From: a bacterium BMS3Abin14
GTDB taxonomy: Bacteria; BMS3Abin14
Assembly: GCA_002897695.1 (NCBI GenBank)
Contig: BDTG01000021.1
Span: 1 to 49,688, forward strand
Direction of reading: 5' to 3'
DNA: 49,688 nucleotides
In this document: positions 1 through 49,688 of the stretch, in pieces
How the letters are laid out: every line of letters begins with the position of its first letter
Numbering within the stretch: the first letter of the stretch is position 1
Translations under genes and position numbers: made by a program
The notes under the pieces: model-generated
What the model was told of the DNA's origin: nothing
What the model saw: the letters and a program-made list of their open reading frames with translations, nothing else
The model's database searches: none

Positions 1-282
1 TTTTAGTACTTTGCACGACAGCCCTGAAGAACAGTTTTGTGAACTGTCGTTGATGGAACCTGAAGGTTCTGTTGTTTGTGCGACAGGTCAGGTGGTACGG
101 AAATTCGGTCTGCAGTATACGAAGTGGCCTTCCCATGCCCCTTTACTATCACGATCCGTGCCAACTTTAACGGGAGAGAAAAAGGTGTCAGAGACAGGGG
201 GCCCTTCCTGGTGCTGGAATCGCCATGAATTCCATACGTTGATCGCATTCCCTGATGCCGTTTGTCATCACGGCATGGAAAA
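1..282. other. Hairpin-rich non-coding leader region
   Basis: I see no convincing gene here; the open frames on both strands look like chance, with no recognisable motifs. The stretch is rich in small perfect inverted repeats: ACAGTT/AACTGT around 31-47, GAACC/GGTTC around 56-69, TGGAAT/ATTCCA (215-220 with 229-234, 8-nt loop) and ATGCCGT/ACGGCAT (255-261 with 270-276, 8-nt loop). It could be a structured untranslated leader, a small RNA, or decayed mobile DNA. The upstream end is cut by the window, so it may belong to a feature that starts outside. Confidence 0.35.
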
Positions 283-299
283 CCCTTGACATACAAGGG
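283..299. promoter_or_regulatory. Dyad CCCTTG-N5-CAAGGG overlapping the -35 box, possible operator
   Basis: Perfect 6-bp arms (283-288 and 294-299) flank ACATA and overlap the TTGACA -35 hexamer. A second palindrome, GGTTAACC (313-320), sits in the -10 region. A dyad in this position is a plausible binding site for the MerR-type protein encoded just downstream, giving autoregulation of the cluster. The inference rests on position only. Confidence 0.35.
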
Positions 300-315
300 C
301 AATTGCCGCTAGGGT
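286..315 (+). promoter_or_regulatory. Putative sigma-70 promoter of the MerR/c-di-GMP/pilus cluster
   Basis: TTGACA at 286-291 is a perfect -35 box. An 18-nt spacer leads to TAGGGT (310-315), a weak -10. A weak -10 with a long spacer is the usual layout of promoters remodelled by MerR-family activators, and a MerR-type gene starts 48 nt downstream. Nothing else in this gap looks like a better promoter. The box itself is seen in the sequence; regulation is inferred. Confidence 0.45.
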
Positions 316-331
316 TAACCGTAAGCGGGAA

Positions 332-345
332 TTAACACTTAACAC
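332..345 (+). repeat. Two tandem copies of heptamer TTAACAC
   Basis: TTAACAC occurs twice head to tail directly before the MerR-type gene and is followed by a related TTGAGGG. The 7-bp period matches the two larger heptamer arrays at 30636 and 45425 but the unit is different, and two copies may be chance. Confidence 0.3.
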
Positions 346-363
346 TTGAGGGTGAGGGGTACG

Positions 364-633
364 ATGACGAAACTTGTAAAACGTAAGGATATCTGTCGCC
401 TGGTTGGAATCTCTCCGTCCAAGGTCAATTTCTACACGACCCAGGGGCTGTTTCCGCTCAAAGGGAGAACCCGTGGGGGCTATGGTCTCTACGATCCTGA
501 TACGATTCTGGCTCGCTTCCGCAGAATTCGTGAACTGAAGGACGACAGGCTTACCATCGTGGAGATACGGGAACGGATCATAGAGGAGGAGAAGGAGCGA
601 GGGCAGTTCCTCGAGCTGAAATTTGACGACTAG
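364..633 (+). CDS. Small MerR-family transcriptional regulator
   Basis: Encodes 89 residues from ATG 364, preceded by GAGGGG 4 nt upstream; an in-frame TTG at 346 would add six residues. The N-terminal half is a MerR winged helix-turn-helix: KRKDICRLVGISPSKVNFY is the recognition region, followed by the wing (TRGGYGLYD) and a helix rich in charged residues (IRERIIEEEKE). There is no effector-binding domain beyond a short coiled-coil stretch, so this is a minimal MerR protein and no ligand can be read from it. It overlaps the HD-GYP gene by 11 nt and is first in the long c-di-GMP/pilus cluster, so control of that cluster is the obvious guess. A dyad overlaps the putative -35 box upstream. Confidence 0.8.
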   Translation: MTKLVKRKDICRLVGISPSKVNFYTTQGLFPLKGRTRGGYGLYDPDTILARFRRIRELKDDRLTIVEIRERIIEEEKERGQFLELKFDD

Positions 634-2845
634 GAAGAAAAAACCTGCGAACAGGCCAAGGCCATCGGTCCTGCGCTTGCTCGTGCGTCAGAGTTCCGAG
701 GAACTGACCGAGGTTCTCCGGAGCGTCCTCCCTCATGCCATTTTCCAGATGGAAGTTGTCCAGACGGTTGCGGAACTCATTGAGCTGTTGCAAGAGAGCC
801 GGGTAGAAGTCATTCTTCTGGATCTTTCCGCGCCGAGCATAGAGAACAAGCGTTCCTTCGATGCCATCCGTAGCCGTTACCTTTCTCCGCCTGTTCTGGT
901 TTACGGGGATAGCGGATCCATTCCCACAATGTCGAATTTTCTCAAACATGGGGCCCACGGTATGTTCTGCGTCACCGACGGGTCTGATACCATTATTCAC
1001 GCTGTGCGTCAGGCTGCCTCGCACTACCAAATTATCAAGGAAAATGCGGATCTTAAGGATACGCTTGACCGAAAGAAGAAGGCTGTCGATATCCTTGAGC
1101 GTCTTGGCGAGGCCATGTCGACAATTTTTGACGTCAGAAAGATACTCAATCTTACCCTGAGGGTCATCCGAAGGGCGCTTGACTGCGAGGGCTGCTGCCT
1201 CTACCTGGTCGACAGGGACTCCGGGACGCTCATTGACAGCCGGGACCTGGGCGAAAACGGCGAACATCCGCAGATGGAACTGTGGGGGAGCGGAGGGAAG
1301 GGGCGACAACACATCCTCCGGAGGGCCGCCGAGCTTTCATTAAAAAGGGCCGTCCCGCTTAATCTGGATGGACCCGATGGCCTGATGGACCCGGATCAAT
1401 CAGCTTGCGAAAACCAGGACGAGGTAGATCTGAGGAACATTCTCACGGCTCCATTGTCGGTCAGGGGCGACATCCTGGGAGTGCTGGTCGCTGTAAACCG
1501 GTTGGGCCGCAAGGATTTTTCGGGGGGCGATATTGAGATCCTGGAAGCGGTGGCCCGACAGACTGCCTTTGCACTCTCGGGGATCCGCACCCTGAAAAGC
1601 AAGCAATCGTTTCAGGAAAAACTGGGCGAGCAGGTCCACCTGGCAACGGCCCGTCTCCAGGAAAGGAACCTTGCACTCCGGAAACAGCTTGAGGAGAAGA
1701 AGGAGGCCAATAGAAAGATCGCGGCGATGGCTTCCGAGATCAAGGAGAAGAACCAGTCCCTCGAGGACATGATAGAGCAGTTCAGGGTCATCCACGGGAT
1801 AAGCCAGGTCATTGGTTCGGAACTTGAGCACGAGAGCCTGCTAAAGAAGATCATCCTTGAATCGGCATCCCTGCTGAAGGCGGAGACCGTCTCTCTCATG
1901 CTCAAAGACACCGAGGGAAGCCTTACGATCAGGCATGCCCTTGGCCTCAGCAATGATGTCATCAAGAACACGCGGGTCAGGCCGGGCGAGGGAATAGCGG
2001 GTTGGGTAGTCGACGAGGGGAAACCCATCCTGGTCAAGGACGTCAATAAAATTCGCCATGAGGCATCGGATAGCACGCTTTATCACAGTAATTCGCTGCT
2101 CTGTGTCCCCCTCAAGATCAAGGGAAAGATCTCCGGAGTGCTCAATGTGACCAACCGGGTGGGAGGGGGAGCCTTTGATGAGAGGGACCTTTTCCTCCTG
2201 ACGATCCTCGGAAATCATGCCGCCATCGCCATTGAGAACGCCAAGCTGTACGGCGCCATAAGGGAAAACTATTTCAATACCATCAAGGCCCTGGTGAATG
2301 CGGTTGAGGCCAAGGACAGCTGGACCAAGGATCATTCCGAAAACGTCACCAACTACAGTCTCAAGATCGCTGATTATCTTGGCCTGTCCACCGAACAGAA
2401 GGACATCATCCAGTATGCGGGCGTTCTTCACGATATCGGAAAAGTCGTAATCAGCAGCACCATCACCGACAAGCCAGGCCGGCTGACGGAAGAGGAGTGG
2501 GACCAGATCAAGGAGCATCCCCTTATCGGGCAGAGGATCCTTGATCCCATAGATTTTCTCGAGCCTGTCAAGATCTGCATTCAGACCCATCACGAGCGCT
2601 GCGATGGCTCGGGCTATCCCTTCGGCCTGAAGGCCCACGAAATTCCGCTGGAGACCAGAATTCTTTCTGTGGCCGATGCCTTTGATGCCATGGTGCATTC
2701 CCGTCCCTACAGGGAAGCGCTCAGCCTGGGTGATGCCATGACCGAGTTGAAACGATCCTCCGGGACCCAGTTCGATCCCGCCGTCGTGGACAGTCTGGTC
2801 AGGATAATCGAGGCCGAGGAGGTGTCGGGCGGGCTGGAGCATTAG
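623..2845 (+). CDS. Receiver-like/GAF/GAF/HD-GYP protein, predicted c-di-GMP phosphodiesterase
   Basis: 740 residues. Order of domains: a receiver-like domain (about 15-135, with a possible phospho-acceptor Asp in ILLDLS), a first GAF domain (about 160-325), a coiled coil (about 330-395), a second GAF domain (about 395-545) and a C-terminal HD-GYP domain. The catalytic signatures are intact: His-Asp at 603-604 (LHDIGK) and HHERCDGSGYP from about 656. HD-GYP proteins of this type hydrolyse c-di-GMP with a binuclear or trinuclear metal centre. No membrane segment is seen, so it is cytosolic. Start is TTG 623, inside the end of the MerR-type gene; no strong ribosome site is visible and the first in-frame ATG would truncate the receiver domain. 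It is followed after 1 nt by a diguanylate cyclase, an eraser-writer pair upstream of a c-di-GMP-responsive pilus ATPase. The activity is inferred from motifs. Confidence 0.92.
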   Translation: MTTRKKKPANRPRPSVLRLLVRQSSEELTEVLRSVLPHAIFQMEVVQTVAELIELLQESRVEVILLDLSAPSIENKRSFDAIRSRYLSPPVLVYGDSGSIPTMSNFLKHGAHGMFCVTDGSDTIIHAVRQAASHYQIIKENADLKDTLDRKKKAVDILERLGEAMSTIFDVRKILNLTLRVIRRALDCEGCCLYLVDRDSGTLIDSRDLGENGEHPQMELWGSGGKGRQHILRRAAELSLKRAVPLNLDGPDGLMDPDQSACENQDEVDLRNILTAPLSVRGDILGVLVAVNRLGRKDFSGGDIEILEAVARQTAFALSGIRTLKSKQSFQEKLGEQVHLATARLQERNLALRKQLEEKKEANRKIAAMASEIKEKNQSLEDMIEQFRVIHGISQVIGSELEHESLLKKIILESASLLKAETVSLMLKDTEGSLTIRHALGLSNDVIKNTRVRPGEGIAGWVVDEGKPILVKDVNKIRHEASDSTLYHSNSLLCVPLKIKGKISGVLNVTNRVGGGAFDERDLFLLTILGNHAAIAIENAKLYGAIRENYFNTIKALVNAVEAKDSWTKDHSENVTNYSLKIADYLGLSTEQKDIIQYAGVLHDIGKVVISSTITDKPGRLTEEEWDQIKEHPLIGQRILDPIDFLEPVKICIQTHHERCDGSGYPFGLKAHEIPLETRILSVADAFDAMVHSRPYREALSLGDAMTELKRSSGTQFDPAVVDSLVRIIEAEEVSGGLEH

Positions 2846-2846
2846 G

Positions 2847-4937
2847 GTGGACACCGTGGGGAAGACACCGATCGTTCGGGGAGGCGGCGCTGCTGCCTAT
2901 CTCAGGGTGTTTACCGAATCACTGGGCATCCACCTTCTCCTCGCGGGTCCCGACGGGAAACCAGTGGGGAGGGTAGAGGGCCTCAGGGGGTTGTGCGGCT
3001 GGATGTGCGCGGCCGATCGGAAACCCTGCGTGGATGTCTGCAAAAAACCGAAGTCCGGTTTTTATCCGGATGACGTCATCCGGATAAACCGTTGTCCTCT
3101 CGGATTAACCGTATTTGTGATGCCCATCATCTACAGGAAGGAACTCATGGGCTACCTCCGGGGCGGCGGCGTTCTGCCGCGGGATGGGTTTGTACCGGAG
3201 GTCTCCGTGCTGGTCGGGGCCGGGATGGATCGTTCCGATGCCTGTGCGGCAGCAGCTATGACCGCGAAAAATTCTTTCCGGCCCGTTTCGGAGCTTTCGG
3301 CTTTGCTGGGGGGGGTAAAGAAAAGCCTTCAGGTGTTTGCGGGCACGCTGCGGCTCAAGAGCGCGGCCGACAGGAGGATAAGGCAGATTGAAGCTCTGTT
3401 CGGCTTTCTGGAGGGGCTTCGGGCAGAACTTCCCAGGAAGGACGTTGGCGGGATTTTCGTTAACGCCCTCAACATCCTGTTCGGGGTCGATTCGGTCTTC
3501 GTGGCGGTGCCCAGGCCCCTCGGGGAAGGGCTCTTCCTGCTGGCAGCTTCCGGGGATGTCACCCTTCTTCCGGAAGAGGTGGGGAGTAATGTTGGAGAGC
3601 GATTCTCCAGGATCTTCCATAACATTGCTGAACCGTATCTCATTGAGGACATGGTCGCTCTTCTTGACGCCGGTTTCCCGGAGGGTGTATGCAGCGCGTG
3701 GTTTATTCCGGTTGGCGCCGGTGAAAGGATGAGCGGGCTCCTGGTTCTCCTTAATTCATCCTTGTCCAGCGCGGATGTTCGGCTGATAAAAGGGTTTGCC
3801 GGGGTCCTGGCCCAGGCATTCCACGTATTTAATCTGGAAAGGCAGGCGGAATCCCTCATGGATGAAAGGGCGTTTCTCCTCTCACTCGTCAGGGAACTGC
3901 TGGGAGCTGTGGAGGAGGATGATGTCTACGAAATCCTCCTGTCGAAGGCCTGCTCCATAACGGGCGCTGAGAAAGGTTCCATCATGTTCCGTGATGACGA
4001 CGGAAAGCTTGCCGTAAGGAAGACATTCGGACCCGACGAGGAGGTCCTGAGGGGATATCGGATCTGTCCGGGGGAGGGAATTGCGGGGAAGGTCCTCGCC
4101 ACGGGCACTCCCATGTGCGTCGAGGATGTCGCGGTGGACCTCAGGGGCAAGCCAAAGCGCACCAGATACCGGACCGGATCGTTCATATCCCTTCCACTGT
4201 TCCCGGGCAGCCATCCCCCCGGGGTTCTCAACCTTTCGGACAAGGTTTCGGGGGCCCCATTCACCCGGGTAGATATGGACAGGGTTCGGGCCATCAGCGA
4301 CCATGCTCTTCTGGCCGTAGAGCGGGCCTACTATATCAACAGGTGGAAGGATGTTTCCTCCCAGGCATCCACCGACGCCCTTACCGGCCTGGCGAACAGG
4401 ATGCACCTCATGGAAAACCTGGGAAGGGAAATGGAGAGGTGCCGCCGTCACGGGCGGGCCCTGTCGGTGATCATGGCGGACGTGGACCGGTTCAAGGAAT
4501 ACAACGATCACAACGGGCATCTCGCCGGGGACGACGCGTTGAAGGTTATCGCCTCCGTTATGAAGCGGTCGGTTAGAAACATCGACATCGCCTGCCGGTT
4601 CGGAGGGGAGGAGTTCTGCCTCGTCCTTCCGGACGTGGATACCCCCGGAGCCATGATAATCGCCGAGCGGATTCGCGATGAGGTTGCGCGAACATGTTTT
4701 CCCGGTGAGGAGAGGATGGCTTCATCCGTCCTGACCCTCAGCCTCGGAGTCGCCGGTTTCCACGGGTTCGCGAAGTCGGCAGAGGGGTTGATCCATTCAG
4801 CCGACATCGCCCTTTATCGCGCGAAGAGGGACGGCCGCAACCTTGTCCGGAGCGCGGAACTTCTCGGGGATTCGCCTACGGCTTGCGTGTCGGGTCAGGG
4901 GGCCTTTCAGGATGGGAGGGGAACAAACCATGCCTAA
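2847..4937 (+). CDS. Cys-rich sensor/GAF/GAF/GGDEF protein, predicted diguanylate cyclase
   Basis: 696 residues from GTG 2847, one base after the HD-GYP stop. The N-terminal region (about 15-120) has five cysteines (50, 54, 61, 65, 83) in a layout resembling PocR-type sensory domains, and could bind a metal, an Fe-S cluster or a small ligand. Two GAF domains follow (about 190-335 and 345-505). The C-terminal GGDEF domain (about 520-675) has an intact active site, RFGGEEF, with GGEEF at 586-590. An inhibitory I-site RxxD (RNID) lies exactly five residues upstream, so product feedback inhibition is expected. It makes c-di-GMP from two GTP. Pairing with the upstream HD-GYP protein gives both synthesis and breakdown in one transcript. 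No membrane segment is seen. Confidence 0.92.
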   Translation: MDTVGKTPIVRGGGAAAYLRVFTESLGIHLLLAGPDGKPVGRVEGLRGLCGWMCAADRKPCVDVCKKPKSGFYPDDVIRINRCPLGLTVFVMPIIYRKELMGYLRGGGVLPRDGFVPEVSVLVGAGMDRSDACAAAAMTAKNSFRPVSELSALLGGVKKSLQVFAGTLRLKSAADRRIRQIEALFGFLEGLRAELPRKDVGGIFVNALNILFGVDSVFVAVPRPLGEGLFLLAASGDVTLLPEEVGSNVGERFSRIFHNIAEPYLIEDMVALLDAGFPEGVCSAWFIPVGAGERMSGLLVLLNSSLSSADVRLIKGFAGVLAQAFHVFNLERQAESLMDERAFLLSLVRELLGAVEEDDVYEILLSKACSITGAEKGSIMFRDDDGKLAVRKTFGPDEEVLRGYRICPGEGIAGKVLATGTPMCVEDVAVDLRGKPKRTRYRTGSFISLPLFPGSHPPGVLNLSDKVSGAPFTRVDMDRVRAISDHALLAVERAYYINRWKDVSSQASTDALTGLANRMHLMENLGREMERCRRHGRALSVIMADVDRFKEYNDHNGHLAGDDALKVIASVMKRSVRNIDIACRFGGEEFCLVLPDVDTPGAMIIAERIRDEVARTCFPGEERMASSVLTLSLGVAGFHGFAKSAEGLIHSADIALYRAKRDGRNLVRSAELLGDSPTACVSGQGAFQDGRGTNHA

Positions 4938-5520
4938 GGCAGCAGAAAAAAACCGGAGGAGAAACTTCTTTATCAAACAGTGGTTTCAGCTGAGGTACAT
5001 GCTTCTCCTTGTTGTCGGTACCCTCCTTGGAGGTGCGGTTTATGCTGTTGTCCTGAGGTATTTTTTGCGGAAACGTCTTCTGGAACTGATGTATCAGAGT
5101 CATTCTCTCCTTGTTAATACATGGCCGGCCCTTTATCCCCTCATTTTCAGATCTACCATGGTTCTGTTTCTAGGTTGTCTGGTACTGTTGTTCGTTTCCC
5201 TGCGGATCTTCGCGGCCAGGGTAGAAAGGGCGGCCGGGGAGGTGGAAAGTCTTTGCAGTGACCTGGGGGAAAACCTGAATGATGCTGTGGAGTTCAGGAG
5301 CATTTCCGTAAAGGAGTTCAATCAGGTTGGGGCAAGGACTGTGGAATTGGTCCGGTTATACCAGGGCCGGTGGGAAAAAATCTCGCAGGAGGCGGAAGAA
5401 ATTTCAGAGTTTTTAGGGGATATTCGGGAGGGGGAAAGCGGCCTTTCCCCGGATCTGACTCGCAGGCTGGATGTTCTGATTGGGCGTCTTTCCTCCATCA
5501 GGGAGGATTTGAATGGCTAG
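4930..5520 (+). CDS. Two-TM membrane protein with HAMP-like cytoplasmic coiled coil
   Basis: 196 residues from ATG 4930, which overlaps the end of the GGDEF gene and follows GGGAGGGG. A basic N-terminus leads into one membrane segment (about 24-45), a short periplasmic loop and a second segment (about 75-95). A HAMP-like linker (FAARVERAAGEVESL) and a long charged helical tail with coiled-coil character follow. No enzymatic domain is present. Its layout is that of a receptor without an output domain and resembles the protein at 6038, with the tetraheme cytochrome between them. The three probably form a membrane module. Function is not known; a redox sensor is one possibility. Confidence 0.75.
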   Translation: MPKAAEKNRRRNFFIKQWFQLRYMLLLVVGTLLGGAVYAVVLRYFLRKRLLELMYQSHSLLVNTWPALYPLIFRSTMVLFLGCLVLLFVSLRIFAARVERAAGEVESLCSDLGENLNDAVEFRSISVKEFNQVGARTVELVRLYQGRWEKISQEAEEISEFLGDIREGESGLSPDLTRRLDVLIGRLSSIREDLNG

Positions 5521-6028
5521 GATAACGTGGCGGTATGTCCCGGCTATCCTGGTGATAGCCCTCACGGGGACGGTCCTCTGGTCCGGTATCGATACGTTGA
5601 AGGACCCCCACGCCGCCCTGTCCGATAGCCGAAGATGCGATCTGTGCCATGAGCTCGGGGATGACGGGACGGTGGCGCCCGACGGGTTCCCGGAGCCCAT
5701 TATCGACCAGTGTTATTCGTGTCATCCCCCCGAGAAAATAGGCAGATCCCATCCGGTAAACGTTGATCTTAAGCGAAACAGGAGGTTCCCGGACATGGAT
5801 GTCCCTGAGGTTCTTATGGTGGGCTGGGGTTGGGAATATGTCCTGACGTGCGTTACGTGCCACACGGTACACGGAGACTGGAAATCCACCATCAAAAGCT
5901 CCCCTGGTGAGAGGCCGCTGAACCCGGGCGGGGATCCCCTGTATTACCGGACCTACTACCTTCGAATTCCTGGGGACCCGAAACTGGGATGGGCTCCACT
6001 TTGTGATGCGTGCCATAAGCTGTTTTAG
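5513..6028 (+). CDS. Membrane-anchored tetraheme cytochrome c
   Basis: 171 residues. One N-terminal hydrophobic segment (about 8-26) acts as uncleaved anchor or signal peptide. Four CxxCH heme-attachment motifs follow: CDLCH (42-46), CYSCH (67-71), CVTCH (113-117) and CDACH (164-168). Additional histidines (33, 80, 120) could be distal ligands, suggesting bis-His low-spin hemes. The final motif lies three residues from the C-terminus. The gene overlaps its upstream neighbour (ATGGCTAG) and is followed after 9 nt by another two-TM protein. It should sit in the periplasm and carry electrons or sense redox state. Finding it inside a pilus assembly cluster between two receptor-like membrane proteins is unusual. 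The exact cytochrome family is not clear. Confidence 0.9.
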   Translation: MARITWRYVPAILVIALTGTVLWSGIDTLKDPHAALSDSRRCDLCHELGDDGTVAPDGFPEPIIDQCYSCHPPEKIGRSHPVNVDLKRNRRFPDMDVPEVLMVGWGWEYVLTCVTCHTVHGDWKSTIKSSPGERPLNPGGDPLYYRTYYLRIPGDPKLGWAPLCDACHKLF

Positions 6029-6037
6029 GGAGGTACC

Positions 6038-6622
6038 ATGAGCAGGTTCATCAATTCCGTCTTTATTCTGCGAAATCTCATCGGTTTTGCAGCAGCGACC
6101 CTCACCGCGTGTTTTATTGCCTATTCCATCCTCTACTGGACACTTTCAAGGAACCTGGGGGAATCCTACAGAGGGGCTTTCTATCTCATGAAGACCCTGA
6201 GGGAAGGTGCAGGTCCCGTGGTCTGGTTCGCGGTCACCCTTTACGGAATCGTCATCTCAATATTCATTCTAGCCATAGCCCTGTTCGCCACACACAAGGT
6301 TGCCGGCCCCCTTTACCGGCTGGAGATGGTCCTGGGGTTGGCCATGAGGGGCGAACTGCCGGAGTCGGTGCATTTCAGAACCAGGGATCAGATGGTTCCT
6401 CTCGCCGAATCCATCGGAGGCCTTATTTCTGTTCTCAGAAGAAAGGAGATCGTTTTGATGGAAATGGCAGAGGAGATCCGATCCGCGCGTGACGAGTTGG
6501 ATGGGAAAATCAATGCCAAAGATCCTGGATGGGTGGATTTGGCGGCGGGTGTAAAAGAGATGCTCTTAAGCCTTTCCGTAGCAGCCCGATCCGGGAGAGG
6601 GGAGATCATAGATGGCCGGTAA
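6038..6622 (+). CDS. Two-TM HAMP-like membrane protein
   Basis: 194 residues from ATG 6038 with GGGAGG seven nt upstream. Two membrane segments (about 12-35 and 65-88) flank a periplasmic loop of about 30 residues. The second is followed by HKVAGPLYRLE, the start of a typical HAMP linker (the Pro-Leu pair is characteristic), and a helical cytoplasmic tail. There is no kinase, methyl-accepting or cyclase output domain. The layout parallels the protein at 4930; together with the cytochrome between them they look like a sensor or scaffold trio. The stop overlaps the start of the ATPase gene, so translation is probably coupled. Function unknown. Confidence 0.78.
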   Translation: MSRFINSVFILRNLIGFAAATLTACFIAYSILYWTLSRNLGESYRGAFYLMKTLREGAGPVVWFAVTLYGIVISIFILAIALFATHKVAGPLYRLEMVLGLAMRGELPESVHFRTRDQMVPLAESIGGLISVLRRKEIVLMEMAEEIRSARDELDGKINAKDPGWVDLAAGVKEMLLSLSVAARSGRGEIIDGR

Positions 6623-8306
6623 AGGCAGGAAGAGGATCGGTGAGGTCCTGGTGGATGCCGGTTTTGTCAGCCAGGAGCAGCTCACAGATGCGCTTTCCGA
6701 ATCCGTCCGCAACGGGGTCCGAGTCGGGAAGGTCCTCGTGGACCGCGGCCTCATCTCGGAGGCCGATCTCACCCGCGCTCTTTCCAGCCAGCTCAGTGTC
6801 GAGATGGTCAATCTTAAGGAATTCCCGCCCGACGGGGACCTGGTCGACCTGCTTCCCGAGGCGCTGGCGAGGAGGTACAACATCCTTCCCTACAGGCTGG
6901 ATGGGAATACCCTGGTGGTGGTCATGGCGGATCCCCTTAACGTTTTCGCCACAGATGCGCTGCGGAGCGTTACCGGGCGGTCCTTGAAGAAGATGATAGC
7001 CGCCGAGTCGGAGATCAGCGAGTGGATTGGTGACCTTTATGGCCGGGGACCTCTCTCGGGATCTGTTCTTGCCGATGCCATAGCTGATTCGGTTGCCTTT
7101 GGGACGGGGGAAGAATCGACGGATCGGCTGATGAGGCTTGCCGGGGAGACACCGGTTGTCCGCCTGCTTAATGCGCTCCTCGGCCAGGCCATCGGTCAAC
7201 GAGCAAGCGACATTCACATCGAACCCCAGGAAAAGGAGATCAGGATCAGGATCAGGGTCGACGGTATTCTGGAAGAGGCAGCCAAAGTGCCGTCCCACCT
7301 GAAACTGGCCCTGACCTCCCGCATCAAGATCGTTTCCGGTATGGATATTGCCGAGAAACGTGTTCCGCAGGATGGACGCTTCAGGTGGACCGAGGGGACG
7401 CATGATGTCGATGTGAGGGCTTCGACCCTCCCCACCGTCTACGGGGAAAAAGTTGTCCTGCGGATTCTGGATCGGGCTGAGGACGTCCTCGGTCTTACGG
7501 AGCTGGGGTTCGGGGAGGAACAGCAGGTCGTCATCAGGGAACTCATCCACAGGCCCTACGGCATCATCCTCCTGACTGGTCCCACCGGCAGCGGAAAGAC
7601 GACCACCCTCTATGCGGTCCTCAGCGAGATAAACGTCATCGGACGGAACATCGTCACAGTGGAGGACCCCGTGGAGTATGAGATTGCGGGGCTCAACCAG
7701 GTGCAGGTTGCCCCCAATATCGGGTTGGGGTTTTCCTCAGTGCTGCGAAACGTTCTCAGACAGGATCCCGACGTAGTCATGGTGGGGGAAATCCGTGATG
7801 CCGAGACGGCGAATATCGCCATACACGCAGCTTTGACCGGGCACCTCGTCTTTTCCACTCTCCACACCAACGACGCGGCCAGTGCAATGCCGCGGCTGCT
7901 CGAACTCGGGGTAGAGCCCTACCTGATTCGATCCTCAGTCCTGGGGCTCCTCGGGCAGCGTCTGGTGCGGAGGATCTGCCCGAGCTGCAAGGCGGAGGTA
8001 TCGCTTTCCCAGGACGTCCGCTCCCTCCTTTGGGGGGAGTGGGTGGGAGACACATTTTTCCAGGGCCGGGGATGCGATGAGTGCAGGGGGACGGGCTACC
8101 GTGGAAGGACGGTGATCGCGGAGATAATAAGAGTCAACCGGCCGATCAGGGAACTCGTCTCCCGTGAGATCTCCCAGGAGACCCTTTTGGCCGTGTTGAG
8201 GAAGGAGGGGTTCACCAGCATGAGGGAGGAGGGTGTCGCCAAGGCCGCCAGGGGGGAAACCAGCCTGGAGGAGGTCTTCCGCGTCACCCAGGACGTTGAG
8301 CTGTGA
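6612..8306 (+). CDS. gspE: GspE/PilB/MshE-type assembly ATPase with MshEN c-di-GMP-binding domain
   Basis: 564 residues. The N-terminus holds two 24-residue MshEN motifs, residues 8-31 (R8-I-G ... S31) and 37-60 (R37-V-G ... Q60), separated by exactly five residues. This is the architecture shown for the c-di-GMP receptor domain of Vibrio MshE; the final Gln of the first motif is Ser here. The C-terminal motor has Walker A GPTGSGKTTT (about 320), an Asp box, Walker B VVMVGEIRD (about 386), a His box (STLHTND) and the zinc-binding CPSC...CDEC pair (about 455 and 487). It is a hexameric cytoplasmic ATPase driving pilin polymerisation with the GspF-like platform encoded next. I read it as an MSHA-type extension ATPase; T2SS GspE is the alternative name. 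No PilT-type retraction ATPase is in the window. Confidence 0.95.
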   Translation: MAGKGRKRIGEVLVDAGFVSQEQLTDALSESVRNGVRVGKVLVDRGLISEADLTRALSSQLSVEMVNLKEFPPDGDLVDLLPEALARRYNILPYRLDGNTLVVVMADPLNVFATDALRSVTGRSLKKMIAAESEISEWIGDLYGRGPLSGSVLADAIADSVAFGTGEESTDRLMRLAGETPVVRLLNALLGQAIGQRASDIHIEPQEKEIRIRIRVDGILEEAAKVPSHLKLALTSRIKIVSGMDIAEKRVPQDGRFRWTEGTHDVDVRASTLPTVYGEKVVLRILDRAEDVLGLTELGFGEEQQVVIRELIHRPYGIILLTGPTGSGKTTTLYAVLSEINVIGRNIVTVEDPVEYEIAGLNQVQVAPNIGLGFSSVLRNVLRQDPDVVMVGEIRDAETANIAIHAALTGHLVFSTLHTNDAASAMPRLLELGVEPYLIRSSVLGLLGQRLVRRICPSCKAEVSLSQDVRSLLWGEWVGDTFFQGRGCDECRGTGYRGRTVIAEIIRVNRPIRELVSREISQETLLAVLRKEGFTSMREEGVAKAARGETSLEEVFRVTQDVEL

Positions 8307-8339
8307 TGACGCAACAATTTCATAGAAAGGACTGAGAGC

Positions 8340-9545
8340 TTGCCCAATTTTATGTATCGTGCAAGGGACGATGAGGGGAAACTCGTCCAGGGGACGCTGG
8401 AGTCCTCATCCGAGTCGGCCGTGGCGGCGAGGATCAGCGACATGGGCTATCATCCCGTGGATATCTCGCGGGTGCGGGTGCGCCGGGGAATTTTTAAGCA
8501 GCGCAGGGTGAAGGTCCCCGTAGCCGAGGTGGTGATCTTCTATCGGCAGATGGCAACGATGAATGACGCCGGCCTGTCCATCATCTACAGCCTCAACACC
8601 CTTGCGGAAGGGGCAGGGAACCGCCGTTTCAGGCAGGTCATCGAATCAGTCCGGATGGCGGTGGAGGGTGGGGAAACCCTGTCGGACGCCATTGCCGCGC
8701 ATCCCGGTGTATTCGACGAGGTCGCCATTAACATGATCCGTGTGGGAGAGACCAGCGGCAACCTTTCGGAGGTGCTCGAGAGACTGGCTGAGTATGGGGA
8801 AAGGTCTGCCGAGATCCGGTCGCGGGTAAAAAACGCCATGGCTTACCCCGTCGTCCTTTCCGTCCTGGCCCTGGGGGTGGTGATCTTCAGCCTTGTGGTC
8901 GTGATGCCCCGCTTCGCGGCGATCTTCGCCAAGATGAATGCGCCTTTGCCCCTGCCGACGAGGATGCTGATGTCTGCCAGTTCGGTGGTAAGACACCAGG
9001 GGTGGCTTATTCTAGGCATTATCATTCTGGCCGGTGTAATATTCCGGCTGTTCCTGAGGACAGACGGGGGTCGCTGGGCCTGGGACGGGTTTCTGTTTCG
9101 CCTGCCTGTTTTCGGGCCCTTGAGGTTGAAGAACCTCTCGGCCCGCTTTTCCCGGAATATGGGCACTCTCATTGAGAGCGGAGTGGATATCCTTTTCTCC
9201 TTCGAGGTCTGCGAGAGGACCTTGAAAAGCGTCCGTCTGGAAAAAGCGCTGCGGGCTACCCGGGACAGCGTCAGGGAGGGGGAGAGCATCGCCCCTGTCC
9301 TGGAAATGCAGCACGTCTTCCCCCCTCTTCTCCACCGTATGATCGCTGTGGGCGAGGAAACGGGGCGCCTCGGACAGATGCTTTTCAGACTGGCCGGATA
9401 CTACGATCTCGAAGTGGAAATGACTATCAAGCGTCTCACAACCCTGCTCGAGCCGTTCATGATCATCATCATGGCCGCGGTGGTGGCCTTCGTTGCGGGA
9501 GCCACGCTGCTGCCGCTGTTTAATCTGGTTAAATACATGCACTGA
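8340..9545 (+). CDS. gspF: GspF/MshG-type inner-membrane platform protein
   Basis: 401 residues. Start is TTG 8340, giving MPNFMYRARD, which matches the usual GspF/PilC N-terminus (MPxFxYxA); AAAGGA lies upstream. Two repeated GspF domains (about 70-190 and 270-395) and three membrane segments (about 165-190, 215-235, 370-395) are visible. It sits in the inner membrane and couples the ATPase motor to pilin insertion. It follows the ATPase gene by 33 nt. No start was taken further upstream because the in-frame sequence there lacks homology and a ribosome site. Length is normal for the family. Confidence 0.95.
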   Translation: MPNFMYRARDDEGKLVQGTLESSSESAVAARISDMGYHPVDISRVRVRRGIFKQRRVKVPVAEVVIFYRQMATMNDAGLSIIYSLNTLAEGAGNRRFRQVIESVRMAVEGGETLSDAIAAHPGVFDEVAINMIRVGETSGNLSEVLERLAEYGERSAEIRSRVKNAMAYPVVLSVLALGVVIFSLVVVMPRFAAIFAKMNAPLPLPTRMLMSASSVVRHQGWLILGIIILAGVIFRLFLRTDGGRWAWDGFLFRLPVFGPLRLKNLSARFSRNMGTLIESGVDILFSFEVCERTLKSVRLEKALRATRDSVREGESIAPVLEMQHVFPPLLHRMIAVGEETGRLGQMLFRLAGYYDLEVEMTIKRLTTLLEPFMIIIMAAVVAFVAGATLLPLFNLVKYMH

Positions 9546-9652
9546 GGTGACCATTTTCGACATCTGAAAGTGAAATAATTGTATACCGGAAGGAAAGGAG
9601 GGGATGGCCTGCAAAAAATGATTGATTTATCAGATACTTGAGAAACCGCCTC

Positions 9653-9667
9653 TGGCCCCGGAATTGC
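9653..9667 (+). promoter_or_regulatory. Putative sigma-54 (-24/-12) promoter upstream of the pilin gene
   Basis: TGGCCCCGGAATTGC matches the RpoN consensus TGGCACG-N4-TTGC at all but two positions, with the GG and GC dinucleotides at the required 10-bp distance. Transcription would start near 9679, leaving a leader of about 88 nt before the pilin. It lies in the largest gap inside the pilus cluster. Pilin genes in many Proteobacteria use sigma-54 with PilR-type activators; no activator gene is in the window. Confidence 0.55.
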
Positions 9668-9766
9668 GCATGTCCACCCGTGCAGATCCATAATAGTACA
9701 GGGCCAAAGGGTAAACGAGGGGGTGATGTACCAGCCCCTGGAACCGAAAAAACAGGAGGATGAAAG

Positions 9767-10141
9767 ATGAAAAATCGAGGAGAAAAAGGTTTTACACTGA
9801 TAGAGCTGCTGCTGGTGATCCTTATTATCACCGGACTGGCGGCCATCGTGGTCCCCAACTACATGAAGGTGTCGGACGCATCCAATGTCGCAGTTGATGC
9901 CGCCAACAAAGAAGCGTTGAAGGCGGCTACCCGTCTCATGGTTCTTGATGGAGGGCTTGTGGCTGTATCTGATGCCGGCGAACTGAATACCACTGGCGGG
10001 ACGGTCAACTTAGCGGCCTATGACAGTACCGTCTATGTTCACGGACCGTACATCGAGTCGATACCTGTGAGCTCGGTTGCCGGTACCGTGTATTCGGTTA
10101 CTGTAGCCGCAACGACAGGGGCGATTACTATTACCCCTTAG
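9767..10141 (+). CDS. Major pilin (type IVa/GspG-like, MshA position)
   Basis: 124 residues from ATG 9767, behind AGGAGG. The prepilin leader MKNRGEKG is followed by FTLIELLLVILIITGLAA: cleavage after Gly8, Phe at +1 and Glu at +5, all canonical. The mature chain of about 116 residues is small, ends in a beta-rich Val/Thr segment and lacks cysteines and the calcium-loop motif of GspG. It stands apart from the minor pilins, with its own sigma-54-like promoter upstream and a strong stem-loop immediately downstream, as expected for the most abundant subunit. A prepilin peptidase is required but is not encoded here. Whether it forms a pilus or a pseudopilus cannot be told from sequence. Confidence 0.93.
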   Translation: MKNRGEKGFTLIELLLVILIITGLAAIVVPNYMKVSDASNVAVDAANKEALKAATRLMVLDGGLVAVSDAGELNTTGGTVNLAAYDSTVYVHGPYIESIPVSSVAGTVYSVTVAATTGAITITP

Positions 10142-10152
10142 GCAGTTTGATT

Positions 10153-10185
10153 TTCCTCGGCCCCTATGCCCTGGGGGCCGGGGAA
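10153..10185 (+). terminator. Strong GC-rich stem-loop between major pilin and minor pilins
   Basis: TTCCTCGGCCCC (10153-10164) pairs with GGGGCCGGGGAA (10174-10185), 12 pairs including one G-T wobble, around a 9-nt loop, starting 11 nt after the pilin stop. No T-tract follows, so it is not a textbook intrinsic terminator. It more likely stabilises the upstream pilin mRNA or partly attenuates read-through, raising the ratio of major to minor pilin. Confidence 0.6.
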
Positions 10186-10206
10186 CCAAGGCTGAGGTTC
10201 TGCACA

Positions 10207-10713
10207 TTGAAAGGATTCACTCTGGTGGAGGTGCTCGTTACTCTGGGGCTTCTCCTTGCCATAGCCCTGATAGCCGTTTTTACCTTCTTCTCCTCCTCTT
10301 CCGTCACTCAGCTGAGAGCGGCTGTGGAGCAGGTTGCCGGCGACGTCCGCATGGCCCAGGACCTTGCCGTAAGCGAACGGACCCGCTACAGTATCCAGTT
10401 TACCGCCGGATCCCCTTCCTACACACTGCAGAAGTGGGATACGGCAACGTCCGCCTGGATCGCCGTCTCAGGCACCGAAGCGCCCCCTTCCCTCCCCAGC
10501 TCAACCGCCGTTCAGTCCGTGGCGGATATCACCGCCGGTATCCTCAGCTTCGATTCCATGGGCGCCCCCTACGAAGGGGCCGGGACCGGGACCCCTCTTG
10601 TTGGCACCGGGGCGGGAGGCCTGGACCACATCATCATCTCCAGTGGAAAGGCCGGGCGGACGGGCGAGGTGACGATAACGCCGGGGACCGGGATGGTGGA
10701 GATAAACCGGTGA
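10207..10713 (+). CDS. Minor pilin, GspH/MshC-like
   Basis: 168 residues if started at TTG 10207, giving MKGFTLVEVLVTLG, a short prepilin leader cleaved after Gly with Phe +1 and Glu +5. GAGG lies 8 nt upstream. The longer frame from TTG 10147 would run through the stem-loop and is less likely. After the hydrophobic helix come a region like GspH/FimT (QVAGDVRMAQDLAVSERTRYSI) and a beta-rich globular part. It occupies the position of MshC directly behind the major pilin. Minor pilins prime assembly and may cap the fibre. The stop overlaps the next start (GTGA). Confidence 0.85.
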   Translation: MKGFTLVEVLVTLGLLLAIALIAVFTFFSSSSVTQLRAAVEQVAGDVRMAQDLAVSERTRYSIQFTAGSPSYTLQKWDTATSAWIAVSGTEAPPSLPSSTAVQSVADITAGILSFDSMGAPYEGAGTGTPLVGTGAGGLDHIIISSGKAGRTGEVTITPGTGMVEINR

Positions 10714-11135
10714 CAGGTCCGCGTCGTGATGATGTGGGAGCTTCTGCGACTGAGACCGTCGTGAGCGTCGGAGTCCTCATGATCATCTTCGCCCTCATGC
10801 TGAGTGTCTACAGCGGCCAGGTTCACAGGGCGGATGAGGGCATATTGAGAGCGCAGCTCAGGGCCTTGAGGATGCAGGCAAAACTGTTTAAGGTCGTCCG
10901 GGGCCGCTGGCCCCGGGATACCAGGGAATTGGTGCAGGATTCTTTGAGCATTTTCCCACTGGGCGCGGCGGACCTTCCAGAAGAGCCGGCCAGCAAACTG
11001 TTGAAGCCCGGCCCTGTCCTGGCTGTCGCGGCGGACGGGGATGGGTACCCCATTGATCCCTGGGGTAATCGCTTCGTGTACGAGCGCCTTACGGGCCACA
11101 TCAGGCCCGGGACGGAGGACTATGAAAGCTGGTAG
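10710..11135 (+). CDS. GspG-like minor pilin with non-canonical prepilin site
   Basis: 141 residues from GTG 10710, overlapping the previous stop. The leader MTGPRRDDVG is followed by ASATETVVSVGVLMIIFALM: Gly at -1 and Glu at +5 are kept, but +1 is Ala rather than Phe or Met. The C-terminal part contains IDPWGNRFVYE, the DPWG motif typical of GspG pseudopilins, and ends in Trp. An upstream in-frame extension exists but overlaps the previous gene in another frame and lacks signals. There is no counterpart in the Vibrio msh order, where mshD follows mshC. Processing by prepilin peptidase is probable but not certain. Confidence 0.78.
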   Translation: MTGPRRDDVGASATETVVSVGVLMIIFALMLSVYSGQVHRADEGILRAQLRALRMQAKLFKVVRGRWPRDTRELVQDSLSIFPLGAADLPEEPASKLLKPGPVLAVAADGDGYPIDPWGNRFVYERLTGHIRPGTEDYESW

Positions 11136-11649
11136 GAGCGCAGGCTTTACTCTCGTGGAGATGGTCCTGTCTCTGGCAATTCTGGCGGTGGCTATCCCGG
11201 TGCTGGCAAGCCTTTTTGCGGGGGGGCTCAGACAACCCCAGTGGGCCAGGGAACAGACACGGGCGCTGTTTCTCGCTCAGGGGCTGATGGAGGAGATTGT
11301 AACCCACAAGTGGGACGAGGCGGCGACCCCTCCGGGGCACACAAACGTTCCCAGCGCCATCGGCCTTGATGCGGGGGAGGCGGCCGGAGACAGGTCCACC
11401 TGGGACGATATAGACGATTACGACGGGCTTACGGATAACCCCATGCACGATGCCGTGGGGACGACCCTGACAGGGTTTGCCGGATTCTGGTCCCAGACCC
11501 GGGTGGACTATGTGGCGTCGGACCAGGCGGCCCCGGACTTCGAGACCGCCCTCGGGAAGGGAGCCGGCACCGACTTCAAGCTGATTAACGTAACGGTGAA
11601 CTGGCCCGATGGAAACGTCAGTCTTACTGCTGTGAGGGGAAATTTCTGA
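11122..11649 (+). CDS. Minor pilin, GspI/PilV/MshD-like
   Basis: 175 residues from ATG 11122, overlapping the preceding gene by 14 nt. MKAGRSAG is a canonical prepilin leader, followed by FTLVEMVLSLAILAVAIPVL (Phe +1, Glu +5). The stretch after the helix (ALFLAQGLMEEIVTHKWDE) resembles GspI/PilV proteins. The globular domain is acidic and may bind calcium (DDIDDYDG). It is one of five minor pilins translated from overlapping frames and matches the mshD slot. The stop TGA overlaps the next ATG. Confidence 0.87.
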   Translation: MKAGRSAGFTLVEMVLSLAILAVAIPVLASLFAGGLRQPQWAREQTRALFLAQGLMEEIVTHKWDEAATPPGHTNVPSAIGLDAGEAAGDRSTWDDIDDYDGLTDNPMHDAVGTTLTGFAGFWSQTRVDYVASDQAAPDFETALGKGAGTDFKLINVTVNWPDGNVSLTAVRGNF

Positions 11650-12182
11650 TGATTTTCGCAAGGTCGCCGGCGCCGGACGGAAGCCAGGGAGGCCTGACCC
11701 TCGTAGAGCTGCTCCTGGCCCTGGCCATCATGGCGGGCGTGTCGGTGGTGTTCGTCGTCCTCCTGACCTCCGGGCTCGACGTCTGGGAGGCCGGGACGGC
11801 CCAGTCCCGAACGGACCAGGAGACACGGCTGGCCCTGGAGAGGATTTCCAGGGAGATAAGGGTCTCACGCAGCAGGGCGGGTGATATCACAATAGGCGCG
11901 GGGAACACGTCCATCTCTTACCCGCTTGATACGAACAACGACGGCGCCTACGAAACCACGGTCCGTTATTTTCTCAATGGTTCAGATCTCATGCGTCAGG
12001 AAAATGGTCTGCCGGCGGCGGGGGACAGGGTGCTCAAGGACGTAACCGGTGTGGTTTTCGATGACATCTACGGAAACAGCAGCCTCATCGCGGTCACTCT
12101 GGCCGTCACCCACCCGGTGGAGGGTGCCAAGGGGAAGGGCGCCGTAACGATGGTGACCAGCGTGGGACCTCGAAATGATTGA
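11649..12182 (+). CDS. Minor pilin, GspJ/PilW/MshO-like
   Basis: 177 residues from ATG 11649 (TGATG overlap). The leader ends in GG and is followed by LTLVELLLALAIMAGVSVVF, with Leu +1 and Glu +5. The sequence LALERISREIRVSRSRAGDI after the helix is typical of GspJ/PilW. A possible calcium-binding Asp/Asn-rich loop (DTNNDGAYE) lies near residue 95. It fits the mshO slot. GspJ-type proteins sit at the tip complex of pseudopili. Confidence 0.87.
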   Translation: MIFARSPAPDGSQGGLTLVELLLALAIMAGVSVVFVVLLTSGLDVWEAGTAQSRTDQETRLALERISREIRVSRSRAGDITIGAGNTSISYPLDTNNDGAYETTVRYFLNGSDLMRQENGLPAAGDRVLKDVTGVVFDDIYGNSSLIAVTLAVTHPVEGAKGKGAVTMVTSVGPRND

Positions 12183-12598
12183 TGGACTTTTGGCGAGGTT
12201 GTCGAATGGCTGATCCTCCTTGGAAAAGGGCTTTTGATCGGGAGGGAGGTACGATTCTTGTGGTCGTTATGGCGGTGATCCTCACACTTCTCGTACTCGG
12301 TTCGGTGTTTATCCGGCTAATGGGTTCCGAGGCCGCTATCGCCGAGAACCTGGAATCGAGGACTCAGGCCCTGTACCTGGCCGAATCCGGTGTACAGGCC
12401 GGCATTGTCTATCTTCAGGACAACCCGGCCTGGCCCGGTATTCTGCCCAAAGCCCAGGTGTCATATCCCCTGGCGGGAGGGACCATGTCCTACAGGATCG
12501 ACACCGTCGCCGGGTCGGGGTCCAGCCAGGCGTTCGTGGTGGGAACCGGAGATGTGGACGGTACCCGGAGGGAACTGGAAGTGACGGTGTCGCGATGA
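12182..12598 (+). CDS. PilX/MshP-like minor pilin
   Basis: 138 residues from ATG 12182 (TGATG overlap with the previous gene); ATG 12206, with CGAGG seven nt upstream, would give 130 residues and is a serious alternative. REGGTILVVVMAVILTLLVLG is a PilX N-terminal helix, which lacks the +5 Glu of ordinary pilins. ALYLAESGVQAGIVYLQ is the conserved segment after it. The protein is short and ends in a beta-rich domain. PilX/GspK/MshP proteins join the tip complex. The stop overlaps the start of the large secreted protein, as in mshP-mshQ. Confidence 0.8.
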   Translation: MDFWRGCRMADPPWKRAFDREGGTILVVVMAVILTLLVLGSVFIRLMGSEAAIAENLESRTQALYLAESGVQAGIVYLQDNPAWPGILPKAQVSYPLAGGTMSYRIDTVAGSGSSQAFVVGTGDVDGTRRELEVTVSR

Positions 12599-14838
12599 GG
12601 CGCCTTTCCGCCGTGGGAATGGGTTTTGCCCTGTCTTTGCTGCTTTTGTCGGGCACTGCTGTGGCGGGGACCTATTCCATGTCGCTGCTGCAGGACCCGA
12701 TGGTGGTGATGGGTGACAGTACCGCCTCCCTGGCGCTGAGCATTACAAATACATCAGGCGGGGGCGGGGCCTCAATCGGGTGGATCAGGATTGATGTAGA
12801 CCCGACCATCTATTATGTGAGTAATTCCAATACCGCGCCAGTCGGCTGGAATGTCAGGAGGATCTGGAATGCGGGAGCCGGCCAGAGCTACATTATCTAC
12901 GAGGCGATCTCCGGGGGAATACCCCCCAACGGGAGTGTCGTGTTCAACCTTGTCGTGACCGGGGCGAATGACGGCCCGTTCCCCGCGGACGTCAACGATA
13001 TGACGGATGCCTTCGATCGTGTGGATGTCCGGACGAGCAGCTCAAGAAGGGCGGAACGGTTTACGGGAACACCGCCTACCTGGAAAAGGTATGGCCTCAA
13101 GATCCAGCTCTTCGCAGCCCCTTCCGCCCTGGGTACAGGGCAGAATATTGGGGTTTCAGCAGCGGTCACCAACCGGACCACCGTCACCCAGATGCAGGTT
13201 TCGCCCGGGTCTCTGTCGTTGTCCGGAAGCGGATCGGCCATTTACAGCACCGGCCCCGTTCCCCCGAATTCGGACCTGGCCCCGGGCAACCTTCAGGTGT
13301 TTTCCTATAATTATACCTCCGGGCTGTCCGGAACGGTGGTTTTTTCAGGATCCGCCGCGGACGGGACCACCGGGATGGCCACTTCCCCGACCGGGCGATC
13401 CAATACGGTTATTATCGGCGATTTTACCGCCATCATGGCCCTTGTCCCGTTAAAGGTCGCAGACGGGCAACAGGTCACGGCCACCATGACGCTGACAAAC
13501 AACGGGACTGATTACATCGCGTCGGTTGTACCGTCCGTCACCACCTCGGGCACTGCCGGCCTGGCCATAGTTTCCGGTCCGACGCCGTCTCTCATCGGGG
13601 CCATGGCACCCGGGACCAACCAGGAGATACGATGGGTATACACAGCAACCGGAAACGTGGGCGATACCTACCGATTATCAGGCCGGGCAACCTCGAGTAC
13701 GCTGACATCGATCCCCGATCCGGCCGTCAGCCCCTGGGGTGTAATCTCCGCTTACTCCGCAGTGGTTTCACCGGACATTGTCGCCTCCGGTGCGGTTAAC
13801 CTGTCCCTGGTCTTTACGGTCTTCAATAACGGATCATATCCCCTCCGGGAAGTGACTATCGATACTCCGGCGGGATGGAATCTCCAGACCGCGTCCGGAC
13901 CGCCGGGGTGGAGCGCCAACACTTTCGGCAACCCTGTTACGGCCCTGTTCTTCACCTGGGGCAGTACCATCCCCGTTGGAGGAAGCGGGTCGTTTACACT
14001 GACCTTCTCATCAATCCCCACCGTTTCAAACCCTGCCAAATTTAACTTCCTGGTTTCCATGTGGGATACCCGGACATGGCCGTTCTCGCCCTCCACAGGG
14101 GCCGTGGAAACATCGGTCACCGTGAATCCATACTCGATTACGCTTTCATCCACCCCCCTTGCACCGCCAAGTCTGATTGCCGACGGGACCCAGTCCTATG
14201 CCATTGTCGCCACGGTGAACGGGCCAAGTGGTCCCGTGGCCGGCGCCCCGATCCTCTTCACGACCACCGCCGGGAGTCTTGCGTCCGGTGCCCCCGTTAC
14301 GGATGCATCGGGACAGGCGTTAAACAGCCTCACCGGGCCGCTGAGCTCCTCGTCGGTCACGGCCACAGTTACGGCCCAGTACCTTGGCGCCACTGCCAAC
14401 ATTGTCCTCACCTTCGATCCTTACACCGGCCTGCTCCTGGATTACCTCCCCGGGACGATGGGCCCGACGTCAGTCTCACCCGGTGATGCTTCCGTTGTAT
14501 TCGTTCTGGATGTTATAAATACGGGTACGACGACGGTTCCCGGCCTGGCCTCGTCCACAAGCTTCAGCTTCTCGGACACAGGTGCCGGCGGCACAAGTAC
14601 TTTTACCGCGCTCCTGGATAACTCAAACCCGACTTTCATCGCACCGGGTGCGACGGCGACACTGACCTTTCTTGCCCGGAATGTGGATTCCGCTTTTCTT
14701 TCAGGGAGCTACTTCCCTGTACTTTTTCTGGATGACGGTTTCTCCACTCCCGGTACGAGGCCGGTAACCGATCCGGTTACGGTTTCAGGCGGGGTGGCTC
14801 CCATAACGATTATCCGGTGGAGGGAGTCCATTCAATGA
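12595..14838 (+). CDS. Large secreted Ig-like (Big_1) protein in the mshQ position
   Basis: 747 residues from ATG 12595 (ATGA overlap). A signal peptide (1-24, cut after AVA) is followed by repeated beta-sandwich, CARDB/DUF11-like segments rich in Thr, Ser, Gly and Asn. A Big_1 (intimin/invasin-like) Ig domain lies at about 525-608: IADGTQSYAIVATV, VAGAPILFTTTAGSL and TDASGQALN. No LPxTG, autotransporter barrel or PEP-CTERM signal is visible. It is translationally coupled to the PilX-like gene. By position it equals MshQ, the large protein closing the Vibrio pilin block, and could be a tip adhesin or the exported cargo. No sequence similarity to MshQ is claimed. Confidence 0.82.
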   Translation: MRRLSAVGMGFALSLLLLSGTAVAGTYSMSLLQDPMVVMGDSTASLALSITNTSGGGGASIGWIRIDVDPTIYYVSNSNTAPVGWNVRRIWNAGAGQSYIIYEAISGGIPPNGSVVFNLVVTGANDGPFPADVNDMTDAFDRVDVRTSSSRRAERFTGTPPTWKRYGLKIQLFAAPSALGTGQNIGVSAAVTNRTTVTQMQVSPGSLSLSGSGSAIYSTGPVPPNSDLAPGNLQVFSYNYTSGLSGTVVFSGSAADGTTGMATSPTGRSNTVIIGDFTAIMALVPLKVADGQQVTATMTLTNNGTDYIASVVPSVTTSGTAGLAIVSGPTPSLIGAMAPGTNQEIRWVYTATGNVGDTYRLSGRATSSTLTSIPDPAVSPWGVISAYSAVVSPDIVASGAVNLSLVFTVFNNGSYPLREVTIDTPAGWNLQTASGPPGWSANTFGNPVTALFFTWGSTIPVGGSGSFTLTFSSIPTVSNPAKFNFLVSMWDTRTWPFSPSTGAVETSVTVNPYSITLSSTPLAPPSLIADGTQSYAIVATVNGPSGPVAGAPILFTTTAGSLASGAPVTDASGQALNSLTGPLSSSSVTATVTAQYLGATANIVLTFDPYTGLLLDYLPGTMGPTSVSPGDASVVFVLDVINTGTTTVPGLASSTSFSFSDTGAGGTSTFTALLDNSNPTFIAPGATATLTFLARNVDSAFLSGSYFPVLFLDDGFSTPGTRPVTDPVTVSGGVAPITIIRWRESIQ

Positions 14839-14875
14839 GGGCGGAGAATTTCGGAAGTTTACAGGGGGTGAGAAG

Positions 14876-16471
14876 ATGTATCTGAAGAGATTCGGCCTGA
14901 AGGAAGAGCCTTTCAGGCTCACGCCGGACCCCAGATTTTTCTACCGGGGAAAGCAGCACGAGCGGGCCCTGGCGGAACTCCTCTATGGCGTGGAGCAGAG
15001 GAAGGGCTTCATGGTCCTGACGGGAGAGGTGGGCACCGGCAAAACCACTGTCTGCCGGGCACTTCTTGGCGCCCTCGGTCCGGAATATGAGACAGCCCTG
15101 ATCCTCAATCCCCGTTTGACGGCCGACGAACTCATCGGAACGGTCGTCCGGGATTTCGGAGTAAGGGACCTGCCGGCCGGCGCAACGAAGGGCGAACTCA
15201 TCGCGCATCTCAACCGGTTCCTTCTTACGGTCGCGCTTGATGGAAGGGGGGCCGTACTCCTTGTGGACGAGTCCCAGGAGTTGTCGGGGGACCTTCTCGA
15301 GGAGCTGCGGCTCTTGAGCAACCTCGAGACGGACAGGGAAAAACTCCTGCAGATCGTCCTCATCGGTCAGCCCGAACTGGTGGAAACCCTGTCCACGATG
15401 GAACTGCGGCAGTTAAGACAACGGGTTGCTGTCTGGGCACATCTCGGACCCCTCGACCCGGAGGAGACCGCATCCTACATCGGCAGACGCCTTGCGGTAG
15501 CCTCAGGTGGGCACCACGTCGTGCATTTTACCCCAAAGGCACGCAAAGCCCTTAACCGCCTTAGCGGAGGCTACCCAAGGACCATCAATCTTATTGCCGA
15601 CCGTGCTCTGCTGGGTGCTTTTTCCAGGAATACGGCCCGGGTGAATTCGAGCATGGTTGTCAAGGCCGGCCGGGAGGTGGCGGGGAGAAAAACCGTCTCG
15701 GTCAGAGGTCGGCAGACCGCGGCGGTCGTCGTGGCGGCAGCCGCAATCGCAATGGTTTCCTTTCCATCCGGTCTTGGGCATCTGACCCGTGTTTTTGGAC
15801 CTGAAGTTTCCAATGGCGTTGTCACCGAAAGACCTGCGGCCGTGGGAGCGATTCCTGATCTGCTTTCCCGTTACTTCATCCTGACCGGATCCGACTACCT
15901 GGGCAGAGAGGCACGGCTGTGGCGGATCAACGGGCGGACGATACAGGATATAGCCCTCGCTTTGCACGGCATCGAGGCCAGGGAGCAGTACGGCATGTCA
16001 ATGGCGGTGGTGTCTCTCGATGAGGACCTTTGGAGGCTAACCGGGGCCGTGGGGATTGTCCCTGTGGAAAAGACCGGAGGGTTCGGCCTGATCCGCCCTG
16101 ACGGGAACGCAGCCGGCATGTGGAGGATCATAGTTCCAGGAGAAGGTGAACAACACCTCGTGGACGGGGTTGAGGGCGGTGGACCGCCTGGAATGACGAA
16201 GGCGCTGGTGCTCTTTAGGCCTGTTCCCGGGCTGAGATTGGCGCTCAGGAGGGGTGACCGCGGTCCGGCCGTCAGTGTCCTGCAAACCGCCCTGGTTTCC
16301 CTCGGCATGCTTGCCCGTGATCAGGCCATCGGGACATTCGGACCGAGAACGGAAAAAGCCATCGCAACCCTCCAGAAGCGTTGGGGCCTCCAGGCCACCG
16401 GAGTACTTGACGACGTCACCGGGTATTACCTGTCCCGATTCGATGGGAGAGGATGGAGAAGACAGACATGA
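14876..16471 (+). CDS. ExeA/GspA/MshM-like AAA ATPase with peptidoglycan-binding domain
   Basis: 531 residues. The N-terminus MYLKRFGLKEEPFRLTPDP is the ExeA signature. Walker A GEVGTGKTT lies near 50 and Walker B VLLVDES near 125. One membrane segment (about 282-300) is followed by a periplasmic part ending in a peptidoglycan-binding domain (about 450-528, RGDRGPAVSVLQ ... GTFGPRTEKAI). ExeA-type proteins bind peptidoglycan and, with ExeB, help place the secretin in the outer membrane. The next gene encodes the ExeB-like N-terminus plus TPRs. MSHA loci have the equivalent MshM. Start ATG 14876 follows AGGGGGTGAG. Confidence 0.92.
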   Translation: MYLKRFGLKEEPFRLTPDPRFFYRGKQHERALAELLYGVEQRKGFMVLTGEVGTGKTTVCRALLGALGPEYETALILNPRLTADELIGTVVRDFGVRDLPAGATKGELIAHLNRFLLTVALDGRGAVLLVDESQELSGDLLEELRLLSNLETDREKLLQIVLIGQPELVETLSTMELRQLRQRVAVWAHLGPLDPEETASYIGRRLAVASGGHHVVHFTPKARKALNRLSGGYPRTINLIADRALLGAFSRNTARVNSSMVVKAGREVAGRKTVSVRGRQTAAVVVAAAAIAMVSFPSGLGHLTRVFGPEVSNGVVTERPAAVGAIPDLLSRYFILTGSDYLGREARLWRINGRTIQDIALALHGIEAREQYGMSMAVVSLDEDLWRLTGAVGIVPVEKTGGFGLIRPDGNAAGMWRIIVPGEGEQHLVDGVEGGGPPGMTKALVLFRPVPGLRLALRRGDRGPAVSVLQTALVSLGMLARDQAIGTFGPRTEKAIATLQKRWGLQATGVLDDVTGYYLSRFDGRGWRRQT

Positions 16472-17295
16472 GCATTATCCATGATGCTTTAAAGAAGGTT
16501 CAAGGTCCGCCTGATATCGGGTTGCCCGGGGAGGCCCCACCCGGACCCGATAAGTGTCGATCATCCCGAAAAGGTTCCTCGATTCTGACTGTCGCAGCGG
16601 TTACGGTGGGGGTGCTTGCGCTTGGAGTCCTGGTCTGGAGGGTGGGGCTGCTGTCGAAGGGGGTGGACACACAGCGCGGTATTCCGGTGTCCGGTACTGT
16701 TTCTTCCGCAATGACAACGCCCCCAGCGGCAAAAGAGACCGTCCCCCGTCCAACAACCACGATTGACCCCGCGGAACAACTGGCTACGGATGCCCTGCGG
16801 CACTTTCGTACAGGGGATATTTCCACAGCGGAGGAGGAGTACAGGCAGGTCCTCGCGCTGCCTGTGGGCAACCGTGCTGAAATTGCCAACAACCTGGCGG
16901 TTGTGCTCAGAAAGGAGGGGAAGCTCAAGGAGGCCCTCTCCCTCTACAACAGCTCCCTTGCAAAAAATCCCCGTTATGCGGAGGCACTGAATAACAGGGC
17001 AGTCGTGTTTCGTCGGATGGGGAGATACCCGGAGGCGCAGAGGGACCTGAAGAAGGCCCTGGCCCTGGTCCCGGAATATGCGGTGGCGCAAGCTAATCTC
17101 GCCATTGTTCTTGAGGCTGCCGGACGAAAAAAGGCGGCAGTGGCAGCCTACCGTAGATACCTTGCCAACCCCTCTCGCGGCCCGGGGCTGGAGGATGCCC
17201 TTATCCGCAGAAGGGTCTCGCTTATCGAGGAGGGAATAGCCGCCCTGGAGCTTCGAAAGGGCGTTGGAGGCAATAGCGAATCAGGCGGGAGGTGA
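16468..17295 (+). CDS. GspB/MshN-like membrane protein with TPR repeats
   Basis: 275 residues from ATG 16468 (ATGA overlap; GGAG 9 nt upstream); ATG 16453 would add five residues. The N-terminus MSIIHDALKKVQ is the short motif shared by GspB/ExeB and MshN. One membrane segment (about 38-58) leads to a Pro/Thr-rich linker and at least three TPR units (about 105-240). It probably works with the preceding ExeA-like ATPase in secretin placement. The membrane anchor and TPR architecture match MshN more than GspB, which lacks TPRs. Confidence 0.87.
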   Translation: MSIIHDALKKVQGPPDIGLPGEAPPGPDKCRSSRKGSSILTVAAVTVGVLALGVLVWRVGLLSKGVDTQRGIPVSGTVSSAMTTPPAAKETVPRPTTTIDPAEQLATDALRHFRTGDISTAEEEYRQVLALPVGNRAEIANNLAVVLRKEGKLKEALSLYNSSLAKNPRYAEALNNRAVVFRRMGRYPEAQRDLKKALALVPEYAVAQANLAIVLEAAGRKKAAVAAYRRYLANPSRGPGLEDALIRRRVSLIEEGIAALELRKGVGGNSESGGR

Positions 17296-17301
17296 CGTTT
17301 C

Positions 17302-18339
17302 ATGTCTATTGGTTCAGGAAAAGTCCTGGGGATCGATATCGGTCGGAGGGATCTTAAAATCGTTCAGGTAAATGGGGCCCCTAAAAGCCCCAGCCTGGCC
17401 GCTTGGGCGATTGTGGCGAAGGAGAAGCGATCCTTTGAGGGGGACGGGTGGCGGCCCGACCTATTTGAGGATATTGCCCTTTCCCTCCAGCTCAACGGCA
17501 TTAAGGGGGGTAAGGCATACGTCTCCCTTCCGGACGATATGGTGCGGCTTTCCTACCGTAAGCTTCCCGCCATGCCCCCGGAGGAGCTGAAAAGCGCCAT
17601 TGTCTGGGAGATCCGCAAGGAATGGGATCTGGCAGTCGACGAGATGGTTGTAGACTATATTGAAATGGGCAAAGTAGTGGATGGTACGAGTAGTATGAAT
17701 GCCTATCTGGCTGTCGTTTGCAGGAAAAGGCCGCTTGAGTTTCTCGGCAGAAGTTTGCTGGACATGGGGATCAAGGTCCAGTCGCTGGAGTTTTCGACCC
17801 TTGCCCAGATTTCCTGTCTGCCGGCTTCAGGCGGTACGAACAACGCTATCGGTCTGGTGGACCTCGGTGCGTCCCAGACCAACCTCATTGTCCTCAAGGA
17901 TGGCTCTGTAAGGTTTTTTCGCATGATCCCTTCAGGAGGCGACAGTATCAGCGATGCAATCTCACAGGCAACGGGACTTACCTGGTGGGAAGCGGAAAAA
18001 CACAAGCGAATGGGTGTCCCGTCCGGGGAGGGGGGAGACGAGCAGATGGCCCGGGCCTTTCGCGGCACGCTGGAACTCATTGTCGATGAGGTGTTTCAGA
18101 CCCTCCGGTTTTATGTCGCCGAACGCAAGGAAGGTCCTGTGGAACGTCTTATGCTCACGGGAGGAGGTGCACTGATGCCAGGTGTAGATGGGGCATTTCA
18201 GGATGTGCTCGGCCTGCCCGTCGAGGTGTTAAACCCATTTGGGAATCTGCCGGTATCCGCCGGCGTGAGGGACAGTGACATGATGGTCTCCCAGGGCGGC
18301 AGGCTGGTTACAGCTCTGGGATTGGCCCTGAAGGAGTGA
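17302..18339 (+). CDS. pilM: PilM/MshI-type pilus assembly ATPase-like protein
   Basis: 345 residues. Actin-like fold signatures are visible: GIDIGRRDLKIVQV at the N-terminus (phosphate-1 loop), IGLVDLGASQTNLIV in the middle (phosphate-2) and LTGGGALMPGVD near residue 290 (adenosine motif). PilM is cytoplasmic, binds ATP and the N-terminal NLLP motif of PilN, and links the motor to the PilNOP frame. RBS GGGAGGTGA lies upstream. The next gene indeed begins with a NLLP motif. Confidence 0.94.
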   Translation: MSIGSGKVLGIDIGRRDLKIVQVNGAPKSPSLAAWAIVAKEKRSFEGDGWRPDLFEDIALSLQLNGIKGGKAYVSLPDDMVRLSYRKLPAMPPEELKSAIVWEIRKEWDLAVDEMVVDYIEMGKVVDGTSSMNAYLAVVCRKRPLEFLGRSLLDMGIKVQSLEFSTLAQISCLPASGGTNNAIGLVDLGASQTNLIVLKDGSVRFFRMIPSGGDSISDAISQATGLTWWEAEKHKRMGVPSGEGGDEQMARAFRGTLELIVDEVFQTLRFYVAERKEGPVERLMLTGGGALMPGVDGAFQDVLGLPVEVLNPFGNLPVSAGVRDSDMMVSQGGRLVTALGLALKE

Positions 18340-18346
18340 GGTCGAG

Positions 18347-18934
18347 ATGAGATATCGTACCAACCTTCTACCTGACGATGTGAAGGCAAGGAAATCCCTG
18401 CGATTGGGAGATCTGATCATGGTCCTTCTGGTGGTTTTTTTCATCACCGGCCTTGTGACCGTTGGGGTCATGTATGAGAGGCGGTTCATTGCCATCCAGA
18501 AGGGGATTGCCAGCCTGAATTTTCAGAAAAACCAGCTGTTGTTCGAGGAGGACAGGACAAAAGAGATCCTCCGCAGAATCGAGGGTATCCAGGCCAGGCA
18601 GGCCGAGGACGGAAAGGTGGTAAACCTGCTCGAAAGCCTGATCCGGGGGAAGATTTTCTGGTCAAGAATCCTTGCCCAGATAACGTATATCGTCCCGGAA
18701 GGTGTCTGGCTGAATTCACTGAGCAGCAGCGGGAGGGAATCCGGCCGGGAACTGGTGCTCCGCGGTACGGCATTGTCTAACAAATGGGTTGCGAGGTTCC
18801 TGTTTTATCTGGAAAATCACCCTGATTTTTCCGGGGTCAGCCTGAAGTACAGCAGACTGACCAAAATGGCCGGCAGGGACCTCTACGGGTTTGAGGTCCA
18901 CGCCGTTCTCTCCCCTGGCGCAGGGAGGTTTTGA
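18347..18934 (+). CDS. pilN: PilN-type pilus assembly protein
   Basis: 195 residues. The cytoplasmic N-terminus RYRTNLLPDD carries the PilM-binding NLLP motif. One membrane segment (about 24-45), a coiled coil (about 48-90) and a periplasmic ferredoxin-like domain follow (VPEGVWLNSLSSSG ... ALSNKWVARFLFYLENHPDF), as in PilN/GspL C-terminal domains. It pairs with PilO in the periplasm. RBS GGAG lies upstream; seven nt separate it from pilM. Confidence 0.93.
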   Translation: MRYRTNLLPDDVKARKSLRLGDLIMVLLVVFFITGLVTVGVMYERRFIAIQKGIASLNFQKNQLLFEEDRTKEILRRIEGIQARQAEDGKVVNLLESLIRGKIFWSRILAQITYIVPEGVWLNSLSSSGRESGRELVLRGTALSNKWVARFLFYLENHPDFSGVSLKYSRLTKMAGRDLYGFEVHAVLSPGAGRF

Positions 18935-18935
18935 G

Positions 18936-19559
18936 ATGATCGGGGTTCGAGACGTTTTTTCACGGCTTTCCGGCGGGAAGCAACTGGTCCGCTACCTGGC
19001 CCTTATCCTGGGCATGATGGTGCTTTACCTCCCATTTCAGAGGCTCTACCTCGATCCCAAACTGGAGAGGATCGAGGCCTCCAGAAAGAGGATGGATGCG
19101 GTGGCCGGTGAGGTGCGTTCACTTCACACGGATGTCGGGGATATGAAGACCCGTGCAGCCATGGAACAGGATGTGTTGGAGAAGTACAGGCTTCTGGAGG
19201 AGCACCTTGACGCCGCAAAAAGGATGCTGCCCACCAAGGAAAACATTTCCGATCTGTTGGGAAAACTTACCCAGCCGGGAGTCAGAACCGGGGTCTCAGT
19301 TCTCAGCCTGTTGCCCTACCCCCCCGAGGATACCCCCAATCTGACCAGGCTGTCTTTCAAGATTCAGGTTGAGGGGAGATATATAAATATCGGGAAATAC
19401 CTGTCGGCGCTGGAGAATATGGACAGGCTTATCCTTATCGACAATGTCCAGATTACCGGCGGTGACCAGGATAACAGGAAGGTCCAGGCCCAGATATTGG
19501 CTTCAACGTTCCTTCTCAAGGATGATGACTTTGCAAGAAGTCATCAAGGTGCCCAATGA
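18936..19559 (+). CDS. pilO: PilO/MshJ-type pilus assembly protein
   Basis: 207 residues from ATG 18936, with GGGAGG upstream; an in-frame extension into pilN lacks support. A membrane segment (about 24-43) is followed by a coiled coil (about 50-100) and a periplasmic domain with LPTKENISDLLGKLT, the usual PilO signature, then a beta-alpha-beta part (IQVEGRYINIGKYLSALENM). PilO forms heterodimers with PilN to span from motor to secretin. Confidence 0.92.
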   Translation: MIGVRDVFSRLSGGKQLVRYLALILGMMVLYLPFQRLYLDPKLERIEASRKRMDAVAGEVRSLHTDVGDMKTRAAMEQDVLEKYRLLEEHLDAAKRMLPTKENISDLLGKLTQPGVRTGVSVLSLLPYPPEDTPNLTRLSFKIQVEGRYINIGKYLSALENMDRLILIDNVQITGGDQDNRKVQAQILASTFLLKDDDFARSHQGAQ

Positions 19560-19594
19560 TACTTTTCGCTTTCCGACCCTATCAAGGAGGAGTA

Positions 19595-19996
19595 ATGAAA
19601 CCCGGATTGATCCTGTTTGTCCTTGCTGCATTTTTTATGGCCTCGATGGCTGCGGTAGCACACGGTGTTTCTCTCTCCGATCTGGACATGGAATGGTTCA
19701 GGGAAAACCCGTCACCGCTCAGCTGGGGCCCCGATCCGTTTATCCCCAAAGTTTCCCTGGGAGTTACAGGAAAAACGTTGGGACTATCTGATTCCGGTGT
19801 TTCTCTGACGGCTGTCATCATGGGTGGGGCAAAGCCGGCTGCCGTGGTCAACGGCGTCGTCGTTCATCCGGGGGACAGAATTAAAGGAAGCAAAGTCGTT
19901 CGAATCACGAAGAATTCAGTATATCTCAAGGGACCCGGCGGGCTTCTTGAGATACATCTTAAACCGCTTTTTAAAATCAAAAGCAGCCTTCCCTGA
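19595..19996 (+). CDS. PilP/MshK/GspC-like periplasmic protein
   Basis: 133 residues from ATG 19595, placed by AAGGAGGAG six nt upstream. An N-terminal hydrophobic segment (about 5-24) is a signal peptide or anchor. The C-terminal half (AVVNGVVVHPGDRIKGSKVV ... VYLKGPGGLLEIHL) has the small all-beta fold of the PilP/GspC homology region that docks to secretin N-domains. It is shorter than E. coli-type PilP and has no lipobox, which fits MshK. Position between pilO and the secretin supports the call. Confidence 0.82.
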   Translation: MKPGLILFVLAAFFMASMAAVAHGVSLSDLDMEWFRENPSPLSWGPDPFIPKVSLGVTGKTLGLSDSGVSLTAVIMGGAKPAAVVNGVVVHPGDRIKGSKVVRITKNSVYLKGPGGLLEIHLKPLFKIKSSLP

Positions 19997-20009
19997 AGGG
20001 GTTAAAGCC

Positions 20010-21260
20010 ATGAAAGAGATCAGAAGATACAGACCCGCTGTTCAATTTCTCACAGGTTGCCTCGCACTGCTTCTCCTGTCCGTGGGATTGGCACGGGCGG
20101 CGGGTCCTTACGACCTGGAGTTCAGGGAGGCGGACGTCAAGGATGTCCTTCGACTCCTCGGAGATCAGGAGGGGATAAACATCATTATAGGCGACGGAGT
20201 TAAAGGTACAGTGACAGCGAGTTTCCGTGGGGTCGGGTTCGAGGAGATCCTCGACTCCATCATGAAGATGAATGATCTCCGGGCGGTCAAGGATGGGTCT
20301 ATTCTCAGGGTTGAATCCAGGCTGAACATGGTTGGTAGAGGGGATACCATGGTGCACCGGGTCTTTCGGCTGGACTATTTCAAGGCAGAGGCATTGGCAA
20401 AGACCCTCGCGAAGTCCCTGTCACGGGACGGATCCGTCACCCCCGACGAAACGACAAACAGTGTGCTGGTCAATGAAAGTCAGGATCGGATAGATGAGGT
20501 AGCGGCGCTCATAAAGGAGCTGGACCAGCCGGTTCCACAGATCATGATTGAGGCCCGCATTGTTGAGACAACCACGACCTTCGCAAAGGAGCTCGGGGTC
20601 CGGTGGGGATTCCAATACAGCCGAACCTCAGGCGGCAACGTCACCAAGGTGTTCGGCACTCAGGCAGGCAATAGCATTGTGAATGTGCCGGCCGCGCCGG
20701 TGGTGTTCGGAGGCGCCGGATTCTCCTTCGGAAGGCTGGACGGATCCCTGAACCTCGATTTTCAGCTCACCGCCATGGAGAACAGGGGGGTGGGCAAGAT
20801 CATCTCGACGCCCAAGATCGTCACTCTCGACAGGGCCGAGGCCACCATCCAGGCCGGGGTAAAGATACCGATCCAGACCGTCAGTGAGCAGCAGGGGGTC
20901 GCCACCACGAAGATTGACTATATCGACGCATTTCTGAAGTTGACGGTCACCCCCCAGGTCACATCCCAGGGCCAGATTGTGATGAAGATTTCCGCCGAAA
21001 GGACGGAGCCCGACTGGACCAGAACGGTGAGTGATGTCCCCGCGCTCCAGACCCGGGAGGCGCAGACCCAGGTCAGAGTCCGGGACGGCGAAACCGTGGT
21101 TATCGGGGGCCTTCTTCAGGAAAATGAGAAAAGTGTGGAGAGCCGGGTCCCAATTCTGGCGGACATCCCCCTTATCGGCGGCGCATTCAAGCGAAAGGAA
21201 AAGACAAGGGACAATGGCGAACTGCTGATCTTCATTACTCCCAGGATAATCTCGCCTTGA
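20010..21260 (+). CDS. pilQ: PilQ/MshL-type secretin
   Basis: 416 residues from ATG 20010. A signal peptide (1-31, LARA-A) is followed by a secretin N0/STN-like domain (FREADVKDVLRLLGDQEGIN), an N1-type domain (VFRLDYFKAEALAKTLA) and the secretin channel (IEARIVETTTTFAKELGVRW ... VPILADIPLIGGAFK ... LLIFITPRII). The protein is short: there are no AMIN domains, unlike typical PilQ. It forms the outer-membrane channel. The 3' end overlaps the thioesterase gene by 4 nt. Confidence 0.94.
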   Translation: MKEIRRYRPAVQFLTGCLALLLLSVGLARAAGPYDLEFREADVKDVLRLLGDQEGINIIIGDGVKGTVTASFRGVGFEEILDSIMKMNDLRAVKDGSILRVESRLNMVGRGDTMVHRVFRLDYFKAEALAKTLAKSLSRDGSVTPDETTNSVLVNESQDRIDEVAALIKELDQPVPQIMIEARIVETTTTFAKELGVRWGFQYSRTSGGNVTKVFGTQAGNSIVNVPAAPVVFGGAGFSFGRLDGSLNLDFQLTAMENRGVGKIISTPKIVTLDRAEATIQAGVKIPIQTVSEQQGVATTKIDYIDAFLKLTVTPQVTSQGQIVMKISAERTEPDWTRTVSDVPALQTREAQTQVRVRDGETVVIGGLLQENEKSVESRVPILADIPLIGGAFKRKEKTRDNGELLIFITPRIISP

Positions 21261-21685
21261 GCGAACCGGGAAGAGATCAGGTTTCGAATATCGAATACCG
21301 GGTGTGCTACGAGGATACCGATTCAGGCGGTGTCGTCTATTACGGAAACTATCTCAGGTACTTTGAGCGGGGCCGTACCGAGTGCCTGCGTGCGCGTGGC
21401 TGCACCGTAAAGCAGCTGGATGATCAGGGATTTCTGTTTCCCGTCATCCATGCCGAGATCAATTACCGCTCTCCCGGTTTCTACGATGACCTCATAAGGA
21501 TCGAAACGGGTGTGGTCCGGATGGGAAGGACCTCCGTTACCTTCGAGCACAGGATTTTCCGGTCGGCCGACGACACTCTTATGGTTGAGGGGCGGACGAC
21601 GGTGGTCTGTGTCGGAAGGAATTTAAGGCCGAAGCGCATTCCGAAGGAGATAAGGGATCTGGCAGGCGGGCCGGTTCCGGTCTGA
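21257..21685 (+). CDS. YbgC/FadM-type acyl-CoA thioesterase (hot-dog fold)
   Basis: 142 residues from TTG 21257, overlapping the secretin stop. YEDTDSGGVVYYGNYLRYFE is the 4HBT signature, with the catalytic Asp in DTDSGGVVY. YbgC-type enzymes hydrolyse acyl-CoA or acyl-ACP thioesters in the cytoplasm and often sit near envelope genes. Length is normal. Substrate cannot be read from sequence. The stop overlaps the next ATG (TGATG). Confidence 0.9.
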   Translation: MSEPGRDQVSNIEYRVCYEDTDSGGVVYYGNYLRYFERGRTECLRARGCTVKQLDDQGFLFPVIHAEINYRSPGFYDDLIRIETGVVRMGRTSVTFEHRIFRSADDTLMVEGRTTVVCVGRNLRPKRIPKEIRDLAGGPVPV

Positions 21686-22623
21686 TGGCGAACACCCGCG
21701 AACACATTGGCAGCAGTATCCGGGTTACCGTCATCGGTTCTGTTCTCAACGTTGTCCTCATCGTTTTAAAACTGAGCCTCGGAATCCTCGGCCACAGCCG
21801 GGCGCTTGTGGCCGACGGCCTCCACTCCATGACGGACCTGATGACCGACGCCATACTCGTCGGCGGCCTTATCATCGGGGCAAAGCCCACCGACGAGAGC
21901 CACCACTATGGGCATGGAAAGGTGGAGATACTGGTGGAGATGCTCCTTGGGGGCATTCTCGTCCTGGCCGGCATCCTGATCATCTATGACTCCGCGGGAG
22001 ACCTCCTGAGCCCTTCCAACACAACCCCGTCCATGTTCGTCATTCCAGCCGCCCTTTTCAGCGTCCTGAGCAAGGAGTGGCTCTACCGGATCACCATGCG
22101 CACGGCCAGAAGCGAGGGACACCCCGCCCTCGTGGCCAATGCCTGGCATCACCGAAGCGATGCCCTGTCCTCCGTGGGTGTTCTCCTGGCCGTCAGCCTC
22201 GCCATAATCCATCCCGCCTTCGCGGCAGCCGACCCGCTTGTCGGTTTTGTCGTGGCGATTCTGGTCATAGGAACCGGAGGAAAGATCGGGTGGAAGGCTA
22301 CCCTCAGGATCATCGACACCGCGCCGGCCGGGGACTACATGGAACGCATCCACCGGATGATAATGGAGGTTCCGGATGTGAGGAGCGTCAGAAACCTCAG
22401 GATGCGGTATGTCGGCAGTCTCATCGCCGTGGAGGTCCATCTGGGCCTGGATCCCGAGATGTCCATTGACCGGGGCCACGCGGTGGCCTACGAGGTGAAG
22501 AGGTCGATCCTGGAAAGGGACAGCCGCGTCTTCGACGTCCTGGTCCACATGGAACCTGAAAATAGAGAACCACGGCAGCGTGGTGCCCGGGGGCGTGAGA
22601 AAGGTTTTAGCCCTTCGGTTTGA
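21685..22623 (+). CDS. Cation diffusion facilitator (CDF) family metal transporter
   Basis: 312 residues. Five to six membrane segments lie in the first 215 residues. The paired metal-binding motifs of the family are present: HSMTD (TM2) and HHRSD (TM5), plus the His-rich HHYGHGK loop. A cytoplasmic ferredoxin-like C-terminal domain follows (VRSVRNLRMRYVGSLIAVEV). It exports a divalent metal such as zinc, iron or manganese by proton antiport; metal choice is not clear. The 3' end converges on and overlaps the rqcH-like gene by 17 nt. Confidence 0.92.
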   Translation: MANTREHIGSSIRVTVIGSVLNVVLIVLKLSLGILGHSRALVADGLHSMTDLMTDAILVGGLIIGAKPTDESHHYGHGKVEILVEMLLGGILVLAGILIIYDSAGDLLSPSNTTPSMFVIPAALFSVLSKEWLYRITMRTARSEGHPALVANAWHHRSDALSSVGVLLAVSLAIIHPAFAAADPLVGFVVAILVIGTGGKIGWKATLRIIDTAPAGDYMERIHRMIMEVPDVRSVRNLRMRYVGSLIAVEVHLGLDPEMSIDRGHAVAYEVKRSILERDSRVFDVLVHMEPENREPRQRGARGREKGFSPSV

Positions 22624-24271
22624 CCCTGATGGAACGGAAACGTTCCACCGTGACCCGGCCCGGCCTGCCTCCCCTGATCTTCCGGACCCATTTTCTCTCC
22701 GTCACCATGATCTCCACCGTGGAGTCCCGTTTCGCTCCGCTTTTGGCTGCAGCCAATCGGCCCGCTTCCAGGATTACCTCCTCCGGGGGCCGTTTTCCCC
22801 CGGTCAGTATGACGACATGTGAACTGGGGTAATCCCGGGCATGGAGCCAGAGGTCGTGGGGCGAAGCCGCCTCAAAGGTCACCCTCTCGTTGTCGGCCGC
22901 GCTTTTGCCGACGAGGATAGTGAACCCCTCCTTCCAGTATCGCCTGCCTGGAGACTTTCCGGATTTCCCACTGCCGGGTTTCCGGCGCCCCGACCTGCCG
23001 GCCGCTTCCGGAGGGGCAACCCTTCTCAGGAACGCTTTTGCCGGTCGTTCGTCGCCGTCTGAAAGGGCATTTCGGGCTTTCTCGATATCCTTCCGGGACG
23101 ATTCCAGGGCAGTTTTTTTCTTTTTCAACGCTGCGAGGCCGCGCTTGAGCCGTTTTACCCGGGAGAACAGGCGGTCCGCATTGGCCCGGGGGGTAATGGA
23201 AGGATCCAGGTCAACCTCGATCTCGATGGAGGAACCTTCATCGGAAGGATAGGCGAGCGTGACCCGGGATGCGCCCCGGGGGATCTGTGAGAGATTGATG
23301 AGGATTGACTCGGCTTTTAACCGCAGCTCACCGTATCCACGGCATCGGGTCTCCTCGTCCTCGATGATTGCCAGGCTGCGCTCAATCTTTTCCGCCTCAT
23401 TTTTCAGCCGCCCAGCCATATTTTGGACGGGATTCGGAACACGCCGCCCCTCGTCAGCGCCGGTCTGTCCTCTCCATTCCCACGCCGCCTCTGAAAAGGA
23501 GGTAAATGCCCGTATGGATTCGGCCTCTTCATGGGCCAAAAGGAAGGGAAAAAGGTTCCATCGTTCCCCCCGCAGGGCCAGGCATCCAGACCCACCGGTC
23601 GACTGTTCGGACATCGTCCGGAGGGCAGCCGACAGTTTCTCCGGGTCACCATGCGGCGCCCTTGACATGGCCAACCGCGCCGTCACAGGCGAGAGTCCTC
23701 GCACACAGTCCATCAGTTCACGGACACCATTGCAGGAGGCGCCGCGAAGGGTTTCGGCCGAAATGTCCTCAATGGCCGAGCCGGGCCTTACGGGCGGGGG
23801 TGTCCACCTGTGTCCGGGAATGACCGGCCGGACCCTGCTCATGTCGGGCGGTACCTGCTTCAGTGAGCCCATAATCCTTTCGTCGGAGTCAAGGAGGATG
23901 AGGTTGCTGTGGCGTCCCATGACCTCCAGGACCATGACGAAGGTCTCCCCCCGTTTTTCGGGCCACCCTGCGGAAAATTCCATTCTGACTATCCTGTCCC
24001 CCTTTTCAGGCATGATCATTGAGGCCAGGACCGCCCCTTTTACTCGGGAGGCCGGAAAATCGGAGAAGAATCCCCCCGGCGCCTTTATTCCGGAGCCTGT
24101 CGGGGGAAGAAATACCCCCGGGCGGTCCGCCCGGATGGAGAGGAGAAGGCCATTCCCCCCGAAGTCCAGGACTACTTCATCCCTTGCGGCCCGGCGAACA
24201 CCGGACATCCGTCTGCCGTTTAACAGATGTGCTGCCTGAGTGACAGCGGCTTTTAAGGAGAGGTAATCCAT
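22607..24271 (-). CDS. RqcH/NFACT-family ribosome quality control protein
   Basis: 554 residues on the minus strand, the only clear gene on that strand. NFACT-N is at 1-200 with EVMGRHSNLILLD, and the Asp-Arg pair at 92-93 (KGDRIVRMEF) aligns with the DR motif needed for alanine-tRNA recruitment in Bacillus RqcH. A coiled coil (about 280-400) with helix-hairpin-helix flanks follows, then NFACT-R (SPHDLWLHARDYPSSHVVI) at 455-550. The family binds stalled 50S-peptidyl-tRNA and adds C-terminal alanine tails. It is somewhat shorter in the linker than Firmicute RqcH. Older databases call it a fibronectin-binding protein. It runs divergent from rpiB. Confidence 0.92.
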   Translation of the reverse strand: MDYLSLKAAVTQAAHLLNGRRMSGVRRAARDEVVLDFGGNGLLLSIRADRPGVFLPPTGSGIKAPGGFFSDFPASRVKGAVLASMIMPEKGDRIVRMEFSAGWPEKRGETFVMVLEVMGRHSNLILLDSDERIMGSLKQVPPDMSRVRPVIPGHRWTPPPVRPGSAIEDISAETLRGASCNGVRELMDCVRGLSPVTARLAMSRAPHGDPEKLSAALRTMSEQSTGGSGCLALRGERWNLFPFLLAHEEAESIRAFTSFSEAAWEWRGQTGADEGRRVPNPVQNMAGRLKNEAEKIERSLAIIEDEETRCRGYGELRLKAESILINLSQIPRGASRVTLAYPSDEGSSIEIEVDLDPSITPRANADRLFSRVKRLKRGLAALKKKKTALESSRKDIEKARNALSDGDERPAKAFLRRVAPPEAAGRSGRRKPGSGKSGKSPGRRYWKEGFTILVGKSAADNERVTFEAASPHDLWLHARDYPSSHVVILTGGKRPPEEVILEAGRLAAAKSGAKRDSTVEIMVTERKWVRKIRGGRPGRVTVERFRSIRVKPKG

Positions 24272-24315
24272 AGCCGTAAATTACCATAATCACCGATTAC
24301 TTTACAGTGTCGTGC

Positions 24316-24343
24316 TTGACAAATCGTCGCCGGAACGTATGAT
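24316..24343 (+). promoter_or_regulatory. Strong sigma-70 promoter of rpiB-glyA operon
   Basis: TTGACA (24316-24321), a 16-nt spacer and TATGAT (24338-24343) match the consensus at 11 of 12 positions. Transcription would start near 24350, about 90 nt before rpiB. The -35 box, read on the minus strand, gives TTGTCA and may also serve the divergent rqcH-like gene, but no good minus -10 is seen. Confidence 0.75.
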
Positions 24344-24404
24344 GTGGTCGTTTACCTGAGCGCCCGACGGAAGATGGGTTACGGTCGATGAGAAGAAACG
24401 ATTT

Positions 24405-24420
24405 TCACCTGGACAGGTGA
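24405..24420 (+). promoter_or_regulatory. Palindrome in the rpiB leader, next to the ribosome-binding site
   Basis: TCACCTG-GA-CAGGTGA is a perfect 7-bp inverted repeat ending directly before the purine tract GGGGGGGGAG that serves as rpiB ribosome site. It could be a protein operator between promoter and start or, with its two-base gap opened into a hairpin, influence translation. No family is recognised. Confidence 0.4.
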
Positions 24421-24438
24421 GGGGGGGGGAGAACAAGA

Positions 24439-24891
24439 GTGAGTTCTGAACCATACCTGGGCGCTGGGATCGCCCTGGGATCGGACCATGCCGGTTTCGC
24501 CCTCAAGAGCCTGGTCAAGGGCCACCTGAAGGCCCGTGGAATTCCGGCCATCGACGTCGGTGCCGATTCCGAGGATTCGGTGGACTATCCCGATTTCGCC
24601 CGCAAGGTGGTGGACAGGATCCTGAGCGGTGAGGTCGACATGGGAATACTCATCTGCGGGACAGGGATCGGGATGTCCATAGCCGCCAACCGCCATCGCG
24701 GCATCAGGGCGGCTCTGTGTCACGATCACTTCACCGCCTCGGCCGCGCGCAGGCACAACAACGCGAATATCCTTGCCATGGGCGGCAGGCTTATAGGCCC
24801 CGACCTTGCGAAGGAGATCGTCGATACCTGGCTGGACACGCCCTTCGAGGGCGGTCGTCACAAGCGCCGAACGGACAAGATGGACCTGTAG
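24439..24891 (+). CDS. rpiB: Ribose-5-phosphate isomerase B
   Basis: 150 residues from GTG 24439 with a GGGAG tract upstream. LGSDHAGFALK at the N-terminus and ICGTGIGMSIAANR are the RpiB/LacA-B signatures; the Cys of CGTGIG is the general base position and the HDHFTASAARRHNNAN segment binds phosphate. It interconverts ribose 5-phosphate and ribulose 5-phosphate in the pentose phosphate pathway. It leads an operon with glyA six nt downstream; the pair with dCMP deaminase and nrdR is common in Gram-negatives and supports nucleotide precursor supply. Confidence 0.95.
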   Translation: MSSEPYLGAGIALGSDHAGFALKSLVKGHLKARGIPAIDVGADSEDSVDYPDFARKVVDRILSGEVDMGILICGTGIGMSIAANRHRGIRAALCHDHFTASAARRHNNANILAMGGRLIGPDLAKEIVDTWLDTPFEGGRHKRRTDKMDL

Positions 24892-24897
24892 GAGGGA

Positions 24898-26151
24898 ATG
24901 AATTTGTCATTGGAACAGTTCGATCCGGAGATATATAACGCCATCCGCCTTGAGACCGAGCGGGAGGAATACCAGCTTGAGCTCATTGCCTCCGAGAATA
25001 TGGTCAGTGAGGACGTGCTGGAGGCCCAGGGCAGTGTTTTGACAAACAAATATGCCGAGGGGTATCCCGGGAAGCGTTACTACGGCGGCTGCGAGCATGT
25101 GGATACCAGCGAACAGTTGGCCATTGACAGGGCAAAAGAGCTGTTTGGCGCGGACTATGTCAACGTCCAGCCCCACGCCGGCGCCCAGGCCAACATGGCG
25201 GTCTACTTCGCTGTCCTCGAGCCGGGCGATACGTTGATGGGGATGGACCTCGCCCACGGCGGGCACCTCACCCACGGCAGCCCGGTGAACTTTTCCGGTT
25301 TTCTTTACAACGTCATATCCTACGGTGTCAGGGAGGATGATCAGCGCATCGATTTCGACCAGGTACGGGATCTGGCCAGGGAACATCGGCCGAAGATGAT
25401 AATTGCCGGGGCTTCGGCCTACCCCCGTATCATTGACTTCGTGAAGTTCCGTGAGATCTGCGACGAGACAGGGGCGATCCTCTTCGTGGATATGGCCCAC
25501 ATTGCCGGTCTGGTGGCCGCGGGCGAGCACCCCAGCCCCGTTCCCCACGCCCATATCGTGACCACCACCACCCACAAGACCCTCAGGGGTCCCCGGGGCG
25601 GCATGATCATGAGCACCGGGGACTGGGCCAGGAAGCTGGGCAGCCGGGTGTTCCCAGGTTCCCAGGGCGGGCCCCTGGAGCACGTTATCGCCGCCAAGGC
25701 AGTGGCCTTCAAGGAGGCCCTGCAGCCCGATTTCAAGCAGTACCAGCGCCAGGTCGTCACCAACGCCGCTGTTCTGGCAGGCGAACTGGTCAAACACGGA
25801 TTCAAACTGGTGTCCGGCGGAACCGACAACCACCTGATGCTCCTGGATCTTCGTGACGAGGAGTACACCGGGAGGGACGCCGAGGAGGCACTGGATGCGG
25901 CCGGCATCACGGCAAACAAGAACACCGTGCCCTTTGAGACGAGGAGTCCCTTCATCACCAGCGGCCTGCGTCTCGGCACACCGGCCATCACAACCCGGGG
26001 CATGAAGGAGCCCGAGATGCTCCAGGTAGGGCGCTGGATAGGGGAGGTACTTCGCAAACGTGACGACAAGGCCTTTCTGGCCCGGGTCAAGGGACAGGTC
26101 CGGGAGCTGTGTGAGAGTTTCCCGTTCTACGGCCACCGGCTCGAGGACTGA
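24898..26151 (+). CDS. glyA: Serine hydroxymethyltransferase
   Basis: 417 residues from ATG 24898, with AGGAGG upstream. [20 protein letters not shown] is the N-terminal family signature. [14 protein letters not shown] near residue 226 holds the PLP-binding lysine. Cytosolic PLP enzyme converting serine and tetrahydrofolate to glycine and methylene-THF, feeding thymidylate and purine synthesis. Length is normal. A 422-residue open frame on the opposite strand is a codon-bias shadow. Confidence 0.98.
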
Positions 26152-26157
26152 GAATAG

Positions 26158-26625
26158 GTGAGCTCCGGGCCGCATCGTCCCTCATGGGACCGGTATTTCA
26201 TGGATATCGTCCACCTGGTCGCCGGCAGGTCAACCTGTTTGAGGCGTCAGGTCGGGGCTGCATTTGTAAAGGACAAAAATATATTGGCCACCGGTTACAA
26301 CGGCGCGCCTTCAGGTGTCCCGCACTGCGCTGAGGTGGGATGCCTAAGAGAGCAGCTCGGCATCCCATCTGGTGAAAGGCACGAGATCTGCCGGGGCCTT
26401 CATGCGGAGCAGAACGGAATCATTCAGGCGGCCAGGCACGGCATAAACCTTTCGGGGTCCACCGTGTACACCACTGACAGCCCATGTGTTATCTGTGCCA
26501 AAATGCTCATTAACGTACGTGTGGAGAGGATTGTCTGCGGGCAGGGATATCCCGACAGCCTTGCGGTGGAGATGCTCGCCCAGGCAGGGCTTGAGGTGGA
26601 ATATCTCGAGGGAGACAGGAAATGA
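26158..26625 (+). CDS. dCMP deaminase family protein (ComEB-like)
   Basis: 155 residues from GTG 26158, six nt after glyA. Zinc-dependent deaminase motifs HAEQNGI (His and catalytic Glu) and PCVICAKM (two Cys) are intact. Extra Cys and His residues in the CAEVGC...HEICRG segment fit the structural zinc site of dCMP deaminases. The reaction dCMP to dUMP feeds thymidylate synthesis, consistent with glyA and nrdR neighbours. Start by GTG with weak ribosome site AATAG. The stop overlaps nrdR. Confidence 0.92.
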
Positions 26626-27113
26626 AATGTCCATTCTGCTCCGATTTCGACAACAAGGTAGTTGATTCCCGTCTTACGGGCGACAGCGATGTCATCCGCC
26701 GCCGGCGCGAATGCCTCGGCTGCGGCAGGCGCTTTACTACCTACGAGAGGGTTGAGGATATCCTGCCCATGGTGATCAAGAAGGACGGTCGCCGTGAGCC
26801 GTTTGAAAGGGCCAAGATCCTTTCCGGGATCCAGACCGCCTGCCAGAAGAGGCCCATCAGTGTTCAGATGCTGGAAGAGATCGTCGACAGGATAGAGAAG
26901 AAGGTCCAGGAAAACGGGGAAAAGGAGATCAAGAGCAGTACTGTTGGCGAGACCGTCATGCAGGAACTGCATGACCTGGACGAGGTGGCCTACGTGCGGT
27001 TTGCCTCCGTTTACCGTTCATTCAAGGACATCAACGAATTTATGGACGAGCTGAAAGACCTCCTGAGCGAGGAGGAAGCCCGTCGGCTGAATGGGGAGAA
27101 GACGAAAAAATGA
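26622..27113 (+). CDS. nrdR: Transcriptional repressor NrdR
   Basis: 163 residues from ATG 26622 (ATGA overlap). The zinc ribbon (C3, C6, C31, C34: MKCPFC ... [13 protein letters not shown]) is followed by an ATP-cone domain (about 49-139, [17 protein letters not shown]). NrdR senses ATP/dATP and represses ribonucleotide reductase genes. No reductase gene or clear NrdR box pair is visible in the window. Co-transcription with the dCMP deaminase gene and glyA is likely. Confidence 0.97.
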
Positions 27114-27143
27114 TTCGGTATTTCATGATGAGGTCATTTTGAG

Positions 27144-28457
27144 ATGAAAAGAATGTTCCATGGCGGGGTTCATCCTCACGATCACAAGGAAACGAGGGAT
27201 CTGGCGATCGTGCAGATACCATTGCCGGATGAATTGGCGGTCAGTCTGTCCCAGCACATCGGAGCCCCCGCGAGGCCCATTGTTTCCAGGGGGGACAGGG
27301 TCCTGAAGTACCAGCCCATTGCGGAGCCCTCCGGTTTTGTGTCGGCGGGGCTCCATGCACCGACCTCAGGGACGGTAAAGGGTATCGAGCCCATGCCGCA
27401 TCCCTCCGGCCGTTTTATCCCTGCAATCATTATTGAGCCCGACGGACTGAATGAGGCCGGGGATACCCTGAAGCACGCGGATCCTGATCTCGAGAAAGGG
27501 CCTGAAGCGTGGAAGGAGATGGTGAGAAACGCAGGTATCGTCGGGATGGGCGGCGCGGCCTTTCCAACCCACGTGAAGCTTAACCCTCCGAAGGACAAAC
27601 CCATTGATCTCGTTGTCGCCAATGGGGTCGAGTGCGAACCGTTCCTGACCGCGGATCACCGTGTCATGCTGGAGGACCCCGATCCGATTATCGGCGGGTT
27701 GCGCCTGGCCATGGAGATCGTTGGCGCCGGCAGGGCCATTGTGGCCATTGAGGCCAACAAGCCTGACGCGGCCGAAAAGATCCGGTCCATGGACCTGCCC
27801 CCCGGATGCGAGGTAGATGTATTACCGGTAAGGTATCCGCAGGGCGCTGAAAAACAGCTTATTTTTGCCCTGACCGGCAGGCAGGTGCCATCGGGGGGCC
27901 TTCCCATGGACGTGGGCGTCGTCGTTCAGAATGTCGGTACCCTGGCCGCCATCCACGAGGCCGTCACGACGGGCCGTCCCCTTGTCGAGAGGGTCATGAC
28001 ACTCGGCGGGACTGTTCCCAAAGGGCCCGGGAATTACCGGGTGGTTATGGGGACCCCCCTTTCCCACATTATCGAGACTACCGGCGGGCTCCAGGGGCCG
28101 GCGGCGAGGATTATCAGCGGGGGCCCCATGATGGGGCTGCCCCTGTCCGGTTTTGAGAGCTCCATGACCAAGGGAACCAGCGGCCTGCTTGTCTTCGGGG
28201 CGAGAGATTTCAGGGAACTTCAGTCCCGTCCCTGCATTCGCTGCGGGTCGTGTGTGAGAGCCTGCCCTGTTCATCTCTTGCCCCATACCCTTGGCAACCT
28301 GGTGGAGTGGGACCATTTTGACGAACTGGAGGAGTACCATATCAGGGATTGTATCGAGTGCGGATGCTGCACCTATATCTGTCCTGCCGACCGAAATCTG
28401 GTGCAATACATAAGACAGGGCAAGGCTGAACTTCTGGCCAGGAGCCGATCAAAATGA
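27144..28457 (+). CDS. rnfC: Rnf electron transport complex subunit C
   Basis: 437 residues. The N-terminus FHGGVHPHDHKETRD is typical. An NADH/FMN-binding region (about 130-330) contains GMGGAAFPTHVKL and VVANGVECEPFLTADHRVML. Two 4Fe-4S motifs close the protein: CIRCGSCVRACPV and CIECGCCTYICPA. RnfC is the peripheral NADH-oxidising subunit on the cytoplasmic face. The cluster is C-D-G-E only; see the missing A and B noted elsewhere. ATG 27144 has a weak site (TGAG). Confidence 0.96.
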   Translation: MKRMFHGGVHPHDHKETRDLAIVQIPLPDELAVSLSQHIGAPARPIVSRGDRVLKYQPIAEPSGFVSAGLHAPTSGTVKGIEPMPHPSGRFIPAIIIEPDGLNEAGDTLKHADPDLEKGPEAWKEMVRNAGIVGMGGAAFPTHVKLNPPKDKPIDLVVANGVECEPFLTADHRVMLEDPDPIIGGLRLAMEIVGAGRAIVAIEANKPDAAEKIRSMDLPPGCEVDVLPVRYPQGAEKQLIFALTGRQVPSGGLPMDVGVVVQNVGTLAAIHEAVTTGRPLVERVMTLGGTVPKGPGNYRVVMGTPLSHIIETTGGLQGPAARIISGGPMMGLPLSGFESSMTKGTSGLLVFGARDFRELQSRPCIRCGSCVRACPVHLLPHTLGNLVEWDHFDELEEYHIRDCIECGCCTYICPADRNLVQYIRQGKAELLARSRSK

Positions 28458-29452
28458 CCAAGAGTGTCCTTGCGCCCTCTCCCCACCTGAGGTCGCCCAA
28501 AACAATAGAAACGGCCATGTACGGTGTCATTGTGGCGCTTGTGCCCGCCGCCGGCGTGGGAGTGTACTTTTTCGGGCTGAATGCTGTCAGGGTTATTGCG
28601 GTGTCGATTATTGGCTGCCTGATTTTCGAGGGCCTTGTCCTTCGGCTCCGGGGCAAAGGGCTGTCCACCCTGAAGGACGGCAGCGCTATCCTTACCGGTC
28701 TTCTGCTGGCAATGAACCTCCCCTCATCTTCCCCGGTATGGATGGTCCTGATCGGGAGCAGCGTTGCTATCCTTGTGGGCAAACAGGTCTACGGCGGGCT
28801 GGGCTACAATCCGTTCAACCCGGCTCTCGTGGCGAGGGTTTTCCTCCTCATCAGCTTTCCCGTGGCCATGACAAGTTGGCCTGAGCCCGGGGCGTTTTCC
28901 CTTTCTCTCGACACTGTGACCAAGGCAACTCCCCTTGGGGCCATAAAGACGAATCTCCTTTTACACGGGAATGTCGGTGATATCGCCCATATGAGTCTTC
29001 TTGATCCCTTCATGGGACGCATGGGCGGCAGCCTGGGAGAGGTGTCAGCCATTGCGCTGCTGCTCGGAGGGATTTTTCTGTTGGCGCGGGGGGTGATTAC
29101 CTGGCATATACCCGGGAGTTTCCTGGCCACCGTCTTTGGTATGACCGGTCTTTTCTGGCTGATCAATCCCCAGAAGTACGCCTCGCCATTCCTTCATCTC
29201 GTTACAGGTGGTCTCCTTCTGGGGGCCATCTTCATGGCCACCGATTACGTCACCAGCCCGGTGACAACCAGCGGCATGATCATGTTCGGTGTCGGGTGCG
29301 GGGCGATCACGGTTTTCATAAGGCTGTTCGGCGGATATCCCGAGGGAGTCTCATTCGCCATCCTGCTCATGAACTCGCTAACCCCCATTATTGATCGCTA
29401 TACGAGACCGAGGGTCTTCGGTTATTCACCCGCCGGGGGGGTGAAAGCATGA
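28454..29452 (+). CDS. rnfD: Rnf electron transport complex subunit D
   Basis: 332 residues with about nine membrane segments. SPHLRSPKTIETAMYGVIVA is the N-terminal family signature and KQVYGGLGYNPFNPALVARV the conserved loop. The covalent FMN threonine lies in KATPLGAIK, where most relatives read SGATPL. The protein forms the membrane channel part of the ion-pumping Rnf complex. ATGA overlap with rnfC. Confidence 0.96.
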   Translation: MTKSVLAPSPHLRSPKTIETAMYGVIVALVPAAGVGVYFFGLNAVRVIAVSIIGCLIFEGLVLRLRGKGLSTLKDGSAILTGLLLAMNLPSSSPVWMVLIGSSVAILVGKQVYGGLGYNPFNPALVARVFLLISFPVAMTSWPEPGAFSLSLDTVTKATPLGAIKTNLLLHGNVGDIAHMSLLDPFMGRMGGSLGEVSAIALLLGGIFLLARGVITWHIPGSFLATVFGMTGLFWLINPQKYASPFLHLVTGGLLLGAIFMATDYVTSPVTTSGMIMFGVGCGAITVFIRLFGGYPEGVSFAILLMNSLTPIIDRYTRPRVFGYSPAGGVKA

Positions 29453-30042
29453 AAACCGGAATGGTGCGTCTTGTCGTGGTTCTTGGCACGATCTGCCTGG
29501 TTGCGGCTCTTATCCTGGCAACGGTTTACAAGGTGACAAAGGCGCCCATCGCATACCAGATGAAGCTCGAGGTCATTCGGTCCCTCCAGGCCGTCCTTCC
29601 CGGGATGGAGATCGACCCGGACAGTCAGTACATCGACCTTCCATGGAACAAGGATCAGACAGTCCGTGTGTACAGGGCCTCGGGTGCAGGCGGTATCACG
29701 GGTGTTGCCTTTCAGGTCATCGCTCCGGACGGGTACAGCGGCAACATCCTGATCATGATGGGTGTGCTGCCGGACGGAAGCCTGGGCGGTATCGAAATTC
29801 TCGCCCATGCGGAGACCCCGGGCCTGGGAGCGCGGATCGTCGAACCGTCCTTCAAGGATCAGTTCAAGGGGCGTTCCCTTGAGAATACCAATTTCAAGGT
29901 CAAGAAGGATGGTGGGGATATAGACCAGCTCACCGGGGCTACAATATCCCCCAGGGCGGTCGTCGGCGCAGTCAGGAGAGGCCTCGTCTGGTTCAAGAAG
30001 AACCGGGAGAAGGTTCTCTCCAATGCGGAGGGTACCTCATGA
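29449..30042 (+). CDS. rnfG: Rnf electron transport complex subunit G
   Basis: 197 residues. One N-terminal membrane segment (about 5-28) is followed by a periplasmic FMN-binding domain with the flavinylation motif LTGATISPRAV near 165, where the Thr carries FMN through a phosphodiester bond. An ApbE flavin transferase is required but absent here. ATGA overlaps on both sides show tight coupling with rnfD and rnfE. Confidence 0.95.
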   Translation: MKTGMVRLVVVLGTICLVAALILATVYKVTKAPIAYQMKLEVIRSLQAVLPGMEIDPDSQYIDLPWNKDQTVRVYRASGAGGITGVAFQVIAPDGYSGNILIMMGVLPDGSLGGIEILAHAETPGLGARIVEPSFKDQFKGRSLENTNFKVKKDGGDIDQLTGATISPRAVVGAVRRGLVWFKKNREKVLSNAEGTS

Positions 30043-30629
30043 CGAGTTATCGCGAGGAGTTCACCAAGGGGATATTCGGCGAGAATCCGGTCTTTCGCAT
30101 GGTACTCGGGCTGTGTCCGACCCTTGCGGTCACGAGCAGCGTTATAAACGGCATTGCCATGGGGCTTGCGACGCTTTTCGTCGTGGTCTGCTCCAATACC
30201 GTCGTAGCATTTATGCGGAAGATTATCCCCGACAAGGTCCGTATTCCTTCGTTTATCATCATCATCGCTTCCTTCGTCACCGTCGTGGACCTGGTAATGG
30301 CTGCCTGGGCCCACCCCATGCACAAAACACTTGGCCTGTTTATTCCCCTTATCGTGGTGAACTGCCTCATACTCGGCCGGGCCGAGGCCTTCGCCTCCCG
30401 TCAACCTGTGCTCAGATCCGTGGTCGATGGACTGGGCATGGGGGTCGGCTTCACCCTTTCCCTGGCTCTGCTGGGGTCGGTCCGCGAGATTCTGGGCAGC
30501 GGTACCTGGCTGGGGATCAACGTCCTGGGTGGGGCCTACCCGGACATGCTGGTCATGATCCTGCCCCCCGGGGCCTTCCTCGCCATGGGTGGGCTGCTGG
30601 GACTTTTCAACGTTCTCCAGAGATCATAA
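30039..30629 (+). CDS. rnfE: Rnf electron transport complex subunit E
   Basis: 196 residues with six membrane segments. ENPVFRMVLGLCPTLAVTSS contains the Cys that, with RnfA, coordinates the membrane 2Fe-2S site; CLILGRAEAFAS is the second conserved Cys segment. RnfE and RnfA are homologous halves. RnfA should follow, but the TAA at 30627-30629 is followed by a heptamer array from 30636 and no rnfA or rnfB reading frame. Normal length, so rnfE itself is not truncated. Confidence 0.95.
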   Translation: MTSYREEFTKGIFGENPVFRMVLGLCPTLAVTSSVINGIAMGLATLFVVVCSNTVVAFMRKIIPDKVRIPSFIIIIASFVTVVDLVMAAWAHPMHKTLGLFIPLIVVNCLILGRAEAFASRQPVLRSVVDGLGMGVGFTLSLALLGSVREILGSGTWLGINVLGGAYPDMLVMILPPGAFLAMGGLLGLFNVLQRS

Positions 30630-30635
30630 ATAATT

Positions 30636-30726
30636 GTCCAATGTCCAATGTCCAATGTCCAATGTCCAATGTCCAATGTCCAATGTCCAATGTCCAATGT
30701 CCAATGTCCAATGTCCGGAGTCCAGA
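30636..30726. repeat. Heptamer tandem array, 11 x GTCCAAT plus two degenerate units
   Basis: Eleven perfect consecutive copies of GTCCAAT run from 30636 to 30712, followed by GTCCGGA and GTCCAGA. The array begins seven nt after the rnfE stop. The perfect identity implies recent expansion or continuing slippage. There are no spacers, so it is not CRISPR. A related CCAATGTCCAA occurs at 45515-45525. Confidence 0.95.
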
Positions 30727-30774
30727 GTCTGCCCTGCACAACAAGCCGTCCGGGATTGCCGCGTCGTCACCCCC

Positions 30775-30840
30775 ACCTCGGTCCTCCCCCCTCAAAACAC
30801 TTTCCCCCTCACCTCGGTCCTCTCCCCCCCAGGGGAGAGG
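30775..30840. repeat. CT-rich direct repeat with 9-bp hairpin
   Basis: ACCTCGGTCCTC occurs at 30775-30786 and again at 30811-30822. The second copy runs into CCTCTCCCC (30819-30827) pairing with GGGGAGAGG (30832-30840) around a CCCA loop. The hairpin may act as a terminator or RNA-stabilising element, though no T-tract follows. Similar CT-rich dyads are dispersed in many proteobacterial genomes; here only the two half-copies are seen. Confidence 0.65.
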
Positions 30841-30900
30841 AAGAATGAGGATAGGGTCCATCAGGAAGGGAGGAAGAATTAGGAATATGCCTCACTTTAT

Positions 30901-30953
30901 GCTCGCAATGACAGGCGCAGTCATCGCGAACCGTTCCCAGGTGAAGCGATCCC
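30901..30953. repeat. REP-like imperfect palindrome
   Basis: GCTCGCAATGAC (30901-30912) faces GTCATCGCGAAC (30920-30931) as an inverted pair with two mismatches, followed by GTGAAGCGATCCC (30941-30953). The pieces resemble the widespread GTCATTGCGAG...GAAGCGATC intergenic repeat family. It appears degenerate. The family assignment comes from memory of the motif, not from a search. Confidence 0.45.
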
Positions 30954-30985
30954 GTGTGCGACCCTGTAGTAAAATAGACACACAG

Positions 30986-31060
30986 TGTTGCAATAAGACC
31001 ACATTTTCTCCTTGTCTCAATTCCACTTCCCTGAAAGCAGCCTGTCGATGCAGTGCAACA
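30986..31060. promoter_or_regulatory. Inverted pair TGTTGCA / TGCAACA upstream of lpxC
   Basis: TGTTGCA (30986-30992) and TGCAACA (31054-31060) are exact inverse copies 61 bp apart, both preceded by CAG or CAGTG. They lie about 45-120 bp upstream of the sigma-54-like box, the distance at which enhancer-binding proteins bind. Heptamers of this kind can also arise by chance. Confidence 0.25.
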
Positions 31061-31105
31061 TGCTGTAAATGTTAAAAAATTTATCTATATCCTCCTCCGC
31101 GGACT

Positions 31106-31120
31106 TGGCACAGGATTTGC
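31106..31120 (+). promoter_or_regulatory. Putative sigma-54 promoter directly upstream of lpxC
   Basis: TGGCAC-N5-TTGC is an exact match to the RpoN core with correct spacing of GG and GC. The start of transcription would fall near 31131-31133, leaving only three to five nt before ATG 31136, so either the mRNA is almost leaderless, the true lpxC start is elsewhere, or the match is chance. Confidence 0.45.
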
Positions 31121-31135
31121 CTGTAGGATCCTGAT

Positions 31136-32077
31136 ATGGGGAGCCTTATTCAGCAAAAGACACTCATGGGGACGGTGGAGTTCGCCGGCATTGCCCTTCA
31201 CACCGGGGTGGAGACTTCGGTTCGCATTCTTCCCGGTGACCCTGATACCGGGTATCGCTTCCGGCGGACCGATATTCCCGGTGCGCCCGAGATGGCGGCC
31301 ACCGTAAAAAATATTTCCGATACCCTTCTCTCCACCAGCGTCGGCCTCAACGGTGCTTCTGTCAAGACTGTCGAACATCTTTTATCCGCACTGGCAGGAT
31401 CAGGGGTGGATAATGCTGTCATCGAGGTTGACGGTGATGAAATCCCCATTCTCGACGGCAGCGCAGCGCCCTTTGTCCGCGGGATTGAGAGAATCGGGCT
31501 TGTGGATCAGGATGTGTCCAAGAGGATGATAAGGGTTCTGAGGGAGATTAAGGCGGGTGACCAGAATGCCCATGCCTCCCTTTCCCCTGCCGAATCATTC
31601 AGCGTCGAGTTCACCATCGATTTTACAAATCCGACCGTCGGCCGACAGTCCATGGAATTTCACTATTCTCCCGAGGCTTACCGGAAGGAAATTGCGTTTG
31701 CCAGGACGTTCGGATTCATGAAAGACGTTGAGAAGCTAAGGGAGAACGGGCTGGCCCTTGGAGGATCCTTCGATAACGCTGTCGTGGTTGGAGATGACAG
31801 AGTGCTGAATCCCGATGGACTGAGGGCCCCCGACGAGTTTGTCCGCCATAAGATCCTCGATACCATCGGGGACCTTTCCCTGCTGGGCATCCCCATCCTG
31901 GGGGCCTATTACGGCCACCGCGCCGGCCATGCGATCAACCGCACCCTCATGCAGGAGGTTCTGGCAAATCCGAATCGATGGGAACTCGTCTGCCTGGAGG
32001 AGAGGGAACCTGACAGCATTATCTATCGTTCCATCCAGGAGAGTGATCTGTACGGCATTAACCCTGCCTCACCGTAA
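31136..32077 (+). CDS. lpxC: UDP-3-O-acyl-N-acetylglucosamine deacetylase
   Basis: 313 residues from ATG 31136. The N-terminus (QQKTLMGTVEFAGIALHTG) matches LpxC, so a later ATG at 31166 would cut conserved sequence. Zinc and catalytic motifs VEHLLSALAG, HKILDTIGDLSLLG and HRAGHAIN are intact, giving the His/His/Asp zinc site and catalytic His. It performs the committed step of lipid A synthesis in the cytoplasm. It starts the outer-membrane biogenesis island but is separated from lpxD-A-I-B by lysS, lol and bam genes. A sigma-54-like box lies just upstream. LpxC is often tightly regulated, frequently by proteolysis. Confidence 0.97.
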   Translation: MGSLIQQKTLMGTVEFAGIALHTGVETSVRILPGDPDTGYRFRRTDIPGAPEMAATVKNISDTLLSTSVGLNGASVKTVEHLLSALAGSGVDNAVIEVDGDEIPILDGSAAPFVRGIERIGLVDQDVSKRMIRVLREIKAGDQNAHASLSPAESFSVEFTIDFTNPTVGRQSMEFHYSPEAYRKEIAFARTFGFMKDVEKLRENGLALGGSFDNAVVVGDDRVLNPDGLRAPDEFVRHKILDTIGDLSLLGIPILGAYYGHRAGHAINRTLMQEVLANPNRWELVCLEEREPDSIIYRSIQESDLYGINPASP

Positions 32078-32229
32078 GATTTAACCCGGAAAACAATCCC
32101 GAAGAATCTCGCCGCATGGCCCAGGGCCAAAAGCTGATTTATTACCGTTCGGCGCGTTTCACCCCTCTGCCTGCAGCCATTGTACGTCGATCTCTGGAAC
32201 CTGCGGGCAGCGGGAAGCCTCGAAATCCC

Positions 32230-32258
32230 TTGACGAATCCGGCGGTCTTTACTACCTT
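32230..32258 (+). promoter_or_regulatory. Putative sigma-70 promoter of lysS and downstream genes
   Basis: TTGACG (32230-32235), a 17-nt spacer and TACCTT (32253-32258) form a plausible promoter, with transcription from about 32265 and a leader of about 74 nt. It lies in the 261-bp gap between lpxC and lysS, which shows no gene. It may drive the long lysS-lol-bam-lpx run. Confidence 0.5.
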
Positions 32259-32338
32259 TACTTGTTTGATTTTTGGGGCATTTTAGCCATATTTCATGGG
32301 CAGATGTGTGCTTCACCCGGCCTGCCCGAGGGATGTTG

Positions 32339-33850
32339 ATGAAGAACGAAAATCAGGACGAAAGCCGTATCTATCAACAGCGCAGAGGCAAGGTCGATGA
32401 GGTCCGGCGTCAGGGCATCAACCCTTACCCGAACCATTTCAAAAGAGAACACCTGGCGGAGGATGTGCGACGGGAGCTTGATGGGCTTTCTCCCGAAGAA
32501 GTCGAAGGGACCGGGAAAGAATTTTCGGTGGCCGGAAGGGTTATGGCAATCAGAAGTTTCGGGAAGGCGGCCTTTTTTCAGATCCAGGACTCCTCAGGCC
32601 GCATCCAGGGGTTCATAAAAAAGGACATGGTAGGCGATGAGGAGTTTGGACATTTCAAGCTCTGGGACGTCGGGGATATTGTCGGGGTCAGGGGGAAGCC
32701 GTTCATAACCCGGACCGGGGAGCTGACCATTCTCGCCGCCAGGGCCGACCTTCTCACCAAGTCGGTTCGCCCTCTGCCGGAGAAATGGCACGGCCTGAAG
32801 GATGTGGAAACACGATATCGGCAGCGTTACGTGGATCTCATCGCCAACAGTGATGTAAGGGATGTTTTCAGGACAAGGAATCGCCTCATCCGGAACCTCC
32901 GGCGTTATCTCGACGATAACGGATTCATGGAGGTCGAGACCCCCATGATGCAGCCGATTCCCGGGGGAGCAGTTGCCAGGCCCTTTGTCACCCATCACAA
33001 TACCCTTGACATGGATCTTTATCTCAGGGTTGCTCCCGAGCTTTACCTCAAGAGGCTGGTCGTCGGCGGTTTCGAGAGGGTCTACGAACTGAACAGGAAC
33101 TTCCGTAACGAGGGGATCTCCACCATGCACAACCCCGAGTTCACCATGCTGGAGTTCTACATGGCATACGCTGATTACCGTGACCTGATGGGTTTTACCG
33201 AGGATTTTCTCAGGAACGTCGTTCTGGGAACCCTCGGCGCTGCGGTGACGACCTATCAGGGCCGGCAGATCGATTTTGAAAAGCCCTTCACCAGATTGTC
33301 CTTCAGGGACGCCCTCCTTCGGGTAAAAGGCTTTGAGGAGCCGTTCCTTGACAGCCATGAGAGCGCCCTGGCTTTCGCGAGGAATAACGATGTCCCGGTC
33401 AACGACAAGGATCCGGTAGGGAAGATCAACATGAAGGTATTCGAGCATTTCATCGAGTCAACCCTCGTCGATCCCACCTTCGTCTTTGACTACCCGATCG
33501 ACGTTTCTCCCCTTTCAAGGCGCAGTGACGATAATCCAGGCACCGCGGAGCGTTTTGAGCTTTTTATATCCGGGATGGAGGTAGCCAACGGGTTTTCGGA
33601 GCTTAACGATCCAAGGGATCAGGAGGAGCGTTTCCGGCGTCAGGTGGCCGAGAGGGAGACCGGCGATGAGGAGGCCCATCGCATGGACTCGGACTACATC
33701 CGCGCTCTGGAGTTCGGGCTGCCCCCCACTGCGGGCGAGGGGATAGGGATCGACCGGCTTGTCATGCTGATCACCGATTCGCCCTCCATCAGGGACGTCA
33801 TCCTCTTCCCCCACCAGCGCAGCGTTGATTCCTCCAGGGGGGAACGGTGA
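32339..33850 (+). CDS. lysS: Lysyl-tRNA synthetase, class II
   Basis: 503 residues from ATG 32339, chosen because GAGG lies seven nt upstream and the length fits; an ATG at 32333 and an upstream TTG are weaker. An OB-fold anticodon-binding domain (about 55-150) is followed by the class II core: RNRLIRNLRRYLDDNGFMEV (motif 1), NRNFRNEGISTMHNPEFTML (motif 2) and GEGIGIDRLVM (motif 3). It charges tRNA-Lys in the cytoplasm. lysS before lolC is a common arrangement in this type of genome. GTGA overlap with lolC/E. Confidence 0.98.
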   Translation: MKNENQDESRIYQQRRGKVDEVRRQGINPYPNHFKREHLAEDVRRELDGLSPEEVEGTGKEFSVAGRVMAIRSFGKAAFFQIQDSSGRIQGFIKKDMVGDEEFGHFKLWDVGDIVGVRGKPFITRTGELTILAARADLLTKSVRPLPEKWHGLKDVETRYRQRYVDLIANSDVRDVFRTRNRLIRNLRRYLDDNGFMEVETPMMQPIPGGAVARPFVTHHNTLDMDLYLRVAPELYLKRLVVGGFERVYELNRNFRNEGISTMHNPEFTMLEFYMAYADYRDLMGFTEDFLRNVVLGTLGAAVTTYQGRQIDFEKPFTRLSFRDALLRVKGFEEPFLDSHESALAFARNNDVPVNDKDPVGKINMKVFEHFIESTLVDPTFVFDYPIDVSPLSRRSDDNPGTAERFELFISGMEVANGFSELNDPRDQEERFRRQVAERETGDEEAHRMDSDYIRALEFGLPPTAGEGIGIDRLVMLITDSPSIRDVILFPHQRSVDSSRGER

Positions 33851-35064
33851 AGCACACCTTTGAATGGAAGGTGGCGCTGGGCCACATCCGGTCCCGCAGG
33901 CACCGTGCATTTATCTCCCTGGTAACCGTTATTTCCATCCTGGGGGTGGCTATCGGAGTCGCCGCCCTCGTTACGGTCATCGCCGTCATGACCGGGTTTT
34001 CCACCTACATGCAGGACCGTATCCTGGGAACGACCTCCCATATCCTTATCCAGGGGTCGGGAGAGGGGATAAAGGACGTTGACAGGATCCTGGATATCGT
34101 TTCAGGCAGGGATGATGTTAAGGCCGCGTCGCCGTTTATCGCTGGACAGGCTTTGCTCAAGATTGAGGGGGACGTCACAGGGGTGGCTGTCCGCGGGATC
34201 GACCCTGCGGGTGAAGGGGGCGTGACCGACCTTTCGGGCAAAATGGTCATCGGATCCATTGACCGGTTGGATGAAGGGGGTATTGTCATCGGTATCGAGA
34301 TGATGCGCATCCACGGTCTGAAACCCGGCGACACGGTTACGCTGGTTTCACCGTCCGAGACCTCATCGCCGTTCGGGATGGTCCCCCGCATGCGGCAGTT
34401 TGAGATCAAGGGTGTCTTTGACACCGGAATGTACCAATATGATACCAGCCTCATCCTGATGACGCTTGGGTCCGCTCAATCTTTTTTCGGAATGGGTGAC
34501 AGGGTGACCGGAGTTGAGGTCAAGGTCCGGGATATCTATCGGGCAGGCGGGATTGCCGCCTCCCTGCAAAGCGACCTGGGTCCAGGCTACAGGGTGCAGG
34601 ACTGGCGCGAGATGAATCGAAATCTTTTTTCTGCGCTCAAGCTCGAGAAGATGACCATGTTCATTATCCTCGTCCTCATCATCATCGTGGCAGCGTTCAA
34701 CATTGTCGGGGCTCTCATCCTCACGGTCATGGAAAAGGGGAAGGACATCGCCATCCTGAAGGCGATGGGGGCTACCAGGGGAGCAATAGGAAGAATTTTC
34801 ATGCTGGAGGGGCTTGTCATCGGCCTGTCGGGAACACTTCTCGGTCTTCTCCTGGGTCTTGGGCTCTCGTGGGCGCTGGCGAACTATCATCTGGTCGAAC
34901 TGCCCAGCAGCATCTACTATGTCACGACCATCCCGGTTCGGGTAAAATTTCTGGATGTCGCCGCTATCTCCGTCTCCGCCGTGCTGGTCAGCTTTCTGGC
35001 AACGCTGTACCCCTCCGGAAAGGCCTCTTCCCTGGACCCGGTAGAGGTCCTGCGGTATGAATAA
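33847..35064 (+). CDS. lolC: Lipoprotein-releasing ABC transporter permease LolC/LolE
   Basis: 405 residues from GTG 33847. One N-terminal membrane segment (about 20-45), a large periplasmic MacB-like domain (about 50-245) and three C-terminal segments (about 270-295, 315-340 and 370-395) form the FtsX fold. ATRGAIGRIFMLEGLVIG is the typical coupling-helix region. With LolD it extracts lipoproteins from the inner membrane for LolA. Only one permease gene is present, so a LolF-type homodimer is likely rather than LolC plus LolE. It overlaps lolD by 8 nt. Confidence 0.95.
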   Translation: MKHTFEWKVALGHIRSRRHRAFISLVTVISILGVAIGVAALVTVIAVMTGFSTYMQDRILGTTSHILIQGSGEGIKDVDRILDIVSGRDDVKAASPFIAGQALLKIEGDVTGVAVRGIDPAGEGGVTDLSGKMVIGSIDRLDEGGIVIGIEMMRIHGLKPGDTVTLVSPSETSSPFGMVPRMRQFEIKGVFDTGMYQYDTSLILMTLGSAQSFFGMGDRVTGVEVKVRDIYRAGGIAASLQSDLGPGYRVQDWREMNRNLFSALKLEKMTMFIILVLIIIVAAFNIVGALILTVMEKGKDIAILKAMGATRGAIGRIFMLEGLVIGLSGTLLGLLLGLGLSWALANYHLVELPSSIYYVTTIPVRVKFLDVAAISVSAVLVSFLATLYPSGKASSLDPVEVLRYE

Positions 35065-35752
35065 TCCAGCATCCCCGCCGGTCCTGCGGACGGAAGGCCT
35101 TTGCAAGACGTTCCACAAGGGGGGCAGGGATATCCATGTCCTGACAGGAGTGGAATTGACCCTTTCAGAGGGGCAGATTGCAGGTATTATGGGCGCTTCG
35201 GGGACCGGGAAGAGTACGCTTCTGCATCTCCTGGGCGGTCTTGACAGGCCCGATGGCGGCCGTGTCCTTCATCGCGGGAGGGATATCTTTTCCCTTTCAG
35301 ACGCAGAGCTTGCCGGGTTCAGAAACCAGGAGATCGGTTTTGTCTTCCAGATGCATTATCTGTTATCCGAGTTCACCTGCCTTGAAAACGTCATGATGCC
35401 GGGTGTCATCGCGGGAAGGACCTGGGAGATGGTCCGTGAGAAGGCTCGGGGTTTGCTCGCTCGGGTGGGTCTTGAAGACCGTGCGGAACACAGGCCAGGC
35501 GAGCTTTCGGGTGGGGAGCAACAGCGGGCAGCCGTGGCGAGGGCATTGGTGAATGATCCGGCCCTTATTCTGGCCGATGAGCCCACAGGCAACCTTGATG
35601 TCCGTACCGCCGAATCCGTGCGGGATCTTTTTTTTGACCTCAACAACCAGCTTGAAACCACCTTCCTGATCGTAACACATAACCGTGAGATGGCTGCCGG
35701 ATTCCATTGCCGGTTCCTTCTCAAGGACGGCGTTTTGAGGCGGGAGGAGTAG
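35057..35752 (+). CDS. lolD: Lipoprotein-releasing ABC transporter ATPase LolD
   Basis: 231 residues. Walker A GASGTGKST (about residue 46), Q-loop FQMHYLL, signature LSGGEQQRAAVARAL and Walker B ALILADEPTGNLD are intact; the LLSEFT segment is typical of the LolD/MacB group. It powers lipoprotein release together with the upstream permease. Start ATG 35057 overlaps lolC. Confidence 0.97.
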   Translation: MNNPASPPVLRTEGLCKTFHKGGRDIHVLTGVELTLSEGQIAGIMGASGTGKSTLLHLLGGLDRPDGGRVLHRGRDIFSLSDAELAGFRNQEIGFVFQMHYLLSEFTCLENVMMPGVIAGRTWEMVREKARGLLARVGLEDRAEHRPGELSGGEQQRAAVARALVNDPALILADEPTGNLDVRTAESVRDLFFDLNNQLETTFLIVTHNREMAAGFHCRFLLKDGVLRREE

Positions 35753-35755
35753 CCG

Positions 35756-38014
35756 GTGCACAGAACTTTTGCTCCCATCATGACGATATTCCTTGTCCTG
35801 GGGTTACTCATTTCGGTTGGGTCCGCGGATGCGGCGGCGGGAAAAACAATCGTTTCCCTGGATATTAAAGGGAATTCACGGGTGGATTCCAGCAGTATCG
35901 AGGCGGCTTTAGGGTGGAAAACAGGTGATCCATGGAATCCCGGCATGGCGACAACAGGCGTCAAGGCTGTGTTCGACATGGGAATGTTCAGTCGTGTCGG
36001 AATAGATGACCGGAAGACCGATGGAGGTTTTGCCGTTAAAGTAACGGTCAGGGAATACCCCATGATCATCGGGGTGTCCGTGACCGGCAGTGATGCCCTG
36101 GATCAATCGGAGCTGAAAAAGAAACTCACGCTCAGGAGCTTCGGTTTTTACGATCCTTCCCGACTGAAAAAAAATGAGAAGATAATTCGAGATGCCTACA
36201 GGGACAAGGGCTATTTCAACGCCGAGGTCCATGGGGCCGTTAAGGAGTCCGGAAAAGGGGTCAAAATTACCTTTTCGGTTAAAGAAAATCACAAAACTTA
36301 CGTTCGCGAGATCGACATTCTCGGTAACAGGGCGCTGAGCGACAAGGAGATCCTGAGCGTGGTCCAGGCAAAGGAACTGGGGCCTCTTTCCTGGATCAGC
36401 GATTCCGCCGTCCTCAACCAGGCCCTCATCGATGACGATCTGAAGAGGATTCATCTCCTTTATCTGGAAAAAGGATACCTGGATATTGAAGTGACGGGTC
36501 CGGAGGTCCGGGTACATCCCGAGGGCGGTCTTTATGTCTCGATCAGGGTGTCGGAGGGAGACCGGTATAACATCGGGAAGCTGATCTTCTCGGGGGACTG
36601 GAAGGGCATTCCGGAGTTCCGGCGGGGCGAAATGGAGGAAAAATCCGGGGATATCTTCAGTCGAAGCGCACTGCTCGGCGACATCCGGATGCTGGAAAAT
36701 TCCTACAGGGACCAGGGGTATGCCTGGGCGAAAATTGATCCCAGGATGACAAAATCCACCCAAAAGGGGATTATGGACATCGATCTGCGCCTTTCCCGGG
36801 GCCCGCTGGTGAGGATTCGAAGGATCAATATCACCGGAAACGTCAAGACGAGGGACTATGTCGTACGACGTGAGGTGAGGCTGGTTGAGGGGAAACTGTT
36901 CAGCCAGAAAAAACTCGACGATTCCAGACGGTTTATCAGGGCGCTGGGATTTTTCGGCAAGATGTCGATAACCTTGAAAGACGTCGGTGACGGTGAGGCG
37001 GACGTTGACATCAAGCTGGGGGAGACCTCAAGCGGCACTCTGTCGGCGGGGATGGCCTACTCCTCGGTGGACGGGTTGGTGGGAACCCTTCAGTTGGCCC
37101 AGGGCAACTTTTTTGGGCGGGGACAGCAGGCCAAGCTGAACATGGAGATTGGGTCCAACACCAACACCTACAGCGTAAGCTTCACGGAACCCAGGGTTTT
37201 CTCGGGCCACTACTCCCTGAGCTTTGATCTTTTCAATACCAGCAAGGATTATACGAACTACACCCAGGACAGCAAGGGAGGCGGCATCAGGGTGGGCTAC
37301 CGGTACTCGGATTTTTCCAGCATCCAACTCAGCTACAGACGGGCGAAATACAATGTTTTCAACGTTGGCGCAAGCGCCTCGAACCTCATCAGGGAGCAGG
37401 AGGGCGAGAGCACCACTTCAGCCGTGGCCATCAGCTACAAATATGATTCAAGGGACCATCCCCTGAACCCCCATAGCGGTTTTTACTTCAGGTTATCCAG
37501 TGAGGTTGCAGGGGGAAGCTTGGGCGGCACCAACGATTTCTTTCGCAACCGCGTCCAGGCGAGCTACTTCAAACCTATTTACGGTGATCTGATAGGATCG
37601 GTTCATACTGAGTTGGGCATAATTAATCCGTACAATGGGGACACCGTCCCTGTTTCAGAGCGGTTCTTCATGGGCGGCCTGAATTCGCTCAGGGGGTTTC
37701 ATCCCCGGGATGTCGGGCCTCTGGACGAAAATGGCGATCCTCTGGGGGGCAACCGGTCATTTCTCTCCAATATCGAGGCATCGTACCCTCTCATGCCGGA
37801 GGCCGGGATAAAGGGAATCCTGTTCCTTGACGTTGGAAACGTCTGGGGCGCCGATGAAAAGCCGGCCGTAGCCGATCTTCGGGCGGACGCCGGTTTCGGG
37901 TTTCACTGGACTTCGCCGGTAGGGCTGCTTCGCCTGGAACTTGGATTTAACCTGGACCCGAGACCCGGGGAACTCCAGCCTGGATGGCAGTTTTCCGTCG
38001 GGACACTCTTCTGA
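35756..38014 (+). CDS. bamA: Outer membrane assembly factor BamA (Omp85)
   Basis: 752 residues from GTG 35756. A signal peptide (about 1-26, ADA-A) is followed by five POTRA domains (about 28-415) and a beta-barrel (about 425-752). The barrel has the conserved LRGF motif (GGLNSLRGFHPRD, about 645-657) and ends in Phe. POTRA domains are shown by GNSRVDSSSIEAAL, VREIDILGNRALSDKEI and RRINITGNVKTRDYVVRRE. It folds outer-membrane proteins, and is followed by skp as in many Gram-negatives. Length is slightly below E. coli BamA (810). Confidence 0.97.
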   Translation: MHRTFAPIMTIFLVLGLLISVGSADAAAGKTIVSLDIKGNSRVDSSSIEAALGWKTGDPWNPGMATTGVKAVFDMGMFSRVGIDDRKTDGGFAVKVTVREYPMIIGVSVTGSDALDQSELKKKLTLRSFGFYDPSRLKKNEKIIRDAYRDKGYFNAEVHGAVKESGKGVKITFSVKENHKTYVREIDILGNRALSDKEILSVVQAKELGPLSWISDSAVLNQALIDDDLKRIHLLYLEKGYLDIEVTGPEVRVHPEGGLYVSIRVSEGDRYNIGKLIFSGDWKGIPEFRRGEMEEKSGDIFSRSALLGDIRMLENSYRDQGYAWAKIDPRMTKSTQKGIMDIDLRLSRGPLVRIRRINITGNVKTRDYVVRREVRLVEGKLFSQKKLDDSRRFIRALGFFGKMSITLKDVGDGEADVDIKLGETSSGTLSAGMAYSSVDGLVGTLQLAQGNFFGRGQQAKLNMEIGSNTNTYSVSFTEPRVFSGHYSLSFDLFNTSKDYTNYTQDSKGGGIRVGYRYSDFSSIQLSYRRAKYNVFNVGASASNLIREQEGESTTSAVAISYKYDSRDHPLNPHSGFYFRLSSEVAGGSLGGTNDFFRNRVQASYFKPIYGDLIGSVHTELGIINPYNGDTVPVSERFFMGGLNSLRGFHPRDVGPLDENGDPLGGNRSFLSNIEASYPLMPEAGIKGILFLDVGNVWGADEKPAVADLRADAGFGFHWTSPVGLLRLELGFNLDPRPGELQPGWQFSVGTLF

Positions 38015-38074
38015 TATATTGCGTACTAATGGACTTTTTGCGATCCTATCATGATTAGACAGGAGGAAAATAAA

Positions 38075-38620
38075 ATGCACATCAGGATTGGAACCGTAGT
38101 TGTAATGCCACTTTTTCTGCTCGGTCTCCTTGCTCCGGCACAGGTTGGCGCTGCGTCCCTGGTCAAGATCGGCGTCGTCGACCTCCAGAAGGCTCTTAAT
38201 GCCACAACCGAGGGGATGACCGCCAAGGAATCTCTGAGGAAAAGACACCAGGCGAAGCAGGAAAAGGTAGACGCCATGAAGACGGAACTCGACTCCATGG
38301 GTGAGAAACTTAAAAGCCCCGTACTCAGTGAGTCCGCCCAGGCAGATCTCAAAGAGGCCTACATGAAGAAGAAGGCGGAACTCATCGATTTTGTTGCCAG
38401 GGCCAAGGCGAATGAGGGGAAGGAGAACAGGGAGATGTCCTCCGGAATCCTTGAGGGGCTCGTAGGGATTACCAAGGAGGTCGCCGCAGAAAGGGGATTT
38501 TCCCTCGTCATCGAGGAGAGCAGGGGCGGGATCGTCTATTCGTCGAAGGATATCGTTGATCTGACCGAAAGCATAGTCAAGATATACAACGAGCGTATGC
38601 CCGGCATGGGAGCAAAATGA
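38075..38620 (+). CDS. skp: OmpH/Skp-family periplasmic chaperone
   Basis: 181 residues from ATG 38075, with AGGAGG eight nt upstream; the frame extends to 38051 but the Shine-Dalgarno settles the start. Signal peptide (1-25, VGA-A), then VKIGVVDLQKALNATTEGM, the usual Skp start, and long charged helices forming the tentacles. It holds unfolded outer-membrane proteins for BamA. Its place between bamA and lpxD is the standard order. ATGA overlap with lpxD. Confidence 0.92.
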   Translation: MHIRIGTVVVMPLFLLGLLAPAQVGAASLVKIGVVDLQKALNATTEGMTAKESLRKRHQAKQEKVDAMKTELDSMGEKLKSPVLSESAQADLKEAYMKKKAELIDFVARAKANEGKENREMSSGILEGLVGITKEVAAERGFSLVIEESRGGIVYSSKDIVDLTESIVKIYNERMPGMGAK

Positions 38621-39660
38621 AGGAGATCACCTTAAAGGAGCTGGCCCGTATTCTGAATGCCGAACTGGTGGGGGACGGGCGGGTTGTGGTTACAGGTATT
38701 CGTCCTCTGGAAGAGGCCCGGAGCTCGGACCTGTCATTTCTTTCCAACTCCAGGTACAGCAGTTCCCTGGAGACGACCCGGGCTGGAGGAATCATCGTCT
38801 CACCCGGCACACTCACTGAAGGCAGGAACCTCCTGATTGTTGACGATCCCTATTTTGGCTTCGCACTGGCCATGGAGGCATTTTTCGGTGAAGATTACAT
38901 CCCTTCCGGCATCAGTGAGCGGGCATCTGTCCATGCAGGGGCAAGTGTCGGATCCGATCCCAGCCTCCATCCCTTCGCGGTGGTGGAAAAAGGGGCTGTG
39001 GTGGGAGACAGGGTGACTCTCATGTCTGGTGCTTTCGTGGGGCAGGGAGCGGTGATCGGCGATGACACGGTGCTCCATCCCCACGTGGTGGTGGAAAAAA
39101 AATGTGTGATCGGCAGCCGTGTCATCATCCATGCCGGAACGGTCATCGGCAGCGATGGGTTCGGCTTTGCCAGGGAGGGAAAACGGCACCGTAAAATCAT
39201 CCAGTCGGGTATTGTGAGGATTGGGGATGACGTGGAGATCGGGGCCAACTGTGCGGTGGACCGGGCGGTGTTGGGCGAAACGGTCATCGGGAACGGTTGT
39301 ATCTTCGATAATCTGATACAGATTGCACATAACGTCCGGATCGGGGAGAATGTCATCCTGGTAGGCCAGTCGGGTATCGCGGGGAGTTCCACGTTGGGTG
39401 ACAATGCCATCGTTGCGGCCCAATCGGGGGTGGCCGGCCACCTCAACATCGGTGAGGGCGCCGTCGTCGCCTCCAAAACCGCTGTGTACAAGGATGTTCT
39501 TCCGGGAACCCGGGTGGCGGGGATCCCGGCGGTCGGTTTGGGTGAGTGGAAAAGGTCGGCCGCCATGATAAAGAAACTGGGCTCCATGCGGAAGAGGATC
39601 AGGGTACTGGAGAGGAGAGTCGGCCATAATGTGGAGGGGGAAGCAGAGGAGACGGAGTGA
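38617..39660 (+). CDS. lpxD: UDP-3-O-acylglucosamine N-acyltransferase
   Basis: 347 residues. An N-terminal uridine-binding domain (1-100) is followed by a left-handed beta-helix of hexapeptide repeats (about 105-310) with [10 protein letters not shown] and the catalytic His region [10 protein letters not shown]. It adds the second acyl chain in lipid A synthesis. The order skp-lpxD-fabZ-lpxA is standard. A short acidic tail follows the helix. Confidence 0.97.
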
Positions 39661-40142
39661 TGGATGTTAACGAGATAATGAAAATCCTGCCCCATAGATA
39701 TCCGTTCCTGCTCATCGACAGGATAGACGAGTTGATACCGGGGAAAAAGGCGATTGGGATAAAGAATGTGACTATCAATGAGGGTTTCTTCCAGGGGCAT
39801 TTCCCGGAACACCCCGTGATGCCCGGAGTCCTCATCCTTGAGTCGATGGCACAGGTCGGGGGGATTCTGGCCTTTGCATCGGTGGCGGATGCCGACAACC
39901 TGGAAAAGGAAGCCGGCCGCAAGGTTGTCTACTTCATGTCCATCGACAAGGTGAAATTCCGTCGTCCCGTTGTTCCGGGTGACCAGCTGCGGCATGAAGT
40001 GTCGGTGCTGAAGTTAAAGGGTAATGTTCTGCACATCGACTGCAGGACCTACGTCGGGGAGCGGGTCGTTGCTCAGGGTGAAATGAAGGCGATGCTCGTC
40101 GACAGGGACAGGGCCGCCGGCCGGGCGGAAGAGGGAAAATGA
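39660..40142 (+). CDS. fabZ: 3-hydroxyacyl-ACP dehydratase FabZ
   Basis: 160 residues from ATG 39660, whose A is the last base of the lpxD stop TGA; GTG 39657 is an alternative. [11 protein letters not shown] and [20 protein letters not shown] are the FabZ signatures with catalytic His and Glu. It dehydrates 3-hydroxyacyl-ACP, competing with LpxA and LpxD for the same hydroxyacyl-ACP pool. The C-terminal tail (about 145-160) is a little longer than usual. ATGA overlap with lpxA. Confidence 0.97.
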
Positions 40143-40936
40143 CAGTGGGCGCCGTTTCGGAGACATCCATCCACCCCGCGGCGTTAGTGCATCCCGATGC
40201 GGAGCTGGACGTGGGGGTCCAGGTGGGTCCGTTTTCCATCATCGGACCCAAAGTCAGAATCGGCGGCGGGACGGTGATTGCCTCCCATGCCGTAATCGAA
40301 GGCGACACCACCATTGGGAAAAACAACAGGGTTTTCCAGTTCGCCACCCTCGGCTCCGACCCCCAGGACCTTAAATACAGGGGGGAGGATTCACGGCTGA
40401 TCGTCGGCGATGGGAACATTTTTCGGGAGTGCTGCACCGTCCACAAGGGAACCGATGGCGGCATCGGTGAAACGCGCCTCGGGGGCGGCATACTGGTGAT
40501 GGCGTATGCCCATATTGCCCATGATTGCGTTATCGGCGACGGGGTTATCATGGCCAATGCCGCCACCCTGGCGGGTCACATAGATATTGAGGACGGGGCC
40601 ATCATAGGCGGGCTGGCGGCCGTTCATCAGTTCTGCCGGGTTGGAACCCTGGCCATGGTTGCCGGCGGCAGCATTGTGGTTAAGGATGTGGCCCCCTATT
40701 GTACCGTGCAGGGAAATCGGGCCGGCATGAAGGGACTTAACCTGATCGGCCTGCAGAGACGGGGATTTTCCGAGGATGCCATCGCTGCCCTGAAATCCGC
40801 ACACAGAATCATCTTCCGATCAGGATCCCTGTTTTCGGATAGTATTGAAAAGGTAAAAATGGATGTCGCCGGGACCCGGGAGGTTCAACACCTTCTGGAT
40901 TTCCTGGGGGGGTCCGAAAGGGGTTTTGTCCGTTGA
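40139..40936 (+). CDS. lpxA: UDP-N-acetylglucosamine acyltransferase
   Basis: 265 residues. Hexapeptide repeats ([20 protein letters not shown] onward) form the left-handed helix; the active-site His lies in [14 protein letters not shown] and [15 protein letters not shown] starts the helical C-terminal domain. It catalyses the first, reversible acylation of lipid A synthesis. The acyl-chain ruler residue was not assigned. Overlaps lpxI by 4 nt. Confidence 0.97.
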
Positions 40937-41775
40937 ATCCAGGCCGCGCAGGAACAGTAGGGCTGGTCGCCGGGGAGGGAGAACTGCCTGTGGCCGCAGC
41001 CGAGGCCCTCGAAGCAACAGGGGCCAGGCTGACCGTAGTCGCTCTCAACGGCCTTGCTTCTACGAAAATTGCCGTCCGCGGAAGGGATGTTGTCTGGGTC
41101 CCGGTGGGCCGGCTTCAGGCGCTGGTCGACGCACTTCGGGCGGGTGGAGCAGGCGACGTCATCATGATGGGACGCGTCCACATAAAAAATATCTACGATC
41201 CCTCCCTGTTCGACAGAAGGTTCGCCGCCCTTTTAGCCGGCCTTACTGACCGACGGGGCAGCGCCATACTGAACGCAGTTGTGCGCGATCTTGAAGGGGA
41301 GGGCTTTAATGTAATCCCGGGCCTTGAAGCCGCGCCGGGCCTTGTCGCAGGCGAGGGTTCCATCGCTGGTCCGGAGATATCCTCATCGCAGATGGATGAC
41401 GTCATTTTCGGATTGCCCGTTGCAAGGAATGTTGCCGATCTGGACATCGGCCAGACGGTGATTGTCAAGGGGCGCTCCGTGGTGGCAGTGGAAGGCATGG
41501 AGGGTACCGATAAGGCCATTGCGCGCGGTGGAAATTTGGCTGGAGGGCAGATTGTAGTTGTAAAGGTGGTTGGTTCCGGACACAATTTCAACTTTGATGT
41601 GCCGACAGTGGGACCACGAACCATCCGGTCCCTCATACAGGCGGGCTGCGGGGCCATGGCAATCGAGGCAGGGAAATGTTTTCTCATCGGAAAAGATGAG
41701 GTTGTGGATCTTTGTGAGAAGCATGGAATTTCCCTCGTGGGAATCGGGGATAATTTTCCGGGAAGGTATTCGTGA
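40933..41775 (+). CDS. lpxI: UDP-2,3-diacylglucosamine pyrophosphatase LpxI
   Basis: 280 residues from TTG 40933, overlapping the lpxA stop. GLVAGEGELPVAAAEAL at the N-terminus and DVPTVGPRTIRSLIQAGCGA with the following AIEAGKCFLI are the LpxI (DUF1009) signatures; the Asp of FNFDVPTVG is the catalytic position. It cleaves UDP-diacylglucosamine to lipid X by attack on the alpha phosphate, replacing LpxH. Its position between lpxA and lpxB is the typical one in LpxI-using bacteria. No LpxH is seen. Confidence 0.95.
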   Translation: MNPGRAGTVGLVAGEGELPVAAAEALEATGARLTVVALNGLASTKIAVRGRDVVWVPVGRLQALVDALRAGGAGDVIMMGRVHIKNIYDPSLFDRRFAALLAGLTDRRGSAILNAVVRDLEGEGFNVIPGLEAAPGLVAGEGSIAGPEISSSQMDDVIFGLPVARNVADLDIGQTVIVKGRSVVAVEGMEGTDKAIARGGNLAGGQIVVVKVVGSGHNFNFDVPTVGPRTIRSLIQAGCGAMAIEAGKCFLIGKDEVVDLCEKHGISLVGIGDNFPGRYS

Positions 41776-42935
41776 GAAGAGCCATGATGGTGGTTGCCGG
41801 GGAGGCCTCCGGCGATATGTACGGTGGCCGCCTTTGCGCTTCTCTCAAGGAGATTGTACCCGAGATTGAGCTTTTCGGGGTCGGCGGTGATGCCATGGCG
41901 CAGTCCGGGGTCGCCCTCCTGTCCCATATCAGTGAGCTGTCCGTCATGGGAACGTGGGATGTTCTGAAAAACCTGGGGAAGATCAGGGGAATACTTAACA
42001 AGCTCAAGGAGAGGTTAAACAGCGACCCGCCTTCAGGTTTGATCGTCATTGATTTCCCGGGGTTCAACCTCCGGCTAGCCGGCTATGCAAGAAAACGCGG
42101 GATCCCCGTGGTCTACTACGTTCCCCCCAAGCTGTGGGTCTGGGGAAAATGGAGAATGAATGCTCTGAGGCGAAGTGTTGACATGGTTCTTGCCATATTT
42201 CCTTTTGAGGAGGATTTTTACAGGGCCGAGGGTGTGCCGGTGGCTTTCGTGGGCAATCCTATCGTCGAGTTCCTCGGCAACGAGGATCCCGATGGGTTCC
42301 GTTCTCTGCACAGTATCGACGGCGACACGAAGGTGATCGCCCTGTTGCCCGGGAGCCGGCCGGGGGAGATCCGGCGGCTTCTCCCCATCTTTCTTGAAAG
42401 CGCCGGGCTGATATCCAGTCGCCTGGAGGGGGGAGCCAGGTTTCTGCTTCCCCTTGCTCATACCGTTTCCCGTCCCATGGTAGAGAGGATGGTCGAAGGC
42501 GCCCCTGTGGATGTCGAAATTGTCGAGGGACAGTCCAGAGAAGTGCTGGCTGTATCGGATGCCGCTGTGGTGGCATCGGGAACAGCCACCCTTGAGGCGT
42601 TTCTGCTGGGAACCCCCCAGGCCGTTGCCTATAGAATGTCCCCGTTGAGCCATCTGATAGGAAAACTGGTGATCAAGGTGCCCATGATCAGCCTTCCCAA
42701 CATCCTTGCCGGGAAAGAAGTCGTGCGGGAGCTTCTCCAGGATAGCGCATCGCCCAAGGCAATTTCCGACGAGATCGTCAGCCTCCTTGATGATAAGCCC
42801 CGTATCGAAGCCTATCGAACCGCCTCAGGGAGGGTAATGGACGAGCTGAAAGGACTGGGGACCTCACGGCTGGCGGCCAGGGCAACGCTGGACGTGTTTG
42901 ATGACTTCGCAAAAGGTCATCAGAGCGCCCACTGA
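41772..42935 (+). CDS. lpxB: Lipid-A-disaccharide synthase
   Basis: 387 residues from GTG 41772, overlapping lpxI. MVVAGEASGDMYGG and the conserved FELFGVGGDAM-like segment mark the N-terminal half; YVPPKLWVWG and LPGSRPGEIRRLLP the nucleotide-binding half. It joins UDP-diacylglucosamine and lipid X. Peripheral membrane GT19 enzyme of normal length. A hairpin overlaps its stop codon. Confidence 0.97.
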   Translation: MRRAMMVVAGEASGDMYGGRLCASLKEIVPEIELFGVGGDAMAQSGVALLSHISELSVMGTWDVLKNLGKIRGILNKLKERLNSDPPSGLIVIDFPGFNLRLAGYARKRGIPVVYYVPPKLWVWGKWRMNALRRSVDMVLAIFPFEEDFYRAEGVPVAFVGNPIVEFLGNEDPDGFRSLHSIDGDTKVIALLPGSRPGEIRRLLPIFLESAGLISSRLEGGARFLLPLAHTVSRPMVERMVEGAPVDVEIVEGQSREVLAVSDAAVVASGTATLEAFLLGTPQAVAYRMSPLSHLIGKLVIKVPMISLPNILAGKEVVRELLQDSASPKAISDEIVSLLDDKPRIEAYRTASGRVMDELKGLGTSRLAARATLDVFDDFAKGHQSAH

Positions 42936-42942
42936 TGGGCGC
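42925..42942 (+). other. Hairpin across the lpxB stop codon
   Basis: GCGCCCA (42925-42931) and TGGGCGC (42936-42942) form a 7-bp stem with loop CTGA that contains most of the lpxB stop (42933-42935). No T-tract follows, so termination is unlikely; it may act on coupling between lpxB and msbA, whose start is uncertain here. Confidence 0.4.
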
Positions 42943-42981
42943 CCAAATCAAATTGTGCCCCTATCAATCCTGGATACTGAC

Positions 42982-44760
42982 GTGAAGCAACGCCTCTCAA
43001 AATCGTTACGAATCTACAAGCGCCTTCTGCGCTACGTGAAACCCTACACGGGTAAACTCGTCGTCGCCTCGGTTGCAATGCTTGGAGTCGCAGCGGCAAC
43101 CGCTGCGTCCGCCCTGCTTATCAAGAACATCCTCGACGACGTTTTCATCCGCAAGGACAGGCAGATGCTGGTTCTGATACCAGTTGCGATAATTCTCCTG
43201 TACCTGTTTAAAGGGGTCTGTCGATATCTCAGAACATACCTGATGAGCGCCGCCGGAATCCAGATGATCCGGGATATAAGGAACGACCTCTACGCACACC
43301 TGCACAGCATGTCCATGTCCTACTTCACAAAGACCCCAACCGGCGTACTCATGGCACGGGTAACCTACGACGTGTCCATGATCCAGGGAGCGGTTACTGA
43401 TGCACTGACAGGGGTTGTGCGGGATGTTTTCACCATCGCTGCGCTTGCCGGTGTCGTATTGTACAGGAATTCCATGCTCGGGATCGTGGCTTTGCTCGGA
43501 GCGCCTCTCGCCTTCTATCCCCTCGTACACTTCGGCCGAAAAATGAAAAAGAGCAGCCGAAAAAGCCAGGAGGAGATGGGAGATTTAAGCAAGCTTATGC
43601 AGGAGAAGATATCCGGCGTAGGCCTCGTAAAGGCATCCGGTACCGAGGATGAGGAACTGGCGCGCTTCAAAGGTGACAACGAACGCCTGGTTCAGACCTT
43701 CATCAAGATCCAGCGCGTGAGGGCCATGTCCAGTCCGGTTATGGAGTTCATCGGGGCCCTCTCCATCGCCGGCATTGTCTGGGTGGGTGGATTGATGGTG
43801 ATGAAGGACCAGATGACCGTGGGCGAATTCTTCTCCTTCCTCACGGCGCTCATGCTGCTCTATGAGCCGGTTAAACATATCAGTTCCGTAAACAACATAA
43901 TCCAGCAGGGTCTTGCCGCCGCAGAGAGGGTTTTCGAGGTCATGGATCTGAATCCGGAGGTGGAGGACGCCGAGGACGCTGTGGCCATGCCCAAAAGCCG
44001 TGGAGTGATCCATTTCGACAACGTCTCATTTCGCTACGACACCGAATGGATCCTCCGGGATATCAACCTCGATATCGAACCCGGGATGAAACTGGCCATC
44101 GTGGGATCAAGCGGCGGCGGCAAAACTACCCTGGCGAGCCTTATTCCGAGGTTCTACGATGTTACTGAGGGTTCCCTGAAAGTAGACGGATACGACGTGC
44201 GAAGCGTCACCCAGAAAAGCCTGAGGCGACAGATAAGCGTGGTGTCCCAGGATGTGGTGCTCTTTAACGACACTATACGCAGCAACGTATGCTACGGGGT
44301 GGAGGACGTCAGTGATGAAACCCTGAAGCGGGCGCTGGAGACCGCTTACGCCTACGATTTTGTCGTATCCCTTCCGGACGGATATGAGAGCGTTATCGGC
44401 GAGAGAGGCACCCGGCTGTCGGGAGGACAGCGGCAGCGCCTCTCCATAGCGAGGGCCATCGTCAAGGATTCCCCCATCCTCATCCTGGACGAGGCAACCT
44501 CATCCCTGGATACCGAGTCCGAGTATTTCGTACAGAAGGCCATTGAGAACCTCGTTGTCGGCAGGACAACCCTGATAATTGCCCACCGGATCTCGAGTGT
44601 CAGGAACGCGGACAGGATCGTTGTGATCTCCCGGGGGCGGATTGTTGAGTCCGGCAGGCATGACGACCTGATAGAACTGGGTGGCGAATACTCCAGGCTC
44701 TACTCTCTACTTGTGGACGACAACCCCCGTGAGATAGTCAAAAATGACATCGAGCCGTAA
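42982..44760 (+). CDS. msbA: Lipid A export ABC transporter MsbA
   Basis: 592 residues if GTG 42982 is the start (VKQRLSKSLRIYKRLLRYVK), which gives the normal MsbA length; the frame is open back to 42898, inside lpxB, with TTG 42898, ATG 42901 and GTG 42952 as other options, none with a clear ribosome site. Six membrane segments (first about 320 residues) precede the ATPase: Walker A GSSGGGKTT, signature LSGGQRQRLSIARAI, Walker B ILILDEATSS. It flips core-lipid A across the inner membrane. The stop overlaps the next gene by 17 nt. Confidence 0.95.
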   Translation: MKQRLSKSLRIYKRLLRYVKPYTGKLVVASVAMLGVAAATAASALLIKNILDDVFIRKDRQMLVLIPVAIILLYLFKGVCRYLRTYLMSAAGIQMIRDIRNDLYAHLHSMSMSYFTKTPTGVLMARVTYDVSMIQGAVTDALTGVVRDVFTIAALAGVVLYRNSMLGIVALLGAPLAFYPLVHFGRKMKKSSRKSQEEMGDLSKLMQEKISGVGLVKASGTEDEELARFKGDNERLVQTFIKIQRVRAMSSPVMEFIGALSIAGIVWVGGLMVMKDQMTVGEFFSFLTALMLLYEPVKHISSVNNIIQQGLAAAERVFEVMDLNPEVEDAEDAVAMPKSRGVIHFDNVSFRYDTEWILRDINLDIEPGMKLAIVGSSGGGKTTLASLIPRFYDVTEGSLKVDGYDVRSVTQKSLRRQISVVSQDVVLFNDTIRSNVCYGVEDVSDETLKRALETAYAYDFVVSLPDGYESVIGERGTRLSGGQRQRLSIARAIVKDSPILILDEATSSLDTESEYFVQKAIENLVVGRTTLIIAHRISSVRNADRIVVISRGRIVESGRHDDLIELGGEYSRLYSLLVDDNPREIVKNDIEP

Positions 44761-45445
44761 CAAAAAGCCGGACAAGCTGGGATTTTCGGGCTGGGCCCTG
44801 CCGGCGCTGGGAGGGGGGCTGATCCGTGTTCTGGGCGGATCTGTTCGTGTGAAAGAGTTGGGTAAGGAAAGGTTGGAAGGCCTGGAGGACCGTGGAAGCG
44901 TCGCTGTCCTGGCCTTCTTTCACGGGAGACAGTTCCTCCTCATCTCGACCTTTCTGGGGCGGCGTGTTTCCATTATGAGCAGTTTGAGCAGGGACGGCGA
45001 GCTTCAGGCGAGGGTGCTTTCAGGCCTGGGGTTCCCAATTGTCAGGGGGTCGGCTTCCAGGGGTGGGGCCAGAGGGCTCATCGCCATGAAAAGGCTCATG
45101 GGCCAGGGCTACCACGGCTCTTTCGCCGTGGACGGGCCGAAAGGGCCGATACACGAGGTCAAACCGGGCGCGGTGTACCTGGCCAAGAAGACAGGCGCTC
45201 CCATACTGCCGCTGGCTGCTTCCGCCAAACCCGCGTTGACTTTTCATAAAGCCTGGGACAGGTATCTTCTCCCCATGCCGTTTTGCAGGGGAGTCGTAAT
45301 CTACGGGGAGCCCATGTGGCTGGACGACGACCTGGGAGGGGATGCGGTTGACAGGGACTGCAGGGCACTTCAGAGTGTGCTTGTGCGCCTCCAGGCGGAG
45401 GCGGACAGCGCGGTGGGACGAGCGAGTTTGAGGTTTGAGGTTTGA
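44744..45445 (+). CDS. LPLAT/DUF374-family acyltransferase; 3' end built from heptamer repeat
   Basis: 233 residues. AFFHGRQFLLI (His box) and AVDGPKGPIHEVKPGAVYLA mark the DUF374 family of lysophospholipid acyltransferase-like proteins that sit beside lipid A genes in many Gram-negatives. An envelope lipid acylation role is likely but not proven. The last residues, ASLRFEV and the stop, are encoded by the heptamer array (from about 45425), so the repeat has replaced or extended the original C-terminus. Start overlaps msbA by 17 nt. Confidence 0.88.
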   Translation: MTSSRNKKPDKLGFSGWALPALGGGLIRVLGGSVRVKELGKERLEGLEDRGSVAVLAFFHGRQFLLISTFLGRRVSIMSSLSRDGELQARVLSGLGFPIVRGSASRGGARGLIAMKRLMGQGYHGSFAVDGPKGPIHEVKPGAVYLAKKTGAPILPLAASAKPALTFHKAWDRYLLPMPFCRGVVIYGEPMWLDDDLGGDAVDRDCRALQSVLVRLQAEADSAVGRASLRFEV

Positions 45446-45493
45446 GGTTTGAAGTCGCGAGGTCGCAGTTTGAGGTTTGAAGTTTGAGGTTTA
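45425..45493. repeat. Heptamer array (AGGTTTG-type), left arm
   Basis: Units AGTTTG, three perfect AGGTTTG (45431-45451), AAGTCGC, GAGGTCGC, AGTTTG, AGGTTTG, AAGTTTG and AGGTTTA follow one another. The array overlaps the end of the DUF374 gene and provides its stop codon (45443-45445). Base composition is unlike the neighbouring coding DNA. Confidence 0.85.
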
Positions 45494-45595
45494 CCCCAGG
45501 TCCTGTACTCTATGCCAATGTCCAACGAGCAAACAACTGGAACATGAAGCATGAGATCCGAATCCTGAAACTTTCAAACCCCAAACCTCAAACTT
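45480..45595. repeat. 13-bp perfect inverted repeat joining the two heptamer arms
   Basis: AAGTTTGAGGTTT (45480-45492) recurs inverted as AAACCTCAAACTT (45583-45595), 90 bp away, with imperfect heptamers continuing on both sides. The right arm (45571-45601) ends 24 nt before the Trm112-like start and just before its ribosome site GGAGG (45616-45620). The central part includes CCAATGTCCAA (45515-45525), in phase with the array at 30636. A long hairpin in RNA or cruciform in DNA is possible. The gap of 180 bp between the two genes holds nothing else recognisable. Confidence 0.75.
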
Positions 45596-45625
45596 TCAAA
45601 CAATCTTTATTACCTGGAGGTAAAA

Positions 45626-45793
45626 ATGGCCGTAGACAAGGAACTTCTGGACATTTTGGCGTGTCCGAAATGCAAAGGGGACCTGGAGTTGGAGGAAGGC
45701 GGCGCAGGCCTTATATGCCGCGCCTGCAGCCTCAGGTACCGCATTGAGGACGACATACCCATCATGCTCATCGACGAGGCTGAAAAGATCTGA
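45626..45793 (+). CDS. Trm112/YcaR-like small zinc-ribbon protein
   Basis: 55 residues from ATG 45626, with TGGAGG upstream. LLDILACPKCKGDLELE and ICRACSLRYRIEDDIPIML carry four cysteines in two CxxC pairs and match the UPF0434/Trm112-like family, represented by E. coli YcaR, which lies beside lpxK and kdsB. A zinc-binding accessory role is assumed; the partner is not known. It is six nt before lpxK. kdsB is not in the window. Confidence 0.88.
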   Translation: MAVDKELLDILACPKCKGDLELEEGGAGLICRACSLRYRIEDDIPIMLIDEAEKI

Positions 45794-45799
45794 AGCCGC

Positions 45800-46867
45800 G
45801 TGGACCGGAGAGGCGCCGAAAAATATATGGGGGGCCATACGCGGGTGTCTTCACTTCTGATTCCCGTTTCCATCCTTTACGGGATGGCGGCAGGTCTGAA
45901 CAGGCTGCTGTTCCGTTGGGGAGTGAGGGGATCGCGTGATCTGCCCCGCCCGGTGGTAAGCGTTGGAAATATCACCATAGGTGGAGCCGGGAAGACCCCA
46001 CTGGTAATGTGGCTGGCATCCGGGCTCCGGAAACGGGGAATCAGAGTAGCGGTCCTCACACGGGGATACGGCCGGAAGATATCCTCGCCCGGAGAAGTGG
46101 TGATGCTTCGTGGAAAGATGGATACCGATCCCCTCGTGGCGGGGGACGAACCGCTTCTCATGGCTGAGCGGCTGGGGGACATTCCCATCTTCGTGTCATC
46201 CCGACGGTACAGGGCCGGTGTGGCCGCCATGAGGAGTGGAGATGTGGACCTTTTTATCCTCGATGATGGCTTCCAGCACTTTCCGCTTGGAAGGGACCTC
46301 GAGATCGTTGCCGTGGACGATCGCCGAAGGTTCGGCGATGGCCGTCTCCTGCCTGCCGGCGTGCTGAGAGAACCGGCCTCGAGGCTGGCTGAGGCCGACA
46401 TCGTTGTCGTCACAAAAGCCCGGACTGTTGACGCCGCCTTCGAGGAAGAGATCCGCGGGCACACCGCCGCGGCCCTCTGCTGGGCCGATTTCAGACCCTT
46501 GGGGATAAGGGCGTGGGACGGGGATGGCATAATGGATCCGGTGGAGTTGGAGGGGACACGAATCCTGACTTTTTCCGGCATCGCCGACCCGGAATCCTTT
46601 GAGTCCACAGCCGGGAAGATCCCATGTGACATCCGGGGAAACTCCCGTTTCCGGGATCACCATCCTTACGGGGAAGCCGACGTTCGTGCGCTCCTGGAGA
46701 TGGCCGGGAATGTGGGAGCGGACGCCTTCCTGACCACCGAGAAGGACGCTGTCCGCTGGCCGGGCCGCCTTTCCAGCCTTCCCTGTTACGTTCTCGTTAT
46801 GGAACCGGTGTTCCTCCATGGGGAAAAAATCCTCATGGAGAAGGTCCTTTCCCTGGTGGACACCTGA
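45800..46867 (+). CDS. lpxK: Tetraacyldisaccharide 4'-kinase
   Basis: 355 residues from GTG 45800; ATG 45827 is an alternative that loses nine residues, and neither has a strong ribosome site. SVGNITIGGAGKTPLVMWLA contains the Walker A of LpxK, followed by VLTRGYGRK and the ILDDGFQHFPLGRDLEI segment. It phosphorylates the 4' position of lipid A precursor at the inner membrane. Two nt separate it from the acyltransferase gene. Confidence 0.96.
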   Translation: MDRRGAEKYMGGHTRVSSLLIPVSILYGMAAGLNRLLFRWGVRGSRDLPRPVVSVGNITIGGAGKTPLVMWLASGLRKRGIRVAVLTRGYGRKISSPGEVVMLRGKMDTDPLVAGDEPLLMAERLGDIPIFVSSRRYRAGVAAMRSGDVDLFILDDGFQHFPLGRDLEIVAVDDRRRFGDGRLLPAGVLREPASRLAEADIVVVTKARTVDAAFEEEIRGHTAAALCWADFRPLGIRAWDGDGIMDPVELEGTRILTFSGIADPESFESTAGKIPCDIRGNSRFRDHHPYGEADVRALLEMAGNVGADAFLTTEKDAVRWPGRLSSLPCYVLVMEPVFLHGEKILMEKVLSLVDT

Positions 46868-46869
46868 TT

Positions 46870-47775
46870 ATGTGGGGGAAACTTCCGGATATGTTTGCCG
46901 CCCTGGTCATCAGGATGTTCGGCGTAGTCGGGCTTCTGCTTCCCCGGCGGATACTTCTGCTTGTGGGCAGAGGAATCGGAAATCTTGCCTACCTGCTTGC
47001 TTTCAAACGAAGGCATCTGGCGCTTGAAAATATCCGGCTGGCCCTGGGACAGGAACTATCCCCGGTTGAGCAGAGGCGTGTTGCAAGAAGGTCCTTCGCC
47101 CACCTTGGCATGAATCTCATGGAGTACTTTACATTCCCCAACCTGAACCGGAGAAAGATCGAGGGCACCACCCTGTTTTCCGGTGAGAAACATCTCGATT
47201 CGGCCCTGGGGGAGGGGAGGGGCGTGCTTTGCCTCACCGGCCACATGGGCAACTGGGATCTGCTTGGATCGGCCCTGGCCTTCAGGGGCTACCCGGTGTC
47301 GCTGGTGAGCAAGGTCTCCAGGAGCAGAGCCATCAACCGGGTCTGGATGGATTACCGGGAGGATGTGGGCGTCAGGATATTTTCCGGGCCCGGAGCGATG
47401 AAGGATATCCTCCGGCAGTTGAAAAAAGGAGGGATTGTGGGACTCGTGGTGGACCAGAATGCCCTGAGAAATGACGGCATATTTGTGCCTTTCTTCGGGA
47501 GGGAAGCCTGCACTCTCACCGCCATCGCGGTCCTCGCAAGGCGAACAGGGGCTCCGGTCGTGCCGATATATTCCTTCCGGGAGGGTTCGAAACTCAGAGT
47601 CGTCGTACAGGCGCCCCTTGAATCGGGCGAGATCGAGGATATGAACGAGGATGTTTTTCAAAGGACACTCCGTTATTCCCAATGGACGGAGGCTGTAATC
47701 AGACGGCATCCGGAGCAGTGGACCTGGCTCCACAACAGGTGGAGGACCAGGCCCCCGGGAGAGATTTCGGAATGA
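46870..47775 (+). CDS. Lipid A late acyltransferase, LpxL/HtrB family
   Basis: 301 residues. One N-terminal membrane segment is followed by the catalytic HxxxxD motif (GHMGNWDLLG, about residue 125) and the family end WTWLHNRWRTRP. It adds a secondary acyl chain to Kdo-lipid A, or to its precursor. LpxL and LpxM cannot be told apart by sequence alone. The stop overlaps gmhB. Confidence 0.92.
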   Translation: MWGKLPDMFAALVIRMFGVVGLLLPRRILLLVGRGIGNLAYLLAFKRRHLALENIRLALGQELSPVEQRRVARRSFAHLGMNLMEYFTFPNLNRRKIEGTTLFSGEKHLDSALGEGRGVLCLTGHMGNWDLLGSALAFRGYPVSLVSKVSRSRAINRVWMDYREDVGVRIFSGPGAMKDILRQLKKGGIVGLVVDQNALRNDGIFVPFFGREACTLTAIAVLARRTGAPVVPIYSFREGSKLRVVVQAPLESGEIEDMNEDVFQRTLRYSQWTEAVIRRHPEQWTWLHNRWRTRPPGEISE

Positions 47776-48335
47776 GGCGGCATCGAGGCGCCGGAACCCA
47801 CCCCGGCCGGGCGGCCGTCTTTCTGGACAGGGACGGGACCATTCTGGACGAAACGGGCTACCTCGGCGACCCTGGGGGCGTCACTTTTCTCGACGGCGCA
47901 GTGGAGGGGATGCGCCTTCTCCACAGGGCCGGCTACATTCTCCTCGTTGTAACCAACCAGTCGGGGATCGCCAGGGGCTACTTTCAGGAGGAGGACGCGC
48001 TGGCGGTCAACCTCCGCATGGCCCAGGAACTTGGTGCGAAAGGGGTGAAACTGGACGGGATATACCATTGTCCACACCATCCCGACGACCAGTGTGCATG
48101 CAGAAAACCCGCCGCCGGGATGCTGGAGCGGGCCGCGTATGATTTTGGCCTGGACCCGGGAAAATGCTGGGTTGTGGGTGACACGGATAGGGATGTTCAG
48201 ATGGGAATTGCCGGCGGCCTTCGCACCGTCCTGGTTCTCACGGGAAAACAGGACAAGGGGATGGTGTCAGAGACAGTGCCCAAAGCGGCGGGCCTGCTGG
48301 ATGCTGCCCGGCTCATCCTCGAGGAACGGCCCTGA
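47772..48335 (+). CDS. gmhB: D-glycero-D-manno-heptose 1,7-bisphosphate 7-phosphatase GmhB
   Basis: 187 residues from ATG 47772 (ATGA overlap); the open frame extends upstream inside the acyltransferase gene but without signals. FLDRDGTILDETGYL is HAD motif 1, VTNQSGIARG motif 2, and the zinc loop CPHHPDDQCACRKP with a Cys/His set is typical of GmhB. It dephosphorylates heptose bisphosphate for the LPS inner core. Its stop overlaps the DUF3108 start. Confidence 0.94.
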   Translation: MRRHRGAGTHPGRAAVFLDRDGTILDETGYLGDPGGVTFLDGAVEGMRLLHRAGYILLVVTNQSGIARGYFQEEDALAVNLRMAQELGAKGVKLDGIYHCPHHPDDQCACRKPAAGMLERAAYDFGLDPGKCWVVGDTDRDVQMGIAGGLRTVLVLTGKQDKGMVSETVPKAAGLLDAARLILEERP

Positions 48336-49135
48336 TGCCTTTCCCGTTCCGTCCCTTCCGCTTCCTGGCCGTTGCTATGCTTCTGACTCTTCCGGCCCAG
48401 TACGCCCACTCGCAGGGCGCCTTCGCCCCTGGGGAAAAACTCGATTTCGTCCTGAAGTGGAACGGCATAGCCGCTGGTGATTCAACCATGTCGGTGGGGA
48501 ATATGACCTCCTCTGAGGGAATTCCTCTTTTCAGGATCGTTTCCACCGCCAGATCGAGATCCCTCATCGATCTTTTCTACCCTGTCCGCAATCGCTACGA
48601 GAGCCGGTTCGACCCCGCCGTCGGCCTGCCCCGAAAATACCTCGCCCATATGCGCGAGGGCGGGAAAAAGGAGGACCGGGCCCTTTTATTCGACCAGGAG
48701 CGGCATATCGTTACCCGGATAGTAAATAAGGATGATCGTACGGAGAGCCGGGTTTACAAGATCCTCCCGAGCACGCAGGATACCCTCTCCTCTCTTTACG
48801 TAATGAGGAACGAAACCCTCAGGGTGGGCGACAGGGTGGGTTTTCGTGTATTCGAGAGCCGAAAAAACTATGAACTTATCGTTGAGGTGTTGGGCAAAGA
48901 GGAGATCAAGGTAGCGGCGGGCCGATTCCAGACGCTCAAAATCCACCCCATCATCAAATATGGGGGGATCTTTCGCCGCAAGGGGGAGCTTTTTATCTGG
49001 ATCACAGATGACAGGCATCACCTTCCCGTTCTCATGAAGAGCAAGGTTGCTATCGGAAGCGTTACCGCCGAGTTGGCTGGATATACGCTCGGCGATGAGG
49101 CCGGCGACTCTCTGGAAAACGAGGCCCCGAAGTGA
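48335..49135 (+). CDS. DUF3108 periplasmic protein
   Basis: 266 residues. A signal peptide (about 1-27, cut after AHS or SQG) is followed by the DUF3108 fold: FAPGEKLDFVLKWNGIAAGD, a basic middle part and ELFIWITDDRHHLPVLMKSK, then a short acidic tail. The family has unknown function and commonly sits near LPS or lipid A genes. Envelope location is inferred from the signal peptide. It starts at the last base of the gmhB stop (ATG overlapping TGA). Confidence 0.88.
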   Translation: MPFPFRPFRFLAVAMLLTLPAQYAHSQGAFAPGEKLDFVLKWNGIAAGDSTMSVGNMTSSEGIPLFRIVSTARSRSLIDLFYPVRNRYESRFDPAVGLPRKYLAHMREGGKKEDRALLFDQERHIVTRIVNKDDRTESRVYKILPSTQDTLSSLYVMRNETLRVGDRVGFRVFESRKNYELIVEVLGKEEIKVAAGRFQTLKIHPIIKYGGIFRRKGELFIWITDDRHHLPVLMKSKVAIGSVTAELAGYTLGDEAGDSLENEAPK

Positions 49136-49140
49136 GAGAC

Positions 49141-49688
49141 ATGTGGTGGCGGATCGCCCTTTACAACGTTCTTCTTGCCATTGCCATTGTGATCGCTTCC
49201 CCGTGGGTACTTTATCAACTGTTGGGCAGTCCCCGCCGAAAGAAAGGACTCCTTCAGAGGCTCGGGGGTTCCCCCGCCAACTCAGGATCGCCTATCTGGT
49301 TTCATGCCGTTTCCGTCGGCGAGGTCAGGGCGGTGGTCCCGGTCATGGAGGAAATTGGCGGCAGGGTGGAAAACGCGGGGCGGATGGTCCTCTCCACGGT
49401 CACTGTGACGGGCCAGGAAACCGCAAGGAGGGAATGTCCCTTCGCGGAAAGCATCTTCTACTTTCCCCTCGATCTTCCTTTCGCGGTTTCCCGGTCGTTT
49501 GACCGGGTCCGTCCCTCCATGTTCGTCACCGCCGAGACTGAATTCTGGCCCAACTTCTTCTTTGGATGTTTTTTGCGCGGTGTCCCAGTCATTGTTGTCA
49601 ACGGGAGGATCTCGGACCGGTCCTTTGTACGTTACCTGAGGTTTCGATGGTTTTTTCGGCCGTTTCTTCAGAGGGTGTCGCTCTTTCT
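49141..49688 (+). CDS. waaA: 3-deoxy-D-manno-octulosonic acid transferase (partial, cut by window end)
   Basis: The reading frame is open from ATG 49141 to the window end, 182 codons, so only the N-terminal half is seen; GTG 49132 is an alternative start overlapping the previous stop. A membrane anchor (about 4-24) is followed by IWFHAVSVGEVRAVVPV, STVTVTGQETARR and AETEFWPNFFFGCFLRGVPV, diagnostic of Kdo transferase. The Glu of HAVSVGEV is the catalytic base position. It adds Kdo to lipid IVA, and completes the lipid A-Kdo pathway in the window. Confidence 0.95.
   Translation, partial: MWWRIALYNVLLAIAIVIASPWVLYQLLGSPRRKKGLLQRLGGSPANSGSPIWFHAVSVGEVRAVVPVMEEIGGRVENAGRMVLSTVTVTGQETARRECPFAESIFYFPLDLPFAVSRSFDRVRPSMFVTAETEFWPNFFFGCFLRGVPVIVVNGRISDRSFVRYLRFRWFFRPFLQRVSLF

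Follow-up and report, generated by a model that had tools for sequence, protein, structure and literature searches.

How bacteria match the building of pili and extracellular electron transfer to the supply of electron acceptors is an open question, and it is touched by a locus of the bacterium BMS3Abin14 in which a tetraheme cytochrome gene, flanked by genes for two small membrane proteins, stands inside a pilus cluster. The locus belongs to the window, by which we mean the whole stretch of DNA that was analysed (49,688 nucleotides), contig 21 of a 2.28 Mb draft genome. The original prediction regarded the flanking proteins as two receptor-like proteins and suggested that the trio could report periplasmic redox state to c-di-GMP enzymes or to the pilus motor, or supply electrons to the surface structure. 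Here we ask what the three proteins are, where else they occur together and what their position before an assembly ATPase gene may mean.

The trio and its host locus

The trio lies between genes for c-di-GMP enzymes and the genes of the pilus machinery (Table 1). The host locus can be recognized as an MSHA/T2SS-like pilus cluster, since an MshEN ATPase, GspF, pilin-like genes, an MshM-like ATPase, PilM, PilN, PilO and a secretin are all present. The tight packing noted in the original prediction was verified from open frames and coordinates: the A gene overlaps both the preceding GGDEF gene and the following cytochrome gene by 8 nt, the cytochrome and C genes are 9 nt apart, and C overlaps the ATPase gene by 11 nt. 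The three genes are real, as their order is kept in two related genomes (G001 and G010) and the dN/dS values of the window relative to G001 are 0.40 for A, 0.31 for the cytochrome and 0.22 for C (0.15 for the ATPase). Within the pilus cluster, the product of positions 12595-14838, surface-like and 747 aa long, gives weak CARDB/DUF7507-like matches and is possibly a tip protein or adhesin.

Table 1. Coordinates of the trio and of its neighbours in the window.
Feature	Position	Strand	Remarks
GAF-HD-GYP protein (c-di-GMP phosphodiesterase family)	623..2845	+	upstream of the trio; retained in 3/3 orthologous clusters
PocR-GAF-GGDEF diguanylate cyclase-type protein	2847..4937	+	position empty of a GGDEF gene in G010
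A, HAMP-A type two-helix membrane protein	4930..5520	+	196 aa; N-terminal 'RRRNFFIKQWFQLR' motif; periplasmic-loop His58 and Pro70; degenerate HAMP core
Tetraheme c-type cytochrome	5513..6028	+	171 aa; N-terminal hydrophobic segment; CXXCH at 42, 67, 113, 164; extra invariant His 33, 80, 120
C, HAMP-C type two-helix membrane protein	6038..6622	+	194 aa; intact HAMP core (THKVAGPLYRLE...RTRDQMVPLAESI); loop without His
GspE/PilB-type assembly ATPase	6612..8306	+	T2SSE and MshEN domains; MshE-type c-di-GMP-binding motif
GspF/PilC-type inner membrane platform protein	8340..9545	+	
Pilin and minor pilin-like genes	9767..12598	+	N_methyl, GspG-like, PilX_N
ExeA/MshM-like ATPase, TPR protein, PilM, PilN, PilO, PilP-like, secretin	14876..21260	+	

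Among the 61 genomes searched, the only ones besides the window genome with full-length orthologues of the cytochrome and of C were G001, of the same genus, and G010, of the same family (SZUA-178), and a scan of genome contigs for the cytochrome matched no record except G010. Orthologous ATPases were likewise confined to these two among 31 genomes searched (87% identity in G001 and 64% in G010; next best 45%), and both sole carriers have the whole trio in unchanged order. The order A-cytochrome-C-GspE-GspF is retained at 74-87% amino acid identity in G001 and at 46-67% in G010, and the order of the trio is constant in all three family genomes having this pilus cluster, with cytochrome identity as low as 57%. 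Conservation of the trio together with pilus genes, proposed as a check in the original prediction, was thus found in 3/3 orthologous pilus clusters. Of the genes for c-di-GMP enzymes, the HD-GYP gene is kept in all three clusters, whereas in G010 no GGDEF gene separates it from A, so that diguanylate cyclase at least is not a required neighbour of the trio. Three further genomes of the family (G002, G004 and G005) have instead, away from pilus genes, a gene for a single HAMP-like protein beside one for a decaheme cytochrome, which matches the window cytochrome in its N-terminal part.

The flanking proteins are paralogues of a HAMP-only family

A and C each contain two hydrophobic segments. 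In the window proteins themselves the HAMP match stays below Pfam thresholds, the HAMP core being degenerate in A and intact in C, whereas 5/19 relatives in the same alignment match HAMP (PF00672; best 1.7e-10). HAMP regions of NarX, NarQ and WalK are also matched among the relatives, the C-type protein of G655 matching the HAMP region of NarX/WalK. No output domain (kinase, MCP or cyclase) was found in A or C with Pfam and NCBIfam. The description of the flanking proteins as two-helix proteins with a HAMP-like region and no output domain therefore agrees with these searches; what needs correction is their portrayal as two separate receptors, because C is recovered at 2.3e-19 by a profile from which it was left out. 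Judged from their sequences, the two are not unrelated receptors but paralogues of ancient origin, members of a broad family of "HAMP-only" proteins with two helices.

An IQ-TREE phylogeny of 77 HAMP-only proteins places A together with one such protein each of G382 and G098 (99/93) and C together with the second one of the same two genomes (96/86), in both of which a multiheme cytochrome is also part of the gene group. Since the tree pairs A and C separately with the HAMP-A and HAMP-C proteins of G382 and G098, the two-paralogue unit is old. Conservation within the HAMP partners is confined to the N-terminal tail, the loop and the HAMP core, and the helices contain no conserved polar or charged residues. 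Only R10, H58 and P70 are invariant in twelve cytochrome-partner HAMP proteins, and a profile of these twelve retrieves homologues from many families of the domain, most of them without an adjacent cytochrome.

The cytochrome and the loop histidine

The window cytochrome, with its four CXXCH motifs and distal His residues, falls into the doubled CXXCH/c3-c7 class of multiheme cytochromes c. The NapC/NirT family profile gave no match with Pfam or NCBIfam, which returned only weak doubled-CXXCH/c7 matches, no sequence relative was found among solved structures, and an AlphaFold model built from two sequences was discarded as unusable (pLDDT 43). An alignment of 14 cytochrome cores contains seven His residues common to all, four of them in CXXCH motifs and three elsewhere (H33, H80 and H120 in the window), so that the conserved core is one distal His short of the eight required for four bis-His hemes. 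Because of this shortfall, the loop His of the A-type proteins is a candidate for the missing heme ligand or contact.

The distribution of the loop His is compatible with such a role. In 38 distinct trio loci (L223 and L257 are one locus, and L280 is incomplete) it is present in 32/38 HAMP-A and 0/38 HAMP-C proteins. A strict form of the idea, in which the His is always present, is ruled out by the six HAMP-A proteins devoid of it, among them two of the four GspE-linked ones described below; all six retain a Met at the residue preceding its position. Among 75 HAMP-only genes, the loop His was found in 20/24 cytochrome-adjacent members and in 5/51 of the others (Fisher p 5e-10, a value that is indicative only, as the sample is biased to high-scoring hits and its members are related). 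The four cytochrome-adjacent genes without it are all C-type trio members. As a separate observation, HAMP-only proteins without the loop His stand beside a type IV pilin-like gene in 11 of about 50 loci from several families (L121, L124, L128, L139, L143, L146, L154, L157, L160, L161 and L165), four of the pilins being confirmed by Pfam N_methyl.

Distribution of the trio and its link to the motor

A search with the cytochrome core gave a match in 26/386 genomes. Ten loci outside the family were examined, and in nine of them the cytochrome lies beside a two-helix protein with a short, His-containing periplasmic loop and a HAMP-like region, most of these partners also having the N-terminal motif "R-R-x-Y-F-I-x-K-x-F-Q"; the tenth locus ends at a contig edge. 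The complete trio of A, C and multiheme cytochrome recurs in at least two other phyla, and 38 distinct loci were read. In the phylum of G382 the C-type profile was matched in 52/246 genomes, and most loci read there are trios of the form C-heptaheme cytochrome-A.

Most trios do not adjoin pilus or c-di-GMP genes, and their neighbours are varied and unrelated, often forming NHL/multiheme clusters reminiscent of extracellular electron transfer. Exclusive association with pili is thereby rejected: trios away from pili, named in the original prediction as grounds for refutation, make up the majority of the relatives. In one family, at least 13 loci have the trio at the end of a conduit-like cluster that encodes NHL proteins, an 11-heme and a 5-heme cytochrome and a protein of about 660 aa, and in many trios an extra tetraheme cytochrome follows; across the wider family the cytochrome may be tetra-, hepta-, deca- or undecaheme. 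The protein of about 660 aa (L265:8775-10763), which has no Pfam or NCBIfam match, is a candidate outer-membrane barrel. Elsewhere, a HAMP-A/cytochrome pair lies between the ribosomal protein genes rplM and rpsI (L094 and L098, in G387 and G267), and HAMP-only genes adjoin PpiC/SurA-like lipoproteins in L136, L137, L135 and L141, with 16- and 25-heme cytochromes also adjacent in L136 and L137.

The link to a pilus/T2SS ATPase holds beyond the three orthologous clusters. In four genomes of one unrelated genus of another phylum (G565, G655, G657 and G662), which belongs to the family with the NHL/multiheme-linked loci, the trio stands directly upstream of GspE-GspF-pseudopilins. Here the order of A and C is reversed relative to the window, and GspE is 43-45% identical to the window GspE, no closer than background; both features indicate a second, independent link, and the sequence comparison points to the neighbourhood of trio and motor having arisen at least twice. 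After the trio of G397 come a tetraheme cytochrome and a 355 aa protein (L260:5622-6686) that contains three MshE-type c-di-GMP-binding motifs but lacks an ATPase domain; for this reason an initial assignment of the protein as PilT, from a weak BLAST hit, was discarded. As the original prediction had supposed, a cytochrome is unusual in such loci: none lies within 1.5 kb of the gene at 27 other GspE/PilB loci.

A proposed mechanism and its rivals

The genomic contexts suggest that the trio probably ties the electron-transfer state of the cell to surface machinery. How it would do so is a more tentative matter. The reading that we favour, at a probability of roughly 0.4, sees the trio as a split redox transducer spanning the membrane, in which the cytochrome would be the sensor and the A/C pair would serve as a HAMP relay. 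The trio would form a redox module of the inner membrane in which a periplasmic, membrane-anchored multiheme cytochrome c is joined by the paralogous HAMP-only pair, A and C presumably assembling into a heteromer of four transmembrane helices. The loop of A (His58 in the window, the neighbouring Met in some relatives) may dock on, or ligate, the one heme in the tetraheme core for which a conserved distal His is missing. A redox change at the heme could then shift the A/C helices and reach the cytoplasmic coils by way of the HAMP region; these coils would act on a neighbouring machine instead of a built-in output domain. In the window this machine would be the MSHA/T2SS-like pilus, with the MshEN-type ATPase directly downstream and the c-di-GMP enzymes upstream.

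A close rival, not mutually exclusive with the transducer, is an inner-membrane electron-transfer anchor, in which A and C hold the cytochrome while it takes electrons from (or returns them to) the quinol pool and passes them to periplasmic or outer-membrane cytochromes or to a surface structure, the HAMP-like helices being structural only. We consider this quite possible, if short of the favoured reading. It accords with the trios ending the NHL/11-heme/5-heme clusters, with the extra tetraheme cytochrome after many trios, with other HAMP-A/cytochrome pairs lying by 16-25 heme cytochromes and PpiC-like lipoproteins, and with the variable heme number of the wider family. On the other hand, the helices lack conserved polar or charged residues suggestive of a quinol site, C-type proteins retain a HAMP signature, and the supply of electrons would not call for a place directly before GspE, which in the window goes along with translational overlap. 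The transducer is preferred on account of this signature, of helices free of conserved residues and of the recurrent placement before GspE, whereas the scarcity of pilus or c-di-GMP neighbours, the non-universal His, the degenerate HAMP core of A and the lack of a conserved cytoplasmic partner argue against it.

The signal might also run inside-out, from a cytoplasmic state (c-di-GMP or ATPase activity) through the HAMP pair to the periplasmic cytochrome, switching electron flow on when the surface structure is built. LapD, which acts on its periplasmic partner, provides the model for this arrangement, and the c-di-GMP enzymes and MshE-motif ATPase adjoining the window trio, as well as the MshE-motif protein near the trio of G397, would suit it; with such neighbours missing at most trios and no c-di-GMP-binding domain in A or C, it appears improbable. 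Hardly better are the prospects of the trio being a passenger, a stand-alone respiratory or stress module that reached the pilus operon by chance and shares no more than its transcript. Although the many unrelated neighbourhoods and the 27 GspE/PilB loci lacking an adjacent cytochrome fit a chance arrival, the tight overlaps survive at 46-64% protein identity and the GspE neighbour arose again in a second phylum; with some 15 independent contexts and a few motor genes in every 3,000 or so genes, about 0.03 such cases would roughly be expected against the 2 seen.

A more specific proposal is that the trio represents an undescribed class of redox transducers, in which an open heme position of a multiheme cytochrome c sensor is filled by a residue of the A-type protein and the A/C HAMP-only heterodimer signals to pilus/type II assembly ATPases. 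This combination is rather unlikely in its entirety; if true, the supply of electron acceptors would govern the building of surface structures. Even if the trio were only an electron-transfer anchor, multiheme cytochromes would have in it a new type of inner-membrane partner.

Comparison with known systems

No description of the A/C/cytochrome trio was found in the open-access literature searched. The host cluster matches MSHA-type and type II secretion loci in its MshEN ATPase, GspF, pilins, MshM-like protein, PilMNO and secretin, and differs from them by the cytochrome and the HAMP pair, which are non-standard parts. As a small, membrane-anchored periplasmic tetraheme protein the cytochrome is like NapC, NrfH and CymA, from which it is set apart by the missing NapC/NirT family match in Pfam and NCBIfam and by its separate HAMP-like partners. 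Porin-cytochrome clusters of the PCC3/PCC4 and Uet types bring together multiheme cytochromes, NHL repeats and a protein of the inner membrane (PMC5566968, PMC10734462), and one family of trio loci resembles them in this clustering. For PCC3/PCC4 this membrane protein is one of five helices with two HX13H motifs (PMC5566968), and an assignment of A or C to it was rejected, as both have two helices and a HAMP-like region and HX13H motifs were not found.

On the signalling side, extracytoplasmic sensing by a c-type heme would be shared with the c-type heme Cache sensors (DUF3365/Tll0287), which are often stand-alone and bind a single heme in a Cache fold (PMC12889525); unlike these, the heme protein of the trio is multiheme, and no Cache domain was matched in A, C or the cytochrome with Pfam. 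A and C resemble HAMP-containing receptors and the HAMP-only Af1503 in having two helices and a HAMP-like region with no kinase or MCP output, and differ from them in the pairing with a cytochrome gene, in the loop His/Met and in being two co-conserved paralogues. Taken together, the compact and widespread three-gene unit, which combines heme chemistry with HAMP-type membrane proteins and stands twice beside a GspE-type motor gene, offers a concrete handle on how surface structures and electron transfer are matched to the available acceptors. Its proposed architecture is analogous to the split receptor NpSRII/NpHtrII, where the sensor is a protein of its own that docks on a HAMP-containing membrane transducer of two helices (PMC5292967), except that the sensor of the trio would be a multiheme cytochrome and its transducer a pair of paralogues devoid of an output domain.
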